Source: Tetragenococcus halophilus subsp. halophilus DSM 20339 (GTDB lineage: Bacteria > Bacillota > Bacilli > Lactobacillales > Enterococcaceae). Taken from it: DNA of 64,000 nt. A program made the position numbers and the translations under genes. Below are positions 1 to 64,000 of this stretch, piece by piece (the stretch's first letter is position 1; each line of letters begins with the position of its first letter). The stretch spans positions 1,103,868 through 1,167,867 of the forward strand of contig NZ_PXYA01000001.1 of assembly GCF_003841405.1 (NCBI RefSeq), written 5' to 3'. The notes under the pieces were generated by a model that was not told the origin of the DNA, searched no databases, and was given only the letters and a program-made list of their open reading frames with translations.

Positions 1-1671
1 TTTATAGCGGAAATACTGATTATTATGATCTGTATCATCATCATAATAAGTATCGTAATTAACAACATATTGTACATCGTAACTATTTTCTCCTGTACGC
101 GTGACGTCTTCTACTTCTTGCAAATAACACACCACATAATCTTTTTTATCGGACTTTCGACTAGGACCAATAAAGTTATCTTTAAAATCGATAAATTCCT
201 CATTATCCGTACCGCCAGAAAAATAACCAGCTAACGACTTAGTATCTGTTTCATCAAAATCAAGATCTTCATCTGTATAATCAGAGACATCGAAATACAG
301 TTCGTCCAATCGACTTTCAATGTCAAACTCGTCTATTTCCTCTTCTACATCTAAAGTGACATAAGCTGTACTGTCGACATAATCTGTAGGTTCAACTGTT
401 TCGGTATCAGAATTGATCTCTTCATCTTCAAAGCTTTGTTTAAGTTGTACTTTGTAAGGCTTTTGGGTTGGAACGACATCTATACTATAAATGTCATCTT
501 CTTTATCAAATGCTTCGGCCCTTTTATCATTAATATAAAAATCGCCACTTGTCGCATTCGTGTCTGGAACAATATGAAAACTTTCGGGTTGGAAAGTGCT
601 TTGGTCTTGACTATAGTCTTTTTCCAAATATTCATCTCCGTCAAAATCTAGTGGCGTTGAAAGTAATTCTAAATCACCTAACTCTTGCTTTATCCGCAAG
701 TTTCCATCCTCATTCCAAATAAAGCCAGCCCCTTCTAACTCCCCATCTTTAATAGTACCCACTGACTGTCCATTAAACAGTAGCTCTCCAGAAGAAATAT
801 CCGAATCGACGTCAAATTTCACTTTTTTAGCTGCAAAAGATAACTCTCGACTACCATCATTTTCTAAATTTTCGCGATTCACTTGCTCAACATTTTGTTC
901 GATTTCCTCTTCTTGACCATTACTTTGAAAACGACCATCTAATTGATAAGCTCCAGGAACTAGTGGACCTAATTTCCAAGTGTAATCTTCATTATCAGAT
1001 GTTCCCTCTTCTTTATCGTTTACTTTTAGTTGCATATTTTCAACATTAGTGTTCACATCAAGATAAAAAGGTTGTATGACCAAATCGTATTTATCAAACA
1101 AAAAGAAATACTTGCCATCTTTTTTCAAATAAAGGTCTTGACGCTTATCATTTATATTTTGCAAGTTTTCACTGATATAATTGCTATAATCTTTGTTATC
1201 TTTTGTATAATTAGTAAATGTACTTAAATTATCCGCTTTTGGTTTAAAATTTTTATCTGAAGAAACAACCGTTTCAGCTAATTCTTCAGGATCATTTTTT
1301 GCTAATACCTTTTGATAACGTTCTATTTGTTGCTCTTTGGAATAATAATGCTCTCCATATTTATATAACCCAACACTAACTATAAGCAAAACTACTAAAC
1401 CAGCTAATAAAGTATTATATAATTTTTTATGTTTATAATAAGCAGTAAGCACTTTCGAAAGTTCTTGCTTTTCTTTTGCTTTACTACTTGCTTGTAAACT
1501 TGTGCCACAAGATTCACAAAAACGAGCAGTTGTTTGGTTTTCTTTACCACAATTAGGGCAAATGTTGCCTTTACTTTGGGATTCAGTTTTTTCTACCAGC
1601 TTTTTACCACAAACTTCACAAAAATTATGATCGTCTGAATACTCCTTTTTACAATGATTACAATATTTCAT
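1..1671 (-). CDS. TcaA/YvbJ-like zinc-ribbon membrane protein (C-terminus beyond window)
   Basis: The frame is open from an ATG at 1671 to the left edge (557 codons, no stop). Two zinc ribbons lie at the N-terminus: CNHC...CEVCG (residues 4-22) and CPNCG...CESCG (38-56). A basic linker and one membrane segment (about 84-104) follow, then a long acidic extracytoplasmic part. This order matches the TcaA/YvbJ family: cytoplasmic zinc ribbon, one membrane pass, repeated outer domains. In Staphylococcus aureus TcaA influences glycopeptide response; the role here is not shown. The region between residues about 120 and 557 is rich in Asp/Glu. The ATG follows a GGAG-type site. The gene is divergent from the ComK-like gene. 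Family call fairly secure; substrate or signal unknown. Confidence 0.75.
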   Translation of the reverse strand, partial: MKYCNHCKKEYSDDHNFCEVCGKKLVEKTESQSKGNICPNCGKENQTTARFCESCGTSLQASSKAKEKQELSKVLTAYYKHKKLYNTLLAGLVVLLIVSVGLYKYGEHYYSKEQQIERYQKVLAKNDPEELAETVVSSDKNFKPKADNLSTFTNYTKDNKDYSNYISENLQNINDKRQDLYLKKDGKYFFLFDKYDLVIQPFYLDVNTNVENMQLKVNDKEEGTSDNEDYTWKLGPLVPGAYQLDGRFQSNGQEEEIEQNVEQVNRENLENDGSRELSFAAKKVKFDVDSDISSGELLFNGQSVGTIKDGELEGAGFIWNEDGNLRIKQELGDLELLSTPLDFDGDEYLEKDYSQDQSTFQPESFHIVPDTNATSGDFYINDKRAEAFDKEDDIYSIDVVPTQKPYKVQLKQSFEDEEINSDTETVEPTDYVDSTAYVTLDVEEEIDEFDIESRLDELYFDVSDYTDEDLDFDETDTKSLAGYFSGGTDNEEFIDFKDNFIGPSRKSDKKDYVVCYLQEVEDVTRTGENSYDVQYVVNYDTYYDDDTDHNNQYFRYK

Positions 1672-1845
1672 TTTCTCACTCCTCCAACAAATTCAACAAC
1701 ACCTAATACTCTATTTATATTCTTGCATTAAACGTTAGTAAATTACAAGCTTTATATTAAACTTTTTACTGAATTTTTTTAAGCACCTCTTTAATTTTTT
1801 CATTTTTATTATATAATAGATGTAATTTAAGAAAGGAGAGAAATA

Positions 1846-2643
1846 ATGAAGAACGCTTTACTTCCCCAAAATGATCAAAGACAACTAGAGAAAAAATTCA
1901 ATCCAAAGTTAAACGAGCTACCTGCCTTCCATCTTAGCCAACCTTATTTTCCAGTTGATTTAGATTTATTACACAAAGAAATCGCTACTAGCAATCAGGC
2001 TAATTTTAAAGAAGAAATTTATGCTATTCTTCCTTACGGCAAACACTACACGCAATCATTTATCATTTATAAAGACACCATAAGAGAAGTTGACAATTCA
2101 GCTAATTTACTAGCTGAAAAATTTTTAAAACAACACTTACATATGGAAATGGAAAGTTATAAAAAAACGATGAAAGTATTTTTAAATAAAAACATTCATA
2201 CCATGCCAATTGCTAATCATGACTTTAGTTTAGTTCCTTTTAGTCTAGATTTTCGCCCTACGACCTACAGCTGGATTAATCCTGGGAAAATTAAAGAATT
2301 ATTTTTCAAAGCAAACAATGCACGCACGATTATTCAATTGACCAATTGCTTTAATATCGAAATCGATCGCCAACAACGCGCAATTTTAAATCGAATGAAG
2401 CGGGGATTTTTAATTCATGGAATTGTCAAGCGTGATATTGAAAACCAACCGATCAATGTAACAATGAATTTACTGGAATATTTAGGTATCAGTTCCACCC
2501 GTATCACCAGAAAAGTTACTAGAGATGTACAATATCAACATATCCCAGGCTTTGCCAATGACTTTTATCAAAAATACCAAGAAATCCATGATGCTATGGT
2601 TATTGAAAAATATTTTAATGAAAATTTTCTGCCAAAAAAATGA
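1846..2643 (+). CDS. ComK-like competence transcription factor homologue
   Basis: 265 codons, good site AAAGGAG before the ATG, TATAAT-like -10 near 1810. The middle resembles ComK in order of features: an ILPYG segment followed by an SFIIYKD strand, a central FSLVPFSLDFRPTTYSWIN block (ComK has a comparable PTLSSTRPQCGWI block), and a basic C-terminal NRMKRGFLIHG segment. ComK binds AT-rich K-boxes and switches on DNA-uptake genes in Bacillus; the enterococcal-type homologues are longer and little studied. This protein is longer than B. subtilis ComK (192 aa), with extra N- and C-terminal segments. It stands alone and ends in a shared terminator with galU. The call rests on remembered motif similarity, so moderate confidence. 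Confidence 0.5.
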   Translation: MKNALLPQNDQRQLEKKFNPKLNELPAFHLSQPYFPVDLDLLHKEIATSNQANFKEEIYAILPYGKHYTQSFIIYKDTIREVDNSANLLAEKFLKQHLHMEMESYKKTMKVFLNKNIHTMPIANHDFSLVPFSLDFRPTTYSWINPGKIKELFFKANNARTIIQLTNCFNIEIDRQQRAILNRMKRGFLIHGIVKRDIENQPINVTMNLLEYLGISSTRITRKVTRDVQYQHIPGFANDFYQKYQEIHDAMVIEKYFNENFLPKK

Positions 2644-2655
2644 AAGCGATTAACA

Positions 2656-2700
2656 AAAATGAGCTCTGTGACCATCATCATCACAAAGCTCATTTTTTTA
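2656..2700. terminator. bidirectional terminator between comK-like gene and galU
   Basis: Stem AATGAGCT.TGTGA (from 2659) with TCACA.AGCTCATT (to 2694), flanked by an A-run on the left and T-run on the right. It can stop transcription of both convergent genes. Confidence 0.8.
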
Positions 2701-3567
2701 AAGTTTAGTTGACATATTTTTTAAATAACTTTTTAGCTCTTCTTTTGTATCTGGATGTTGCAAACCGTATTCGATATTTGCCTCTAACAATCCAATTTTA
2801 GTTCCTACATCATAACGTTTTCCCTTAAATTCTTGCGCAAATACACGTTGTGTTTTATTTAATTCATCAATAGCATCTGTTAATTGAATCTCACCACCCT
2901 GATCAGGTTCCTGCTTTTCTAACAAATCAAAAATTTCTGGTGTTAGAAGGTAACGTCCAATAATAGCCAAATTAGAGGGGGCTTTATCGGGGGCTGGTTT
3001 TTCAACAAATGAATTCACGTCATATAAACCTTTGTCTACTTCGCCATTAGGTTCAATCACACCATATTTTGAGGTGTCTTTATGTGGAACAGACATCACC
3101 GCTAATGTCGAAGCCTTTGTTTTTTCGTAATCATTGATCAACTGCTTGGTCAAAGGAACTTTATTGCTGGTAATATCATCACCTAGCATTACCACAAAAG
3201 GTTCGTCGCCTACAAATGCTTTAGCCTGTAAAACAGCATGACCTAAACCTAACGGACGTTTTTGACGTACAAAATGTAGGTTGATATCTGTTGTTTCTTC
3301 TACTAACTTCAGTAATTCGGTTTTGCCTGTTCGTTTTAAGTTTTGCTCGAGTTCTATATTTGCATCAAAATGATCTTCAATTGGACGTTTGGCTTTACCT
3401 GTGACAACCAAAATATCTTCAATCCCTGAAGCCATCGCTTCTTCTACAATAAATTGAATCGTAGGTTTATCTACGATTGGCAACATTTCTTTAGCAACTG
3501 CCTTGGTAGCCGGCAAAAAACGCGTGCCTAAACCAGCCGCTGGAATAACTGCTTTTCTAACTTTCAT
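2698..3567 (-). CDS. galU: UTP--glucose-1-phosphate uridylyltransferase
   Basis: 289 aa, the normal GalU length. It makes UDP-glucose from UTP and glucose-1-phosphate in the cytoplasm, for glycolipid, teichoic acid and polysaccharide synthesis and the Leloir pathway. The nucleotidyltransferase signature [20 protein letters not shown] is at residues 12-31, with the Asp-rich MLGDD segment near 128 and the VEKP sugar-phosphate motif near 188. It is monocistronic: it ends at a bidirectional terminator and two small-RNA-like repeats lie upstream. Start ATG at 3567 has only a weak GTGGAAA-type site. Identification is secure. Confidence 0.97.
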
Positions 3568-3645
3568 TTTCCACGCTCATCCTTTTCTTTTGAATTGTAT
3601 TTATTATAACATAACGTTAGTTAAAAATACGTGAAGAAAATCAGC

Positions 3646-3721
3646 AAAAAAAGACCCGCCAGCGGGTAACTGACGGGAAAGGAGTTAAAAATGAAAAAGT
3701 GTTTATAGGGTTGTTTCGTTG
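3646..3721 (-). ncRNA. putative anti-RBS small RNA, family copy 1
   Basis: Minus-strand -35 TTGTTC (3756-3751), 17 bp, -10 TAATAA (3733-3728); predicted start near 3721. The transcript carries the family core GUACCAACGAAACAACCCU, then a segment antisense to AAAGGAG plus AUG (3679-3693), then a stem of 3677-3670 with 3662-3655 closed by one U-G wobble, and ends in seven U (3652-3646). Boundaries are predicted. The plus strand shows AAAGGAG-ATG but its reading frame stops after five codons. Confidence 0.6.
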
Positions 3722-3835
3722 GTACAATTATTAATATAAACAAATTTTTTGAACAAATTATGATCATTTTATTTTAATTCAATAAAAATTAAAACTTTAT
3801 TTGGTTTACAGATTTGCTTCAATATCAATTACTAT

Positions 3836-3911
3836 AAAAAAACGAACCCACCAGGGGGTAACTGGTGGGAAAGGAGTTAAAATGAAAAAGTGTTTATAGG
3901 GTTGCTTCGTT
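3836..3911 (-). ncRNA. putative anti-RBS small RNA, family copy 2
   Basis: Lies about 190 bp right of copy 1 in the same orientation. -35 TTTTTC (3946-3941), 17 bp, -10 TATAGT (3923-3918). The terminator stem is changed on both sides relative to copy 1: CCCACCAG with CTGGTGGG (3869-3862 and 3854-3847), a compensatory pair of changes, followed by GTTCG and a T-run. The anti-SD/anti-AUG core is kept. The remaining 3568-4018 region holds no gene I can see. Confidence 0.6.
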
Positions 3912-4018
3912 GGTACAACTATAATGTAACTAATTTTTATGAAAAATATGTGACGAAACTATTTTGATTAAATTAAATTATTAATAACAGTAGCAGAAAA
4001 TATTAGTTTTTAACATAA

Positions 4019-4525
4019 TCAACGCCAATAAGAAAATAGTATTCCTTGTTTGCCATAAATTGGATCGTTATCAGGTATCAAAACTTCATTAATATTATTC
4101 AATTTTTCTGGACGTTCTTCTTTTTTCCCATAGCAAATATCATAATCCTGTCCATTGGGATAAGCCCCAATAACCGAAAAATCAGCTTGTTTTTCCAGCA
4201 ATTTATGGCCTGTACCTGCCGGTAAAATGAATACATCTCCTTGTTGGGCCTCTAACTGTTCGCCATTTTCACCACCCATTTGTAACAATGCACTCCCACT
4301 ATCAACTACGAGAACTTCATGTGAGTTGCTATGATAATGGTGATAAGGAAATACGCCATTGCGCCAAGCATTTGACCAATGATTTTGATAAAGTATTTGC
4401 ATTGCTTCTTCCTCTGCTTCCATGACATTTTTATAAATAAGTAGAGGAAACTGAGAATTGTTAGGAATTGATCCATCATCCATAAAATAAAGCGCTTGAA
4501 CCTTTACCTCATCTTGTCTTTTCAT
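4019..4525 (-). CDS. YjlB-like cupin protein
   Basis: 168 aa. A single cupin barrel is visible: the metal-binding block HHYHSNSHEVLVV (residues about 62-74) and the second block GDVFILPAGTGHKLL (about 96-110). Length and layout match the YjlB family of small cupins of unknown substrate. The conserved His/Glu set suggests a bound metal. It stands alone, with an AGGAGG-like site before the ATG at 4525 and two small-RNA repeats downstream. Enzymatic function not assignable. Confidence 0.75.
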   Translation of the reverse strand: MKRQDEVKVQALYFMDDGSIPNNSQFPLLIYKNVMEAEEEAMQILYQNHWSNAWRNGVFPYHHYHSNSHEVLVVDSGSALLQMGGENGEQLEAQQGDVFILPAGTGHKLLEKQADFSVIGAYPNGQDYDICYGKKEERPEKLNNINEVLIPDNDPIYGKQGILFSYWR

Positions 4526-4750
4526 GAAAATGCCTCCTCTATTTAAATTATAGCATCCCTTTATCTAGGGTTAAAATAAAAGGAAATAGCGCAAATATTA
4601 ATTTACCTTACGTTTATTTTCATTAATTTTCCTAGGTTTTTAAATTACCATAAACTAAATAAAGTTATCATTACCTAACTAGCTATTTTAATTTTGTTAT
4701 TTTACAGTATCTATTGTAATAGCAATAAAGAAAGGACGTGTTCGTTTAAA

Positions 4751-4978
4751 ATGCTAACAAAATCTAATGTTATTTCCGTACAAATAAGGAAAGTGTTTTA
4801 TCCATTTATTATCGCCAGAGATAGCAACGGACATTATCTTTATTTAAATCTTAATATGGCTGAGCGTAAAGATACAGTCTTTTGGGAGATCATGTTAAAA
4901 ATTGCAGAGGCCGATCTATGGCTTCCTATTGATAAAGATTCTTATCAACTCTTAGAATATGACTGGCTAGAAGTTTAA
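4751..4978 (+). CDS. small protein of unknown function
   Basis: Reading from ATG 4751 gives 76 aa; the frame is open further upstream from a TTG at 4694, but AAAGGA at about 4731-4736 favours the ATG. The protein alternates hydrophobic and charged residues with no membrane segment, no cysteine motif and an acidic C-terminus (YDWLEV). It is followed directly by a strong terminator, which supports a real transcript. I do not recognise the family. Confidence 0.45.
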   Translation: MLTKSNVISVQIRKVFYPFIIARDSNGHYLYLNLNMAERKDTVFWEIMLKIAEADLWLPIDKDSYQLLEYDWLEV

Positions 4979-4987
4979 ATTAAATTC

Positions 4988-5032
4988 AAAAAGTTACAGA
5001 ATTGATGTAAAGTTAATTTCTGTAACTTTTTT
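4988..5032 (+). terminator. terminator after small ORF
   Basis: AAAGTTACAGAA pairs with TTCTGTAACTTT and is followed by TTT. It closes the 4751-4978 gene. Confidence 0.75.
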
Positions 5033-5072
5033 CGTGGACATAAAATGTTTTCTAATAAACTAAGAAGTCTGT

Positions 5073-5144
5073 TTTGTTAAGGTTTCTTTTTCAATCAGTT
5101 CATTAATTTCTTGTTTTGCATCTTTCATCAATAATAACGCTTCT
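5073..5144 (-). pseudogene. possible 3' remnant of a gene downstream of the MFS transporter
   Basis: Immediately after the MFS stop, a minus-strand frame reads about 23 codons (MKDAKQEINELIEKETLTKQ and a few more) to a TAG near 5073, with open frame upstream into the MFS stop region. The charged coiled-coil-like composition looks coding, but it is too short to name. It may be the tail of a deleted gene. Confidence 0.2.
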
Positions 5145-6355
5145 TTATTTTTTTACAACTAAAATTGTCAGACCACAGGCGATACTTACTACTGATAGAA
5201 AGCCAAAAGCAAGTATAAATGACCCGTTTCCTATTTCAATCAGTTGACCTAAAATCATAGGGGATAAAAAACCGCCTAAGGTGCCTCCAGTATTAATAAT
5301 CCCAATAGCAGAGCCTATGGAATGCTCATCCATAATTTTGTGTGGTAAAGTAAAAATCGCCGTAAAACCCGAAACTACGACCATACTAAGTAAAATTAAC
5401 GCTAGCATTGAAAAAATCAAATAATTGGAAAATACAAATAACAAAACCAATACAGCAGATATCAACGATACAGAGAAAATAAATCCTTTTTCTTTACCCA
5501 AAAATATTTTCGTCAAAATCGAACCAGCAAAAATCGTTCCCAAGGTTTGAAATACGGCATTAGCAGAAAGTAAATAACCAATTGTTGTGATATCTAAACT
5601 GAATTTTTGTTCCAAAAAAGATGGTAACCATGACATATTGCCATACATGACGATATTGATTAAAAGCATCGCAAAAAATAAGATCAATACATTTCGATCT
5701 TTCAATAATTTTTTGAACGAAGCCGAATTTTGCACGGGACCTTTTTTTACAGCTAAATCTTTAGGGACAAAAAGCGCTACTAGAATAATTGATAATACAA
5801 ATAATAACCCTAGTACTATATAACCATAACGCCAATTCATACTAATTAAATTAGCCCCTATCGTAAATGCTAAAACACCACCAATACCAGAGGTGGATAA
5901 CATTAAAGATTGTACAAAAGTACGTCCTTCTTGGGCAAAATTTTCTGCAACAGCTTTTGAACAACTAGGCGGATAACCTCCGTGCCCTACACCAGCAAAA
6001 AATCGAATGACCAGAAATAACATAAAACTACTTACTGCACCAAAAGCAAATGAAAAGAATGCAATAATTCCTAAAGATAGTAATAGTACCTTTTTTGCAC
6101 CGATTTTATCTGCTAACCAACCGCCTGGAATTTGCATTAATGAGTAACCTAAGAAAAATAATGACATAATCAAACCCGTTTGATTCGCCGCTAAGTTATA
6201 TTCTGCTGCAATCGGAATAATTGCGGTAGAAATCATTGTCTTATCCATATATACCATTGAATAACCGATCATTAATGCGAAAATAATACCAAAAGTATTT
6301 TTGGCTTTTCCTGTTCAATATTTGTTTCCAAGTTTTTCCACTGCCTTTCCAACAT
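5145..6355 (-). pseudogene. MFS transporter with N-terminal frameshift
   Basis: An ATG at 6355 with GGAG 5 nt upstream opens a frame of about 18 residues (MLERQWKNLETNIEQEKPK) that shifts at a T-run (6298-6302, A-run in the gene). Adding one base joins it to NTFGIIFALMIGYSMVYMDK and a complete 12-helix major facilitator of 403 aa. The motif GGWLADKIGAKKVLLLS (helix 2-3 loop) is the MFS signature. ACS/anion:cation symporter-like proteins share this N-terminal pattern, so an organic anion substrate is possible. An internal ATG at 6272 could still give a 375-aa product lacking part of helix 1. The indel may be real or a sequencing error in the homopolymer. Confidence 0.7.
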
Positions 6356-6487
6356 ATTTTTACTCCAAATAATTTTCAAAAAATGAATATAAATTACTTC
6401 ATCGATTTTGTTCTTATTCTAGTCTCTTTTATTATAACATGCGTTCAAAAAATTTAATTAAAATAAAAAGAGCTACAGAATTCACAG

Positions 6488-6533
6488 CAAAAAAACTGCA
6501 AAGCTATTATAGTAGCTTTGCAGAACTTTTTTC
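6488..6533 (-). terminator. terminator of the PTS_EIIC_2 gene
   Basis: CTGCAAAGCTA (6496-6506) pairs with TAGCTTTGCAG (6513-6523); A-run at 6489-6495 is a T-tract on the minus strand. T-tract on the right makes it potentially bidirectional. Confidence 0.8.
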
Positions 6534-6552
6534 ATTATATTTTTTTAAAATG

Positions 6553-7590
6553 TTATCCCAAAAATTCAAATACTTCTTGCCGTTTATATAAATTCAACAC
6601 TTTTTCACAGGCATATTGCGAAACAATCGCAGCAACAGCTGGGACAACAATCCAACAAATAAGCGCCATAATAGGTGCTTGACCACCATCAATCGCCGCA
6701 AATGGCCCTACTAGACCTACCAAACCAAAACCAGCAGAAGCTGGTGTTCCTGTAATACCTAAAAATGCTACAGGAAGAGCAGCTACAATAGCTGTGAAAA
6801 AGCATGGTACTAAGATAATAGGCTTACGGAACAAGTTTGGCATCATCATTTTCATTGCGCCTAAAGCAATTGCGATGGTAATACCTGATTTATTAATTCT
6901 CCATGAATTAACAACTAAAACAATAGTCGTCGCGCCGACACCCATTGCTGCGGCACCGGCAGCAACGCCATCCAATTGAATCGCTAAACCAATAGCAATG
7001 GTTGAGATTGGGGAAATAATCAATAGAGCAAATGAACAAGAAATCAAAATACTCATCAAAACCGGCTGTAAAGTTGTAAATGTATTAATAGCTGTACCAA
7101 TAGCTGCAGAGATAGCAGTAATATAAGGATATAAATAAAGGCCGATTAAGCTTGCTCCAGTACCAACAACAATAGGAGTTCCAATAATTTCAACTGAACC
7201 AAATTTATCACCGATTAATAAAATTAAGCCTACAGCAATTGCTGCTGTGATCATCGTATTGATAATATCACCAGTACCAGCACCTATAAACGCTCCTGCT
7301 TCATCATTAAATTGGATTGAACCAGAGCCAATTAAAGCCGCAACACCGACAACTGACATTCGCATCGGATTTAAATTAAATTGTAGTCCAATCAAAAAAC
7401 CGATAACTGCAGGGGTTGCAATTTGAAAAAGTTCCGTCGTCTGAGTCCAAGTAACTGCAAATGAATTATCTCCAAAGGCTCCTAATATGACAGATAAAAC
7501 CGCATTGGGGATTAACCCAACAATAATTCCTGTTGCTGTTCCTGCTAATATTTTATTCAAAAACCTTTTCGGTGTTAGTGCTTCTTCCAT
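6553..7590 (-). CDS. PfoR-like PTS_EIIC_2 membrane protein
   Basis: 345 aa with about ten hydrophobic helices, many Gly/Ala, and no cytoplasmic phospho-domain. Pattern and length match the PTS_EIIC_2 family (related to PfoR of Clostridium), which resembles PTS IIC permeases but usually has no IIA/IIB neighbours, as here. The helix with GTPIVVGTGASLIGLYLYPY and the GITGTPASAGFGLVGLVGPF stretch are the best conserved-looking segments. Function in the family is unsettled: transport or a regulatory role. Monocistronic, with a good terminator after it; start ATG 7590 follows AAGGGAAG. Confidence 0.7.
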   Translation of the reverse strand: MEEALTPKRFLNKILAGTATGIIVGLIPNAVLSVILGAFGDNSFAVTWTQTTELFQIATPAVIGFLIGLQFNLNPMRMSVVGVAALIGSGSIQFNDEAGAFIGAGTGDIINTMITAAIAVGLILLIGDKFGSVEIIGTPIVVGTGASLIGLYLYPYITAISAAIGTAINTFTTLQPVLMSILISCSFALLIISPISTIAIGLAIQLDGVAAGAAAMGVGATTIVLVVNSWRINKSGITIAIALGAMKMMMPNLFRKPIILVPCFFTAIVAALPVAFLGITGTPASAGFGLVGLVGPFAAIDGGQAPIMALICWIVVPAVAAIVSQYACEKVLNLYKRQEVFEFLG

Positions 7591-7796
7591 AATTTTCGCT
7601 TCCCTTCAACTCCTATAAATTTCCTAAAACTTTATAATAAGCCTTCTGCTATTTTCTATAGTTAAATTGAAAATTTTCAGAATTTTTATTTATCGATTAT
7701 TATAACGAAAGCAAATCCAAATTGCAATAGAGTTGTCTGAAAATAACGAATATACTGATAATTTTTTTAATTAATCAGCATTTTCCTAAAAAAGCC

Positions 7797-9670
7797 ATCG
7801 AGTAGGAGACTAACCATTAATTGATTAGTCGACCTCTCACACCACCGTACGTACGGTTCCGTATACGGCGGTTCAATAATTTAAGCTTTTATTTCTCAAG
7901 GATTTCAATGAAATCCTTGAGTTTCCATTGTTTGAACTTTTCTTTGCTGAAGATTCTATTTAGAAGTTTTGATTTTGAAATTCGCCAATACTGTTTCCGG
8001 CTATTCGCATACGTCATGGCCTCTTTATGAGAGGCCCCTCTTGCCTTCAGTTGGCGGTATTTCGTATCGACTTTCTTCCATCTTTTCCAAATCAAGGCTC
8101 GCAACCTATGTCGTAAGTATTCCATCTGTTTAGCTAGGAAAGTTTTTAGTTCTCCGTCTTTATAGTATTGAATCCAACCTTGGGTGTACTGATTGATGGT
8201 TTTGATCATCTCATCTAGCGTGCCCACCCTTTTTCGGTTCGTCAATCTTTTCAGCGTTCTTTTGAACTTTTGTTTGGCCGACGCTGTGGGTCGGCTCTTT
8301 ACTTTCCCTTATCTTTTCTCATACGATAGCTCAGGTATTCTAATTGATGCGCCTTAATGATTTGGCTCTTTTCTTGATTCACCGTCAATCGTAATTTCTT
8401 TTCCAGGAATTGGGTAATACTTTCTTGGACTCTCTGAGCGGCCCGCTCGCTTTGGACAAAGATAATAAAATCGTCCGCGTATCGAATAAACCGATGGTTT
8501 CTTCTTTCGAGTTCCTTATCCAATTGGTCCAGATAAACATTGGCTAAAAGAGGAGAAAGCGGGCTCCCTTGGGAGGCTCCTTTTGAAGTTGGACGAAGAA
8601 TTTCGCCCTCCATTACTCCTGCGTTTAAGAAATTCCAAATAAGTTGGAGAACGGCCTTTTCTTCGATGTACCATCGCATACGATGCATAAGTTTCTGATG
8701 GTTAATCGTGTCGAAATAGCTCTTTAAATCACAGTCGACAACCACGTCATAGCCTTCTTCATAATATTGGCCTGCCTTCGCTATTGCTTGTTGACAGCTT
8801 TTTCCAGGTCTAAACCCATAGCTGTTTTCCGAAAAGGTCGGGTCGATCAAGGGCGTGATGACTTGTAAAATCATTTGTTGTACTACGCGGTCCCGTACGA
8901 CGGGGATGCTCAATTTTCGTTTCTTGCCGTTTCCTTTAGGAATTTCCACACGTTTTGTTGGTTGTGGGCGATAGGTCCCTTCTCTCAGCTTTTGTACAAA
9001 GGGACGACGATACTTGTTCAAATGAGATTTGATTTCAGATACCGTCATATCATCGATTCCCGGTGCTCCTTTGTTCTTTTTGACTTTCTCGATCGCTCGA
9101 TCTATATTCATTGAGCTGACGAGTTCGTTCATTAATGGAAAGCCACTTTGGTTCATCATCTTATTGTCGTGCTCCCTTACGCGCTCCTCATTTCTTCTTT
9201 TGCTTCCAGCTTATCCTTCCACGAGTGAGCTACCTACCGGTCTTTACCACGGTATTGGCTGCGGTCCTGGTGAGCACGTCCACCTCCTTGTTTACTTCAA
9301 AGTTATTATTGTTCAGTCCTTCATATCCATAGGATACTACTATGACCTTGGCTGACTTCTGCCTATTCGTTGTTACTACGATTTCTATCGCTAGGCAGAC
9401 CTCCTCGGGTAAGGTGCGATAACTTTCCACTCACGTCACCGCCTCATTTACTGTATGGGATTCGGGCAGTATTGGACTTTGCTTTGTTTTGCAAGCTCGT
9501 CCGTCCCAATTCAGCCTTCTTATGAGATTCCTGTTCGTCAGTGCGAGTGTTTGCCTCCAGCTTCCTTCAGATTCCGCCTCACGACGGACACCCTTGCTTT
9601 TAGCTAACAGTTCCTACTGCCAAGCCTGTAGTGGACTTTCACCACCAAGTTATCGCCCATGCCGAGCGCA
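7797..9670 (-). mobile_element. group II intron 1 (class C-like), tandem downstream copy
   Basis: The 5' end reads TGCGCTCGGCATGGGCGATA from 9670, one G short of the GTGCG start of intron 2. The catalytic domain V hairpin is at 7841-7874 (GAACCGCC...GTACGGTGGT on the minus strand), and domain VI ends in CCTACTCGAT at 7797. It encodes a reverse transcriptase without an HNH endonuclease, typical of class C. It abuts the 3' end of intron 2 with no exon between them. The missing first G probably impairs splicing. Confidence 0.85.
7889..9159 (-). pseudogene. group II intron reverse transcriptase/maturase, frameshifted (intron 1)
   Basis: The N-terminal part (8299-9159) carries RT blocks: KKNKGAPGIDDM, SYGFRPGKSCQQA, VDCDLKSYFDTI, GSPLSPLLANVYLD and the catalytic YADD (FIRYADDFIIF). 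It stops just after KDKGK. One base added near 8300-8310 joins it to the maturase/thumb part (7889-8299): ASAKQKFKRTLKRL, then GWIQYYKDG and a basic C-terminus. No En domain follows. About 420 aa if repaired. The YADD is intact, so loss of the X domain is the lesion, unless the indel is an error. Confidence 0.85.
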
Positions 9671-11539
9671 ATCGAGTAGGTGACTAGCCATTAATTGGCT
9701 AGTCGACCTCTCACACCACCGTACGTACGGTTCCGTATACGGCGGTTCAATATCTTGCGTAAGCAGACTCTACCAAGGCGCTTAGTGAAACTAAGCCCAT
9801 CGGTGGAGTCTTTCGTTTGTAAGTGTCCGATGAACTTCAGACGTTTTGGACAGTCGCCAATATTTCTTTCTAGAGGATCCGATTTTCTTGGCGCCGTTTA
9901 AATCTAAACCATAAGACAATAACTTCGTTATTTTCGTTTTGGGAACTTTCCAACGTTTGAGGATCAGCTGCCTGATGCGGTGATGTAACCATGGTTCAAT
10001 TTCCTTTTGAATAAAACCTCGAATAAATCCCAATCCGAAATAGCCTATCCAGCCACGCGTGACTTGATTGATTTCCTCTATGATCGTTCGAAAATCACCC
10101 GCACGCTTACGGCTTGTTCGACGTTTCAATTCGGCTTTGAATTTCTTCTTGGCTTCTTTGGTAGGGATAAAACGACAGGTGCCATTGACTTTCATTATCA
10201 GACAGCTCAAGAATTTTAAACGCGTTGGTGCCCCCACTTGACTCTTGTCTTGATTAACAATGAGTTTAAGATCTTTTTCAATGAAACGGGTCACACTTTT
10301 TAACACTCGTTCGCCCGCACGTTTTGACTTGACATAGATGACGAAGTCATCGGCATAACGAACAAATTGGTGTCCTCTTTTCTCAAGTTCTTTATCCAGT
10401 TCATGTAAGTAAATATTACAGAGAAGAGGCGATAAGACCGCCCTTGAGGTGCACCCGACTTTCTTTCTACGTATTCGCTAGACAGGTTAATCACACCACT
10501 CGTCAAGAACTTACGAATAACCTTGAGAATTGCCTTATCTTGAATAAACTGCTCTAAGTGATACATGAGCTTGTCATGATTTAGTGTGTCAAAGCATTGT
10601 TTCAAGTCACAATCGACCACCACTTTATAGCCTTCCTCATAATAGGCGACACATTGCTTCAAAGCAGTGTGTGTTCCCTTATTCGGGCGAAATCCGTGGC
10701 TTTGTGGAAGAAAGTATGGGTCAATGATGGGCTCAATGACTTGTCGAATCGCTTGTTGAACTACGCGATCACGCGCACATGGGATTCCCAATTGGCGTTT
10801 TTCACCATTGGGTTTCGGTATTTCGACTTGTTTGACCGGTTGTGGCTGGTAGGTCCCTTGAAGCAATTTCTGCCTTAGTGGCGCATACAACTTCTCAATG
10901 TGGTCTTCTACTTCATCCACAGCCATACCATCGACACCAGCGGCTCCTTTATTACGTCGGACCCTTGTTGCGGCTGTCTTAAGATTTTCTTTTCTTACAA
11001 CGGACTTCATCAAAGATGAAGACTTACGATACATTTCTTTCATTTCTCCTAGAGGATAACTCGACACATCTACATACGCTTTCAGGTTCCACCTTATCCC
11101 TCTGTAGATTGCCAACCTTATGGTTGTTTTCTGTCTTCTTTGCTTCCTCTAACCTCCAATCTATACTTTGTATGAATATTGTTCGGTCCTTCGGTACATT
11201 TTCCCTACTATGACCTCAGCTGACTTCTATCTATTCGTTATTACTACGACAGCTGTCGCTAGATAGATATCCTCGGGTAAGGAGTGATAACCTTCCACTC
11301 ATGCCGCTGCCTCATTTACTGTATGGGGTTCGGGCAGTATTGGACTTTGCTTTGTTTGGCAAGCTCATCCGTCCCAATCCAGCCTTCCTATGAGGTTTCT
11401 GTTCGTCAGCGCGAGTGTTTGCCTCCAGCTTCCTTCAGATTCCACTTCGCAGTGGACACCCTTGCTTTTGGCTAACAGTTCCTACTGCCAAGCCTGTAGT
11501 GGACTTTCACCACCAAGTTATCGCCCATGCCGAGCGCAC
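9671..11539 (-). mobile_element. group II intron 2 (class C-like), inserted behind a terminator hairpin
   Basis: Starts GTGCGCTCGG at 11539 directly after a stem-loop plus seven T (11571-11541), the target preferred by class C introns. Domain V lies at 9715-9748 and the 3' end CCTACTCGAT at 9671. The first part of domain I and domains V-VI match intron 1 closely, whereas the encoded RTs are clearly diverged, so these are two related introns rather than a recent duplication. Confidence 0.88.
9791..11043 (-). pseudogene. group II intron reverse transcriptase/maturase, frameshifted (intron 2)
   Basis: RT blocks: RRNKGAAGVDGM, SHGFRPNKGTHTAL, VDCDLKQCFDTLNH and SGAPQG, after which the frame is lost near 10440. 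One inserted base restores LSPLLCNIYLHELDKEL and then VRYADDFVIYVKSKRAGERV, continuing into the thumb (GWIGYFGLGFIRGFIQ) and a basic C-terminus at 9791. The start is ambiguous; ATG 11043 lies just behind AGGAG. No endonuclease domain. Same lesion type (single missing base) as intron 1. Confidence 0.85.
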
Positions 11540-11540
11540 C

Positions 11541-11615
11541 AAAAAAATCCCGTCAGTAGACTACTGACGGGAAAGGAGTTAAAAATGAAAAAGTGTTTAT
11601 TAGGGTTGTTTCGTT
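11541..11615 (-). ncRNA. putative anti-RBS small RNA, family copy 3 (intron target)
   Basis: -35 TTATTC (11650-11645), 17 bp, -10 TATAAA (11627-11622). Longest perfect stem of the family: CCCGTCAGTAG with CTACTGACGGG (11571-11561 and 11559-11549), followed by seven T. Group II intron 2 begins two bases later, so the intron recognised this hairpin. Here the plus strand could also encode a 21-residue peptide (MKKCLLGLFRWY...), the only uninterrupted long version. Confidence 0.62.
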
Positions 11616-11705
11616 GGTACATTTATAATGTAACGAAGAAATATGAATAAATTGTGATAATTATTTTCTAAAACCTTTAAATTTATGCTATTTCTCTTTC
11701 GATTT

Positions 11706-11778
11706 AAAAAAGAGCGTTGAGAAAGAATCTTGGAGAATTATACACAATGTGTTTTTGTGCGTCCCAACGCTCTTTATT
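11706..11778 (-). terminator. long-stem terminator of SGNH hydrolase gene
   Basis: AAAGAGCGTTG (from 11708) pairs with CAACGCTCTTT (to 11776) across a 45-base loop containing a smaller ACACA/TGTGT stem; T-tract on the minus strand follows. Confidence 0.65.
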
Positions 11779-11949
11779 TATTAATGATATCACTTACAAA
11801 CTTAAAAAGATAGCATGTTTTTTTAATTAAAAATATAAAACAGCAGTATTACTGAGAGAATAGGTTTAACTAGATATTATCAAGAAAGCAACGTGCAATT
11901 TAGACATTGTTTAACAAATAATTATTGGTGTTTTTTTGCAATACAATGT

Positions 11950-12678
11950 TTATTCTTCTTTGGTGATTTGCTGATAAAAAATCTCTGCTAGCGCTTCTGA
12001 ACCCTCTTCGTCTGGATGAATTCCATCAGGAAAGTATTCTGAATGATCCATCATTTCTTCATAGATATCGACAAATTCTAGCCCGAACTCATCGGCTGTT
12101 TCTTCTACTACATCTCTTACGTTAATAACAACACCTGGATCAATAGAACCACTGATAACGTCATTTTCAATAAAAGCTGGCGGTGGTGAGGCTAAAATAA
12201 TTCTGGAAACACTTGCTAGATCCTGATAGTTTTTAAGAAGTGCTTCATATTCCTCTTTAAATTGATCTGCACCATTCCAATTAGTTGCCTTTGTATCATT
12301 GGTTCCCAACATGATAATAACAATCTCAGGATCAAAATCTAAGCTTTCCTCATATTCTTCTGTCGTTTCATAAGGAAAGTCGCTAGAGGATTGGGCAGCG
12401 TAATTGGACACGCCAAAATTACGCACTGCATACCCTTCTCCTAGTAAGTTTTCTAATTGTTCAGGATAGAAATCGCCTTCGGTCGCTGCGATATACATAT
12501 CGTAGGTAATACTATCGCCAACAGCAGCAATTCGTGTATCACTAGCATCTACGTCTTCATTCTCATTATCAGGATTTGACCTAACATTAAAATAAAATAT
12601 TACAGCAAAAATTATGACAACTAGGAGTAAAATAAATAGAACGATATTGATTCTTTTTTTCCTGAATAAATTTTCCAT
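11950..12678 (-). CDS. membrane-anchored SGNH/GDSL hydrolase
   Basis: 242 aa. An N-terminal signal anchor (residues about 10-31) is followed by an acidic linker and an SGNH esterase fold: block I AAVGDSITYD (Ser nucleophile), block III MLGTNDT (Asn oxyanion), block V DGIHPDEEG (Asp-His). The enzyme should act outside the membrane on an ester of a wall polymer, lipid or sugar acetyl group. The body is rich in Asp/Glu. It is transcribed alone, between the deo terminator and its own long-stem terminator. Substrate cannot be told from sequence. Confidence 0.85.
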   Translation of the reverse strand: MENLFRKKRINIVLFILLLVVIIFAVIFYFNVRSNPDNENEDVDASDTRIAAVGDSITYDMYIAATEGDFYPEQLENLLGEGYAVRNFGVSNYAAQSSSDFPYETTEEYEESLDFDPEIVIIMLGTNDTKATNWNGADQFKEEYEALLKNYQDLASVSRIILASPPPAFIENDVISGSIDPGVVINVRDVVEETADEFGLEFVDIYEEMMDHSEYFPDGIHPDEEGSEALAEIFYQQITKEE

Positions 12679-12740
12679 AGAGTTGCTCCCTTTTTATATA
12701 AGGATACACAAATTTACTTACTTTTTAAACAAATCAGCTA

Positions 12741-12782
12741 AAAAAGCTAAGGTAAACAAAAAATTGCTTGCCTTAGCTTAGT
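12741..12782 (-). terminator. terminator of the deo operon
   Basis: AAGCTAAGGTAA (12744-12755) pairs with TTGCCTTAGCTT (12768-12779) with one G-U pair; A-run on the left is the minus-strand T-tract. Confidence 0.7.
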
Positions 12783-12809
12783 ATTAATTAACTTCTCTAA
12801 CTCTCTATT

Positions 12810-13775
12810 TTATAGCTCATAATCTATCAAATTTTGCGCCAAAACTGAGTCAAAAATCCCATAGTTAGCATAACCTGCTTTTAATACGGCATGTACTGCC
12901 GCAGCTTTTTTAGCGCCACCAGCAACCAGAATTGAATGCTCTTTCTTTTTCAATTCTGTTAGCTCAATGCCAACTGTGCGATGATCTAACTCGTGGTTAA
13001 CTATCTGTCCTTGTTCATCAATAAAACGTGAGACAATATCGCCTACAGCCTCATCTCGCAGCTTTTTCTTTTGCCTTTCATCTAAGTAGCCCAAATTAAA
13101 AAGTAAAGCGTCCTTACGCACAGAGCCGACTGTAAACAACGCAATATTAGCTTTTTTTCCAAGATTCAGAATTGATCGAATAAAACGGTCTTGTTCAACA
13201 AATTCTTTAGTGGTTCGTTCATCAAAAAAAGTCGGTAGAGGTAGGTGTTGTGCTTGAGCATTAAAGGCGTTAGCTAATTCATTAATACTTTCATAGGCAT
13301 AAGTTTTTTCATAATCAAAACTAAAGCCTCCTTTTAACTGGACAGTTTGAACCCCTGTAATCTCCTGCTTTTCTAAATGGGACGTCACCGCATGAATCGT
13401 TTTACCCCAACCAATACCAATAATATCTGTCGGCTGTACAATCTTTGTTAAATACAGCGCAGTATAGGCGCCTAGTCGATTAAGCATTGTTTTTTGTGAT
13501 TGGTATTGGTCAGGGACAATTTGAATATCTGCTTTATATTTTTCGCTTAAAGCTTCTGCCAAAGTTTGAAAATCGACAAAAGGATTTTCTACCTTAATTT
13601 TAACCAAACCTTCTTCTTTAGCAATTTGTAAAGACCGCGAAATTGTTGGTCGGGACACCTGCAACTTCTCTGCAATCGCAGTTTGACCAAGATTTTCTTC
13701 ATAGTAAAGCTTAGCAATTGTCATCGCTTGTTTTAGTTTGGCTCTTTTATCCTTTTTTGCCATTTTTTCCACCAT
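12810..13775 (-). CDS. deoR: SorC-family transcriptional regulator DeoR
   Basis: 321 aa. An N-terminal helix-turn-helix (AKLYYEENLGQTAIAEKLQVSRPTISRSL, residues about 21-49) is followed by a SorC sugar-binding domain with IGIGWGKTIH near 119. This is the B. subtilis DeoR type, which represses nucleoside catabolism until deoxyribose-5-phosphate binds; the E. coli DeoR is unrelated. It follows deoB with only 3 bases between the genes, so it is the last gene of deoC-deoB-deoR and is autoregulated by inference. Start could be the ATG at 13775 or the MAKKDK ATG four codons later. Confidence 0.85.
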   Translation of the reverse strand: MVEKMAKKDKRAKLKQAMTIAKLYYEENLGQTAIAEKLQVSRPTISRSLQIAKEEGLVKIKVENPFVDFQTLAEALSEKYKADIQIVPDQYQSQKTMLNRLGAYTALYLTKIVQPTDIIGIGWGKTIHAVTSHLEKQEITGVQTVQLKGGFSFDYEKTYAYESINELANAFNAQAQHLPLPTFFDERTTKEFVEQDRFIRSILNLGKKANIALFTVGSVRKDALLFNLGYLDERQKKKLRDEAVGDIVSRFIDEQGQIVNHELDHRTVGIELTELKKKEHSILVAGGAKKAAAVHAVLKAGYANYGIFDSVLAQNLIDYEL

Positions 13776-13778
13776 CTT

Positions 13779-14966
13779 CTAAACCAATTCTGACAAAAAA
13801 CTCTTTCCTTTAGCTGTTCCTTCTACATTAAAGTTGTCTAATACTGTGGCACCAAGATCTGAGAAGGTATCTCGCACACCCAAGCTTCCATTTTTTCCCA
13901 TACTTGGAGAATATGCTAGAAGGGGGACTTGTTCTCTAGTATGATCTGTTCCCTTAAATCCAGGATCATTGCCGTGATCGGCAGTAATAAGTAATAAGTC
14001 GTCTTCTTTTAATGCTTCTAATACAGTCGCCAAACGTTGATCAAAGTCCATCAAAGCTTGTCCAAAACCAATAGGATTACGACGATGACCATACATTGAA
14101 TCAAAATCTACCAAGTTAACAAAGCAAAAGCCATTAAAATCTTGTGCCATCACATGATCGACATGGTTCATACCATCCATATTATCTTCATTATGGTAAA
14201 CTTCATCTAAACCATTTCCAGAAAAAATATCGCTGATTTTTCCTATACCAATTGTTTTTATATCATTTTTTTGTAGATAATCCAAATCCGTTTGACCTGT
14301 TGGCTCTAATGAATAATCATGGCGATGAGAGGTCCGTGTAAAATTATCTTTATTTGCGCCCACATAAGGACGAGCAATCACACGTCCTAACGTATACTTA
14401 GGACCATTAACCAAACTACGAGCGTACTCACAAATTCGATATAATTCTTCTAGTGGAATCACTTCTTCATGCGCTGCAATTTGCAAAACAGAATCTCCAG
14501 AAGTATAAATAATCAGATCTCCTGTTTCTAATTGATGTTCGCCCAATTTTTCAATAATTTTCGTCCCTGAAGCGGGTCGATTTCCTACGATTTTACGTCC
14601 GGAAAAATCCGCAATTTTAGCTAATAATTCATCAGGAAATCCCTCTGGAAAAAAATCTAATGGTTGGGTAACAGGAAGTCCCATCATTTCCCAATGACCA
14701 TCCATACTATCTTTACCAGCTGATATCTCTGTCATTTTGCCATAATAACCCAGCGGACTGTCCACTGCAGGAACTCCTTCAATGGCTTGCCCACGCAAAT
14801 TGGAAAGCCCCATCTTTTGTAAATTAGGTAGTGCAAGTTTTCCTTTATAAGCTTCTCCAATATGCCCTAAAGTATCCGAGCCTTCATCTCCAAATTTGTC
14901 TGCATCTGGTGCAGCACCTGTTCCTACTGAGTCTAATACAATCGTAAAAATACGTTTATAACTCAT
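13779..14966 (-). CDS. deoB: phosphopentomutase
   Basis: 395 aa, usual length. Interconverts (deoxy)ribose-1-phosphate and the 5-phosphate, feeding nucleoside sugars to DeoC. Alkaline-phosphatase-superfamily metal sites are present: [20 protein letters not shown] near the N-terminus, the phosphothreonine region [10 protein letters not shown], and the second metal site ITADHGNDP near 320 with [10 protein letters not shown]. It sits between deoC (15 bp upstream) and deoR (3 bp downstream). Identification secure. Confidence 0.96.
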
Positions 14967-14981
14967 TTATAGTCTTCCTCC

Positions 14982-15641
14982 TCAAGCTAAAATTTTCTTC
15001 GTCGCACTGACGCCTAAGCGGCTCGCGCCCGCTTCTATCATTGCAACAGCCTCGTCATAACTATGAATGCCGCCAGAAGCCTTCACGCCTAAACGATCGC
15101 CAACTGTTTCGCGCATTAGACGAACATCTTCTGTTTTCGCCCCAGCTGAACTAAATCCTGTCGAAGTCTTAACAAAATCTGCTTTAGCACTTTCTGCTAA
15201 TTGACAAGCTTTGACAATATGATCTGTATCAAGGAAAGAAGTTTCAATAATAACTTTTAATATTTTTCCATATTCGTGTACGATATTTGCAACGGCGACA
15301 ATATCTCCTTCAACAGCTTCATCATTTTCACTAAGAAGTTGGCCGATATTAATCACCATATCGATTTCATCAGCACCTTTTTTAATAGCAGACGCTGCTT
15401 CTGCAACCTTGGCTTCTGTAGTCATTGCTCCCAAGGGAAAACCAACAACTACACAAGTTTCAATATTAGTATCAGCCAATCTTTCTTTTACAAAAGAAGC
15501 CCAGTAAGAGTTCACACAAACAGCTGCCGTATTAAATTCTTTTGCCTCTTCACAAGTTTGTTGAATCTGTTCTTTAGTTGCATTTGCTTGCAAATTTGTA
15601 TGATCCAAATAAGCAGCCAATTCTTCTTTTTTTAATGTCAT
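14982..15641 (-). CDS. deoC: deoxyribose-phosphate aldolase
   Basis: 219 aa, normal length. Cleaves 2-deoxyribose-5-phosphate to glyceraldehyde-3-phosphate and acetaldehyde. The Schiff-base Lys is in DFVKTSTGFS (near 155), the proton-relay Lys in VKASGGIHSY (near 184), and the Asp in the EIDMVINIG strand. First gene of the deo operon, with AAAGGGG before the ATG and about 135 bp to the preceding amidohydrolase gene. Confidence 0.96.
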   Translation of the reverse strand: MTLKKEELAAYLDHTNLQANATKEQIQQTCEEAKEFNTAAVCVNSYWASFVKERLADTNIETCVVVGFPLGAMTTEAKVAEAASAIKKGADEIDMVINIGQLLSENDEAVEGDIVAVANIVHEYGKILKVIIETSFLDTDHIVKACQLAESAKADFVKTSTGFSSAGAKTEDVRLMRETVGDRLGVKASGGIHSYDEAVAMIEAGASRLGVSATKKILA

Positions 15642-15776
15642 TTTCTGTATCCCCTTTCATTTACAATTAAAATAATAACAATATTTTTTACAAATGTAAA
15701 CTAAAAAGATGAAAATCCGTTCATTTATATTATTCAAGAAAAGAAGCAGCAAGACAATCTCACTGCTCCTCTTTAT

Positions 15777-17000
15777 TTAGCGAAAAATTTTAATCTCTTT
15801 TTTGGTTTCCACTGTAATCCGCCCATTTTTAATCACATACAGCCTGGTTGGAATATCGATAATCGCATTTTTTACTACTTTTGTATCAAGAAGCACGACA
15901 TCTGCTTTATTCCCTTTTTCAATCCCGTATTTTTCTAAACCGATGGCTTTAGCTGGATTTGTTGTGATCATAGGTAACACAGTCACAATGTCATCTGCTC
16001 CTCCTAAATGAGCCGTAGGAATCGCAAGCATTGCACTTTGTAAAATATCCCCATTACCATAAGGAGTAAAAGCATTACGGATATTATTTGTACTAATAGA
16101 AACGTTAAGACCACTATCACGGAACTTGCGAATCGGGGTAATTGCCCGTCGAACATTATATTCGTCATGACGTGCGCCTAAATGCAAATCAGTCGGTGGC
16201 AAAGAAATCACGTGAATATTTGCTTCTTTCATCAACTCAATGATAGGATACAATTTTTCATCAGGTAGCGCATGCATAGCAGTAAAATGTCCAACTGTTA
16301 CACGTCCTTGGTAACCTTCTTCGATAGTCTTTTTACACAGATATTCAATGGAAATATTATCTGCTTCATCGCTAAAGTCCTGATGCAGGTCGATGTCTTT
16401 ATCATACTTTTTAGCGATCTCAAAAATTAAATCAATGTGCTCATTGGCAGGAGCATCGTTATACGGGATTCCTCCAACAACATCTGCCCCTTTTTCCATT
16501 GCTTCATGCATCATTTTCTCTGTCCCAGGCGCTTTAAAAATCCCTTCTTGTGGAAAAGCAACGACTTGAATATCAACTAGGTTTTTGTATTCTTCTTTCA
16601 AGTCCAAAATCGTATCAAAACCCGTAAAACCTTGCGCCGGATCAAACTCTGCATGAGAACGAATGGCTGTCACGCCGTGAGCCACAATCATATCTAATAC
16701 TCTTCGTGCACGATCGTAAACATCTTCTTTAGTAAAGGTGGGCTTTAACTCTGCAGTAACCGTTATCGCTTCTTGTAAGGTTCCAGATTTATTAGGACGG
16801 CGATCTGAAATTAGTGCTTTATCCAAGTGGACATGACTTTCTACAAATCCTGGCACTAAAACACGCCCCTTTGCATCGATCTCTTTTTCTGCTTGTTCTC
16901 CTATATCTTCTGCAACTTGAATGATCTTTCCATCATCAATTGCAACGTCCTGTAAAGGCCGATCATCTTCAATTCGAGCATTTTTAATCAATAAATCCAT
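15777..17000 (-). CDS. cytosine-deaminase-like amidohydrolase
   Basis: 407 aa metal-dependent amidohydrolase. Metal ligands: SHVHLDK (near 56), the HQDFSDEAD segment (near 201), VGHFTAMH (near 237) and a late Asp in the ISTNNIRNAF region; the last differs from classic CodA, which has a clear DN motif, so the substrate may be another N-heterocycle. Strong AGGAGGATATAACAA-ATG start. Upstream 30 bp away lies the cut edge of an IS1182 remnant; beyond it are arcC and half an MFS transporter on the same strand. Carbamate kinase plus amidohydrolase plus transporter suggests breakdown of a ring compound that yields carbamoyl phosphate (inference). Confidence 0.72.
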   Translation of the reverse strand: MDLLIKNARIEDDRPLQDVAIDDGKIIQVAEDIGEQAEKEIDAKGRVLVPGFVESHVHLDKALISDRRPNKSGTLQEAITVTAELKPTFTKEDVYDRARRVLDMIVAHGVTAIRSHAEFDPAQGFTGFDTILDLKEEYKNLVDIQVVAFPQEGIFKAPGTEKMMHEAMEKGADVVGGIPYNDAPANEHIDLIFEIAKKYDKDIDLHQDFSDEADNISIEYLCKKTIEEGYQGRVTVGHFTAMHALPDEKLYPIIELMKEANIHVISLPPTDLHLGARHDEYNVRRAITPIRKFRDSGLNVSISTNNIRNAFTPYGNGDILQSAMLAIPTAHLGGADDIVTVLPMITTNPAKAIGLEKYGIEKGNKADVVLLDTKVVKNAIIDIPTRLYVIKNGRITVETKKEIKIFR

Positions 17001-17044
17001 TTGTTATATCCTCCTAATAAAGTTTAAGCTATGCAAAAATAAAA

Positions 17045-18160
17045 GTGGAAGCGAACGCGAATAAGTATACTTTTGTTTGGAAGAAAGCGGTCGATCGCTT
17101 CTATCCTAAATTAAAAGAAAAAGAAATGAAAATTTATGAGGAAGAAATCGCGCCTTTGATCGAACAGGAAATGATACGAGAAAATAACGACGCATTTACA
17201 AAAGAAGAAATTTTCACGTTAAATGATCTTTTACAAGAAGAAATTGAAAAAGTAAACGAAGAATTACAAACGGTTACAAAGAAAGAACAAAGCAGCTCTT
17301 TAAAGAAAAAACGTCGTCAGTTAAAAAAGTACCGAAACCAATGTCATAATGATTTTATTCCCAGAGAGCAGAAATACGAAAGGTATTATAAAACGTTTAA
17401 AGGACGAAATAGTTTTTCTAAAACCGATCCCGACGCAACTTTTATGCGTATGAAAGATGACGCTATGATGAATGGGCAATTGAAAGCTGGTTATAATGTG
17501 CAAATTGCGACAGAAAACCAGTTCGTTTTGCATACCCAAATTTATCCCAATCCAACGGATACCCAAACATTGATTCCTTTTATGAATACTTTTCCAGAGA
17601 GCGTAAAACCTTCGACCTATGTGGTCGCAGATGCTGGCTATGGCAGCCAAGAGAATCTTGAATTCCTAGAAAGTTCACCTTGGACGGGAATCGTAAAATA
17701 TGGCATGTATGAAAAAGAGCAAAAACGGAAATATCTTCAATCAGAAAAAAATTTAGCCAACTGGACCTACATACAAGAAGAAAATGCTTATGTCCATCCC
17801 GATGGGACGTATTACGCCTTTAATTATATTCGACGGCAGAAAACGAACACCGGATATGTAAGGTTTTCTCATGTTTATCGCTCAACGGACCCTTTTTATC
17901 AAAACGGGAAAAAGTCTTTATGGATAAACTACGACTATGAAGCCCACAAATTAAAAATCAAAGAAAAGCTTTCATCAAAAGAAGGCGCGAAACGTTACGG
18001 ACAGCGTAAAATCGATGTGGAACCCGCCTTTGGACAAGTGAAGGCGAATTTAGGTTTCACTCGATTTTCTGTCCGTGGGCAATCTAAGGTGGAAAATGAA
18101 ACCCAACTGATCTTTATGGCGAATAATCTACGAAAATACCATAAAAGAAAAGAGAAATAA
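17045..18160 (+). pseudogene. IS1182-family transposase, N-terminus missing
   Basis: 371 codons of a DDE transposase normally of about 500 residues. Recognisable parts: EANANKYTFVWKKAVDRF at the break, a coiled-coil insert (about 60-100), DPDATFMRMKDDAMMNGQLK (the family block before the second Asp), VVADAGYGSQENLEFL, and the final FGQVKANLGFTRFSVRG block with the catalytic Glu. About 170 residues with the first catalytic region are lost. Confidence 0.85.
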
Positions 18161-18177
18161 GGAAAGAAAAAGGAAAA

Positions 18178-18218
18178 ATCCGGGGAAGTTTGTTAGTTCA
18201 TACAAACTTCCCCGGATT
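18178..18218 (+). terminator. terminator inside the IS1182 remnant
   Basis: AATCCGGGGAAGTTTGT pairs perfectly with ACAAACTTCCCCGGATT and is followed by TTTTT. On the minus strand it would also hinder arcC transcription from reaching the amidohydrolase gene. Confidence 0.85.
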
Positions 18219-18316
18219 TTTTTGTGATTCAAAGTTAGGTTAGGCTTTTTGTCCCAGCTTCTACTTTTATTTACAGTTTCTGTTAGCATTCCTACTATAC
18301 CCAACGATCCAAAGCT

Positions 18317-19252
18317 TTAGTCGTCTACAATAATCGTTCCCTTATCTTCAAAGATATGTGGAAGATTTTCAATTGACGTAATAATTGCTTTACGGTCGTT
18401 GTGTCCTTTGACAAATTTAAGTGCGGCTTGCACTTTCGGTAACATACTACCTGCTGCGAATTGTTCTTCTGAAGTATATTGTTCTGCTTCAGAAACAGTA
18501 ATGGTTTCTAACGCTTTTTGATCTGGTTGATTGAAGTTAACATAAATATTATCAACACCTGTTAAGATAATTAAACGTTCAGCGCCAACTTCTTCAGCAA
18601 TAACACTTGCTGAAAAATCTTTATCATTAACTGCCTCGATACCTTCAAATTGACCATCTTTTTCAACAACAGGCACACCGCCGCCACCAGAGCAGATAGC
18701 CACAGCATTTGAAGCAATCAGTGCATTCACTGCTTCTGTTTCTACCATTTCTTTAGGCATTGGAGAAGCCACAACTTTACGATAACCTCTTCCTGCATCT
18801 TCTTTAAAAACAGATCCATCAGCTTTAGCTTCCTCATCTGCTTCTTCTTTTGACAAAAATGGACCAATTGGTTTAGATGGATTATCAAATGAAGGATCAT
18901 CAGCATCTACACGCATCTGTGTCACTAATGAAACAACAGGTTGAGACATTTGCAATTTGTTAAATTCATTAATTAACGCACTTTGAAGCCAGTAACCAAT
19001 GCTACCTTGTGTCATTGCAACACAAGTATCTAACTTCATTGCAGGATTTTTCTCACTTTCTGCTGCTTTTTGTTGTAATAACAAATTTCCAACTTGGGGG
19101 CCGTTCCCATGACAGACAACTACTTTTTCCCCTTCATTAACAAATTTAGCGATATGGATCGCCGCATTTCTTACAACTTCTTTTTGTCCTTCATCTGTAG
19201 GATCTGTTTCTAGAATCGCATTTCCACCAAGGGCAATTACATTTACACTCAC
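18317..19252 (-). CDS. arcC: carbamate kinase
   Basis: 311 aa, normal. Makes ATP from carbamoyl phosphate and ADP. Signatures: ALGGNAI at the N-terminus, CHGNGPQVGNLLLQQ (residues about 46-60), CSGGGGVPVV, and the C-terminal GSMLPKVQAALKFV. No arcA or arcB adjoins, so this is not an arginine deiminase locus; neighbours on the same strand are an MFS remnant and, past the IS1182 remnant, an amidohydrolase. AGGAGG precedes the ATG. The gene itself is intact, but its operon is broken on both sides. Confidence 0.95.
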   Translation of the reverse strand: MSVNVIALGGNAILETDPTDEGQKEVVRNAAIHIAKFVNEGEKVVVCHGNGPQVGNLLLQQKAAESEKNPAMKLDTCVAMTQGSIGYWLQSALINEFNKLQMSQPVVSLVTQMRVDADDPSFDNPSKPIGPFLSKEEADEEAKADGSVFKEDAGRGYRKVVASPMPKEMVETEAVNALIASNAVAICSGGGGVPVVEKDGQFEGIEAVNDKDFSASVIAEEVGAERLIILTGVDNIYVNFNQPDQKALETITVSEAEQYTSEEQFAAGSMLPKVQAALKFVKGHNDRKAIITSIENLPHIFEDKGTIIVDD

Positions 19253-19270
19253 GATATATTTCCTCCTCTA

Positions 19271-19830
19271 TTATCCATTCACCGGTTTATCTTTAGCCAT
19301 AAATGAAAAGACAACTAAACCAGCAATTAACAACACACTAGCTAAATAAAAACCAATTTGCATAGAACCTAGGCTATCTGATAAAGCACCAGTAATATAT
19401 GGCGCTAAAATTGAACCAGACATTCCGATAAAGTTATAAGCACTCAAAGATGTACCCAAAGCTCCTCTTGGCGCATTTTTCGTTACAAAAGTAATCAAAA
19501 TTGGGTCTAAAGCTAATTTTCCTGTCAAACCATAAATAACTAATACAGTAAGTAAAAGCGGACGATTTGTTACAAAAGCAATCGCAAAGACAGATAACAG
19601 CGCAATAGGTACCAATGTATAAACTAAAGGTTTTGCTTTTCCAATTTTGTCATTTACACGAGCAAAAATTAACGCACCTGGGATAGAAGCCCATGGTACA
19701 AGTGAAGAAATAAAACCAACGCTTGAACCGGCAAATCCACGTTCTGAAATTAAAAATTCAGGCAACCAAGTAATAATAACAAAGTTAGCATAGATACTAA
19801 CAAAACATAAAATAAAGGCTGCTAATATAA
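19271..19830 (-). pseudogene. MFS transporter, C-terminal half cut by IS1380 element
   Basis: About 185 codons encoding some six membrane helices, from VILAAFILCFVSIYANFVII to the end at 19271; the loop ARVNDKIGKAKPLVYTL is the MFS inter-domain repeat of the helix 2-3 motif. The first half is gone: at 19831 the frame enters the end of an IS1380-family element. It ends 18 bp before arcC and probably carried that operon's substrate. No promoter of its own. Confidence 0.8.
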
Positions 19831-20032
19831 CCTGGATGATTTCTAAAAAGCTTGTGGATAACTTTCGTGCCGAATGAAAGCGTCTTTTTGATGTTATTGA
19901 ATCATTTCTTTGCCTTTTTTGGCAAATGACGGTGCTGGACAACTTTCTATATCTAAAAGTGAACATACTTCTTCCTAGAATGTCTTTAAGGCGAAAATCA
20001 AGACGCTATTTTTTCTTCTTTTTTTCTCATTT

Positions 20033-21355
20033 TTATAGATTCAGTCGCTGGATTCTGGCAAGAACGTCCCAGAATAAAGTGTCATAAACATTCGTATTCG
20101 AAAGATGGATTTGAATTTGTCGTGCATGCGCCGTCATTCTGCCTGCTATATGAAACAGTTTAAAACGGATGGTATCGATCACTGTCGCTTTTTCTGTCGA
20201 AGGAAAGGTTAGATGCTTCATCAAGTGAATAATGTTGTAAGCCATAAAACTTAAGGCTAAACGCGCTTGATTGGCGGTAAACGAAGCGCTATCTGTTTTT
20301 TCGGCAAAGAAGCCGCCTTTCATTTCTTTAATGAAGTTTTCCATGTTCCCTCGTTTTTGATAGAGTTGAAAAATCGTCTTGGGATCGAGATTCTCAAAGT
20401 TTGTAACGATAAACTGAAAATCGCTAAAAAGTAAGGACCCGGCAAGACGAGTGGCTTTCATGGCGACTCGACGTGATTGTCGCCATTTGTTAGCCCGATA
20501 GTCCATTAGAAAATATTGCTGTTCGGTTTTCGTATAATCGGTGTCATCTTGATAAAGGACTTGATGTTGAATGTGGTCGAGCAAACGGGCGTTGCTTTTG
20601 AGTTTGATCACATAACGGACTTGACGGTCTTCGCAATGGGAAAAAATTTCGGGCTTGGCAAATCCGCTATCTCCACGAACCATGATCAGAGGATCACTGG
20701 ATCGCTGCTGATATCGATCTAACATCTCCTCGAGATAATCTTCGGCATGGGTAGACGTATAGGATTTTCCGTGACGATGGCGAACATCTAAAGCAAGCCC
20801 GGTCAATCCTTCAAAAGTGACAAACGGATGATAGCCATTGATGCCATAGTGATAGATAAACTCGGCTTCTTCTTGTTCCTCGTAGGTGGGACAAGCCGTC
20901 GAATCAAAATCGAGCACTAAGTGTTGTGTATTGTCATGGTCTAACCATAGATCCGCTAAGTCTTTGGCTACTTGTGAAAGTTGCGACACATTTTCTGTCG
21001 TTAATGTATGCAGAAAGGTCGAAAGCATGGACTGCGAACTAAGGTTTTCTTGTTGAAGCGCTTCTTGAAAGAGGCGATCGTATTGCACTTTATTGGCGTC
21101 TCGATCGCGTGAATATCCCGCAATCAATTGATAAAGCCATTGTTTCAAGATTTCTAGCCAGGAATGATGTGAAAATTTGCGGCCATCGTTGATATAAATC
21201 CGTTCATTTAATAACTGATCAAAATGAATCTTCTTTAAAAATTCGGCAACCAATACCATTCCGGCATCATTGGTTAAGGCGCCCCCATCATTGGCGATAG
21301 AAATTTTCTTTTGAGAATTGAACATTAATGGTTTTTGTTGTAAAGTGAAAGACAT
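20033..21355 (-). CDS. IS1380-family transposase
   Basis: 440 aa from the ATG at 21355, chosen because AAGGAG lies 9-14 nt before it. Catalytic DDE blocks: VLDFDSTACPTYEEQ, VRGDSGFAKPEI, and YQKRGNMENFIKEMKGGF. Diverged from the copies at 40.9 and 53 kb, so two sub-types coexist. The start is masked by a hairpin in longer transcripts (see 21355-21420). Frame intact, probably active. Confidence 0.93.
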   Translation of the reverse strand: MSFTLQQKPLMFNSQKKISIANDGGALTNDAGMVLVAEFLKKIHFDQLLNERIYINDGRKFSHHSWLEILKQWLYQLIAGYSRDRDANKVQYDRLFQEALQQENLSSQSMLSTFLHTLTTENVSQLSQVAKDLADLWLDHDNTQHLVLDFDSTACPTYEEQEEAEFIYHYGINGYHPFVTFEGLTGLALDVRHRHGKSYTSTHAEDYLEEMLDRYQQRSSDPLIMVRGDSGFAKPEIFSHCEDRQVRYVIKLKSNARLLDHIQHQVLYQDDTDYTKTEQQYFLMDYRANKWRQSRRVAMKATRLAGSLLFSDFQFIVTNFENLDPKTIFQLYQKRGNMENFIKEMKGGFFAEKTDSASFTANQARLALSFMAYNIIHLMKHLTFPSTEKATVIDTIRFKLFHIAGRMTAHARQIQIHLSNTNVYDTLFWDVLARIQRLNL

Positions 21356-21420
21356 AAGAACGCACTCCTTATTGTTATGTTTTGTCGACTTTACAATAAC
21401 ACGAAGTGCGTTCTTTTTGT
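21355..21420 (-). promoter_or_regulatory. Shine-Dalgarno-masking hairpin of IS1380 transposase
   Basis: AAGAACGCACT upstream pairs with AGTGCGTTCTT, which lies between AAGGAG and the ATG. A second stem TTATTGT/ACAATAA stacks inside. Readthrough RNA would hide the start. Confidence 0.6.
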
Positions 21421-21509
21421 ACACCCAAAAGGTGAAGCAACTAAACTTTTAGAAAAATGAGCATACCAAGGATTGAATCATTCTTGGAAAAATTTATAAA
21501 TCATTCAGG

Positions 21510-22404
21510 AATAAAATGTTGTATAAATATTTTCAAACATTTGCTCAACTGCTTTTTTTAAATACTCATTACTTAAATTTTCATTAGCAAGAACCGATCC
21601 GGCATACATGCGGTAAATATAGGCAAACTCCTCCTTTGGAAGCTCAATAGAAAATGTTTTCTCTAAAATTTCAACTAATTTCGTCGTCAAATAACTACTT
21701 TTCTTATCAATCATAGTAGATAGCTGGATATTTAAATAACTCCCTTTTCTAACGCGCTCAATTAAAACTGCTATATGTAGAATAAATGTAATCGTAGAAA
21801 AATCATTCATTTCAATCTCTTCTTTTCGATGAAAAGACACAATTAATTTTGAGAGCTGTTTTAAATTACTTTTTTCAAAATAATCTGAGTATGCCTCTAA
21901 GTCTAATTTATTTTCTTCAACTTCTTGATTTAAAAAGCGATTAAAAATTTTTCGTTTATCTTCTTCTTTGCCTTGAATAAATATTTGGTTGTTTTTCCGC
22001 TGTATTGGTAAAGAAGAACTATTGTCTTTTAACAACATATAGTTAAGGTCTTTTATATATCGATTTAAGGTAGATTCGCTAATAAAAAATAAATCCGCTA
22101 AATCATAAAAATTACAACTTTTATGATCTAATAGTTGTAAAAGCAAGTCATATAAAGCATTAGGACTATCATTTTCCATTTGTAACTGTGTATCATTATC
22201 CAATTGCTTCTTAAAGTAAAAGCCTATCCCATTTTTTGAAACAATTTTATTACTATCTAATGATAAATTAATTTGTTGTATATCATTACGAACTGTTTTA
22301 ATAGATACTTCTAGGGTTCCTGCCAATTCCTTAGCCGTTAGTGGTTGTTTTGCAACTGCTAGGTATTTTACTAGTCTTTTTTGCCTGGACAAGATATTAG
22401 CCAT
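21510..22404 (-). pseudogene. BglG/LicR-type PTS operon regulator, C-terminus removed by IS
   Basis: About 298 codons of a protein normally 600 residues or more. Two HTH modules are visible: LVKYLAVAKQPLTAKELAGTLEVSIKTVRNDI (residues about 12-43) and an Mga-like FYDLADLFFISESTLNRYIKDL (about 98-119), then the start of a PRD-like helical region. The C-terminal PRD, EIIB and EIIA-like domains are lost where IS1380 begins at 21509. It lies downstream of the beta-glucoside PTS genes, so it was likely their activator. Confidence 0.75.
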
Positions 22405-22574
22405 CGTCTTTCCCCCTCAAAAGCAATTAATTTATTAATTATAACAACTTTTTATCTAGTAGTTATCTATAACTAACAAACAGAACTGCCTTAAACACAG
22501 TCCTGTTTGTTTTTTCCTATCAATATAAATCTAATTACCCATAACAATCAGCTTATAACCTTCATCATTAAAAT

Positions 22575-23824
22575 TCATTCTTCTGAAACTGTTTCACTTT
22601 CTAGTTTAATTAAATTTTTTTCGTATACTTTTAAAAATGGGTAGTAGATTAAGCCATCAATAACAATCAACAAAATAACAAGGACTACTGCTCGCCAATC
22701 CATTGTCGATAAAAATGCCCCAATAGGCGCAGGCATTTGCCAAGAAAAAACTGCAAAAGTTTTGCCGACTATTCCTCCTGCCATACACAAGTAAGTAACA
22801 ATTCCATTAAATACAGAAGTAAAAATAAATGGGAAGAAGAAAATTGGGTTTAACATTAAAGGTGTTCCAAAAATCATTGGCTCAGAAAGCCCGAATATTG
22901 AAGGAATAAAACCAACCTTTCCCACTGTGCTTAGTTGTTTTGATCTTGAAAAGATCATTAGTAATGACAAAGCTAAAACCGATCCTGATCCACCAATAAT
23001 CACAAAATAAGTCCAAAATGGTGTTGTGAAAATCCTTGATAGATCACTCCCTGCCACTTTTTCCGCTGCGTTAATCGACAAATTCCCATCACGAATAGGA
23101 CCTAATATTCCAGCTAAAGCAGCATCATGAATACCAAAAAACCAGAATAAATGAATCAAGAAAATACTTAAAATTGTAAATGGCAGACTATCTGCTGCTT
23201 GCAAACTAGGGGACATCGCTTCATATATAAATTGGACAGCAGTTGTATTAAAATTATGGAAAATAACGAATAAAATCGCAAAAAAGGTCATTAATATTAC
23301 ACCTGGAACTAATGCTGCAAACGTTTCTGATAACGAGGCAGGAACACTATCTGGCATAGTGATACGACCTATATTTTTTTTACGCATCCAATGATAGCCT
23401 TCCACAGTAACAATAGCTACAAAAAGGGCCATTAGTATTCCTCGTCCGTCTAAAAAGCTAATTTCTACTTCGTTTCCTTCCCACCCCATCTTCATGGGTG
23501 TTAATACTAGCATTAAAAAACCCGCAATGGCAAACATCATCGGTCTTAAAACATCTTCTTTGTAATGACGACACAAAAAGTAGACAACACCCATACATAT
23601 AAACAATGACATTGCGTTAAGAGTTAGTCCGCTAATCCAGTTTAAAGCTAAACTGTTTTTTTCTGCAAAATCTGCCCAAGCAAGTAAAAAAATATTGGTT
23701 GTATCCTCTGTTACAGGAGCTGCATTTAAAATAATGGGAATTGAACCAAATAGAGTAATAGGTAACATTGACATAAAAGCATCCCTTATGGCTTTTAAAT
23801 GTCTTTGTTGACTTAGCTTATTAG
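22575..23824 (-). pseudogene. celB: PTS lactose/cellobiose IIC (celB), 3' part
   Basis: Carries all but the first 20 codons: LANKLSQQRHLKAIRDAFM runs straight from the IS4 border into MLPITLFGSIPIILNA and the helices of a cellobiose-type IIC, including HLFWFFGIHDAALAGILGPI and GLSEPMIFGTPLMLNPIFF. Removing the IS and one copy of the 7-bp duplication (TTATTAG, 23818-23824) joins it in frame with 25392-25450 to give 433 aa. An internal ATG at 23774 could only give a product lacking the first helix. Confidence 0.9.
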
Positions 23825-25391
23825 CTAAAACTTGAAACCTACTTTTCGATACGTATCCCTTGGTATACCAAGGATCTCATGCACAAAATTAACTTCAACC
23901 TGCTTGCTTGAGCTGTTTTTGTATAGAGGAAGGTAGTTTTTCAAGGAACTGTTCGATAATGTTATTTAATACGGCTTCATCCAAAACATATTCATCCGCA
24001 AAAGCTTCTTGGAATAAAACGAGTAATTGCAGAATGGCTTCCGATACAGAAAGCTCAGAAAGCTCATCAATGAGAAGATAAAATAACTCGCCAAGCGTTC
24101 GGTCGTCTTTACTTTCACGTTCTTGCACCGCTAGGATCATATAACCGATAGCTACCAGTGTCGTATGCGCAAAGATCCCGTCATAAGAAATCCCTTGGTA
24201 CTTGGCTAATTTTAAGTATTGTTTGCACATCTTGAAGTAGACTTCCACCGACCAGCGTCTAGCATAGAGCTGAATGATCTCGTCTTCGGTCAGATCGATA
24301 TCGGTCGAAGCTAAGACCAAATAGTCGTTTCGTTTATTGCGATTGCGAATATATACCAACTTAATGGGAAGGATTTTCCCTTCTACGACAGCTTCTACTT
24401 GGACACTCAAAAGATAGCGAGAACGACCGCGGCGCTTTTTATTTCGTTTGAAGATTTCTTTGACATCCATCTTTTGGCCTTGATAACGGTAGTAGATCTT
24501 TTGACTACGTTTGACCATCGCTACGCAGTGGCATTTCAGGTCACGGATCTGTTGGAACATTTTGGGACTGGAAAACCAAGTATCGAATAAGACATAATCC
24601 GCATGGATCCCTTGGTTCAAAGCCGATCGAAGCAGTTCCAGTGTCACTTCTGTGCCTTTACGAAGCGCTTGAGCTTTACGTTTCCCCCTATTCGTGCGTT
24701 GGTCCCCGATATCAAGATCAGATTGGAGCTTTCTTTTCCCGGAGAGCAAGGAAAAAGCGACGGGGACAAAGCTGTTGCCATCACTCCAGCCTAATTGTAA
24801 ATAACGAAATCCTTTGAAATATTTTTTCTTGGCATGGTCGTATTGTAAAGCGGCACATTCCACTTTTTTCGCATTCGAGCGGGTATACATGGAGTCATCC
24901 ACGATAAATGTGGTTTTTCGGGCATCATCCGTCAATGGACGTAGGAAAGTAATGACGGATTTAGCCACTAAGATCAGTGATTTTTGCCAATGAATGTGCG
25001 GATCATTCAAAACGTTGCGAAATGTTTTATCTGAAAATGATAGCTGTTCCTTTTGCTTTTGGTAAAACCGATAGGTAGAACCGTTGGTAAAGATCGAGGC
25101 CAATAAAAAAGAAAAAATAACAGGAACCGAAAAACCCCTTTTATGGACTGCGTTTGATTTTTTCAACGCAGAAGCTACATGGAACCGATGAAAAAAATCA
25201 GACACAGAGGTAGAAATTTTTTCTGAATTTGACGTTTTTTGTGTTATAATTGACATGGCATGAACACTCCTTGGTTATTGGTTTTTTGGTAATTCTATTA
25301 TACCAAGTTTTGAGTCGTTCATGCTATTTTTGTATCAAAAAACGTTTATTTATCAAGGGATGAACTGTATTTTTGAACTTTCAAGTTTTAG
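23825..25391 (-). mobile_element. IS4-family insertion sequence, copy 1 (in celB)
   Basis: 1,567 bp with inverted ends CTAAAACTTGAAA; flanked by TTATTAG at 23818-23824 and 25392-25398. Clean insertion. Confidence 0.92.
23895..25256 (-). CDS. IS4-family transposase
   Basis: 453 aa. Catalytic blocks: FIVDDSMYTRSNAKKVE, YVLFDTWFSSPKMF, and YARRWSVEVYFKMCKQYLKL, which is the exact Y-2-R-3-E-6-K signature of the IS4 group. Differs from copy 2 at a few residues only. Intact. Promoter TATAAT (25302-25297, preceded by TGG) lies between the arms of a hairpin GCATGAAC.ACTC/GAGTGTTCATGC that can mask AAGGAG in readthrough RNA. Confidence 0.95.
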   Translation of the reverse strand: MSIITQKTSNSEKISTSVSDFFHRFHVASALKKSNAVHKRGFSVPVIFSFLLASIFTNGSTYRFYQKQKEQLSFSDKTFRNVLNDPHIHWQKSLILVAKSVITFLRPLTDDARKTTFIVDDSMYTRSNAKKVECAALQYDHAKKKYFKGFRYLQLGWSDGNSFVPVAFSLLSGKRKLQSDLDIGDQRTNRGKRKAQALRKGTEVTLELLRSALNQGIHADYVLFDTWFSSPKMFQQIRDLKCHCVAMVKRSQKIYYRYQGQKMDVKEIFKRNKKRRGRSRYLLSVQVEAVVEGKILPIKLVYIRNRNKRNDYLVLASTDIDLTEDEIIQLYARRWSVEVYFKMCKQYLKLAKYQGISYDGIFAHTTLVAIGYMILAVQERESKDDRTLGELFYLLIDELSELSVSEAILQLLVLFQEAFADEYVLDEAVLNNIIEQFLEKLPSSIQKQLKQAG

Positions 25392-25450
25392 TTATTAGCT
25401 ATTGGAGATATATATTGATCCATTTTTGCACTAATACTATCAAAATTCAT
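25392..25450 (-). pseudogene. celB: PTS IIC (celB), 5' part
   Basis: ATG at 25450, 6 bp after the IIB stop, encodes MNFDSISAKMDQYISPIAN before the IS4 end. With 22575-23817 it restores one 1,302-bp frame. Confidence 0.88.
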
Positions 25451-25456
25451 CTTTAT

Positions 25457-25750
25457 TTACTCTCCAATCAATTTTTTTATATCTTCGTACACACCTTTTC
25501 CATCCATAATGCCGTATTTCATAGGGGAAATCGCCTCAACGGGTACGTCTACTGCATCTTGAATTTGAGGCTTTAAAAAACGTATTTGCGGGCCAATCAA
25601 TACTAAAGAAACGTCCTTTAAGTAATCCTTATATTCTGCTTCACTATACGCTTTTACTTCTAAAGTATGATCTGAAGCTGCTTCAATTTTCTTAGCTAAC
25701 ATCCCAGTAGACATTCCTGCATTACAAACTAATATAATTTTTTTCATCAC
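25457..25750 (-). CDS. celA: PTS lactose/cellobiose IIB component
   Basis: 97 aa, usual for a free-standing IIB of the Lac family. The phosphorylated Cys is in ILVCNAGMSTGMLAKKIE near the N-terminus. It passes phosphate from IIA (27149-27484) to the sugar entering through IIC. It lies between the 6-phospho-beta-glucosidase gene (11 bp upstream) and celB. Intact, but its IIC partner is interrupted. Confidence 0.92.
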   Translation of the reverse strand: MMKKIILVCNAGMSTGMLAKKIEAASDHTLEVKAYSEAEYKDYLKDVSLVLIGPQIRFLKPQIQDAVDVPVEAISPMKYGIMDGKGVYEDIKKLIGE

Positions 25751-25761
25751 CTTTTACTCCC

Positions 25762-27156
25762 TTAGTTAATTTTTTTACGTTTAATCTTTTTTCCATTACT
25801 TTCTATAATTTCTTTAAACCAATAAAATGAAGCCTTAGGTTTTCTTACTTGTTCTTTTTGGAAATCAATTGCTACAAGACCATAACGTTTTTCCACACCA
25901 TTTTTCCACGAATATAAATCAAAAGAAGCCCAGGCAAAATAGCCACGTATCTCCACTCCATAATCTATGGCATTCATCATTGCGTTAATGTGATCGTTCA
26001 TAAATGAAATACGGTAGTCATCATTTACTTGTTCTACCTCAATATTTTCACGAACTCCTACCCCGTTTTCTGTTACGTAAATTGGCAAATGATATCTCTC
26101 CCAGGCTTCTATCAGTCCATCTTGTAAACCTTTAGGATAAATTTCAGTGTCCCAAGCGGTAAACTCACTATTAGGATCTCTTACTTGTTCAAACCACCCT
26201 TTAATAACAACTTTACTTTCTCCAGGTTTTCCAGAATGATTAAAAACTAGTTGCGTTTCTCCAGAAGTATAAGGTTTAACTAAAGCACGAGCGTAGTAAT
26301 TTAACCCAATAAAATCAACCGTATTTTCTTTAATAACTTTTAAATGCTCTTGCTTCATGAAACTAATATCATAGTTTTCGGATAATTTCGCTATTAAATC
26401 AATTGGAAACTCCCCTAAAACTGCAGTGTCTAGAACCCAGTTATTACTATAGTTATCCGCATAGCGCATTGCAACGAGTGTTTCAATTGAATTATCTACA
26501 CCATTTACCGGCGTATAACTGTGCACAATACCTATTTCGCCGTCGTATTTTCCCTGACGGAAAGAACGAACACCTAATGCACTAGCAAACATAACATTAT
26601 AAGCAGCAATCATTGTTTTCTGTACATCTTGCAAACCTGGTGGATAATTTCCTATAAAATAACCATTAACAACAAACCATTTGGGTTCATTAAAAGTTGA
26701 CCAATAACGTACTTTTTTACCAAAATTTTCAAAACAAACTTTAGCATAATGTTCAAAAGTGTAAGCTACTTCTAAGTTTAACCAACCCCCTTCATCTTCC
26801 CAATATTGAGGTAAATCCCAATGGTATAACGTGACAAAGGGTTCGATATCATTTTTGTGACAAGCGTCTAATACACGTTGATAAAATTCAATCCCTCGTT
26901 GATTTACCTCACCTTCTTTATTTTTTATAATTCTTGGCCACGATAACGAAAAACGGTAAGCATTTTGTCCTCCTTTTTTCATCATACGAATATCTTCTTC
27001 AAAATGATGATAATGGTCACTAGCGATATCTCCATTTTCCAAGTTATTCTCATGCAAATAGCGGTCCCACATAGATTCTACTTTCCCATCTAAATTCCAA
27101 GCACCTTCACATTGATAAGAAGCTGTTGCGCTCCCCCATAAAAAATTATTATTCAT
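25762..27156 (-). CDS. 6-phospho-beta-glucosidase (GH1)
   Basis: 464 aa glycoside hydrolase family 1. Acid/base Glu in STFNEPKW (near 165), nucleophile Glu in IYVTENGVG (near 365), and the N-terminal WGSATASYQCEGAW block. Hydrolyses phosphorylated cellobiose or aryl-beta-glucosides brought in by the adjacent Lac-family PTS; the position between IIA and IIB supports this. Overlaps IIA by 8 bases. Intact; with celB broken it may rely on another permease. Confidence 0.93.
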   Translation of the reverse strand: MNNNFLWGSATASYQCEGAWNLDGKVESMWDRYLHENNLENGDIASDHYHHFEEDIRMMKKGGQNAYRFSLSWPRIIKNKEGEVNQRGIEFYQRVLDACHKNDIEPFVTLYHWDLPQYWEDEGGWLNLEVAYTFEHYAKVCFENFGKKVRYWSTFNEPKWFVVNGYFIGNYPPGLQDVQKTMIAAYNVMFASALGVRSFRQGKYDGEIGIVHSYTPVNGVDNSIETLVAMRYADNYSNNWVLDTAVLGEFPIDLIAKLSENYDISFMKQEHLKVIKENTVDFIGLNYYARALVKPYTSGETQLVFNHSGKPGESKVVIKGWFEQVRDPNSEFTAWDTEIYPKGLQDGLIEAWERYHLPIYVTENGVGVRENIEVEQVNDDYRISFMNDHINAMMNAIDYGVEIRGYFAWASFDLYSWKNGVEKRYGLVAIDFQKEQVRKPKASFYWFKEIIESNGKKIKRKKIN

Positions 27157-27484
27157 TAATAGTCTCCTTCCATTTATATAGTTCAGCTAATTCACCAATC
27201 ATATCTATTGCAATATCTGTCGATGATAAATGACCTTCAGCGTGGATCATTAGTAAATCAACATCTTTCATACGTTCTTCTGATGAAAGCTTGCGTAACA
27301 TTTCAGCGTGTGCACGATGCCCAATACGAAGCTCATTTTTTGCCAATTTATATTTTTGATCAAATGTTTCTATATCCCCTTCTTTTACTGCTTTAAGTGC
27401 TTCATAAGCTTCACTTTTAGCATTACCAATATGTAAGATGATTGTCATAGAATCTAATTCATTACTTTCGTTTTTTTCACTCAT
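27149..27484 (-). CDS. celC: PTS lactose/cellobiose IIA component
   Basis: 111 aa, three-helix IIA of the Lac family. The phospho-accepting His is in LLMIHAEGHLSSTDIAID. First gene of the operon IIA-GH1-IIB-IIC. AAAGGAAATG start. Preceded by a palindrome and a weak cre-like site. Confidence 0.9.
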   Translation of the reverse strand: MSEKNESNELDSMTIILHIGNAKSEAYEALKAVKEGDIETFDQKYKLAKNELRIGHRAHAEMLRKLSSEERMKDVDLLMIHAEGHLSSTDIAIDMIGELAELYKWKETINE

Positions 27485-28201
27485 TTCCTTTCCCCCTTCC
27501 TTCTATTACAAATATAAACCGTTTCCAAAAAGAGTTAAATTTTTTATTTTCCACTTTGAAAGTGGAAAATATAGAAGTAGTAAGTTATTCGAGATGTAAA
27601 CTAAACAAAATAACAACTTCCTGAAAAAATTTTATGAGAAGCTGCTATCTTTTTATTTTATTAATTTTTTCGTCTTTTACCGGTTTATAATTACGAAATC
27701 ATATGCTAATTAAAAAAAATATGCCCAATTGGCTTCATTACTATAGGTATTAACAGTTAAGCACCCTAGTATTGTAATAATTAAAGAAAAGGATTTATCA
27801 AAAACACCATAATTTTATTCTTATTTATTTTCCTTATCAATTCTCAGATTGTTATTTTTATTATAAAATCACTAAGATTTTTCAATTTAAACCTCTCTAT
27901 TTAATAGGATAAAAAGGCTTAATTTTATTTTGTTAACAATTTTTCTTGGCGGCTACTTAAGTGATTTTACAAAAAACCTCTTCACATCATTTATTTCTTA
28001 TTGTACAATTTCTAGTGGCATAAAATACTATATATTGTGCTTAAATATATAATCAAACACTTTATTTAGTGTTTTTTTACTTGATTTATATTGAAAAAGT
28101 ATTGAATTCATAATAATAACTGGAGGAATGTTTACATAGAAAAGAATATTAAAACAATAAAAATAAGTTAGATTAGTAAATTAGATAAGGTGGACAGGAA
28201 T
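27485..28201. other. AT-rich intergenic region with a palindrome
   Basis: No gene seen. Holds a perfect 12-bp-arm palindrome ATTTTCCACTTT-g-AAAGTGGAAAAT at 27546-27570, about 60 bp upstream of the PTS IIA start, and a weak cre-like ATAAACCGTTTCCA at 27513. A small hairpin AAACACT/AGTGTTT plus T-run (28055-28077) lies upstream of pnuC. Confidence 0.5.
27546..27570. promoter_or_regulatory. candidate operator upstream of beta-glucoside PTS operon
   Basis: 25-bp palindrome, arms 27546-27557 and 27559-27570, one-base centre. Position fits an operator for the PTS operon; the cognate regulator is not evident here. Confidence 0.4.
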
Positions 28202-28906
28202 ATGGAACATAGAAGATTAAACGCGTTATATTTAGCAGAAAATAAATTGCATCAAGTAAGTGATGATTCTAAAGGATTAAAACTTTTTAATTATTTTGTG
28301 ACTTTTGCGATGGTTATCGTTACAGTATGGGGAAGTTTTAATAATGGTTGGCTGAACCTAGCAAATTTAATGTCATGGTTAGGTCTTATTGGAGTTATCG
28401 GGATTGCCTACAGATGGAAAGGGAATTTCTTATTTAATATGAGCCAAAATGTTGTTGGATTCATTGTAAATACCCGAGCAAAGCTATTCGGAGATGCTGC
28501 GATGTCTTTATTTTTCTTCGGATCTCAAGTTTGGGGGATTAAAGATTGGTTTGGGCATCAAGATAATGAAGGTAAAGTAACTACCCATTCGAAAACAAAC
28601 TGGAAACAAGTAAGTATTATGATTTTATTTCTTTCTGTTGGTATTGCTATTGTTTCCTACTTTTTAGGCGGAAATTATATTATATTAGACGCTGTAACGA
28701 ATGCTACAGCTATTATTGCACAAACGATGCACATGAATAGAAACAAAAACGGTTGGATCATTTGGACATTAACAAATGTTATTTCTATTTATATGTTTAC
28801 TTCTCTGGGCGTAACACAAGTAGCCGTTATGTACACGGTATTTTGTTTTAATAATGTTAGAGGTTGGATTAATTGGACCGTAGCTGGGGAACAAGAAGAA
28901 GTATAA
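28202..28906 (+). CDS. pnuC: PnuC-family nicotinamide riboside/mononucleotide transporter
   Basis: About 234 aa from the ATG at 28202, preceded by AAGGTGG at 8 bp; the GTG at 28190 overlaps that site and is less likely. Seven hydrophobic segments, with the PnuC substrate motif NKNGWIIWTLTN near 180 and WGIKDWFGHQ near 117. Facilitates uptake of a vitamin B3 riboside (B2 or B1 relatives exist, so substrate is tentative). Monocistronic and followed by a strong terminator. Confidence 0.85.
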   Translation: MEHRRLNALYLAENKLHQVSDDSKGLKLFNYFVTFAMVIVTVWGSFNNGWLNLANLMSWLGLIGVIGIAYRWKGNFLFNMSQNVVGFIVNTRAKLFGDAAMSLFFFGSQVWGIKDWFGHQDNEGKVTTHSKTNWKQVSIMILFLSVGIAIVSYFLGGNYIILDAVTNATAIIAQTMHMNRNKNGWIIWTLTNVISIYMFTSLGVTQVAVMYTVFCFNNVRGWINWTVAGEQEEV

Positions 28907-28919
28907 AAAATATATTTTA

Positions 28920-28968
28920 AGAAAAGAGGACGAACTGTTATGCAACTATAACAATTCGTCCTCTTTTA
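28920..28968. terminator. terminator between pnuC and glycerate kinase gene
   Basis: AAAAGAGGACGAACTGTTAT pairs with ATAACAATTCGTCCTCTTTT; serves pnuC and possibly the convergent gar operon. Confidence 0.85.
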
Positions 28969-28992
28969 AATTATTACTTCCAAGTTTGCACA

Positions 28993-30153
28993 CTATTTAT
29001 TAAAACGAAATACCCGGTATGCTTTTTCTGCTGTTCGTTCTATTAATTGCGAAGTTTGTGCTAAAGCTTCTTTTAAAAGCATAGGTTTGTATATAATTTC
29101 TAAAACCAAATCTATTCCTTCATTATACACTTTACTCAAATCATAATCTGCACTTCCAACAATTGCAATAACAGGTAGATTATGTTTTTTAGCTAGTTTA
29201 GTGACTCCTATAGGCGCCTTTCCTTGTAATGACTGACCATCCATTTTGCCTTCACCAGTTATAACAAGTGAAGCTTCCCCCATTTTTTCTTCAATAGCTA
29301 ATAAATCAAGGATTTCATCAATGCCACTCATCATTTTCGCACTACAAAATGCAATCAAAGCTAGGCCCATACCTCCTGCAGCTCCTGCTCCATTTTTGTG
29401 AATTAATTTTGTATCAAGTGTTTCTTCAACTTTTTTTCCATAGTTCTCTAATATTTCATCTAGCACCGGTAAATCTTCTTCTAAAGCTCCTTTTTGTGGT
29501 CCATAAATATAAGAGGCTCCTTTTTCCCCACATAAGGGATTTGTAACATCGGAAAGAATATTAATAGAAACGTCATTAATTCTTTTATCTAAATGTTTCA
29601 TTTCTATAGAAAAAATCCGGTTTAATTCTTCAGCTCCAAACCCAATTTCTTCTCCATATGAATCTTTCAAAGACACTCCTAAAGCCTGGACCGCCCCTGC
29701 TCCACCATCATTGGTTGCACTTCCACCAATTCCTATGAAAATTTCCTCGACTCCATAATCGAGAGCTTTTTTTATCAATTCTCCAGTACCAAAACTTGTA
29801 GTTTTAAATGGGTCCATTACCTCGTTTTCAATCAAATGTAAACCAGACGCTTCAGCCATCTCAATTATTGCGGTCTTTCCTTCATTAAGTAGACCAAATT
29901 TTGCTTTAACTGTATTACCATAAGGACCTATAACTTCTACATATTCATATTCTCCATTTAGCCCGATTACCAACGAATCTACCGTTCCTTCTCCACCGTC
30001 AGCAATCGGAAATTTTAGAACTTCACATACTGGATTTATTTTTAAAATTCCGTTTTCTATATACTGAGCGACTTCATAAGAAGAAGCACTTCCTTTAAAA
30101 GAATCACTAGCGATAATTATTTTCTGTTTATTTATATCCATGCTATCAAACAA
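28993..30153 (-). CDS. garK: glycerate kinase (GarK/GlxK family)
   Basis: 386 aa. Phosphorylates D-glycerate, the product of GarR. N-terminal IIIASDSFKGSASS, IGIGGSATNDGGAGAVQALG (near 139) and VITGEGKMDGQS (near 297) are family signatures. Last gene of the glucarate/galactarate operon. The start may be the ATG at 30153 or the MDINKQ ATG four codons on. Identification secure. Confidence 0.93.
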   Translation of the reverse strand: MFDSMDINKQKIIIASDSFKGSASSYEVAQYIENGILKINPVCEVLKFPIADGGEGTVDSLVIGLNGEYEYVEVIGPYGNTVKAKFGLLNEGKTAIIEMAEASGLHLIENEVMDPFKTTSFGTGELIKKALDYGVEEIFIGIGGSATNDGGAGAVQALGVSLKDSYGEEIGFGAEELNRIFSIEMKHLDKRINDVSINILSDVTNPLCGEKGASYIYGPQKGALEEDLPVLDEILENYGKKVEETLDTKLIHKNGAGAAGGMGLALIAFCSAKMMSGIDEILDLLAIEEKMGEASLVITGEGKMDGQSLQGKAPIGVTKLAKKHNLPVIAIVGSADYDLSKVYNEGIDLVLEIIYKPMLLKEALAQTSQLIERTAEKAYRVFRFNK

Positions 30154-30184
30154 CCCTTATCATAATTTACTTATTATTAATAGA

Positions 30185-31108
30185 TTAACGGACAAACCCT
30201 GCCTTACTTAATTCGCTTTCCATTTTTTTACGTAATTGTCCCTTAGAAGAGGTCACTGGTAAAACAGGATTTCCCATATTTAAGTCCATTATATTAGCCA
30301 TGTCTTTTGTAGCTGCAGGAAAAGTCGCTTCGTTCTGAGAAAGTCTTATCGGATTTAAAATAAGTTGGTTTTCTAGCGCTCCTGTGTAATCTCCTTTTTC
30401 ATACTTGTCATAAATACCATTTACTAATTCTCCAAGCATATTTGACGTTGAACAAACAGCACCTGCTGCTCCTACACATAAAGCTGGATAAACTAAAGTA
30501 TCTTTTCCCGCAAAAGTTTTAAAGTCGAGATCTTTAGTTTGCCGAATAAACTCAAACAATTGTGTGAAGTCTCCACTTGAATCTTTTATCCCTACTATAT
30601 TTGTAACATCTCTTGCTAATTTTGATACTAAATCTGCTGAAATAGTATACCCAGTCTTTCCGGGATTATTATATAAAAGAACTGGGATCTCTGGTACAGT
30701 GGAAGCAATTGATTTAAAGTGCTGATATAATTCTTCACTAGTTGGATCAATAAACATAGGCTGTAAAATAGAAATTCCGTCTACATTTAGTTCTTCTGCC
30801 ATTTTAGCTAGTTCTATACATTTTTTCGTCCGTATTTCTCCTATTCCAAAATAAACAGGGACTCTGTGGTTTGTTTGTTCCAAAACAATTTCAATCACTT
30901 TTTTCATTTCTTTTTCGTTAAACATAAAAAATTCGCCATTACTTCCGAAGATTAAAATCCCGTGTACTCCGTTTTCAATTACATGTTCTACTATGAATTT
31001 TAATTTTTCTTCATCTATTTCTTCCTCATTAGTGATAGGTGTAATAAGAGGGACAATTATCCCCTTTAAATTATCTGTATTCATTTCTAATCTCCTTTTT
31101 TGCTTCAC
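30185..31108 (-). CDS. DapA-family lyase, probable 5-keto-4-deoxyglucarate aldolase
   Basis: About 300 aa from MNTDNLKG (AGGAG upstream; the in-frame ATG at 31108 is eight codons earlier). Class I aldolase of the dihydrodipicolinate synthase family: Schiff-base Lys in IVGIKDSSGDF (near 170), Tyr in LLYNNPGKTGY (near 140), and FGSNGEFFMF in place of the GTTGE loop. Relatives are KDG aldolases and 5-keto-4-deoxyglucarate dehydratases. Because garR and glycerate kinase flank it and no GarL (HpcH family) is present, aldol cleavage to pyruvate and tartronate semialdehyde is the better guess. Confidence 0.75.
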   Translation of the reverse strand: MKQKRRLEMNTDNLKGIIVPLITPITNEEEIDEEKLKFIVEHVIENGVHGILIFGSNGEFFMFNEKEMKKVIEIVLEQTNHRVPVYFGIGEIRTKKCIELAKMAEELNVDGISILQPMFIDPTSEELYQHFKSIASTVPEIPVLLYNNPGKTGYTISADLVSKLARDVTNIVGIKDSSGDFTQLFEFIRQTKDLDFKTFAGKDTLVYPALCVGAAGAVCSTSNMLGELVNGIYDKYEKGDYTGALENQLILNPIRLSQNEATFPAATKDMANIMDLNMGNPVLPVTSSKGQLRKKMESELSKAGFVR

Positions 31109-31171
31109 TCTTCAAGAAAAATAATATCTCTGTCGATTTAGAAGAACCTAAATTGACAGAGATAACTATAT

Positions 31172-32503
31172 CTATCTAACGAAAGACGGCTTTTTATTAT
31201 CAAAAGTCCAATTAGGGATCAGATATTTCATTGCTATCGAATCATCTCTAGTTCCAAGGTTGTTTTGAACATAGAGCTTGTTTGCTTCTTTTATTTTATC
31301 CATATCCACTTCAATCCCTAAACCAACCATATCTCTAGGAATATCAATACTTCCGTTTTTAATCTTCATGGCATTTTTCGTTAAATCTTGCCCATCTTGC
31401 CAAATCCAGTGTGTATCTATGGCATTTACATTTCCTGGCGCTGCAGCAGCTGTATGAGCAACCATAGCTAAAGAAATATCAAAATGATTATTAGAGTGAG
31501 CGCCCCACGTCATACCGAAATCATGAGATAATTGCGCGACCCTAACAGAACCTTCCATTGTCCAAAAATGAGGATCAGCTAACGGGATATCTACACTGTC
31601 TAAGGTTACAGAGTGCCTCATTTGTCTCCAATCTGTAGCTACCATATTCGTGGCTGTTGGAAGACCCGTGGCTTTCTTAAATTCTGACATTATCTCTCGT
31701 GAAGAGAATTCGTCTTCTGCTCCACAAGGATCTTCTACATATGTCAAAGTGCCATGCATATCTTTACATAGCTCGATTGCTTCATTTAAAGACCATGCCC
31801 CATTTGGGTCTAGCGTAATTCGAGCATTAGGATAAGCTTCTTTTAATGCTTTTATTGCCTCTATTTCTTCTTTTCCATCGAAGACACCGCCTTTTAATTT
31901 AAAATCTTTAAAACCATAACGGTCATAAGCGGCTTTCGCTAGTTGAACAATTGAATCTGGAGTAACTGCTTCTTCCCTTCGAAGCTTGCCCCAATCATCA
32001 GAAGTATCATCATTTTCAATATATGGTAAATCGGTTCGGTCTTTGTTTCCTACATAGAAAAGGTAACCAAGGACTTCTACTTTTTCCCGAACTTGACCAT
32101 CGCCCATTAAAGCAGCTACCGGCACTTCAAAATGCTTACCAAGTAAATCTAATAAAGGAGCCTCCACAGCTGTCATAACATGTACAGTCGTTCGTAGATC
32201 AAAAGTTTGCGTGCCTCTGCCACTACTATCTAACTTGATATATTTTTCTTTGATATCACGTAAAACATTCTTATATTCTCCAATGCTTCTTCCAACAACG
32301 AGCTCTTTAGCGTCCATTAAAGTATTAGTTATCTTTTGTCCGCCCGGAACTTCTCCTACGCCAATTTCACCGTTATCTGCTTCCAAGATTACAATATTGC
32401 GTGTAAAAAATGGCCCATGCGCTCCACTTAAATTTAATAACATACTATCATAGCCAGCTACTGGATAAACAGTCATTTCTCTTACTTTAGGAGTTGTATT
32501 CAC
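31172..32503 (-). CDS. gudD: glucarate dehydratase
   Basis: 443 aa, enolase superfamily, usual length. Dehydrates D-glucarate to 5-keto-4-deoxyglucarate. Base Lys pair in [11 protein letters not shown] (near 204), metal ligands in ITLDPNGAW (near 235) and [11 protein letters not shown] (near 262), catalytic His in [12 protein letters not shown] (near 338). Lies between garR and the DapA-family lyase gene on one operon. Secure. Confidence 0.95.
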
Positions 32504-32563
32504 TTTTAATTCTTCCTTTCTTTATTTATTTAGTACTTTCAACGCTTTACTCCTTAACTGTTT

Positions 32564-33451
32564 TTATTCACTTTCAATAGTTATATTATTAATTTTTTCA
32601 AAATATTGAGCAACGCTTGCGTGGTCTTTTCCTTCAAGCCCGTCTATCTTAAGCGATTGCATAATTTCCATTAATTGAGCAGTAATTGGAATTGAAGCAT
32701 TTACATCATGTGATGTATCTAAAGCATTCTGCAAATCTTTAATATGAAGTTGTATTCTAAAACCTGGTTCAAAGTTCCTATCTAAAATCATAGGCATTTT
32801 AGCATCCATTACTGTACTTCCTGCCAGTCCACCACGAATAGCTTCAAAAACTAGCTTTGGATCCGCTCCTGCTTTTTTAACAAAAGTCATTGCCTCACCT
32901 ACCGCTGCTATGTTTGTAGCGACCACCATCTGGTTAGCTAATTTAGTAATATTTCCTGCGCCTACTTCACCAACATAAGTTACTGAACCAGCCATTGTCA
33001 TCATTAAGTCATAATATTTATCAAATACTGATTTATCTCCTCCAACCATTACGGCAATAGTTCCATCAACGGCCTTTGGTTCTCCACCAGATACTGGAGC
33101 ATCTAAAAAGTCAACGTTTAATTCTTCTAGTTTAGTAGAAAATTCTTGGCTCGCTACAGGAGAAATTGAGCTCATGTCAATAACAGTTTTTCCACTCGAT
33201 AAACCTTCAGCAATCCCATTTTCATCAAAAAGTGCAGCATCCACATTAGGAGAGTTTGGTAACATCGTGATAATAACGTCTGTTTTCTCTGCTACTTCTT
33301 TTCCGCTGCTAGCTTTGTTCGCTCCTTCATTAGCAAGTTCAGTTATTGAATTCTCATTGAAATCAAAAACTAAAACATCATAACCCGCTTTTAAAACATT
33401 TTTTGCCATAGGCTTGCCCATAATTCCTAGTCCGATAAATCCTATATACAT
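32564..33451 (-). CDS. garR: tartronate semialdehyde reductase (2-hydroxy-3-oxopropionate reductase)
   Basis: 295 aa, beta-hydroxyacid dehydrogenase family. N-terminal Rossmann GFIGLGIMGKPMAKNVLKAG, substrate motif FLDAPVSGGEPKAVDGTI (near 115-132), catalytic Lys in GAGNITKLANQMVV (near 168). Reduces tartronate semialdehyde to D-glycerate with NAD(P)H. Its presence implies the operon makes tartronate semialdehyde. GGAG precedes the ATG. Confidence 0.93.
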   Translation of the reverse strand: MYIGFIGLGIMGKPMAKNVLKAGYDVLVFDFNENSITELANEGANKASSGKEVAEKTDVIITMLPNSPNVDAALFDENGIAEGLSSGKTVIDMSSISPVASQEFSTKLEELNVDFLDAPVSGGEPKAVDGTIAVMVGGDKSVFDKYYDLMMTMAGSVTYVGEVGAGNITKLANQMVVATNIAAVGEAMTFVKKAGADPKLVFEAIRGGLAGSTVMDAKMPMILDRNFEPGFRIQLHIKDLQNALDTSHDVNASIPITAQLMEIMQSLKIDGLEGKDHASVAQYFEKINNITIESE

Positions 33452-33501
33452 TTCACATTCTCCTTTATTGTTTTATTTATCTACTTGAAAATTATAATTA
33501 T

Positions 33502-35043
33502 TTAAGTAACAGGGGCGGGATTAAAAATCGCTAATTGATTATATAATCCATGCTTTTCAGATTTCACTTCTTTTTTCCCACTAGCTACTTCAATAATTGT
33601 TTCAAATATTTCTTCGCCAACTTCTTTAATTGTTTTTTCACCTGCTGCAATTGTTCCAGCATTTACATCTAGCAAATCTTCCCACTTGTTATATAAACCG
33701 TTATTTGATGCTACTTTAATTACTGGTGCTTGTCGTAAATTGTAAGGAGTTCCTCTTCCAGTAGAAAAGACTTGAAGCGTCATACCGGAAGCTAATTGCT
33801 CTGATCCACAAACAAAATCACTAGCCGGAGTAGCTGCAAACGATAATCCAGATTTTTTAATTCTTTCTCCTGGAGAAAGTACATCTACAATTTCAGAAGT
33901 TCCCGACTTAGCCACCGAACCCATTGACTTTTCAATAATAGTCGAAAGTCCTCCTTTTTTATTTCCAGGAGTTGTATTTGCAGAACGGTCTACCTTTGAT
34001 TTTTTAAGATAATTATCATACCATAGCATTTCGGCTATCAATTTTTCTCTTAGTTCTTTATTTCTTATCCTCTTAAATAGTGAGTGAACAGCATCACGTA
34101 CCTCCGTCACTTCCGAAAACATTACCTTAGCCTTATGTTGTACTAATAAATCTGCTGCGTATCCTATAGCAGGGTTGGCTGTCACTCCAGAAAGCGCGTC
34201 ACTTCCACCACATTGCAAACCTATAACCAAATGGCTTAAATCGCATAGCACTCTCTTACGTTTGTTTAAGCGCTTTATCAACACCTCAGCTTTTTTACAA
34301 ATAGCATCCATCATTTTGTAAAAACCCTTATAATCTTGTAAAGTAATTAAATAGTCATTTTCGTTTAGATGACTCGTATTGAAAGCTCCTTGTGGGATAA
34401 GCTTTTCACATCCAAGTGAAACAACCAATCTCTCTTCTCCAAAATTTGGGTTTTCAGCTATGTTTCTGATAGTCCTTTTTGGTATATCAGCGTTTTCCCC
34501 ATCAATAGCTATACCACAACCATAAATATGGTTAATTGCTATCACATCGTCTACATTAGGATACTTAGGTAAGATTTCTTGTTTTATTTTTTCAACTGCT
34601 TTATTTACTACTCCCTCAGTACATTGAACAGTTGTATTAATAGCTAAAATATTTCTAGTGCCTGCTGTGCCATCTTTATTAAGATACCCCATAAAATACC
34701 TTTTTTTGACAGCCTTTCCTCTAAACCGATATTCTTTATCAGGCTCATCAGATTTAATTGAATAGTTTGCAATGTCTACTGGTTCTAAGACATGCATCTT
34801 ATCTTCATTAATCCACCCCCCTTCACTAATAGTTGCGTTAGCGTAACCTATCGTTTCACCATAACGGATAATTGGCTCATCTTTTTTTATGCTACTCAAT
34901 GCTACTTTATGTCCATATGGTATTTCTTCTAATACTTTCACTCCATTTAAAAGAACACCCCCTGGACTGAGTCCTGTTGAGGTAACAACTGTACAAACGT
35001 TGTCCCTTTCATCAACTTTTATAGCATTTTGTTTTCTACTCAT
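33502..35043 (-). CDS. garD: galactarate dehydratase
   Basis: 513 aa (E. coli GarD 523). An N-terminal SAF domain (about 10-90) is followed by the galactarate/altronate dehydratase domains: GYLNKDGTAGTRN near 120, INHIYGCGIA, GLQCGGSDALSG (near 275) and the Cys-bearing CGSEQLASG near 414. Dehydrates galactarate to 5-keto-4-deoxyglucarate, so galactarate and glucarate converge on the same intermediate. 15 bp after the permease gene. Confidence 0.94.
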   Translation of the reverse strand: MSRKQNAIKVDERDNVCTVVTSTGLSPGGVLLNGVKVLEEIPYGHKVALSSIKKDEPIIRYGETIGYANATISEGGWINEDKMHVLEPVDIANYSIKSDEPDKEYRFRGKAVKKRYFMGYLNKDGTAGTRNILAINTTVQCTEGVVNKAVEKIKQEILPKYPNVDDVIAINHIYGCGIAIDGENADIPKRTIRNIAENPNFGEERLVVSLGCEKLIPQGAFNTSHLNENDYLITLQDYKGFYKMMDAICKKAEVLIKRLNKRKRVLCDLSHLVIGLQCGGSDALSGVTANPAIGYAADLLVQHKAKVMFSEVTEVRDAVHSLFKRIRNKELREKLIAEMLWYDNYLKKSKVDRSANTTPGNKKGGLSTIIEKSMGSVAKSGTSEIVDVLSPGERIKKSGLSFAATPASDFVCGSEQLASGMTLQVFSTGRGTPYNLRQAPVIKVASNNGLYNKWEDLLDVNAGTIAAGEKTIKEVGEEIFETIIEVASGKKEVKSEKHGLYNQLAIFNPAPVT

Positions 35044-35058
35044 CGCAAATATCCTTTC

Positions 35059-36447
35059 TTAACCTACAAAAGCGTTAGCAACTAGCACTACTACCAATGC
35101 AGTCCCTGCTCCTACAAATGAAACTACAGTCTTACACATAAACTGGTCTTTTATGTTTTTCAAACCATATAAACCGTTAAATACCCAAAATCCGCTATCA
35201 TTAAAATAACTAAAAGATACTGCCCCAGCACAAGTAGACATTCCTACAAGAGTAGAATCTAACCCTAACTGAGAGACTAATGGTGCTGTTAAAGTGGCTG
35301 CAGTTACTAAAGCCACTGTCGCACTTCCTAAAGAAATCCGCATTACTGCAGCAATAATAAACGGAATTAAGATCCCTGGAATATTTAATGAAATAATAGC
35401 TTCTCCTAGTGCATTTCCAATTCCAGCATCTTGAACTACATATCCTAAAGCTCCGCCTGCTCCTGTAACAAGCATGATCATTCCCGTTGTTTTTATTCCA
35501 TCTTCCATAGCACTCATCAATTCATCTTTTGTAAACCTTCTCGCAAGACCATATATAGAAAGAATTAAACCTACAATCAAAGCAATAATCGGATTCCCAA
35601 TAAATCCGGTTATTGTAGTTAAAGTTCCTTGTATATTTAAAAAGTTCATTACAGTATCAGAAAGAATAAAAATAATCGGAACTATTATTGGTGCAAAAGA
35701 CATCATCGTATTAGGTAAGTTTTTTTCTTCCATCATCTGTTTAATATTATCAATAGATTTAATATATTCTTCTTTATAATCTTTACGTATATAGCCTGTT
35801 CCATCCTCGTTAGGCACTTGATAAATTTTTTTACCTACCCAAATACAATAGATCGTAGAAGCGATAATTGTTGGTATTGTTAGTGCTATACCCGTCATAA
35901 TCATAATTCCAAGATCAATATTTAATATTCCTGCTACAGTTAAGGGACCCGGGGTAGGTGGAATAAATACATGCGTTAATTGAAGACCAGTAGCAAAGGC
36001 CAAACCAAGCCCAACAACGCTTTTCCCAGTAGTTCTAGAAAGAGATTTAGCTAGCGGAGTTAAAATAACTAATCCTGAGTCAGAAAAAACTGGAATAGCC
36101 ACTATATACCCTGCAAAACTTAAGGCCCATTCTTCTTTTCCTTGTCCGATCAATTTAATGATTGAAAAGGCCATCCTCTCAGCTGCGCCGGATTTTTCTA
36201 AAACTGCTCCCATCATGACGCCTAGTCCAATAATAATACCAGTACTTCCAAGAGTACTTCCGAACCCCTCAGTTATGGATTCCATTACGCTTTCAAAAGG
36301 CAGACCTCCAATTAGTCCTGTAATTATAGAGGCAATTAATAACGCTACAAACGTGTGAATACGTGTTTTCATTGCCAGAAATATTAAAGTTGCTATACCA
36401 ATTAATAAACCAACTAATAGTTGCGTGCTACTAACCGTTGCTCCCAT
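35059..36447 (-). CDS. GntP-family organic acid permease (probable glucarate/galactarate importer)
   Basis: 462 aa, about 12-14 membrane helices. GntP pattern: FIPPTPGPLTVAGIL (near 163), FSDSGLVILTPL (near 122) and FSYFNDSGFWVFNG near the C-terminus. GntP proteins take up gluconate and related acids by proton symport; context makes glucarate/galactarate the likely cargo. Most gar/gud loci use an MFS permease (GudP/GarP), so this is a different pairing. First gene of the operon; its leader carries a terminator-like hairpin. Confidence 0.85.
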   Translation of the reverse strand: MGATVSSTQLLVGLLIGIATLIFLAMKTRIHTFVALLIASIITGLIGGLPFESVMESITEGFGSTLGSTGIIIGLGVMMGAVLEKSGAAERMAFSIIKLIGQGKEEWALSFAGYIVAIPVFSDSGLVILTPLAKSLSRTTGKSVVGLGLAFATGLQLTHVFIPPTPGPLTVAGILNIDLGIMIMTGIALTIPTIIASTIYCIWVGKKIYQVPNEDGTGYIRKDYKEEYIKSIDNIKQMMEEKNLPNTMMSFAPIIVPIIFILSDTVMNFLNIQGTLTTITGFIGNPIIALIVGLILSIYGLARRFTKDELMSAMEDGIKTTGMIMLVTGAGGALGYVVQDAGIGNALGEAIISLNIPGILIPFIIAAVMRISLGSATVALVTAATLTAPLVSQLGLDSTLVGMSTCAGAVSFSYFNDSGFWVFNGLYGLKNIKDQFMCKTVVSFVGAGTALVVVLVANAFVG

Positions 36448-36660
36448 CGATTTCTACCACTCCTTTTTTTTAATTTTTCATTTTTCTCAAAAAATTGCTC
36501 ACTACTGATCATGACAATCGAAATTTGTTACCTGCTAACAACCAAGCATTAGTATCATGTGAATATTTTAGTGATATTAAATTTAGCGCTTTCATAAAAT
36601 TGAAATTAAATATAAATTTTGAAAAAATCTATGATGAATCACTTTTACTAAAACGTGGAC

Positions 36661-36706
36661 AAACAAAAACCCAATTTCTCCTAAACAAAGTTAGGAGAAA
36701 TTGGGT
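36661..36706 (-). terminator. terminator-like hairpin in gar operon leader (possible attenuator)
   Basis: CCCAATTTCTCCTAA (36670-36684) pairs perfectly with TTAGGAGAAATTGGG (36691-36705). The T-rich side is on the minus strand, about 215 bp upstream of the permease ATG, and no minus-strand gene precedes it. Confidence 0.6.
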
Positions 36707-37010
36707 TAAGCCTTCTGTCTAGTTACCCCCCGTATCCTATTTTCAAATAGATTAATTAAATAATTACTTATAAATAGTGATTATTTTTAGGCAAAAAAAT
36801 AAACCTATTTTTTTCTACATTAACTACTACCTTTTATTCCCTACATAAATCTTAGCGACCATGTTTTTATTGGTACATTCTCCTCTCTCCTTCAAAACTT
36901 ATACCTTTTTGACTAAAACTATTGTTTCCTCATTAATTCTTTCTGTAATTAACACATGATGTAAAAAACTTTTTCAATAAAAAAGTTAACAATTAAATGA
37001 AAAGCACTTT

Positions 37011-37028
37011 GATATAGGAATCTATATC
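37011..37028. promoter_or_regulatory. candidate operator of small HTH gene 1
   Basis: GATATAG-GAAT-CTATATC, perfect 7-bp arms, followed by CACTTCT. A related but imperfect site, GATATAGATACGTATAACAC, precedes HTH gene 2 at 37355. Confidence 0.5.
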
Positions 37029-37086
37029 ACTTCTGAAGTTATTATATACTATAATTTTTTTAAATGCAACTAGTGAAGGAGCTTAT

Positions 37087-37320
37087 TTGATGAAAGTAAA
37101 AAAAATAGTGATACATATTAATGAACTCATTGAACAAGAAAATATAAGCTTACGGGAACTAGGAAGGCAAGCAGATGTCCAAATATCTGCGTTAAGCCCG
37201 CTTGCTAGTGGAAAAAAACAACGAATAGACCTAGGTCATCTTAAACGTATTGCGGAAGCCTTAGATATAAATGATATGAACGAAATTATTTCCATTGAAG
37301 ATGATGAAGAAGACGCATAG
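37087..37320 (+). CDS. small XRE/Cro-type HTH protein 1
   Basis: 77 aa, almost entirely one helix-turn-helix of the HTH_26/Cro-CI kind: INELIEQENISLRELGRQAD then ISALSPLASGKKQRIDLGHL and an acidic tail (EDDEEDA). DNA-binding, probably autoregulatory given the palindrome upstream. GAAGGAG lies 10 bp before the ATG at 37090; an ATG at 37093 follows directly. 115 bp upstream of a paralogue. Confidence 0.75.
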   Translation: MMKVKKIVIHINELIEQENISLRELGRQADVQISALSPLASGKKQRIDLGHLKRIAEALDINDMNEIISIEDDEEDA

Positions 37321-37354
37321 AATTTCTATGCGTTTTTTATATTTTTCATCCTTT

Positions 37355-37372
37355 GATATAGATACGTATAAC
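37355..37372. promoter_or_regulatory. candidate operator of small HTH gene 2
   Basis: GATATAGATACGTATAAC followed by ACTTCT, aligned with the site at 37011; a TATACT -10 lies near 37390. Confidence 0.4.
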
Positions 37373-37435
37373 ACTTCTTTACTACGGCTATACTATGCTT
37401 TTGGTAGTTAAATAAATCACGAGAGGAAGACTGCC

Positions 37436-37690
37436 ATGAAAGCTGGATACCAACCTAAGAAGATCGTTTTACATATTGATAAACTTGCCAAAGAAAATTA
37501 TGACTCTTTAAGGGATATGGGGATAGACACGGACATTCAAATTTCTTCACTAAGCCATTTAGCCAGAAACGACCGGAAGCGTATTGACCTTGGTCATATG
37601 CAAAGAATAGCCGAAGCTTTAGACCTTAATGATATGAACGAAATCATCTCTATTGAAAACGATGATTCTTATAAAGAGGAAACGAATTAA
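37436..37690 (+). CDS. small XRE/Cro-type HTH protein 2 (paralogue)
   Basis: 84 aa. Same architecture as the preceding gene; the C-terminal RIDLGHMQRIAEALDLNDMN is nearly identical, while the recognition-helix area (DIQISSLSHLARNDRK) and N-terminus differ. This suggests a duplication with altered DNA or partner specificity. GAGAGGAAG before the ATG. Ends in a terminator shared with nupC. No toxin or prophage gene adjoins. Confidence 0.75.
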   Translation: MKAGYQPKKIVLHIDKLAKENYDSLRDMGIDTDIQISSLSHLARNDRKRIDLGHMQRIAEALDLNDMNEIISIENDDSYKEETN

Positions 37691-37718
37691 GCGTTGAAAG
37701 AATAGCATTATTACCCAT

Positions 37719-37768
37719 AAAAAAAGCAGAAAAAGTTGAACTTCGCTTTGTCAACTTCTTCTGCTTTT
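37719..37768. terminator. bidirectional terminator between HTH gene 2 and nupC
   Basis: AAAAGCAGAAaaAGTTGA pairs with TCAACTtcTTCTGCTTTT, A-run left and T-run right. Confidence 0.75.
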
Positions 37769-37783
37769 CTTATTTCAGCCTTA

Positions 37784-38608
37784 TTAAAAATATACACCTA
37801 CAATTGTTCCCGTTAAAATAGAAACTAAGGTAGCACCTAGTAAAAGCTTCATAGAAAATTTGGCTACAAATCCTCCTTGTTTTTCACTGATAGACTTAAT
37901 GGAACCAGTAATAATACCTACCACACTAAAATTGGCAAACGAAATTAAATAAGAAGAAATAATTGCATTGCCTTTTGGGCTTAATGCTTCAGCTACTTGG
38001 TTGAGTTCACCTAAAGCAACAAATTCATTGGTTAAAATTTTTGTTGCCATTAAACTACCAATTTGTGTGATGTCTTCTGAAGGAACGCCCATCAAAAAAG
38101 CGATCGGTGAAAATATGTAACCTAAGACAGTCGTAAATTCGACATTAAAAATCGCTACAAAAGTACTATTTAAAAAGGTAACTAGAGCGACAAAACCAAT
38201 GAGCATCGCTGCAACTGTGGTTGCTAATTTAAACCCATCTTGGATATAATTGCCAAGGACTTGAAAAAACGGTTCTTTACTAACATTTAGCGACTCATTC
38301 GTGTTCATGGAAAGCTCTTCTTCAGGGGCCACATCATAAGGATTGATGATACAAGAGACGATCAGTGCAGATAAAATATTTAAAAATACTGCTGTCACCA
38401 CAAATTTAGCTGGTACTAATTGCATATAAGAAGCTAAAACAGTCGCCGACACCGCACTCATTGCAGAAGCACAAATCGTATAGAGACGCTTCTCATCTAA
38501 TTTTGGAATTTTGTCTTTAATGGTGAGAAATACTTCAGGTTGCCCTAATATAGCAGTAGATACTGCAAAGTAACTTTCGAGCTCTCCCATCCCGGCTATC
38601 TTATTTAA
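37784..38608 (-). pseudogene. nupC: nucleoside permease nupC, 3' part
   Basis: CNT-family nucleoside:proton symporter, C-terminal two thirds. From the IS4 border it reads NKIAGMGELESYFAVSTAIL, then GQPEVFLTIK (Na+/H+-nucleoside family motif), AISSYLISFANFSVVGIITG and the last helices. With one copy of the 8-bp duplication removed (38601-38608) it joins 40176-40555 in frame: 398 aa. It would have fed the deo pathway. Confidence 0.92.
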
Positions 38609-38675
38609 CTAAAACTTGAAAGTTCAAAAATACAGTTCATCCCTTGATAAATAAACGTTTTTTTATACAAAAATA

Positions 38676-38742
38676 GCATGAACCACTCAAATCCTGGTAT
38701 AATAGAATCAACGAAAAACCACTAACCAAGGAGTGTTCATGC
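38676..38742 (+). promoter_or_regulatory. IS4 transposase promoter inside a start-masking hairpin
   Basis: GCATGAACcACTC (from 38676) pairs with GAGTGTTCATGC (to 38742), covering AAGGAG and the base before ATG 38744. TGGTATAAT (TATAAT 38698-38703) lies between the arms, so RNA from the IS promoter lacks the left arm while readthrough RNA has both. Confidence 0.6.
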
Positions 38743-38743
38743 C

Positions 38744-40105
38744 ATGTCAATTATAACACAAACAACGCCAAACTCAGAAAAAATTTCTACCTCTGTGTCT
38801 GATTTTTTTCATCAGTTCCATGTAGCTTCTGCTCTTAAAAAATCGAATGCCGTGCACAGGAAGGGTTTCTCCGTTTCTGTTATTTTTTCGTTCCTATTAG
38901 CTTCGATCTTTACCAACGGTTCTACCTATCGGTTTTACCAAAAGCAAAAGGAACAGCTATCATTTTCAGATAAAACATTTCGCAACGTTTTGAATGATCC
39001 GCACATTCATTGGCAAAAATTACTGATCTTAGTGGCTAAATCCGTCATTACTTTCCTACGTCCATTGACGGATGATGCCCGAAAAACCACATTTATCGTG
39101 GATGACTCCATGTATACCCGCTCGAATGCGAAAAAAGTGGAATGTGCCGCTTTACAATACGACCATGCCAAGAAAAAATATTTCAAAGGATTTCGTTATT
39201 TACAATTAGGCTGGAGTGATGGCAACAGCTTTGTCCCCGTCGCTTTTTCCTTGCTCTCCGGGAAAAGAAAGCTCCAATCTGATCTTGATATCGGGGACCA
39301 ACGCACGAATAGGGGGAAACGTAAAGCTCAAGCGCTTCGTAAAGGCACAGAAGTGACACTGGAACTGCTTCGATCGGCTTTGAACCAAGGGATCCATGCG
39401 GATTATGTCTTATTCGATACTTGGTTTTCCAGTCCCAAAATGTTCCAACAGATCCGTGACCTGAAATGCCACTGCGTAGCGATGGTCAAACGTAGTCAAA
39501 AGATCTACTACCGTTATCAAGGCCAAAAGATGGATGTCAAAGAAATCTTCAAACGAAATAAAAAGCGCCGCGGTCGTTCTCGCTATCTTTTGAGTGTCCA
39601 AGTAGAAGCTGTCGTAGAAGGGAAAATCCTTCCCATTAAGTTGGTATATATTCGCAATCGCAATAAACGAAACGACTATTTGGTCTTAGCTTCGACCGAT
39701 ATCGATCTGACCGAAGACGAGATCATTCAGCTCTATGCTAGACGCTGGTCGGTGGAAGTCTACTTCAAGATGTGCAAACAATACTTAAAATTAGCCAAGT
39801 ACCAAGGGATTTCTTATGACGGGATCTTTGCGCATACGACACTGGTAGCTATCGGTTATATGATCCTAGCGGTGCAAGAACGTGAAAGTAAAGACGACCG
39901 AACGCTTGGCGAGTTATTTTATCTTCTCATTGATGAGCTTTCTGAGCTTTCTGTATCGGAAGCCATTCTGCAATTACTCGTTTTATTCCAAGAAGCTTTT
40001 GCGGATGAATATGTTTTGGATGAAGCCGTATTAAATAACATTATCGAACAGTTCCTTGAAAAACTACCTTCCTCTATACAAAAACAGCTCAAGCAAGCAG
40101 GTTGA
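38744..40105 (+). CDS. IS4-family transposase
   Basis: 453 aa; same catalytic blocks as the copy at 23.9 kb (DDSMYTRSNAKK, FDTWFSSPKMF, YARRWSVEVYFKMCK). Differences cluster in the first 90 residues. Intact frame; the clean duplication around the element implies a fairly recent insertion. Confidence 0.95.
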   Translation: MSIITQTTPNSEKISTSVSDFFHQFHVASALKKSNAVHRKGFSVSVIFSFLLASIFTNGSTYRFYQKQKEQLSFSDKTFRNVLNDPHIHWQKLLILVAKSVITFLRPLTDDARKTTFIVDDSMYTRSNAKKVECAALQYDHAKKKYFKGFRYLQLGWSDGNSFVPVAFSLLSGKRKLQSDLDIGDQRTNRGKRKAQALRKGTEVTLELLRSALNQGIHADYVLFDTWFSSPKMFQQIRDLKCHCVAMVKRSQKIYYRYQGQKMDVKEIFKRNKKRRGRSRYLLSVQVEAVVEGKILPIKLVYIRNRNKRNDYLVLASTDIDLTEDEIIQLYARRWSVEVYFKMCKQYLKLAKYQGISYDGIFAHTTLVAIGYMILAVQERESKDDRTLGELFYLLIDELSELSVSEAILQLLVLFQEAFADEYVLDEAVLNNIIEQFLEKLPSSIQKQLKQAG

Positions 40106-40175
40106 AGTTAATTTTGTGCATAAGATGCTTAGTATACCAAGGGATACGTATCGAAAAATAGGTTTCAAGTTTTAG

Positions 40176-40555
40176 TTATTTAATAAATACCCTGTCCATT
40201 TGATGATAAAGGGCAAAATTTTAAGATAATTTAAAATCCCCACTAATGCCGAAATAAAAACGATGGGCATTAAAACGTCCAGGAAGAAGACAGATGCTCC
40301 TTTTTGAACCATCAATCCGCCGAAAACAAAGTCAACACCACCTGCGGCTTGTTCCATTAGCCAACCGAAAAAGACAGAAATGCTTTCCATTACATGGACG
40401 CCACCTGACGTATTCAAACAGAGGAAAGAAATAATGAGTTGCAAGACAAACATCATGCCCATCTTTTTAAACTTAATCTGTTTCCGATTACTACTTGCTA
40501 GCCAGCCCACCACAAAAACAAAAGCTAAACCGGTCAATAAAAACACGAATTGCAT
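40176..40555 (-). pseudogene. nupC: nucleoside permease nupC, 5' part
   Basis: Start ATG at 40555 (MQFVFLLTGLAF) chosen for the GGAAGAGG upstream; an earlier ATG at 40579 has no such site. Encodes the first three helices, including LNTSGGVHVMESISVFFGWL and PIVFISALVGILNYLKILPF, then runs into the IS4 end after GYLLN. Confidence 0.9.
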
Positions 40556-40889
40556 TCCTAAGCGCCTCTTCCATTCCATAAAATTTAAAAGGGATCTAAC
40601 AGTTACAAATGTATAACTTTGTTATTAACACCATTAACATCCCTTTTTTGTTCATCGTATAAATCCTACCAGTGTTTTTTGCAATTATAAACCTGAATGA
40701 TTTATAAAAATTTGTGGATAACGCATTCGACTGTTCAACGAGGTGACTTTTATGTTATTTTCCCTTTTTATCGCCGCTTTTGAATAAAGAATAGAAAGGG
40801 ATGATCGAACGACGCTAAAAAAAGATAAAATTCTTCCTAGAGAATGAAAGCCAAGCCTTTTTTATCAAGAGGAAAAGGGGAAAAGTAAA

Positions 40890-42212
40890 CTAGAGATTCA
40901 ATCGCTGAATTCGTGTAAGGACTTCCCAAAAAAGCGTGTTGTAAACATTCGTACTTGATAAGTGAATTTGCACTTGACGCGCGTGTTCTGTGACTTTTCC
41001 AGCAATATGAAATAGTTGAAAACGGATCGTGTCAATCACCGTCGTCTTTTTCTCTTGCGGAAAAGTCAGCTGTTTCATCAAGTGGATGATATTATAGGCG
41101 ATAAAACTTAGGGCTAAGCGAACCTTATTCGCTAAAAAGGAAGGACTGTCCGTTTTATCAGCGAAAAATCCGGTCTTCATTTCTTTAATGAAGTTTTCCA
41201 TATTCCCTCGTTTTTGATAGAGCTGAAAAATGGTTTGGGGCGAAAGATGAGCGAAATCGGTCACCACAAATTGAAATTCGGAAAAAAGTAAAGTTTCGGC
41301 TTTTCGAGTAGCCTTGATGGCTACTGTTCGAGATCGGTCCCAAGAATCTGCTTGATAAGCCATCTTAAAATATTGATGTTCGGACTTTGTGTAGTCCGTA
41401 CCGTTGGTATATTGGACAAGATGTTGCGCATAATGAATCAACCGTACGTTATTTTTCAATTTAATCACATAATGGGCGCCTCGACACTCACATTGTTTAT
41501 AAATTTCCGGTTTGGCAAAGCCACTATCCCCGCGTACAAGCATTGTGGGATCACTCGAACGTTGTTGGTAATGCGCCAACATTTCTACGAGATAATCTTC
41601 GGCGTGGGTGGAGGTATAAGATTTGCCATGACGATGGCGAACATCTAATGCCAATCCGGTTAAACCTTCAAATGCCACAAATGAATGATACCCATTGAGG
41701 CCATAGTGGTAAATATATTCCCCTGCTTCTTGCTTTCCGTAAGTGGGACAACAGGTGGAATCCAGATCAAGCACGAGTTGTTGGCTGTTTTGCTGGTCCA
41801 TGCCTAAATCGCCAAGTTTTTTCGCCACTTGTAATAGTTGATTAACATTTTCTTCTGTCAAGGTATGAAGCAAAGTAGACATCATAAATTGCGAACTAAG
41901 GCGTTCTTGTTTCAATGCTTCCTTAAAAAGGCGATCATATTGTAAGGTGTTGGCGTCTCGGTCTCGAGAATAACCAGCGATCAATTGATATAGCCATTGT
42001 TTTACGACATCCAGCCATTCATGTTGGGCGAAGGCACGATACTCTGGAATATGAACGTATTGCGCTAACAGGGAATCAAAACGAATTTGATTTAGAAACT
42101 CCGAAAGTAAGACGAGCCCCGCGTCATTGGTTAAGGTGCCACCGTCATTGGCGATCAAGATGGCTTTTTGCTTATTGAATGTAAGAGAATTTTGTTGTAA
42201 AGTGAAAGACAT
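40890..42212 (-). CDS. IS1380-family transposase
   Basis: 440 aa from ATG 42212 (AAGGAG upstream). DDE blocks VLDLDSTCCPTYGKQ, VRGDSGFAKPEIYKQ, YQKRGNMENFIKEMKTGF. Intact, unlike the second copy at 53 kb, which has a one-base deletion. Confidence 0.93.
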   Translation of the reverse strand: MSFTLQQNSLTFNKQKAILIANDGGTLTNDAGLVLLSEFLNQIRFDSLLAQYVHIPEYRAFAQHEWLDVVKQWLYQLIAGYSRDRDANTLQYDRLFKEALKQERLSSQFMMSTLLHTLTEENVNQLLQVAKKLGDLGMDQQNSQQLVLDLDSTCCPTYGKQEAGEYIYHYGLNGYHSFVAFEGLTGLALDVRHRHGKSYTSTHAEDYLVEMLAHYQQRSSDPTMLVRGDSGFAKPEIYKQCECRGAHYVIKLKNNVRLIHYAQHLVQYTNGTDYTKSEHQYFKMAYQADSWDRSRTVAIKATRKAETLLFSEFQFVVTDFAHLSPQTIFQLYQKRGNMENFIKEMKTGFFADKTDSPSFLANKVRLALSFIAYNIIHLMKQLTFPQEKKTTVIDTIRFQLFHIAGKVTEHARQVQIHLSSTNVYNTLFWEVLTRIQRLNL

Positions 42213-42272
42213 AAGAACGCACTCCTTATTGTTATGTTTCGTTGACTTTACAATAACACGAAGTGCGTTCTT
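42213..42272 (-). promoter_or_regulatory. Shine-Dalgarno-masking hairpin of IS1380 transposase
   Basis: AAGAACGCACT (42272-42262) pairs with AGTGCGTTCTT (42223-42213) next to the ATG; inner TTATTGT/ACAATAA. AAGGAG is enclosed. Confidence 0.6.
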
Positions 42273-42366
42273 TTTGTACACCCAGAAGGTGAAGCAACTC
42301 AACCTTTAGAAAAAAGCACATGCCAAGGATTGAATGATCCTGGGAAAAATTTATAAATCATTCAGG

Positions 42367-42703
42367 ATAAAGTGTTTTTCGTAAAATTTTCTTTCCTATA
42401 ACAAGGAAGTTTTCCAGAAGGAAACAACGCAGTAAATGTTTATACAAACGCTTTATCAACGTTATCACACGAATTTAATCAGTACGTATTTTATCAAATG
42501 AGCGAAAAAAGCTAAATTTTTAGCCATAAAAAAACGCCTACCAAAGCCTTGATAGACATTTTTTCCATTCTAAAGTTTTTCCAGTTTCAAGATTTTAATA
42601 TAATCTTGTTTTGTGGATAAGATACGATAAACATTAACCTCCTCAGACAGGTACGATATTATTCATGCTTTTTACCCTTTCTTATACTACTTTTTCTCAA
42701 TTG
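42367..42703. other. intergenic region between IS1380 and metal ATPase gene
   Basis: No supported gene. A minus-strand frame of about 25 codons (VNVYRILSTKQDYIKILKLE) near 42570-42640 reads like coding remnant but has no start. GCTAAATTTTTAGC (about 42510) is a small palindrome. Confidence 0.35.
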
Positions 42704-44536
42704 TTAACTTATTCTGGGCTTCATATGCATTCTTGTATGGCTTTTTTCCCTTCTTGCCCGCAGAGCGCTCAAAATCGACACCGTGTCCACCACTTCTTGT
42801 AGAGCTGCCCCTAACAATGCCGGTATAAGACCAGTACTTGCAACCAACATCAAAGCTACACAAATAAATATTCCAATCAAAACAGATTGCTGGGCTACTT
42901 TCATGGTATCTTTTGACAAACGAATGGCTTCTGATACTCGTGTTAAGTCATCTTTTAAAATAACCGCATCCGCACTTTCACTGGCCGCAGTCGACCCATG
43001 CGCGCCCATGGCAATGCCAATATCTGCCGTAGCCAAAGCCGGCGCATCATTGACACCATCGCCTACCATAATAAGTGGACGTTGCTTTTCTTCTAGATCT
43101 TTTAGGACTTGAATTTTTTCTTCAGGCAAACATTGAGCATGAACATCAGAAATATTTACTTTTTCCGCAATTTGATAAGCAATTTCTGCATCATCACCTG
43201 TCAACATTACGGTTTTTTCGACCCCTAGCTGATTTAATTGATTGATGGTTTCTCTGACTTCTAAACGAAGTACGTCTTTAAAAGTAATATAACCAACATA
43301 CTGTTCATCTACTGTAAGATAAACAACCGTTTTGTTCGTTTGCCCTACAAAACCATTTCCAGCAAATGAAGCATTGCCAACGCGAACTTTTTTTCCAGCA
43401 ACAAAAGCTTCTACGCCCTTTCCAGTCACCTCTTGTAGGTTTTTCACAGCTCGCAGTTGAAGGCTCTCTTCTTTTGCTTGCGCAACTAACGATCGTGCTA
43501 AAATATGAGTCGATTCTTGTTCGACGCTTGCTGCTAAAGTTAGTAACTCTTTTGCAGAAAGTTGCTTATTCTCAGATTGAATTTCATCGACAGAAAGCTT
43601 TCCTTTAGTTAAAGTTCCCGTTTTATCAAAGGCAATGGTATTTGCTTTAGCTAATTTTTCAATCGTTGTTCCTGTTTTAACGACAATACCGTTTCTACTC
43701 GAACGGCTCATACCTGCCACTAAAGCAACCGGCGCAGCTAGTATTAATGGACAAGGCGAAGCTACAACCAAAACTTCCGCAAAACGTACGGGATCTTTAG
43801 AAATAAACCAAGCAAAGCCTCCGATAATATAGGCAATTAAAGTAAAAGGAACTGCGTACCGATCCGCCAACCGTACAAAATGAGCAGGTTTGGCTTTCGA
43901 TTCCTCCACTAATTTGACTAATTTTTGGTATTGGCTATCACTTGCTTTTTTGATTACTCGTATACGGATTGAAGCATCCTTCACAATGGAGCCCGACATT
44001 ATTTCATCACCAGCCGATTTTTCAATGGGTCGGGATTCTCCTGTTAAAGACGATTCATCCACCAGCGTTGTTCCTGTCTCTACTGTCCCGTCTACCGGAG
44101 CAATTTCGCCTGGCTTAATCAAAAGAAGGTCATTGACACTGGCTTCCTCTACTTCAATGTCATGTAACTGTTCATTCACGATTTTATGGGCAACTTGCGG
44201 TGAATTTTCTAAAAGGGTGCGCAATTCACGACCCGCTTGATGACTGGCATAGTCTTCTAAACTGTCTCCGCCTGTAAGCATTACCAATACTACTAAGCTT
44301 GCCCAATACTCACCAACCAACAAGGTGGCGACAATAGCCGTAATCGCTAAGATATCTACCCCGTATTTCCCAGATTTTAAGGTCTGAATCATGCCAATAA
44401 ACATAGAAATTGCCATGACGCCTCCTGCAATAGCGATAATCCAAAAGGCAACTTGCGGTTGATTAAACATAAATTCCATAATTAAAGCAATAATGCCAAT
44501 AAAAATCGTTAGGACAAATTTTTTAAAATTACTCAC
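42704..44536 (-). CDS. P1B-type metal-transporting ATPase, PfeT/FrvA-like
   Basis: 610 aa from GTG 44536, chosen because GGAGG lies 8 bp before it; no N-terminal heavy-metal-binding domain. Actuator SLTGES, metal-site helix VVASPCPLILAAP, phosphorylation DKTGTLTKG, hinge MVGDGVNDAPAL. The SPC motif instead of CPC marks the group that includes B. subtilis PfeT and Listeria FrvA (Fe2+ efflux) and Co/Zn exporters. A 15/19 match to the Fur box lies about 72 bp upstream of the start, favouring iron. Specificity remains inference. Confidence 0.85.
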   Translation of the reverse strand: MSNFKKFVLTIFIGIIALIMEFMFNQPQVAFWIIAIAGGVMAISMFIGMIQTLKSGKYGVDILAITAIVATLLVGEYWASLVVLVMLTGGDSLEDYASHQAGRELRTLLENSPQVAHKIVNEQLHDIEVEEASVNDLLLIKPGEIAPVDGTVETGTTLVDESSLTGESRPIEKSAGDEIMSGSIVKDASIRIRVIKKASDSQYQKLVKLVEESKAKPAHFVRLADRYAVPFTLIAYIIGGFAWFISKDPVRFAEVLVVASPCPLILAAPVALVAGMSRSSRNGIVVKTGTTIEKLAKANTIAFDKTGTLTKGKLSVDEIQSENKQLSAKELLTLAASVEQESTHILARSLVAQAKEESLQLRAVKNLQEVTGKGVEAFVAGKKVRVGNASFAGNGFVGQTNKTVVYLTVDEQYVGYITFKDVLRLEVRETINQLNQLGVEKTVMLTGDDAEIAYQIAEKVNISDVHAQCLPEEKIQVLKDLEEKQRPLIMVGDGVNDAPALATADIGIAMGAHGSTAASESADAVILKDDLTRVSEAIRLSKDTMKVAQQSVLIGIFICVALMLVASTGLIPALLGAALQEVVDTVSILSALRARREKSHTRMHMKPRIS

Positions 44537-44607
44537 TTCATCACCCTCCAACTTTCCATCCCAGCTTAGCACTTATTTTTTCCAATTGATACTAGAAAAC
44601 CGTAATT

Positions 44608-44626
44608 GAGAACGATAATCATTGGC
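44608..44626. promoter_or_regulatory. Fur/PerR-like box upstream of metal ATPase
   Basis: GAGAACGATAATCATTGGC matches GATAATGATAATCATTATC at 15 of 19 positions, including the central GATAATCATT. Confidence 0.6.
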
Positions 44627-44754
44627 AATAGCTTATATGTTTTTTTCTATTAGAATAGTTCTAAAAAATAATTAATAAAATCCCCTTATCTAAAAAGTTA
44701 TTTTCTTAGATAAGAGGATAAGAGAATCTATTTTTCATCCCAAGTTATTTTTTA

Positions 44755-46197
44755 TTAAAGCGGCAAATCTTTACGGGTAAAGATAAATCCGCTAACTGTA
44801 TACAAGACAACAGGTATTACGGCAAGTACACCCATTTGAATTAAGAAATCACCATCAGCAATGATTTCGCTTGTATTGTATAAAGTAGTTATCGTAATAT
44901 ACTTCAAATCTTCTAGATTATCATTTTGTTCAATCACTATGCTGACAATGTAAAATGCCAGTGGCAAGCCACCACCTACGGCCATTGCCGCATTGGTCCG
45001 ATTGAATAACGTGCTTGCAAAAAAAGAAATACTTCCCATAGCTAATGTCAATAAGCATGAGCCTAAAATCAACCAGCCAAAGGTTTCAAGGTCAAATTCA
45101 GTGCCTTCATCAGAATCAATCGCAGAAGAGACCATGGATTCATCTATCATATCAGACAATTGATCTTCTGGAACATCGGTAGCTTCAGAAGTGGCTTCTA
45201 GCGCATTGTCATTTTTCATCAGATTCATATTGTCATCTACCGTAGCTGAACTTACGTCTAGCTCACTTTCAGTGACTTCTTTAGCTGTGGATAAAACAGC
45301 GGATGGGTTCATTTGACCGTTTGTATCTTCATCTTCTTCATTTTCATTTTCGTCCACTAAATCATTAACATAATTACGATATTCATTCACGTTCATACCT
45401 AGAGGTTTACTACCTTCTTGCAAGGCATCGCTATCGTTTAAAATCATGCCTGGATCATCAGCTAACTCGTCTGTGGTAATTTCGATGTCATCTTTATCCA
45501 TATCGTCGTCATCATCGTATTCATCTTTACGACTGTCTGTAATCTCATCAGAAGCTTTATCCAAACTATCACGTTTCATCGCTTCATCTAGATATTTGCC
45601 ATAGGCCGTTTCATCCATACCTCGCGCATCTGCTCCAGATTGTAGCGCATAATCGTCATCTTTAATCATATAAAGATTATCGCGCACATAAGAAGGATCG
45701 CGATCAAGAGCGGCCGCAGCTTCTTCCACATCTTCTGTAATGGCATTGCCCGAAAGGTTATTATGAACAATTTCTGTGACGCCCATACCAACGCCTGCTG
45801 TGACAGCAAACATCAAGATAATGGAACCAATCATATAAACCATTTTGGTAAAAATGACCGTGCCTCTTTTGATCGGTGTGGATAAGGTATAAGCCATCGA
45901 ACCACTATCGATTTCACTTACCACTAAATTATTGGCGCAAAATACGCCATAGATTAAACCAAGTAAAATGGCGACCATCTTAAAAAACATTTCTAACGTT
46001 CCCATTAAGGTACCTAGATCAGAAACTTGATCACCAAAGGACGTATCTTCTGCTGCACTGACGATCTGACCGATATCATCCGCATCAAAACTCACAATAA
46101 AAATAGTAATAAGTATACTTAAAACAGCAGTGATGACTAACCATAAGGGCCCATTACTGCGTACACTTTGTTTAAAAATTGGTTTACTAAACATTGG
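44755..46197 (-). CDS. ABC-2-type permease with large acidic repeat domain
   Basis: 480 aa from ATG 46197, which overlaps the end of the upstream ATPase gene and follows AAGGAGG; the longer frame to 46287 is not needed. Helices near 15-36, 68-90, 115-142, then an outer domain of about 220 residues (146-367), then helices near 370-395, 403-422 and 450-472. The outer domain is packed with Asp/Glu (including DEYDDDDDMDKDD) and contains three related repeats with cores DDDYALQSGADARGM, NDSDALQEGSKPLGM and KNDNALEATSEATDV. Works with the two ATPases encoded upstream. Cargo unknown. Confidence 0.8.
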   Translation of the reverse strand, partial: PMFSKPIFKQSVRSNGPLWLVITAVLSILITIFIVSFDADDIGQIVSAAEDTSFGDQVSDLGTLMGTLEMFFKMVAILLGLIYGVFCANNLVVSEIDSGSMAYTLSTPIKRGTVIFTKMVYMIGSIILMFAVTAGVGMGVTEIVHNNLSGNAITEDVEEAAAALDRDPSYVRDNLYMIKDDDYALQSGADARGMDETAYGKYLDEAMKRDSLDKASDEITDSRKDEYDDDDDMDKDDIEITTDELADDPGMILNDSDALQEGSKPLGMNVNEYRNYVNDLVDENENEEDEDTNGQMNPSAVLSTAKEVTESELDVSSATVDDNMNLMKNDNALEATSEATDVPEDQLSDMIDESMVSSAIDSDEGTEFDLETFGWLILGSCLLTLAMGSISFFASTLFNRTNAAMAVGGGLPLAFYIVSIVIEQNDNLEDLKYITITTLYNTSEIIADGDFLIQMGVLAVIPVVLYTVSGFIFTRKDLPL

Positions 46198-47089
46198 CGA
46201 CTTCCTCCTTGAATACATTGGTAAAGTAATCTTCAAAATTCGTTTTGATTTCTTTAAAGAATAAAACATCGTAATATTGAAGGTCATTCATCAAGTCATT
46301 GATATCTTTATCATTGATGTTGACATTTAACTGCAGATCCTCTTCTTTGACATTTGACAACTCATAACCCAACGCTTGGAATTGTTGGAAGCTTTCCTTC
46401 GTTTTAAATTCTAATTTATAGGTTTTGTTTTTATTATGAAGGAGATCCTTCATGACGAGTTGATCAATAATACGACCATCTTTGATCATGGCCACGCGAT
46501 CACAAGTTTGTTCGATTTCTTCAAAAATATGGCTCGACAAGAATATCGTATGCCCCATTTCTTTTTCTTCTTTGATCAAATCAATAAAGACATCACGCAT
46601 TAAAGGGTCTAACCCTGTGGAAGGTTCATCTAAAATCAATACATCAGAGTCTAAAGAGAACGCCGCAGCCAAGGCTGTTTTTTGTTTCATACCTTTACTC
46701 ATCGTTTTAAGTCCTGCGGTATAATCCAACTGCAGTCTTTCACAGATTTGTTTACAGCGTTGCCAACTACCGCGACCGGCTTTTTCCATCTGCCGTTTTA
46801 AGAAGGTTTCACCTGTTTTGTCTGCTGGAAAATTGATTTCTCCAGGAACATAGCTGACAAAACGTTTGATTTGAGCACTACTTTTTTGCGTATCCATACC
46901 ATTAATAAAAGCTTGTCCACTATCAGGCTTGATAAAACCCATCAATTGGCGAATAGTAGTCGTCTTCCCGGCACCGTTAATACCTACCAGCCCAAAGGTT
47001 TCTCCTTGTTCAATTGAAAGAGAAATATCAAATACGCCGCTGTCTTGTCCATAATCCTTGGTTAAATTTTCTAAATCAATGTATCCCAT
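46187..47089 (-). CDS. ABC transporter ATP-binding protein 2
   Basis: 300 aa. Walker A GINGAGKTTTIRQ (near 37), signature-position segment TMSKGMKQKTALAAA, Walker B LILDEPSTGLDP, H-loop FLSSHIFEEIE. C-terminal extension of about 80 residues resembles drug/bacitracin-type exporters. Overlaps its neighbours by 14 and 11 bases: one translationally coupled operon. Paralogue of the next gene upstream; the pair may form a heterodimer. Confidence 0.93.
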   Translation of the reverse strand: MGYIDLENLTKDYGQDSGVFDISLSIEQGETFGLVGINGAGKTTTIRQLMGFIKPDSGQAFINGMDTQKSSAQIKRFVSYVPGEINFPADKTGETFLKRQMEKAGRGSWQRCKQICERLQLDYTAGLKTMSKGMKQKTALAAAFSLDSDVLILDEPSTGLDPLMRDVFIDLIKEEKEMGHTIFLSSHIFEEIEQTCDRVAMIKDGRIIDQLVMKDLLHNKNKTYKLEFKTKESFQQFQALGYELSNVKEEDLQLNVNINDKDINDLMNDLQYYDVLFFKEIKTNFEDYFTNVFKEEVANV

Positions 47090-48014
47090 GGCTCAACACC
47101 TCTTCTCCAGATGAAACACTTTTGTTGGTATCATAGAAGTTCATAAAGTAATCTTCTAATGAGAACTTCTCTTCGGTAATAAAATTCAATTGATATTGAC
47201 TCAAATCGGTAAATAGTTCTTTGATATTTTCATCTTTGATTTCAACTTTCACCTGATTTTGTCTTGGTCGTTTGACTGTCGTATCTAAGGAGGTATTGTC
47301 AACAAAACGTTGATATTCATTTTCATCAGCAAATTCGATTTTGTAAGTCTTATTTTCATTTTTCCGAATATCATCTGCAACCACCGTCGAAACCACTTCG
47401 CCTTCTTTAATAATGGCAATCCGATCACAGGTTGCATCCACTTCGCTGAAAATATGACTCGATAAAAGAATCGATTTGCCAGCTCTTTTTTCTTCTAATA
47501 GAAATTCAATGAAGCGTTCTTGCATGACGGGATCCAAACCACTGGTGGGTTCATCCAACACCAAAATATCTGGATCATGCATAAAAGCTGTCACAATCGC
47601 CACTTTCCGGCGAGTTCCCAAACTCATCGTATCTAATTTAGGAGAAATATCTAATTCAAACATATCGATTAAATGATCCGTCTTGGTCATATCTGAAATT
47701 TGACGTTCTCTTGCCATAAAATCGATAAAGGCCTTTCCTGTCATATTTTTAGGAAAAGCTAACTCCCCGGGCAAATAACCGACTTCCCGTTTGATCGCCG
47801 CTGCGTCTTTCCATGAATCTTTATTCGATACTTTAATTGCTCCCGATTGTGGCTTCGAAAAGCCCATTAAATGACGAATCGTTGTGGTTTTTCCAGCGCC
47901 ATTTGGACCTAAAAAGCCAAAAACTTCGCCTTCTCCAACCTCAAAAGATACATCAAATACACCACGATGAGAACCGTAATCTTTTGTTAGTTGTTCGACT
48001 TCAATCACTGACAT
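47076..48014 (-). CDS. ABC transporter ATP-binding protein 1
   Basis: 312 aa, first gene of the exporter operon. Walker A GPNGAGKTTTIRH, signature TMSLGTRRKVAIVTA, Walker B LVLDEPTSGLDP, H-loop LLSSHIFSEVD. The signature lacks the usual LSGGQ in both paralogues (SLGTR and SKGMK here), as in YhaQ/BcrA-like subfamilies. Divergent from the TetR gene with a shared operator region, so probably induced by the exporter's substrate. Confidence 0.93.
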   Translation of the reverse strand: MSVIEVEQLTKDYGSHRGVFDVSFEVGEGEVFGFLGPNGAGKTTTIRHLMGFSKPQSGAIKVSNKDSWKDAAAIKREVGYLPGELAFPKNMTGKAFIDFMARERQISDMTKTDHLIDMFELDISPKLDTMSLGTRRKVAIVTAFMHDPDILVLDEPTSGLDPVMQERFIEFLLEEKRAGKSILLSSHIFSEVDATCDRIAIIKEGEVVSTVVADDIRKNENKTYKIEFADENEYQRFVDNTSLDTTVKRPRQNQVKVEIKDENIKELFTDLSQYQLNFITEEKFSLEDYFMNFYDTNKSVSSGEEVLSHGIH

Positions 48015-48047
48015 ATCTTTTCGCTCCTCATTTACAAAAGTATGTTA

Positions 48048-48082
48048 AATGACATATGACCGTTTATTTACATATGTTCATT
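48048..48082. promoter_or_regulatory. candidate TetR operator
   Basis: AATGACATATG-12 bp-CATATGTTCATT, an inverted repeat with one extra base in the right arm, between the ABC operon and the regulator. Confidence 0.5.
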
Positions 48083-48198
48083 TATTGATTATAATAGGCT
48101 TGGTAAAAATTACAACAAACAACTTGGCAGAATATGGAACTTAAATGACAGATTTACCAAAATTGTTTATTAAAATTTTAAGAAAGGAACATCTTTGC

Positions 48199-48780
48199 AT
48201 GGAAAGCTCACTCGATCTACGTGTTCAAAAAACATATGATGCACTTATTACTGCCTTATTAGAATTAACAAAGGAAAAATCCCTCGATAAAATCACAGTC
48301 AATGAACTGTGCCAAAAAGCTAGAATCCGTCGTCCAACCTTTTATAAACACTTTAATGATAAGTACGACTTTTTTCATTTTACTGTCCAATCATTACAAG
48401 AACACTATCTAGCTAAAGTAGAAGAAAAAACAGATGATGCACATCCCGTCCGTTATTTCACAACCCTTTTTCAAACCATGATTGATGCCATCGACGAGTA
48501 CCAAAAAGTACTTTTACCTTTAAAAATTGATGCCACAAGCTTTTTTATCTTTGAAACAGTAGATGACAAGCTACATCAGCAGTTAGAAAAACGGTTACGT
48601 CATTTCTATGATATGGGCTATCAACTACCAACCAATATCGACTTTAGTCTACAAGTTTTACTAGGTACCTTTAAACAAGCGGCTTTTTGGTGGTTAAAAA
48701 ATCAAGAAAGGATTTCAAAAAAAGAGGTCATAGATGAAATGAATAACACTTTGCGTTGGTTTTTTGACATGCGACAATAA
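48199..48780 (+). CDS. TetR-family regulator of the ABC exporter
   Basis: About 193 aa from ATG 48199 (AAAGGA upstream); the frame also opens 18 codons earlier. HTH: LDKITVNELCQKARIRRPTFYKHFNDKYDFF (near 27-57), the YkgJ/DhaS-like TetR type with YKHF recognition helix. The C-terminal ligand domain is short and aromatic (FWWLKNQERI). Divergent from the ABC operon and separated by the palindrome at 48048. Likely local repressor. Confidence 0.85.
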   Translation: MESSLDLRVQKTYDALITALLELTKEKSLDKITVNELCQKARIRRPTFYKHFNDKYDFFHFTVQSLQEHYLAKVEEKTDDAHPVRYFTTLFQTMIDAIDEYQKVLLPLKIDATSFFIFETVDDKLHQQLEKRLRHFYDMGYQLPTNIDFSLQVLLGTFKQAAFWWLKNQERISKKEVIDEMNNTLRWFFDMRQ

Positions 48781-48785
48781 AACAT

Positions 48786-48857
48786 AAAAAGACCCGCCAG
48801 CGGGTAACTGACGGGAAAGGAGTTAAAAAATGAAAAAGTGTTTCAGGGTGTTTCGTT
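48786..48857 (-). ncRNA. putative anti-RBS small RNA, family copy 4
   Basis: -35 TTATTC (48892-48887), 17 bp, -10 TAAAAG (48869-48864). Core is three bases shorter than copy 3. Same stem as copy 1 with a U-G pair on this strand. T-run of five. Converges on the TetR gene 3' end. The plus strand could encode MKKCFRVFRWYTFNVTIKSE. Confidence 0.55.
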
Positions 48858-49038
48858 GGTACACTTTTAATGTAACGATAAAAAGTGAATAAATTATGAC
48901 ATTTCTTTTTTTAAATTCTAAAAAAGAAATGAAAAAGAATTTTTGTCAAAGGATCAAAGTGAGCCTCTCCCTATTTCGAAACTAACCGTATTAATTACTA
49001 ACACAAAGACGATTTTGTTATAGCGTTAAAGTTACCTC

Positions 49039-49279
49039 TTAGCTAAAAAGATCTGCGTGCGTGCCTGTATCAATAAATCGGACAAATGCTCCATCATACT
49101 TATAAATTAATCCCCAGTCCGGCTGACTAAAAAGTGATCATTATATTGAGATTCCAGAGGTTTATCACAAAAAAGTTTCCAATAAACTCTTTCAAAATCT
49201 TCTCTTTCATAACGATCACCTTTAAGCATTTTTATAATACTTTTTAAATTTTCATTCGAACGCAGACTTATATTTAGGC
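49039..49279 (-). pseudogene. decayed YafQ/RelE-type toxin gene
   Basis: Directly downstream of the DinJ-like antitoxin. One frame reads SNENLKSIIKMLKGDRYERE; after a shift near 49125 another reads QPDWGLIYKYDGAFVRFIDT then GTHADLFS and stop, which matches the YafQ end (xPDWLLIYK...RTGSHSDLF). The N-terminal 20 or so residues are unrecognisable and no start is visible. At least two frame breaks, present identically in both tandem units. Confidence 0.7.
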
Positions 49280-49525
49280 CTATTCTTCATTTAACCAATC
49301 CAAACCTTCCTTCCCGTTTTCAAATTCAATATAATCCTGGCTTTTCGTTACTTCTTCTAATTGAGAATTTGGGACAGAGACTTCAAAGGGAATTCCGCCT
49401 ACTTCAATTGAACGTTTTACAAAGATACGATAAGCTTCATTAGGCTCTAAACCTATGCTTTGCATTACCTTTCTGAACTTTTCTTTATCCTCTTCGTTCA
49501 TTCTAAAATGTACTTGGTTCGTCAT
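49280..49525 (-). CDS. RelB/DinJ-family antitoxin
   Basis: 81 aa. Ribbon-helix-helix N-terminus: QVHFRMNEEDKEKFRKVMQS then GLEPNEAYRIFVKR, IPFEV as in DinJ; acidic C-terminal toxin-binding tail. Normally neutralises a YafQ endoribonuclease encoded just downstream, which here is broken, so the antitoxin is probably an orphan. AGGAGGCGC precedes the ATG. Confidence 0.88.
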   Translation of the reverse strand: MTNQVHFRMNEEDKEKFRKVMQSIGLEPNEAYRIFVKRSIEVGGIPFEVSVPNSQLEEVTKSQDYIEFENGKEGLDWLNEE

Positions 49526-49700
49526 AATAAGCGCCTCCTATATCTAGAATACCAATTGCTACCGCTTTAATCCAATAAGATAACATTTCAGCTTAAAATA
49601 AACATGAAATTAGTGAAAAATAACAAAATTTCAGGTAGGATAAGTACTTAGACACATGAGCATTCTATATTGTGTGAAATTTTTAAAGGAGGGATTTGTT

Positions 49701-50405
49701 TTGGAGTGGATAAAACTCATTGGAATCTTTATTATCTTACTAGGATTTTTATTTAAATTAGATACAATCGCGGTCGTTGTTTTCGCTGCTTTTGCGACAG
49801 CTCTAGTATCTGGCATACCTATAATGGACTTTTTAGAAGCTTTTGGACAAGCATTTGTGGAAAATCGACTCGTAACGATTTTTCTACTAACTTTACCGAT
49901 GATTGGTCTTTCAGAACGTTTCGGTTTGCGTCAACAAGCGGTGATTTTGATCCGAAAAATTAAAGGAATGACGCCAGGGAAATTTTTAACGCTTTATATG
50001 GCAATCCGGGAAATCGCCGGTCTTTTAGGGATTCGTATTTCAGGACATCCACAATTTGTTCGTCCTATCGTTAATCCTATGACCCAAGCTGCGGCAACTA
50101 AATACGGTGATATTTCGGATAAAGATAAAGAAGAACTGAAGGCCCGTGCGGCAGCTAATGAAAATTACGCCAACTTTTATGGGCAAAATACTTTTGTCGC
50201 AGCTTCTGGTGTTTTGTTAATTGCTGGAACATTGCGAGATTTAAACTATGATGTATCAGAAGCTAGCATTGTACAATATTCCCTAATTGTGGCTGTAATT
50301 GCTCTTGTACTAGCTGCGATTTCAAATATGTTATATGATCGTAAATTAGCTAAAAGGTATGGCATTACAAAGGATGGTGACCTAAACAATGACACAGACA
50401 ATTGA
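49701..50405 (+). CDS. DUF969 membrane protein
   Basis: About 234 aa from a TTG at 49701, 9 bp after AAAGGAGG. Five to six helices; family segment GMTPGKFLTLYMAIREIAGL and ISGHPQFVRPIVNPM. DUF969 and DUF979 occur together and often next to pcp; the pair is probably a two-subunit permease, maybe for pyroglutamyl compounds (inference). Overlaps DUF979 by 17 bases. Confidence 0.85.
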   Translation: MEWIKLIGIFIILLGFLFKLDTIAVVVFAAFATALVSGIPIMDFLEAFGQAFVENRLVTIFLLTLPMIGLSERFGLRQQAVILIRKIKGMTPGKFLTLYMAIREIAGLLGIRISGHPQFVRPIVNPMTQAAATKYGDISDKDKEELKARAAANENYANFYGQNTFVAASGVLLIAGTLRDLNYDVSEASIVQYSLIVAVIALVLAAISNMLYDRKLAKRYGITKDGDLNNDTDN

Positions 50406-51308
50406 TACAATTCTTGAGTTGTTTTATATTTTAATTGGTATTCTAGCTGCGATGACTTCTATTCGTTCTTTTAGAGATCGTACCAACTCAGCTCGAATCG
50501 GTACGGGTTATTCTGGTTATTTCTAGGAATCATTTTTGCTTTCGGTAATTTCTTGCCTTATGCTGTATCTGGTATCATGTTAGTTATCATTGGCATCTTG
50601 ACGTTATTTAAGCAAGTAAAAATTGGTAATATTGCCAAGTTAGATGATAAACAAGGAGAAAAAGCCGCCGAACGGATCGGCAGCTGGATTTTCTTTCCTG
50701 CCATCGTACTGGCATTAACAGCAGTGGGCGTTTCCTATACCGTATTAGGTGGACAAGTAGGCATCGGCGTGGCCTCTATCGTCGCTTTAGTTGTCGCAGT
50801 GATCATTACTTCTGCTAAACCTAAAACGATCATGGACGATACGGATCGTATGTTCCAATCTGTCGGAACCACTGGGATTTTGCCTCAATTATTGGCTGCT
50901 TTAGGTGTGATTTTTAATTTAGCTGGCGTTGGTGAAGTCATAGCTGATGCCATCGCCAACCTTATCCCAGTTGGAAACCAATTTTTCGGCGTTGTTGCTT
51001 ATTGTCTAGGGATGGTGTTGTTTACCATGGCTATGGGCAACGCTTTTGCGGCGTTTACTGTCATCACAGCTGGCATTGGTGTTCCTTTTGTTATCGCCCA
51101 AGGTGGAGATCCGGTGATTGCTGGTAGTTTAGCCATGACCGCCGGCTTTTGTGGTACTTTGTTAACTCCGATGGGTGCCAATTTTAATGCCTTGCCGGTT
51201 GCTTTGTTGGAAATGAAAGATGCAAATGGCGTCATCAAAGCGCAAATCCCTATGGCCTTGGTTATGATTGTAGTTCATATCGTTTTAATGTATGTACTAG
51301 CTTTTTAA
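50389..51308 (+). pseudogene. DUF979 membrane protein, frameshifted
   Basis: ATG 50389 opens MTQTIDTILELFYILIG and stops at 50526 after GTGYSGYF. One added base near 50505 gives GLFWLFLGIIFAFGNFLPY and a full 306-aa protein with nine or so helices, including GVPFVIAQGGDPVIAG and GFCGTLLTPMGANFNALP. The same lesion is in the second unit, so it predates the duplication or is a shared assembly error. Confidence 0.82.
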
Positions 51309-51326
51309 CTAAAGCAAACTTGGAAA

Positions 51327-51616
51327 TTGAATAAAGAAACGAAGAAACGTTATTCAAAATTGAAATATTGAATAATAAAATAAGAAAACATTATCCAATA
51401 CTGAAATAATGGATAATGAAATGAGAAAACGTTATTCAAAAAAGATAAAAACGAACAAAAAAACAAAGAAATGTTACTTATTGTTGAAAAATTGAAGAGT
51501 GGAAACAAGAAGCATTATTCAATATTAAAATAATGAATAATGAAACAAGAAAGCGTTATTCAAAAATAAGATATTGAATAAGGAAATAAAAAAGTATTAT
51601 TCATTATTAAAAAATT
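51327..51616. repeat. array of seven imperfect 41-bp direct repeats
   Basis: Units begin near 51327, 51368, 51409, 51450, 51492, 51533 and 51574. Consensus starts TTGAATAATGAAA and ends ACGTTATTCAA, so most units can fold on themselves. Lies between DUF979 and pcp; no gene inside. Confidence 0.8.
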
Positions 51617-51634
51617 AAAGAAAGGAAGAGTAAT

Positions 51635-52282
51635 ATGAAAATTTTAATTACAGGATTCGACCCATTTGGCGGCGAAAAAATAAATCCTGCGTGGGAAGCA
51701 GTCAAAAAACTTCCTAACACCATTAAAGGTGCTGAAATTGTTAAAGAAGAAATTCCAACGGTTTATGGTAAATCAGCCGATGTTTGTAAAAAAGCGATTC
51801 AAAAACACCAACCAGATATCGTTTTAAATATTGGTCAAGCAGGCGGGCGTTTCACTATTACGCCAGAAAGAGTTGCTATTAACGTTGACGATGCGCGAAT
51901 CCCTGATAATGAAGACAACCAACCGATTGACCAAACGATTCAAACAGACGGTCAAGCGGCTTATTTCACACAGCTACCTGTCAAAGCGATGGTAGAAAAT
52001 GTGAAAAATAACGGTTTTCCAGCAGCAGTATCTAATTCAGCTGGTACCTTTGTTTGTAATCATATCATGTATCAAGTCCAATATATGATTGATAAAGAGT
52101 TCCCTAATATGAAAGGCGGCTTTATTCATGTTCCTTTCATCGCTGAACAGGTTGTAAACAAGCCTAACCAACCTTTTATGCAAATTTCTGATATTGCTTT
52201 TTGTATCGAAAAGACAATTGAAGCAATTGTTAATTTTGGAGATAAAGATGACTTAAAAGCTGTTGGCGGAGAAACACATTAA
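51635..52282 (+). CDS. pcp: pyrrolidone-carboxylate peptidase
   Basis: 215 aa, C15 family. Removes N-terminal pyroglutamate from peptides in the cytoplasm. [15 protein letters not shown] at the N-terminus, catalytic Glu in ITPERVAIN (near 81), Cys in [11 protein letters not shown] (near 144), His in GGFIHVPF (near 168). AAAGGAAG before the ATG. Downstream of DUF969-DUF979, a common pairing in Lactobacillales. Followed by a strong terminator. Confidence 0.96.
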
Positions 52283-52296
52283 TAGGTAATAAAACT

Positions 52297-52334
52297 ACCG
52301 GAAACAAACACCATAAAAAATGTTTGTTTCCGGT
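52297..52334 (+). terminator. terminator of pcp
   Basis: ACCGGAAACAAACA (52297-52310) pairs with TGTTTGTTTCCGGT (52321-52334). Confidence 0.8.
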
Positions 52335-52515
52335 ATTTGTCTGTTATGCCAAAGATTATTAAAAAAAGACTTAATAATAAGGAATATATAGAACTTCAGT
52401 ATTTTTTATGTTACTTTATTAAGTAACAGTAAAGTTTATGACGGTGGCTATCTTTTTCGAAAGTGAGGTGGTGCGTATGTGCGTACTAACTAAAACTAAA
52501 GAAAGGAGAAGCCTT

Positions 52516-52620
52516 TTGTCTGCATTTGAGACGATTCAGGTAATTTTAGGTTTTGGTACATTTACCATCGCCTTAATTGCTTTAGTCGTTGAATTGCTAA
52601 AAAATGACAGAAAAAAATAA
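52516..52620 (+). CDS. TxpA/BsrG-like type I toxin (holin-like)
   Basis: 34 aa from TTG 52516, directly behind AAAGGAG: SAFETIQVILGFGTFTIALI, then ALVVELLKNDRKK. One membrane helix and a basic tail, the layout of the small toxins often annotated holin-like in Enterococcus and Lactobacillus. Such toxins depolarise the membrane when not silenced. A convergent antisense RNA promoter lies about 105 bp beyond the stop. GACGGTGGC at 52441 can pair with GCCACCGTC at 52667, suggesting long-range folding of the mRNA. Confidence 0.8.
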   Translation: MSAFETIQVILGFGTFTIALIALVVELLKNDRKK

Positions 52621-52723
52621 CCGTCAACTTTAGCAGGACGACGATTATTTTTTATTAATCAAACTCTGCCACCGTCTTAATCGGTGCTGTTATTGAAGAG
52701 TTGTTTACACAACTCTTCTTTAC
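52611..52723 (-). ncRNA. putative antisense antitoxin RNA
   Basis: Minus-strand -35 TTGAAT (52758-52753), 17 bp, TATAAT (52735-52730). The RNA would run through the hairpin GAAGAGTTGT/ACAACTCTTC (52696-52719) and stop at AATAATCGTC/GACGGTTATT plus T-run (52649-52611) inside the toxin's last codons. The same stem has a T-run on the plus side, so it can end both RNAs. Confidence 0.65.
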
Positions 52724-52789
52724 ACAACAATTATAACAAATTTTCTTACTCTATTCAACTTTTATGTTACTTTAAAAAGCAACATAAAA

Positions 52790-54463
52790 CCTGAATGATT
52801 TATAAAAATTTGTGGATAACGCATTCGACTGTTCAACGAGGTGACTTTTATGTTATTTTCCCTTTTTATCGCCGCTTTTGAATAAAGAATAGAAAGGGAT
52901 GATCGAACGACGCTAAAAAAAGATAAAATTCTTCCTAGAGAATGAAAGCCAAGCCTTTTTTATCAAGAGGAAAAGGGGAAAAGTAAACTAGAGATTCAAT
53001 CGCTGAATTCGTGTAAGGACTTCCCAAAAAAGCGTGTTGTAAACATTCGTACTTGATAAGTGAATTTGCACTTGACGCGCGTGTTCTGTGACTTTTCCAG
53101 CAATATGAAATAGTTGAAAACGGATCGTGTCAATCACCGTCGTCTTTTTCTCTTGCGGAAAAGTCAGCTGTTTCATCAAGTGGATGATATTATAGGCGAT
53201 AAAACTTAGGGCTAAGCGAACCTTATTCGCTAAAAAGGAAGGACTGTCCGTTTTATCAGCGAAAAATCCGGTCTTCATTTCTTTAATGAAGTTTTCCATA
53301 TTCCCTCGTTTTTGATAGAGCTGAAAAATGGTTTGGGGCGAAAGATGAGCGAAATCGGTCACCACAAATTGAAATTCGGAAAAAAGTAAAGTTTCGGCTT
53401 TTCGAGTAGCCTTGATGGCTACTGTTCGAGATCGGTCCCAAGAATCTGCTTGATAAGCCATCTTAAAATATTGATGTTCGGACTTTGTGTAGTCCGTACC
53501 GTTGGTATATTGGACAAGATGTTGCGCATAATGAATCAACCGTACGTTATTTTTCAATTTAATCACATAATGGGCGCCTCGACACTCACATTGTTTATAA
53601 ATTTCCGGTTTGGCAAAGCCACTATCCCGCGTACAAGCATTGTGGGATCACTCGAACGTTGTTGGTAATGCGCCAACATTTCTACGAGATAATCTTCGGC
53701 GTGGGTGGAGGTATAAGATTTGCCATGACGATGGCGAACATCTAATGCCAATCCGGTTAAACCTTCAAATGCCACAAATGAATGATACCCATTGAGGCCA
53801 TAGTGGTAAATATATTCCCCTGCTTCTTGCTTTCCGTAAGTGGGACAACAGGTGGAATCCAGATCAAGCACGAGTTGTTGGCTGTTTTGCTGGTCCATGC
53901 CTAAATCGCCAAGTTTTTTCGCCACTTGTAATAGTTGATTAACATTTTCTTCTGTCAAGGTATGAAGCAAAGTAGACATCATAAATTGCGAACTAAGGCG
54001 TTCTTGTTTCAATGCTTCCTTAAAAAGGCGATCATATTGTAAGGTGTTGGCGTCTCGGTCTCGAGAATAACCAGCGATCAATTGATATAGCCATTGTTTT
54101 ACGACATCCAGCCATTCATGTTGGGCGAAGGCACGATACTCTGGAATATGAACGTATTGCGCTAACAGGGAATCAAAACGAATTTGATTTAGAAACTCCG
54201 AAAGTAAGACGAGCCCCGCGTCATTGGTTAAGGTGCCACCGTCATTGGCGATCAAGATGGCTTTTTGCTTATTGAATGTAAGAGAATTTTGTTGTAAAGT
54301 GAAAGACATAAGAACGCACTCCTTATTGTTATGTTTCGTTGACTTTACAATAACACGAAGTGCGTTCTTTTTGTACACCCAGAAGGTGAAGCAACTCAAC
54401 CTTTAGAAAAAAGCACATGCCAAGGATTGAATGATCCTGGGAAAAATTTATAAATCATTCAGG
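52790..54463 (-). mobile_element. IS1380-family insertion sequence, type B, copy 2
   Basis: Same as 40692-42366 minus one base. Left flank (ACATAAAA) is the end of unit 1, right flank (ATAAAGTG) the same as in unit 1, as expected at a duplication joint. Confidence 0.92.
52988..54309 (-). pseudogene. IS1380-family transposase, frameshifted copy
   Basis: Identical to the copy at 40890-42212 except for one C missing near 53628 (CCCGCG versus CCCCGCG), which breaks the frame at VRGDSGFAKPE, the second catalytic Asp. Confidence 0.9.
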
Positions 54464-54800
54464 ATAAAGTGTTTTTCGTAAAATTTTCTTTCCTATAACA
54501 AGGAAGTTTTCCAGAAGGAAACAACGCAGTAAATGTTTATACAAACGCTTTATCAACGTTATCACACGAATTTAATCAGTACGTATTTTATCAAATGAGC
54601 GAAAAAAGCTAAATTTTTAGCCATAAAAAAACGCCTACCAAAGCCTTGATAGACATTTTTTCCATTCTAAAGTTTTTCCAGTTTCAAGATTTTAATATAA
54701 TCTTGTTTTGTGGATAAGATACGATAAACATTAACCTCCTCAGACAGGTACGATATTATTCATGCTTTTTACCCTTTCTTATACTACTTTTTCTCAATTG

Positions 54801-56632
54801 TTAACTTATTCTGGGCTTCATATGCATTCTTGTATGGCTTTTTTCCCTTCTTGCCCGCAGAGCGCTCAAAATCGACACCGTGTCCACCACTTCTTGTAGA
54901 GCTGCCCCTAACAATGCCGGTATAAGACCAGTACTTGCAACCAACATCAAAGCTACACAAATAAATATTCCAATCAAAACAGATTGCTGGGCTACTTTCA
55001 TGGTATCTTTTGACAAACGAATGGCTTCTGATACTCGTGTTAAGTCATCTTTTAAAATAACCGCATCCGCACTTTCACTGGCCGCAGTCGACCCATGCGC
55101 GCCCATGGCAATGCCAATATCTGCCGTAGCCAAAGCCGGCGCATCATTGACACCATCGCCTACCATAATAAGTGGACGTTGCTTTTCTTCTAGATCTTTT
55201 AGGACTTGAATTTTTTCTTCAGGCAAACATTGAGCATGAACATCAGAAATATTTACTTTTTCCGCAATTTGATAAGCAATTTCTGCATCATCACCTGTCA
55301 ACATTACGGTTTTTTCGACCCTAGCTGATTTAATTGATTGATGGTTTCTCTGGCTTCTAAACGAAGTACGTCTTTAAAAGTAATATAACCAACATACTGT
55401 TCATCTACTGTAAGATAAACAACCGTTTTGTTCGTTTGCCCTACAAAACCATTTCCAGCAAATGAAGCATTGCCAACGCGAACTTTTTTTCCAGCAACAA
55501 AAGCTTCTACGCCCTTTCCAGTCACCTCTTGTAGGTTTTTCACAGCTCGCAGTTGAAGGCTCTCTTCTTTTGCTTGCGCAACTAACGATCGTGCTAAAAT
55601 ATGAGTCGATTCTTGTTCGACGCTTGCTGCTAAAGTTAGTAACTCTTTTGCAGAAAGTTGCTTATTCTCAGATTGAATTTCATCGACAGAAAGCTTTCCT
55701 TTAGTTAAAGTTCCCGTTTTATCAAAGGCAATGGTATTTGCTTTAGCTAATTTTTCAATCGTTGTTCCTGTTTTAACGACAATACCGTTTCTACTCGAAC
55801 GGCTCATACCTGCCACTAAAGCAACCGGCGCAGCTAGTATTAATGGACAAGGCGAAGCTACAACCAAAACTTCCGCAAAACGTACGGGATCTTTAGAAAT
55901 AAACCAAGCAAAGCCTCCGATAATATAGGCAATTAAAGTAAAAGGAACTGCGTACCGATCCGCCAACCGTACAAAATGAGCAGGTTTGGCTTTCGATTCC
56001 TCCACTAATTTGACTAATTTTTGGTATTGGCTATCACTTGCTTTTTTGATTACTCGTATACGGATTGAAGCATCCTTCACAATGGAGCCCGACATTATTT
56101 CATCACCAGCCGATTTTTCAATGGGTCGGGATTCTCCTGTTAAAGACGATTCATCCACCAGCGTTGTTCCTGTCTCTACTGTCCCGTCTACCGGAGCAAT
56201 TTCGCCTGGCTTAATCAAAAGAAGGTCATTGACACTGGCTTCCTCTACTTCAATGTCATGTAACTGTTCATTCACGATTTTATGGGCAACTTGCGGTGAA
56301 TTTTCTAAAAGGGTGCGCAATTCACGACCCGCTTGATGACTGGCATAGTCTTCTAAACTGTCTCCGCCTGTAAGCATTACCAATACTACTAAGCTTGCCC
56401 AATACTCACCAACCAACAAGGTGGCGACAATAGCCGTAATCGCTAAGATATCTACCCCGTATTTCCCAGATTTTAAGGTCTGAATCATGCCAATAAACAT
56501 AGAAATTGCCATGACGCCTCCTGCAATAGCGATAATCCAAAAGGCAACTTGCGGTTGATTAAACATAAATTCCATAATTAAAGCAATAATGCCAATAAAA
56601 ATCGTTAGGACAAATTTTTTAAAATTACTCAC
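54801..56632 (-). pseudogene. PfeT-like metal ATPase, second copy, frameshifted
   Basis: Second-unit copy of 42704-44536. One C is missing near 55319, splitting the protein after NQLNQLG in the P-domain, just before VMLTGDD. One V-to-A change (LEARETINQ) is nearby. Otherwise identical, including GTG start with GGAGG at 56632. Confidence 0.9.
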
Positions 56633-56703
56633 TTCATCACCCTCCAACTTTCCATCCCAGCTTAGCACTTATTTTTTCCAATTGATACTAGAAAACCGTA
56701 ATT

Positions 56704-56722
56704 GAGAACGATAATCATTGGC
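56704..56722. promoter_or_regulatory. Fur/PerR-like box, second copy
   Basis: Same 19 bases as 44608-44626. Confidence 0.6.
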
Positions 56723-56849
56723 AATAGCTTATATGTTTTTTTCTATTAGAATAGTTCTAAAAAATAATTAATAAAATCCCTTATCTAAAAAGTTATTTTC
56801 TTAGATAAGAGGATAAGAGAATCTATTTTTCATCCCAAGTTATTTTTTA

Positions 56850-58292
56850 TTAAAGCGGCAAATCTTTACGGGTAAAGATAAATCCGCTAACTGTATACAA
56901 GACAACAGGTATTACGGCAAGTACACCCATTTGAATTAAGAAATCACCATCAGCAATGATTTCGCTTGTATTGTATAAAGTAGTTATCGTAATATACTTC
57001 AAATCTTCTAGATTATCATTTTGTTCAATCACTATGCTGACAATGTAAAATGCCAGTGGCAAGCCACCACCTACGGCCATTGCCGCATTGGTCCGATTGA
57101 ATAACGTGCTTGCAAAAAAAGAAATACTTCCCATAGCTAATGTCAATAAGCATGAGCCTAAAATCAACCAGCCAAAGGTTTCAAGGTCAAATTCAGTGCC
57201 TTCATCAGAATCAATCGCAGAAGAGACCATGGATTCATCTATCATATCAGACAATTGATCTTCTGGAACATCGGTAGCTTCAGAAGTGGCTTCTAGCGCA
57301 TTGTCATTTTTCATCAGATTCATATTGTCATCTACCGTAGCTGAACTTACGTCTAGCTCACTTTCAGTGACTTCTTTAGCTGTGGATAAAACAGCGGATG
57401 GGTTCATTTGACCGTTTGTATCTTCATCTTCTTCATTTTCATTTTCGTCCACTAAATCATTAACATAATTACGATATTCATTCACGTTCATACCTAGAGG
57501 TTTACTACCTTCTTGCAAGGCATCGCTATCGTTTAAAATCATGCCTGGATCATCAGCTAACTCGTCTGTGGTAATTTCGATGTCATCTTTATCCATATCG
57601 TCGTCATCATCGTATTCATCTTTACGACTGTCTGTAATCTCATCAGAAGCTTTATCCAAACTATCACGTTTCATCGCTTCATCTAGATATTTGCCATAGG
57701 CCGTTTCATCCATACCTCGCGCATCTGCTCCAGATTGTAGCGCATAATCGTCATCTTTAATCATATAAAGATTATCGCGCACATAAGAAGGATCGCGATC
57801 AAGAGCGGCCGCAGCTTCTTCCACATCTTCTGTAATGGCATTGCCCGAAAGGTTATTATGAACAATTTCTGTGACGCCCATACCAACGCCTGCTGTGACA
57901 GCAAACATCAAGATAATGGAACCAATCATATAAACCATTTTGGTAAAAATGACCGTGCCTCTTTTGATCGGTGTGGATAAGGTATAAGCCATCGAACCAC
58001 TATCGATTTCACTTACCACTAAATTATTGGCGCAAAATACGCCATAGATTAAACCAAGTAAAATGGCGACCATCTTAAAAAACATTTCTAACGTTCCCAT
58101 TAAGGTACCTAGATCAGAAACTTGATCACCAAAGGACGTATCTTCTGCTGCACTGACGATCTGACCGATATCATCCGCATCAAAACTCACAATAAAAATA
58201 GTAATAAGTATACTTAAAACAGCAGTGATGACTAACCATAAGGGCCCATTACTGCGTACACTTTGTTTAAAAATTGGTTTACTAAACATTGG
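56850..58292 (-). CDS. ABC-2-type permease with acidic repeat domain, second copy
   Basis: 480 aa, protein identical to 44755-46197, overlapping the upstream ATPase gene in the same way. Doubles the dose of the exporter if the duplication is real. Confidence 0.8.
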   Translation of the reverse strand, partial: PMFSKPIFKQSVRSNGPLWLVITAVLSILITIFIVSFDADDIGQIVSAAEDTSFGDQVSDLGTLMGTLEMFFKMVAILLGLIYGVFCANNLVVSEIDSGSMAYTLSTPIKRGTVIFTKMVYMIGSIILMFAVTAGVGMGVTEIVHNNLSGNAITEDVEEAAAALDRDPSYVRDNLYMIKDDDYALQSGADARGMDETAYGKYLDEAMKRDSLDKASDEITDSRKDEYDDDDDMDKDDIEITTDELADDPGMILNDSDALQEGSKPLGMNVNEYRNYVNDLVDENENEEDEDTNGQMNPSAVLSTAKEVTESELDVSSATVDDNMNLMKNDNALEATSEATDVPEDQLSDMIDESMVSSAIDSDEGTEFDLETFGWLILGSCLLTLAMGSISFFASTLFNRTNAAMAVGGGLPLAFYIVSIVIEQNDNLEDLKYITITTLYNTSEIIADGDFLIQMGVLAVIPVVLYTVSGFIFTRKDLPL

Positions 58293-59184
58293 CGACTTCC
58301 TCCTTGAATACATTGGTAAAGTAATCTTCAAAATTCGTTTTGATTTCTTTAAAGAATAAAACATCGTAATATTGAAGGTCATTCATCAAGTCATTGATAT
58401 CTTTATCATTGATGTTGACATTTAACTGCAGATCCTCTTCTTTGACATTTGACAACTCATAACCCAACGCTTGGAATTGTTGGAAGCTTTCCTTCGTTTT
58501 AAATTCTAATTTATAGGTTTTGTTTTTATTATGAAGGAGATCCTTCATGACGAGTTGATCAATAATACGACCATCTTTGATCATGGCCACGCGATCACAA
58601 GTTTGTTCGATTTCTTCAAAAATATGGCTCGACAAGAATATCGTATGCCCCATTTCTTTTTCTTCTTTGATCAAATCAATAAAGACATCACGCATTAAAG
58701 GGTCTAACCCTGTGGAAGGTTCATCTAAAATCAATACATCAGAGTCTAAAGAGAACGCCGCAGCCAAGGCTGTTTTTTGTTTCATACCTTTACTCATCGT
58801 TTTAAGTCCTGCGGTATAATCCAACTGCAGTCTTTCACAGATTTGTTTACAGCGTTGCCAACTACCGCGACCGGCTTTTTCCATCTGCCGTTTTAAGAAG
58901 GTTTCACCTGTTTTGTCTGCTGGAAAATTGATTTCTCCAGGAACATAGCTGACAAAACGTTTGATTTGAGCACTACTTTTTTGCGTATCCATACCATTAA
59001 TAAAAGCTTGTCCACTATCAGGCTTGATAAAACCCATCAATTGGCGAATAGTAGTCGTCTTCCCGGCACCGTTAATACCTACCAGCCCAAAGGTTTCTCC
59101 TTGTTCAATTGAAAGAGAAATATCAAATACGCCGCTGTCTTGTCCATAATCCTTGGTTAAATTTTCTAAATCAATGTATCCCAT
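58282..59184 (-). CDS. ABC transporter ATP-binding protein 2, second copy
   Basis: 300 aa, identical to 46187-47089; Walker A, Walker B and H-loop intact. Confidence 0.92.
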   Translation of the reverse strand: MGYIDLENLTKDYGQDSGVFDISLSIEQGETFGLVGINGAGKTTTIRQLMGFIKPDSGQAFINGMDTQKSSAQIKRFVSYVPGEINFPADKTGETFLKRQMEKAGRGSWQRCKQICERLQLDYTAGLKTMSKGMKQKTALAAAFSLDSDVLILDEPSTGLDPLMRDVFIDLIKEEKEMGHTIFLSSHIFEEIEQTCDRVAMIKDGRIIDQLVMKDLLHNKNKTYKLEFKTKESFQQFQALGYELSNVKEEDLQLNVNINDKDINDLMNDLQYYDVLFFKEIKTNFEDYFTNVFKEEVANV

Positions 59185-60109
59185 GGCTCAACACCTCTTC
59201 TCCAGATGAAACACTTTTGTTGGTATCATAGAAGTTCATAAAGTAATCTTCTAATGAGAACTTCTCTTCGGTAATAAAATTCAATTGATATTGACTCAAA
59301 TCGGTAAATAGTTCTTTGATATTTTCATCTTTGATTTCAACTTTCACCTGATTTTGTCTTGGTCGTTTGACTGTCGTATCTAAGGAGGTATTGTCAACAA
59401 AACGTTGATATTCATTTTCATCAGCAAATTCGATTTTGTAAGTCTTATTTTCATTTTTCCGAATATCATCTGCAACCACCGTCGAAACCACTTCGCCTTC
59501 TTTAATAATGGCAATCCGATCACAGGTTGCATCCACTTCGCTGAAAATATGACTCGATAAAAGAATCGATTTGCCAGCTCTTTTTTCTTCTAATAGAAAT
59601 TCAATGAAGCGTTCTTGCATGACGGGATCCAAACCACTGGTGGGTTCATCCAACACCAAAATATCTGGATCATGCATAAAAGCTGTCACAATCGCCACTT
59701 TCCGGCGAGTTCCCAAACTCATCGTATCTAATTTAGGAGAAATATCTAATTCAAACATATCGATTAAATGATCCGTCTTGGTCATATCTGAAATTTGACG
59801 TTCTCTTGCCATAAAATCGATAAAGGCCTTTCCTGTCATATTTTTAGGAAAAGCTAACTCCCCGGGCAAATAACCGACTTCCCGTTTGATCGCCGCTGCG
59901 TCTTTCCATGAATCTTTATTCGATACTTTAATTGCTCCCGATTGTGGCTTCGAAAAGCCCATTAAATGACGAATCGTTGTGGTTTTTCCAGCGCCATTTG
60001 GACCTAAAAAGCCAAAAACTTCGCCTTCTCCAACCTCAAAAGATACATCAAATACACCACGATGAGAACCGTAATCTTTTGTTAGTTGTTCGACTTCAAT
60101 CACTGACAT
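59171..60109 (-). CDS. ABC transporter ATP-binding protein 1, second copy
   Basis: 312 aa, identical to 47076-48014; first gene of the duplicated exporter operon, divergent from its TetR gene. Confidence 0.92.
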   Translation of the reverse strand: MSVIEVEQLTKDYGSHRGVFDVSFEVGEGEVFGFLGPNGAGKTTTIRHLMGFSKPQSGAIKVSNKDSWKDAAAIKREVGYLPGELAFPKNMTGKAFIDFMARERQISDMTKTDHLIDMFELDISPKLDTMSLGTRRKVAIVTAFMHDPDILVLDEPTSGLDPVMQERFIEFLLEEKRAGKSILLSSHIFSEVDATCDRIAIIKEGEVVSTVVADDIRKNENKTYKIEFADENEYQRFVDNTSLDTTVKRPRQNQVKVEIKDENIKELFTDLSQYQLNFITEEKFSLEDYFMNFYDTNKSVSSGEEVLSHGIH

Positions 60110-60142
60110 ATCTTTTCGCTCCTCATTTACAAAAGTATGTTA

Positions 60143-60177
60143 AATGACATATGACCGTTTATTTACATATGTTCATT
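60143..60177. promoter_or_regulatory. candidate TetR operator, second copy
   Basis: Same inverted repeat as 48048-48082. Confidence 0.5.
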
Positions 60178-60293
60178 TATTGATTATAATAGGCTTGGTA
60201 AAAATTACAACAAACAACTTGGCAGAATATGGAACTTAAATGACAGATTTACCAAAATTGTTTATTAAAATTTTAAGAAAGGAACATCTTTGC

Positions 60294-60875
60294 ATGGAAA
60301 GCTCACTCGATCTACGTGTTCAAAAAACATATGATGCACTTATTACTGCCTTATTAGAATTAACAAAGGAAAAATCCCTCGATAAAATCACAGTCAATGA
60401 ACTGTGCCAAAAAGCTAGAATCCGTCGTCCAACCTTTTATAAACACTTTAATGATAAGTACGACTTTTTTCATTTTACTGTCCAATCATTACAAGAACAC
60501 TATCTAGCTAAAGTAGAAGAAAAAACAGATGATGCACATCCCGTCCGTTATTTCACAACCCTTTTTCAAACCATGATTGATGCCATCGACGAGTACCAAA
60601 AAGTACTTTTACCTTTAAAAATTGATGCCACAAGCTTTTTTATCTTTGAAACAGTAGATGACAAGCTACATCAGCAGTTAGAAAAACGGTTACGTCATTT
60701 CTATGATATGGGCTATCAACTACCAACCAATATCGACTTTAGTCTACAAGTTTTACTAGGTACCTTTAAACAAGCGGCTTTTTGGTGGTTAAAAAATCAA
60801 GAAAGGATTTCAAAAAAAGAGGTCATAGATGAAATGAATAACACTTTGCGTTGGTTTTTTGACATGCGACAATAA
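60294..60875 (+). CDS. TetR-family regulator, second copy
   Basis: Identical to 48199-48780. A duplicated repressor keeps the repressor-to-operator ratio constant in the duplicated locus. Confidence 0.85.
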   Translation: MESSLDLRVQKTYDALITALLELTKEKSLDKITVNELCQKARIRRPTFYKHFNDKYDFFHFTVQSLQEHYLAKVEEKTDDAHPVRYFTTLFQTMIDAIDEYQKVLLPLKIDATSFFIFETVDDKLHQQLEKRLRHFYDMGYQLPTNIDFSLQVLLGTFKQAAFWWLKNQERISKKEVIDEMNNTLRWFFDMRQ

Positions 60876-60880
60876 AACAT

Positions 60881-60952
60881 AAAAAGACCCGCCAGCGGGT
60901 AACTGACGGGAAAGGAGTTAAAAAATGAAAAAGTGTTTCAGGGTGTTTCGTT
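60881..60952 (-). ncRNA. putative anti-RBS small RNA, duplicate of copy 4
   Basis: Base-for-base duplicate of 48786-48857 with the same promoter and terminator; adds no independent evidence. Confidence 0.55.
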
Positions 60953-61133
60953 GGTACACTTTTAATGTAACGATAAAAAGTGAATAAATTATGACATTTC
61001 TTTTTTTAAATTCTAAAAAAGAAATGAAAAAGAATTTTTGTCAAAGGATCAAAGTGAGCCTCTCCCTATTTCGAAACTAACCGTATTAATTACTAACACA
61101 AAGACGATTTTGTTATAGCGTTAAAGTTACCTC

Positions 61134-61374
61134 TTAGCTAAAAAGATCTGCGTGCGTGCCTGTATCAATAAATCGGACAAATGCTCCATCATACTTATAA
61201 ATTAATCCCCAGTCCGGCTGACTAAAAAGTGATCATTATATTGAGATTCCAGAGGTTTATCACAAAAAAGTTTCCAATAAACTCTTTCAAAATCTTCTCT
61301 TTCATAACGATCACCTTTAAGCATTTTTATAATACTTTTTAAATTTTCATTCGAACGCAGACTTATATTTAGGC
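61134..61374 (-). pseudogene. decayed YafQ-type toxin gene, second copy
   Basis: Same frame breaks as 49039-49279. Confidence 0.68.
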
Positions 61375-61620
61375 CTATTCTTCATTTAACCAATCCAAAC
61401 CTTCCTTCCCGTTTTCAAATTCAATATAATCCTGGCTTTTCGTTACTTCTTCTAATTGAGAATTTGGGACAGAGACTTCAAAGGGAATTCCGCCTACTTC
61501 AATTGAACGTTTTACAAAGATACGATAAGCTTCATTAGGCTCTAAACCTATGCTTTGCATTACCTTTCTGAACTTTTCTTTATCCTCTTCGTTCATTCTA
61601 AAATGTACTTGGTTCGTCAT
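61375..61620 (-). CDS. RelB/DinJ-family antitoxin, second copy
   Basis: 81 aa, identical to 49280-49525. Confidence 0.87.
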   Translation of the reverse strand: MTNQVHFRMNEEDKEKFRKVMQSIGLEPNEAYRIFVKRSIEVGGIPFEVSVPNSQLEEVTKSQDYIEFENGKEGLDWLNEE

Positions 61621-61795
61621 AATAAGCGCCTCCTATATCTAGAATACCAATTGCTACCGCTTTAATCCAATAAGATAACATTTCAGCTTAAAATAAACAT
61701 GAAATTAGTGAAAAATAACAAAATTTCAGGTAGGATAAGTACTTAGACACATGAGCATTCTATATTGTGTGAAATTTTTAAAGGAGGGATTTGTT

Positions 61796-62499
61796 TTGGA
61801 GTGGATAAAACTCATTGGAATCTTTATTATCTTACTAGGATTTTTATTTAAATTAGATACAATCGCGGTCGTTGTTTTCGCTGCTTTTGCGACAGCTCTA
61901 GTATCTGGCATACCTATAATGGACTTTTTAGAAGCTTTTGGACAAGCATTTGTGGAAAATCGACTCGTAACGATTTTTCTACTAACTTTACCGATGATTG
62001 GTCTTTCAGAACGTTTCGGTTTGCGTCAACAAGCGGTGATTTTGATCCGAAAAATTAAAGGAATGACGCCAGGGAAATTTTTAACGCTTTATATGGCAAT
62101 CCGGGAAATCGCCGGTCTTTTAGGGATTCGTATTTCAGGACATCCACAATTTGTTCGTCCTATCGTTAATCCTATGACCCAAGCTGCGGCAACTAAATAC
62201 GGTGATATTTCGGATAAAGATAAAGAAGAACTGAAGGCCCGTGCGGCAGCTAATGAAAATTACGCCAACTTTTATGGGCAAAATACTTTTGTCGCAGCTT
62301 CTGGTGTTTTGTTAATTGCTGGAACATTGCGAGATTTAAACTATGATGTATCAGAAGCTAGCATTGTACAATATTCCTAATTGTGGCTGTAATTGCTCTT
62401 GTACTAGCTGCGATTTCAAATATGTTATATGATCGTAAATTAGCTAAAAGGTATGGCATTACAAAGGATGGTGACCTAAACAATGACACAGACAATTGA
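61796..62499 (+). pseudogene. DUF969 membrane protein, second copy, frameshifted
   Basis: As 49701-50405 but one C is missing near 62377, so the frame stops after SIVQYS, losing the last helix and the overlap with DUF979. Confidence 0.85.
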
Positions 62500-63387
62500 T
62501 ACAATTCTTGAGTTGTTTTATATTTTAATTGGTATTCTAGCTGCGATGACTTCTATTCGTTCTTTTAGAGATCGTACCAACTCAGCTCGAATCGGTACGG
62601 GTTATTCTGGTTATTTCTAGGAATCATTTTGCTTTCGGTAATTTCTTGCCTTATGCTGTATCTGGTATCATGTTAGTTATCATTGGCATCTTGACGTTAT
62701 TTAAGCAAGTAAAAATTGGTAATATTGCCAAGTTAGATGATAACAAGGAGAAAAAGCCGCGAACGGATCGGCAGCTGGATTTTCTTTCCTGCCATCGTAC
62801 TGGCATTAACAGCAGTGGGCGTTTCCTATACCGATTAGTGGACAAGTAGATCGGCGTGGCCTCTATCGTCGCTTTAGTTGTCGCAGTGATCATTACTTCT
62901 GCTAAACCTAAAACGATCATGGACGATACGGATCGTATGTTCCAATCTGTCGGAACCACTGGGATTTTGCCTCAATTATTGGCTGCTTTAGTGTGATTTT
63001 TAATTTAGCTGGTGAAGTCATAGCTGATGCCATCGCCAACCTTATCCCAGTTGGAAACCAATTTTTCGGCGTTGTTGCTTATTGTCTAGGGATGGTGTTG
63101 TTTACCATGGCTATGGCAACGCTTTTGCGGCGTTTACTGTCATCACAGCTGGCATTGGTGTTCCTTTTGTTATCGCCCAAGGTGGAGATCCGGTGATTGC
63201 TGGTAGTTTAGCCATGACCGCCGGCTTTGTGGTACTTTGTTAACTCCGATGGGTGCCAATTTTAATGCCTTGCCGGTTTGCTTTGTTGGAAATGAAAGAT
63301 GCAAATGGCGTCATCAAAGCGCAAATCCCTATGGCCTTGGTTATGATTGTAGTTCATATCGTTTTAATGTATGTACTAGCTTTTTAA
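62483..63387 (+). pseudogene. DUF979 membrane protein, second copy, many indels
   Basis: Starts as 50389 and shares its frameshift, then carries at least ten further one-base indels and a 6-bp deletion (near 63010) relative to the first unit. Not translatable. The density of indels in homopolymers and dinucleotide runs is unlike natural decay of a recent duplication. Confidence 0.85.
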
Positions 63388-63405
63388 CTAAAGCAAACTT
63401 GGAAA

Positions 63406-63697
63406 TTGAATAAAGAAACGAAGAAACGTTATTCAAAATTGAAATATTGAATAATAAAATAAGAAAACATTATCCAATACTGAAATAATGGATAATGAAA
63501 TGAGAAAACGTTATTCAAAAAAGATAAAAACGAACAAAAAAAAAAGAAATGTTACTTATTGTTGAAAAATTGAAGAGTGGAAACAAGAAGCATTATTCAA
63601 TATTAAAATAATGAATAATGAAACAAGAAAGCGTTATTCAAAAATAAGATATTGAATAAGGAAATAAAAAATTATTCATTATTAAAAAAATTAAAGA
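63406..63697. repeat. 41-bp repeat array, second copy
   Basis: Same seven-unit array as 51327-51616 with a few indels. Confidence 0.75.
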
Positions 63698-63710
63698 AAG
63701 GAAGAGTAAT

Positions 63711-64000
63711 ATGAAAATTTTAATTACAGGATTCGACCATTTGGCGGCGAAAAAATAAATCCTGCGTGGGAAGCAGTCAAAAAACTTCCTAACACCATTA
63801 AAGTGCTGAAATTGTTAAAGAAGAAATTCCAACGGTTTATGGTAAATCAGCCGATGTTTGTAAAAAAGCGATTCAAAAACACCAACCAGATATCGTTTTA
63901 AATATTGGTCAAGCAGGCGGGCGTTTCACTATTACGCCAGAAAGAGTTGCTATTAACGTTGACGATGCGCGAATCCCTGATAATGAAGACAACCAACCGA
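63711..64000 (+). pseudogene. pcp: pcp, second copy, 5' part, frameshifted and cut by window end
   Basis: ATG 63711. A missing C in the FDPFGG region (near 63737) and a missing G (near 63803) break the frame; the rest matches 51635 onward. Confidence 0.85.

Follow-up and report, generated by a model that had tools for sequence, protein, structure and literature searches.

A multi-copy family of predicted anti-start-codon small RNAs in the Enterococcus family, with a promoter layout shared with htrA

We describe a family of predicted RNAs of about 75-80 nt that are probably transcribed from the minus strand under a response regulator (RR) of the BsrR/PieR type, together with htrA, and that would repress several mRNAs by pairing with their Shine-Dalgarno (SD) sequences and start codons. 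The DNA itself displays multiple copies, a terminator whose stem covaries, a nearly invariant anti-AUG/anti-SD stretch, a repeat promoter at a fixed offset from the -10 element, a spread throughout the Enterococcus family and the same promoter layout before htrA.

Small RNA genes in the window and genome

The window, by which we mean the whole 64-kb stretch of DNA that was analysed, holds five minus-strand copies of the small RNA (sRNA) gene, four of them distinct, of 76-80 nt each. Copy 1 runs from its UACC start to the end of its U-run at 3646..3724 (genome search, fold and sequence), and its anti-AUG/anti-SD stretch CAUUUUUAACUCCUUU lies at 3678..3693, again on the minus strand. Copy 2 lies at 3836..3915 (genome search and fold), copy 3 at 11541..11619 (genome search and sequence) and copy 4 at 48786..48861 (genome search and fold), while copy 5 (60881..60956) is a duplicate of copy 4 brought about by a 12.1-kb duplication. 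These are the places and the strand given in a preliminary description of this DNA, the last two entries of which are one duplicated copy. With copy 1 as query, a genome search returned matches of 92% identity over 95 positions (E 3e-29), of 86% (3e-28) and of 87% (3e-25), and because of these E values we do not regard the copies as chance repeats. A sixth match was found by the same search on another contig (C2:4611-4703), and a diverged member lies directly upstream of walR-walK at C1:152412, where WalR was identified by the NCBIfam YycF model (433.9 bits, cutoff 340). Together the genome contains eight matches to our covariance model of the family, R1, and a search of the plasmid collection gave no match.

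A direct duplication (40689-51926 and 52787-64000, spacing about 12.1 kb, matched pieces 89-100% identical) carries copy 4 along with a repeat array of 41-bp period near 51.3-51.7 and 63.4-63.7 kb, and a match to Rfam rli28, a Listeria sRNA, adjoins the duplication joint (52402-52586, plus strand; 92.5 bits, cutoff 45). An inverted repeat of 1,573 bp (23822-25394 and 38606-40178, 98% complementary, 13.2 kb apart) covers a 453-aa ORF in each arm, and these ORFs are perhaps a transposase pair. Two tandem group II introns occupy 7797-11539 on the minus strand; the U-run of copy 3 is immediately followed by the second, which starts with GTGCG at 11539. The counterpart of this copy in T. halophilus Tet1 (L031) has no intron behind it; the identical intron start follows a copy from another species (L033), and L029 has an intron match immediately behind its copy. 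The sRNA terminators look like recurrent landing sites for introns.

RNA anatomy and predicted fold

Read 5' to 3', a unit consists of UACCAACGAA, an ACCCU stretch, AAACACUUUUUCAU, three to five extra U, AACUCCUUU, and a stem-loop with a U-run, and would be made here as a short RNA ending at that terminator. All window copies start with UACCAACGAA and hold CAUUUU(U)(U)AACUCCUUU, the complement of AAAGGAGUU..AUG, so the complementarity to an SD sequence and AUG that had been proposed is present in each of them; the middle of the unit as a whole is the complement of AAAGGAGUU-AUG-AAAAAG. The start that had been called invariant is so in the window, and the G that precedes UACC varies: the walR-linked copies, like several others, have A there. 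In the predicted fold the anti-SD/anti-AUG sequence is unpaired, with a weak 5-bp hairpin touching its CAU side in copy 4.

The hairpin and U-run are likewise present at the 3' end as described before, with fold z values of -2.2 to -4.3 among the window copies and with 0, 4, 0 and 3 shuffles per 200 folding as well as the real stem. Five of the nine stem pairs show two-sided changes that keep the pair among 26 distinct copies of the genus. A wider set of 137 copies contains 66 distinct 5' stem arms around a central stretch that is nearly invariant; the letters of the collection filter are constant in this set by construction, and the adjoining AACAC, which lies outside the filter, is 93-97% conserved. 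A diverged third type of the sRNA carries AGUUGCA near its start, followed by UUUUUCAC, and has the same promoter layout; it occurs in three genomes of the genus, at C3:436226 in our own (L169) and at L127 and L170, in each case opposite a gene that we take to be branched-chain amino acid transporter-like.

Distribution of the family

The R1 model finds the sRNA in 103 of 105 genomes of the Enterococcus family and in 17 of its 17 genera, with 1-17 copies per genome (at least two in 98 of the 103), some of them in closely spaced tandem arrays. The two negative genomes are G017 (100% complete) and G075 (76%). Throughout the order, R1 matches occur in 94 of 395 genomes. The own family accounts for 70 of these (out of 71 in the set) and a single other family (f8, by our guess Vagococcaceae) for the remaining 24; the rest of the 395 genomes gave no match at the stricter filters used for the larger scans, which could have passed over weak relatives. 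The 52 stretches that contain the exact pattern include some from named Enterococcus species. These results answer the earlier proposal of a covariance-model search in the order and in Rfam: the 94 positive genomes belong to two families, and the Rfam matches are below threshold. We conclude that this is a real, family-wide and multi-copy sRNA family, the genes of which are predicted.

The best Rfam match is Ref84 (RF02846; 30.3 bits, cutoff 52), followed by csRNA (RF02379), at 19.5 bits for copy 1 (cutoff 57). Across the copies tested, Ref84 scores range from 22.9 to 36.0 bits, the top value belonging to the diverged, walR-linked copy L016, which also scores 33.3 bits with the csRNA model. 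Seven further sources with walR-region copies (six distinct) gave no Ref84 or csRNA match at E <=1, and 40 other Enterococcaceae sources, of which 36 hold an R1 copy, gave none at gathering level. LhrC, for which we assume that Rfam includes a model, is not among the Rfam matches at E <=10 for window positions 3500-4050.

A conserved promoter with a direct repeat

The conserved promoter combines TCAYA-N6-TCA, a direct repeat of 11-bp period, with a -10 element of the form TA-N3-T that follows after 11 nt. A -35/-10 pair with a spacing of exactly 17 bp had been claimed for these copies; that pair is not conserved, and the repeat with its TAnnnT is conserved in its place. In copy 1 the repeat box ATCATAATTTGTTCAAA, a predicted RR site, lies at 3748..3764 (alignment and sequence) and the -10 element TATATT at 3733..3738, both on the minus strand. 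The -10 element is TACATT in the remaining minus-strand copies, at 3923..3928 in copy 2, 11627..11632 in copy 3, 48869..48874 in copy 4 and 60964..60969 in copy 5. It is accompanied by repeat boxes GTCACATATTTTTCATA at 3938..3954 and ATCACAATTTATTCATA at 11642..11658 (both by promoter-pattern scan and sequence), GTCATAATTTATTCACT at 48884..48900 (alignment and sequence) and, read from the sequence of copy 5, at 60979..60995. From the end of the -10 element to UACC there are 7 nt in four window copies and 8 nt in copy 1, which shares with its relatives one extra base before UACC.

Among 31 aligned copies from the genus, all have TCA[CT]A and 30 have the second TCA, with TCC in the other. In a set of 70 contexts that was gathered before any promoter-pattern search in other genera, the strict repeat is present in 55, each of which also matches the -10 element at its T, A and T; of the 15 without it, 13 depart from it chiefly in the first repeat. 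A looser form of the promoter fits 129 of 135 copies in a set that was gathered later and partly via the pattern itself. The placement of a repeat at a fixed distance from the -10 element is the geometry of a promoter controlled by an OmpR-family RR, and marks the repeat as a predicted binding site.

The promoter pattern alone, with no RNA sequence in the query, matches 37 sites in 10 genomes of eight genera, as opposed to 6 for the reversed pattern. An R1 match was present at the site in 24 of 30 loci fetched by this pattern, and the other six comprise four that precede one permease-like gene, one that precedes htrA (G041, E. mundtii) and one that is unclear. At L115 1501-1531 (G088:C1:374731) a promoter-pattern match is followed by a short, terminator-ended unit with no R1 match, perhaps a further, unrelated small RNA, upstream of a gene that is presumably polA-like.

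The same promoter layout upstream of htrA

The box TCA-N8-TCA-N11-TA-N3-T, with a chance rate of 0.6% per region, precedes htrA in 40 of 44 genomes that have a BsrR/PieR-type RR and in 0 of 11 without an RR match at E 1e-60, a contrast among hand-picked genomes that is uncorrected for relatedness and counts few independent events because the compared genomes are related. The survey covered 60 loci, and the box was also present in all five genomes of the own family outside the RR draw (G012, G055, G076, G102 and G104). The 44 RR-positive genomes comprise 25 in a first set (G228 and 24 members of the own family) and 19 in a second, drawn from f8 or other families. In 15 of these 19 the box was seen, its distance upstream of the aligned start ranging from 5 to 403 nt, and some of these boxes may not be the htrA promoter. 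A partial match (L292) is included in the count. The RR-positive loci scored as boxless are L296, L301, L303 and L312, two of them (L303 and L312) cut by contig ends, and L303 is scored so within the 40 of 44 with a misplaced search region, the box being visible in its locus. The 11 RR-negative genomes were taken from 20 that were listed without an RR match, with 75 more outside that list. Trypsin and PDZ domains of HtrA were found by domain search in the product of a boxed locus.

Eight of the 11 RR-negative genomes carry a CiaR-type box, TTAAG-N6-TTAAG, upstream of htrA, namely G177 and all seven with the label f3, which we take to be streptococci; the same box is found at htrA in one RR-positive genome (L301). 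G017, which has no sRNA match, contains both the RR and a boxed htrA. Expression data have placed htrA of E. faecalis in the CroRS regulon, and passages of a study of Listeria place htrA there under LisRK and PieRS (PMC12826053).

A BsrR/PieR-type candidate regulator

The genome encodes an RR of this type at C3:82627-83346, which would be the regulator of the copies described here, and which shares 77% identity with the box-adjacent RR of G009. Its best NCBIfam family is PieR (312.8 bits, under the cutoff of 450), and the nearest chains of solved structure are MtrA and RegX3. The four boxed permease loci contain ORFs that by eye are permease-like and ATPase-like and that follow a gene presumed to be ltaS-like. 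The permease-like and ATPase-like pairs lie at L177 6868-8138, L178 1104-2362, L179 1004-2270 and L180 1141-2377; a Pfam search of the L180 pair gave no match. The bsrRS pair is the convergent neighbour in three of these four loci; G070 is the exception, with about 10 kb between the locus and the RR on the same contig. The boxed pair is likely to belong to the same regulon.

The promoter of the RR operon in G041 (E. mundtii) contains TAGAGTATACTA, which the passages available from PMC6522849 print as the bsrX site of E. mundtii and others. From the gene order and this printed site before the operon, the RR at C3:82627-83346 is assigned to BsrR of BsrXRS. Some findings speak against this RR as the regulator. 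The in-silico BsrR site published in the same source, TMGAGTATAMTA, is different from the TCAYA repeat (PMC6522849), and the box is absent from bsrXRS promoters in six upstream regions read by eye. The RR is also much commoner than the sRNA, with a match in 300 of the 395 genomes of the order, as against 94 with the sRNA, and in at least 93 of those 94 (G283 is not among the rows listed). Loss of BsrR lowers resistance to bile salts or detergent, and a genomic link to ltaS1 has been noted, according to passages of two studies (PMC6522849, PMC13123819). The more recent of these, from 2026, calls BsrRS understudied and its role less clear in the passages at hand (PMC13123819). The promoter repeat is common to the sRNAs and htrA, and at htrA it is seen where the RR is present and in none of the 11 genomes where it is absent. 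It is likely that the sRNA promoters and htrA are under the predicted control of a BsrR/PieR-type RR.

Pairing with start regions

In a single register, copies 1 and 4 pair with at least 15 of 19 positions across the SD sequence and AUG in 52 and 62, respectively, of 316 start regions, which represent the predicted genes of 464 kb (20 stretches and the window) rather than of the whole genome. Shuffled RNAs gave means of 4.6 and 4.5 and maxima of 23 and 17 for the two copies, so that 0 of 60 reached the real value. Duplex energies, each set against one shuffle, were -13.6 versus -13.7 kcal/mol for copy 1, -13.5 versus -12.7 for copy 3 and -14.3 versus -12.0 for copy 4; they separate poorly because the SD regions are rich in purines and bind a pyrimidine-rich RNA in any case. 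The naming of targets by duplex energy was dropped, there being no useful split from shuffled RNAs. In the target prediction that had been suggested, pairing in register exceeds all 60 shuffles for copies 1 and 4, but duplex energy hardly sets the real RNAs apart, and no named target emerges. The sRNA fits start regions in general, and we claim no particular targets. By analogy with csRNAs and LhrC, it would act in trans on mRNAs and repress them by blocking ribosome binding.

Alternative explanations

The RNA family may be as described and its promoter repeats bound by another OmpR-family regulator, such as WalR, CroR, a LisR/EtaR-like protein or another of the genome's eight, which we consider unlikely but a serious contender. 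The member directly upstream of walR-walK would fit this, as would the R1 matches (E <1e-4) in the walR locus of 6 of 30 genomes, the placement of E. faecalis htrA in the CroRS regulon, the control of the analogous LhrC by LisR in Listeria and the lack of a box at bsrXRS itself. However, among the eight RR loci the box occurs only at walR, by way of the sRNA, and the htrA box tracks the presence of the BsrR-type RR, in a contrast that was run for that RR alone. Individual candidates were also considered. WalR was set aside with only those 6 of 30 walR loci containing a match; in three other genera some 1.7-4.7 kb separate walR from the copy upstream, which adjoins a gene we presume to be DegV-like, and therefore the linkage to walR is loose. 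PhoP, an idea that came from the resemblance of the repeat to a Pho box, was rejected, the box scoring at most 10.7 at pstS (loci L092-L107) and 8.8 at the phoP-like gene (L047), under the lowest training score of 14.1. CroR was also set aside: its motif TTTATTAA, as given in passages of PMC9426447, is not the repeat, though some copies contain TTTATT.

Three further readings take issue with the RNA family itself rather than with its regulator, and all appear very improbable. That the copies are the streptococcal csRNA family under CiaR agrees with their common layout and with the 33.3 bits of L016, which by eye has a 5' hairpin and then ACCCUAAC, close to the nonamer [A/C]UCCUAAA[A/C]; but copy 1 falls far below the csRNA cutoff, the seven further walR-region sources contain no csRNA match at E <=1, and TTAAG-N6-TTAAG occurs in 0 of the 135 distinct copies. 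We make no claim of common descent with csRNAs, the score of L016 being unrepeated in those seven sources. Slightly less credible still is a small mobile or repeated element, of the kind of a terminator-like repeat, with no regulatory role: tandem arrays, up to 17 copies per genome, the clusters in the window and the group II introns just behind some terminators might suggest one, but the central stretch and promoter are conserved while the stem arms take 66 distinct forms in 137 copies. The least probable is a short peptide or leader on the plus strand, where a perfect SD sequence precedes ATG AAA AAG TGT and frames of about 20 codons are open in copies 3 and 4. Against it, the orientation of the terminator, the U-run and the -10 element all belong to the minus strand, indels 3' of the ATG ignore the frame, and 56 of 135 MKKC frames stop after 4-5 codons (lengths 4-53 aa); the conserved plus-strand peptide frame that the preliminary description had named as evidence against an sRNA is absent.

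Implications for envelope stress

Our preferred reading, that of sRNAs expressed with htrA under a BsrR/PieR-type RR, suggests the following course of events. Stress would activate the kinase and lead to phosphorylation of the regulator, which would bind to the TCAYA repeats that shortly precede the -10 element and raise the expression of htrA, for protein quality control, and of all sRNA copies together. The sRNAs in turn could cut the synthesis of some envelope or secreted proteins, and the load would be reduced. We hold it evenly balanced whether this amounts to a so far undescribed circuit for envelope stress throughout the family, with a BsrR/PieR-type regulator that switches on htrA and 1-17 anti-start-codon RNAs, giving a CiaR-like output through another regulator and another DNA code. 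If true, either the regulator of a conserved stress module was swapped or the module evolved twice, with the bank of RNAs kept. The htrA box is of the CiaR type in the presumed streptococci and of the TCAYA type in the Enterococcus family, so that one regulator may have replaced another while the output was conserved. Joining BsrRS to Ref84-like RNAs gives a testable circuit, from envelope stress through the regulator to htrA and an RNA bank and to a lower output of certain proteins. The family concerned counts both food fermenters and hospital opportunists among its members.

Comparison with known systems

Among well-known targets of CiaR is htrA. The csRNAs of the CiaRH regulon, as described in passages of PMC3091779, have an RR direct repeat beside the -10 element, and resemble the family described here in being multi-copy and of similar size, in their unpaired anti-SD/anti-AUG stretch and in a regulon that includes htrA. 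The analogy to csRNAs drawn in the preliminary description is upheld and can be carried over to the regulon, with htrA preceded by a promoter of the kind seen before the sRNAs. The differences lie in the box, which is TTTAAG-N5-TTTAAG for CiaR and TCAYA-N6-TCA here, and in the RR, which is CiaR there and would be of the BsrR/PieR type here. The window copies contain ACCCU(A/G)A or ACCCUA, with U to C at position 2 of the csRNA nonamer, and ACCCUAA resembles the latter. We regard the family as an analogue, and perhaps a relative, of the csRNAs. Listeria monocytogenes provides a further parallel in LhrC1-5, multi-copy sRNAs driven, according to the passages available, by LisR of the envelope-stress system LisRK. 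As is predicted here, the several copies answer to a two-component system for envelope stress, and control of htrA by LisRK and PieRS has likewise been reported; the difference is that the RR is LisR, for which those passages of the LhrC paper report that no consensus is known.

The regulator proposed here is of the same RR type as that of BsrXRS, BsrRS (YclRK) and PieRS, and in the passages, titles and term counts of the literature on these systems we found no sRNA regulon, one S. mutans paper having each of the two terms, BsrR and sRNA, a single time. Among named RNA families the nearest is Ref84, which shares a 5' UACCAAC, a ACUCCUUU stretch and the terminator, with positions 1-87 of the 87 in the model aligned, but above the gathering cutoff of which the family does not score. 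No paper joining Ref84 with Enterococcus was found in a literature search, and for Tetragenococcus and small RNAs the passages returned contained only PMC7724050 as relevant. Passages of that study report E. faecalis sRNA_109 and E. faecium sRNA_093 as resembling Rfam sRNA 84, predicted from transcriptome maps and of unknown function, and give no promoter code, regulator or multi-copy nature for them (PMC7724050). With predictions derived from transcriptome maps, a relative is probably transcribed in E. faecalis and E. faecium. The passages searched contain no function in print for Ref84-like RNAs. The preliminary description had recognised no named family in the copies, which stands in that they score below the Ref84 and csRNA cutoffs, but Ref84 is a below-threshold relative, and Ref84-like RNAs had already been predicted in the two Enterococcus species. 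The prior art is therefore Ref84 and sRNA_109/_093, and what is new is the breadth of the family, its promoter code, the link to htrA and a candidate regulator.
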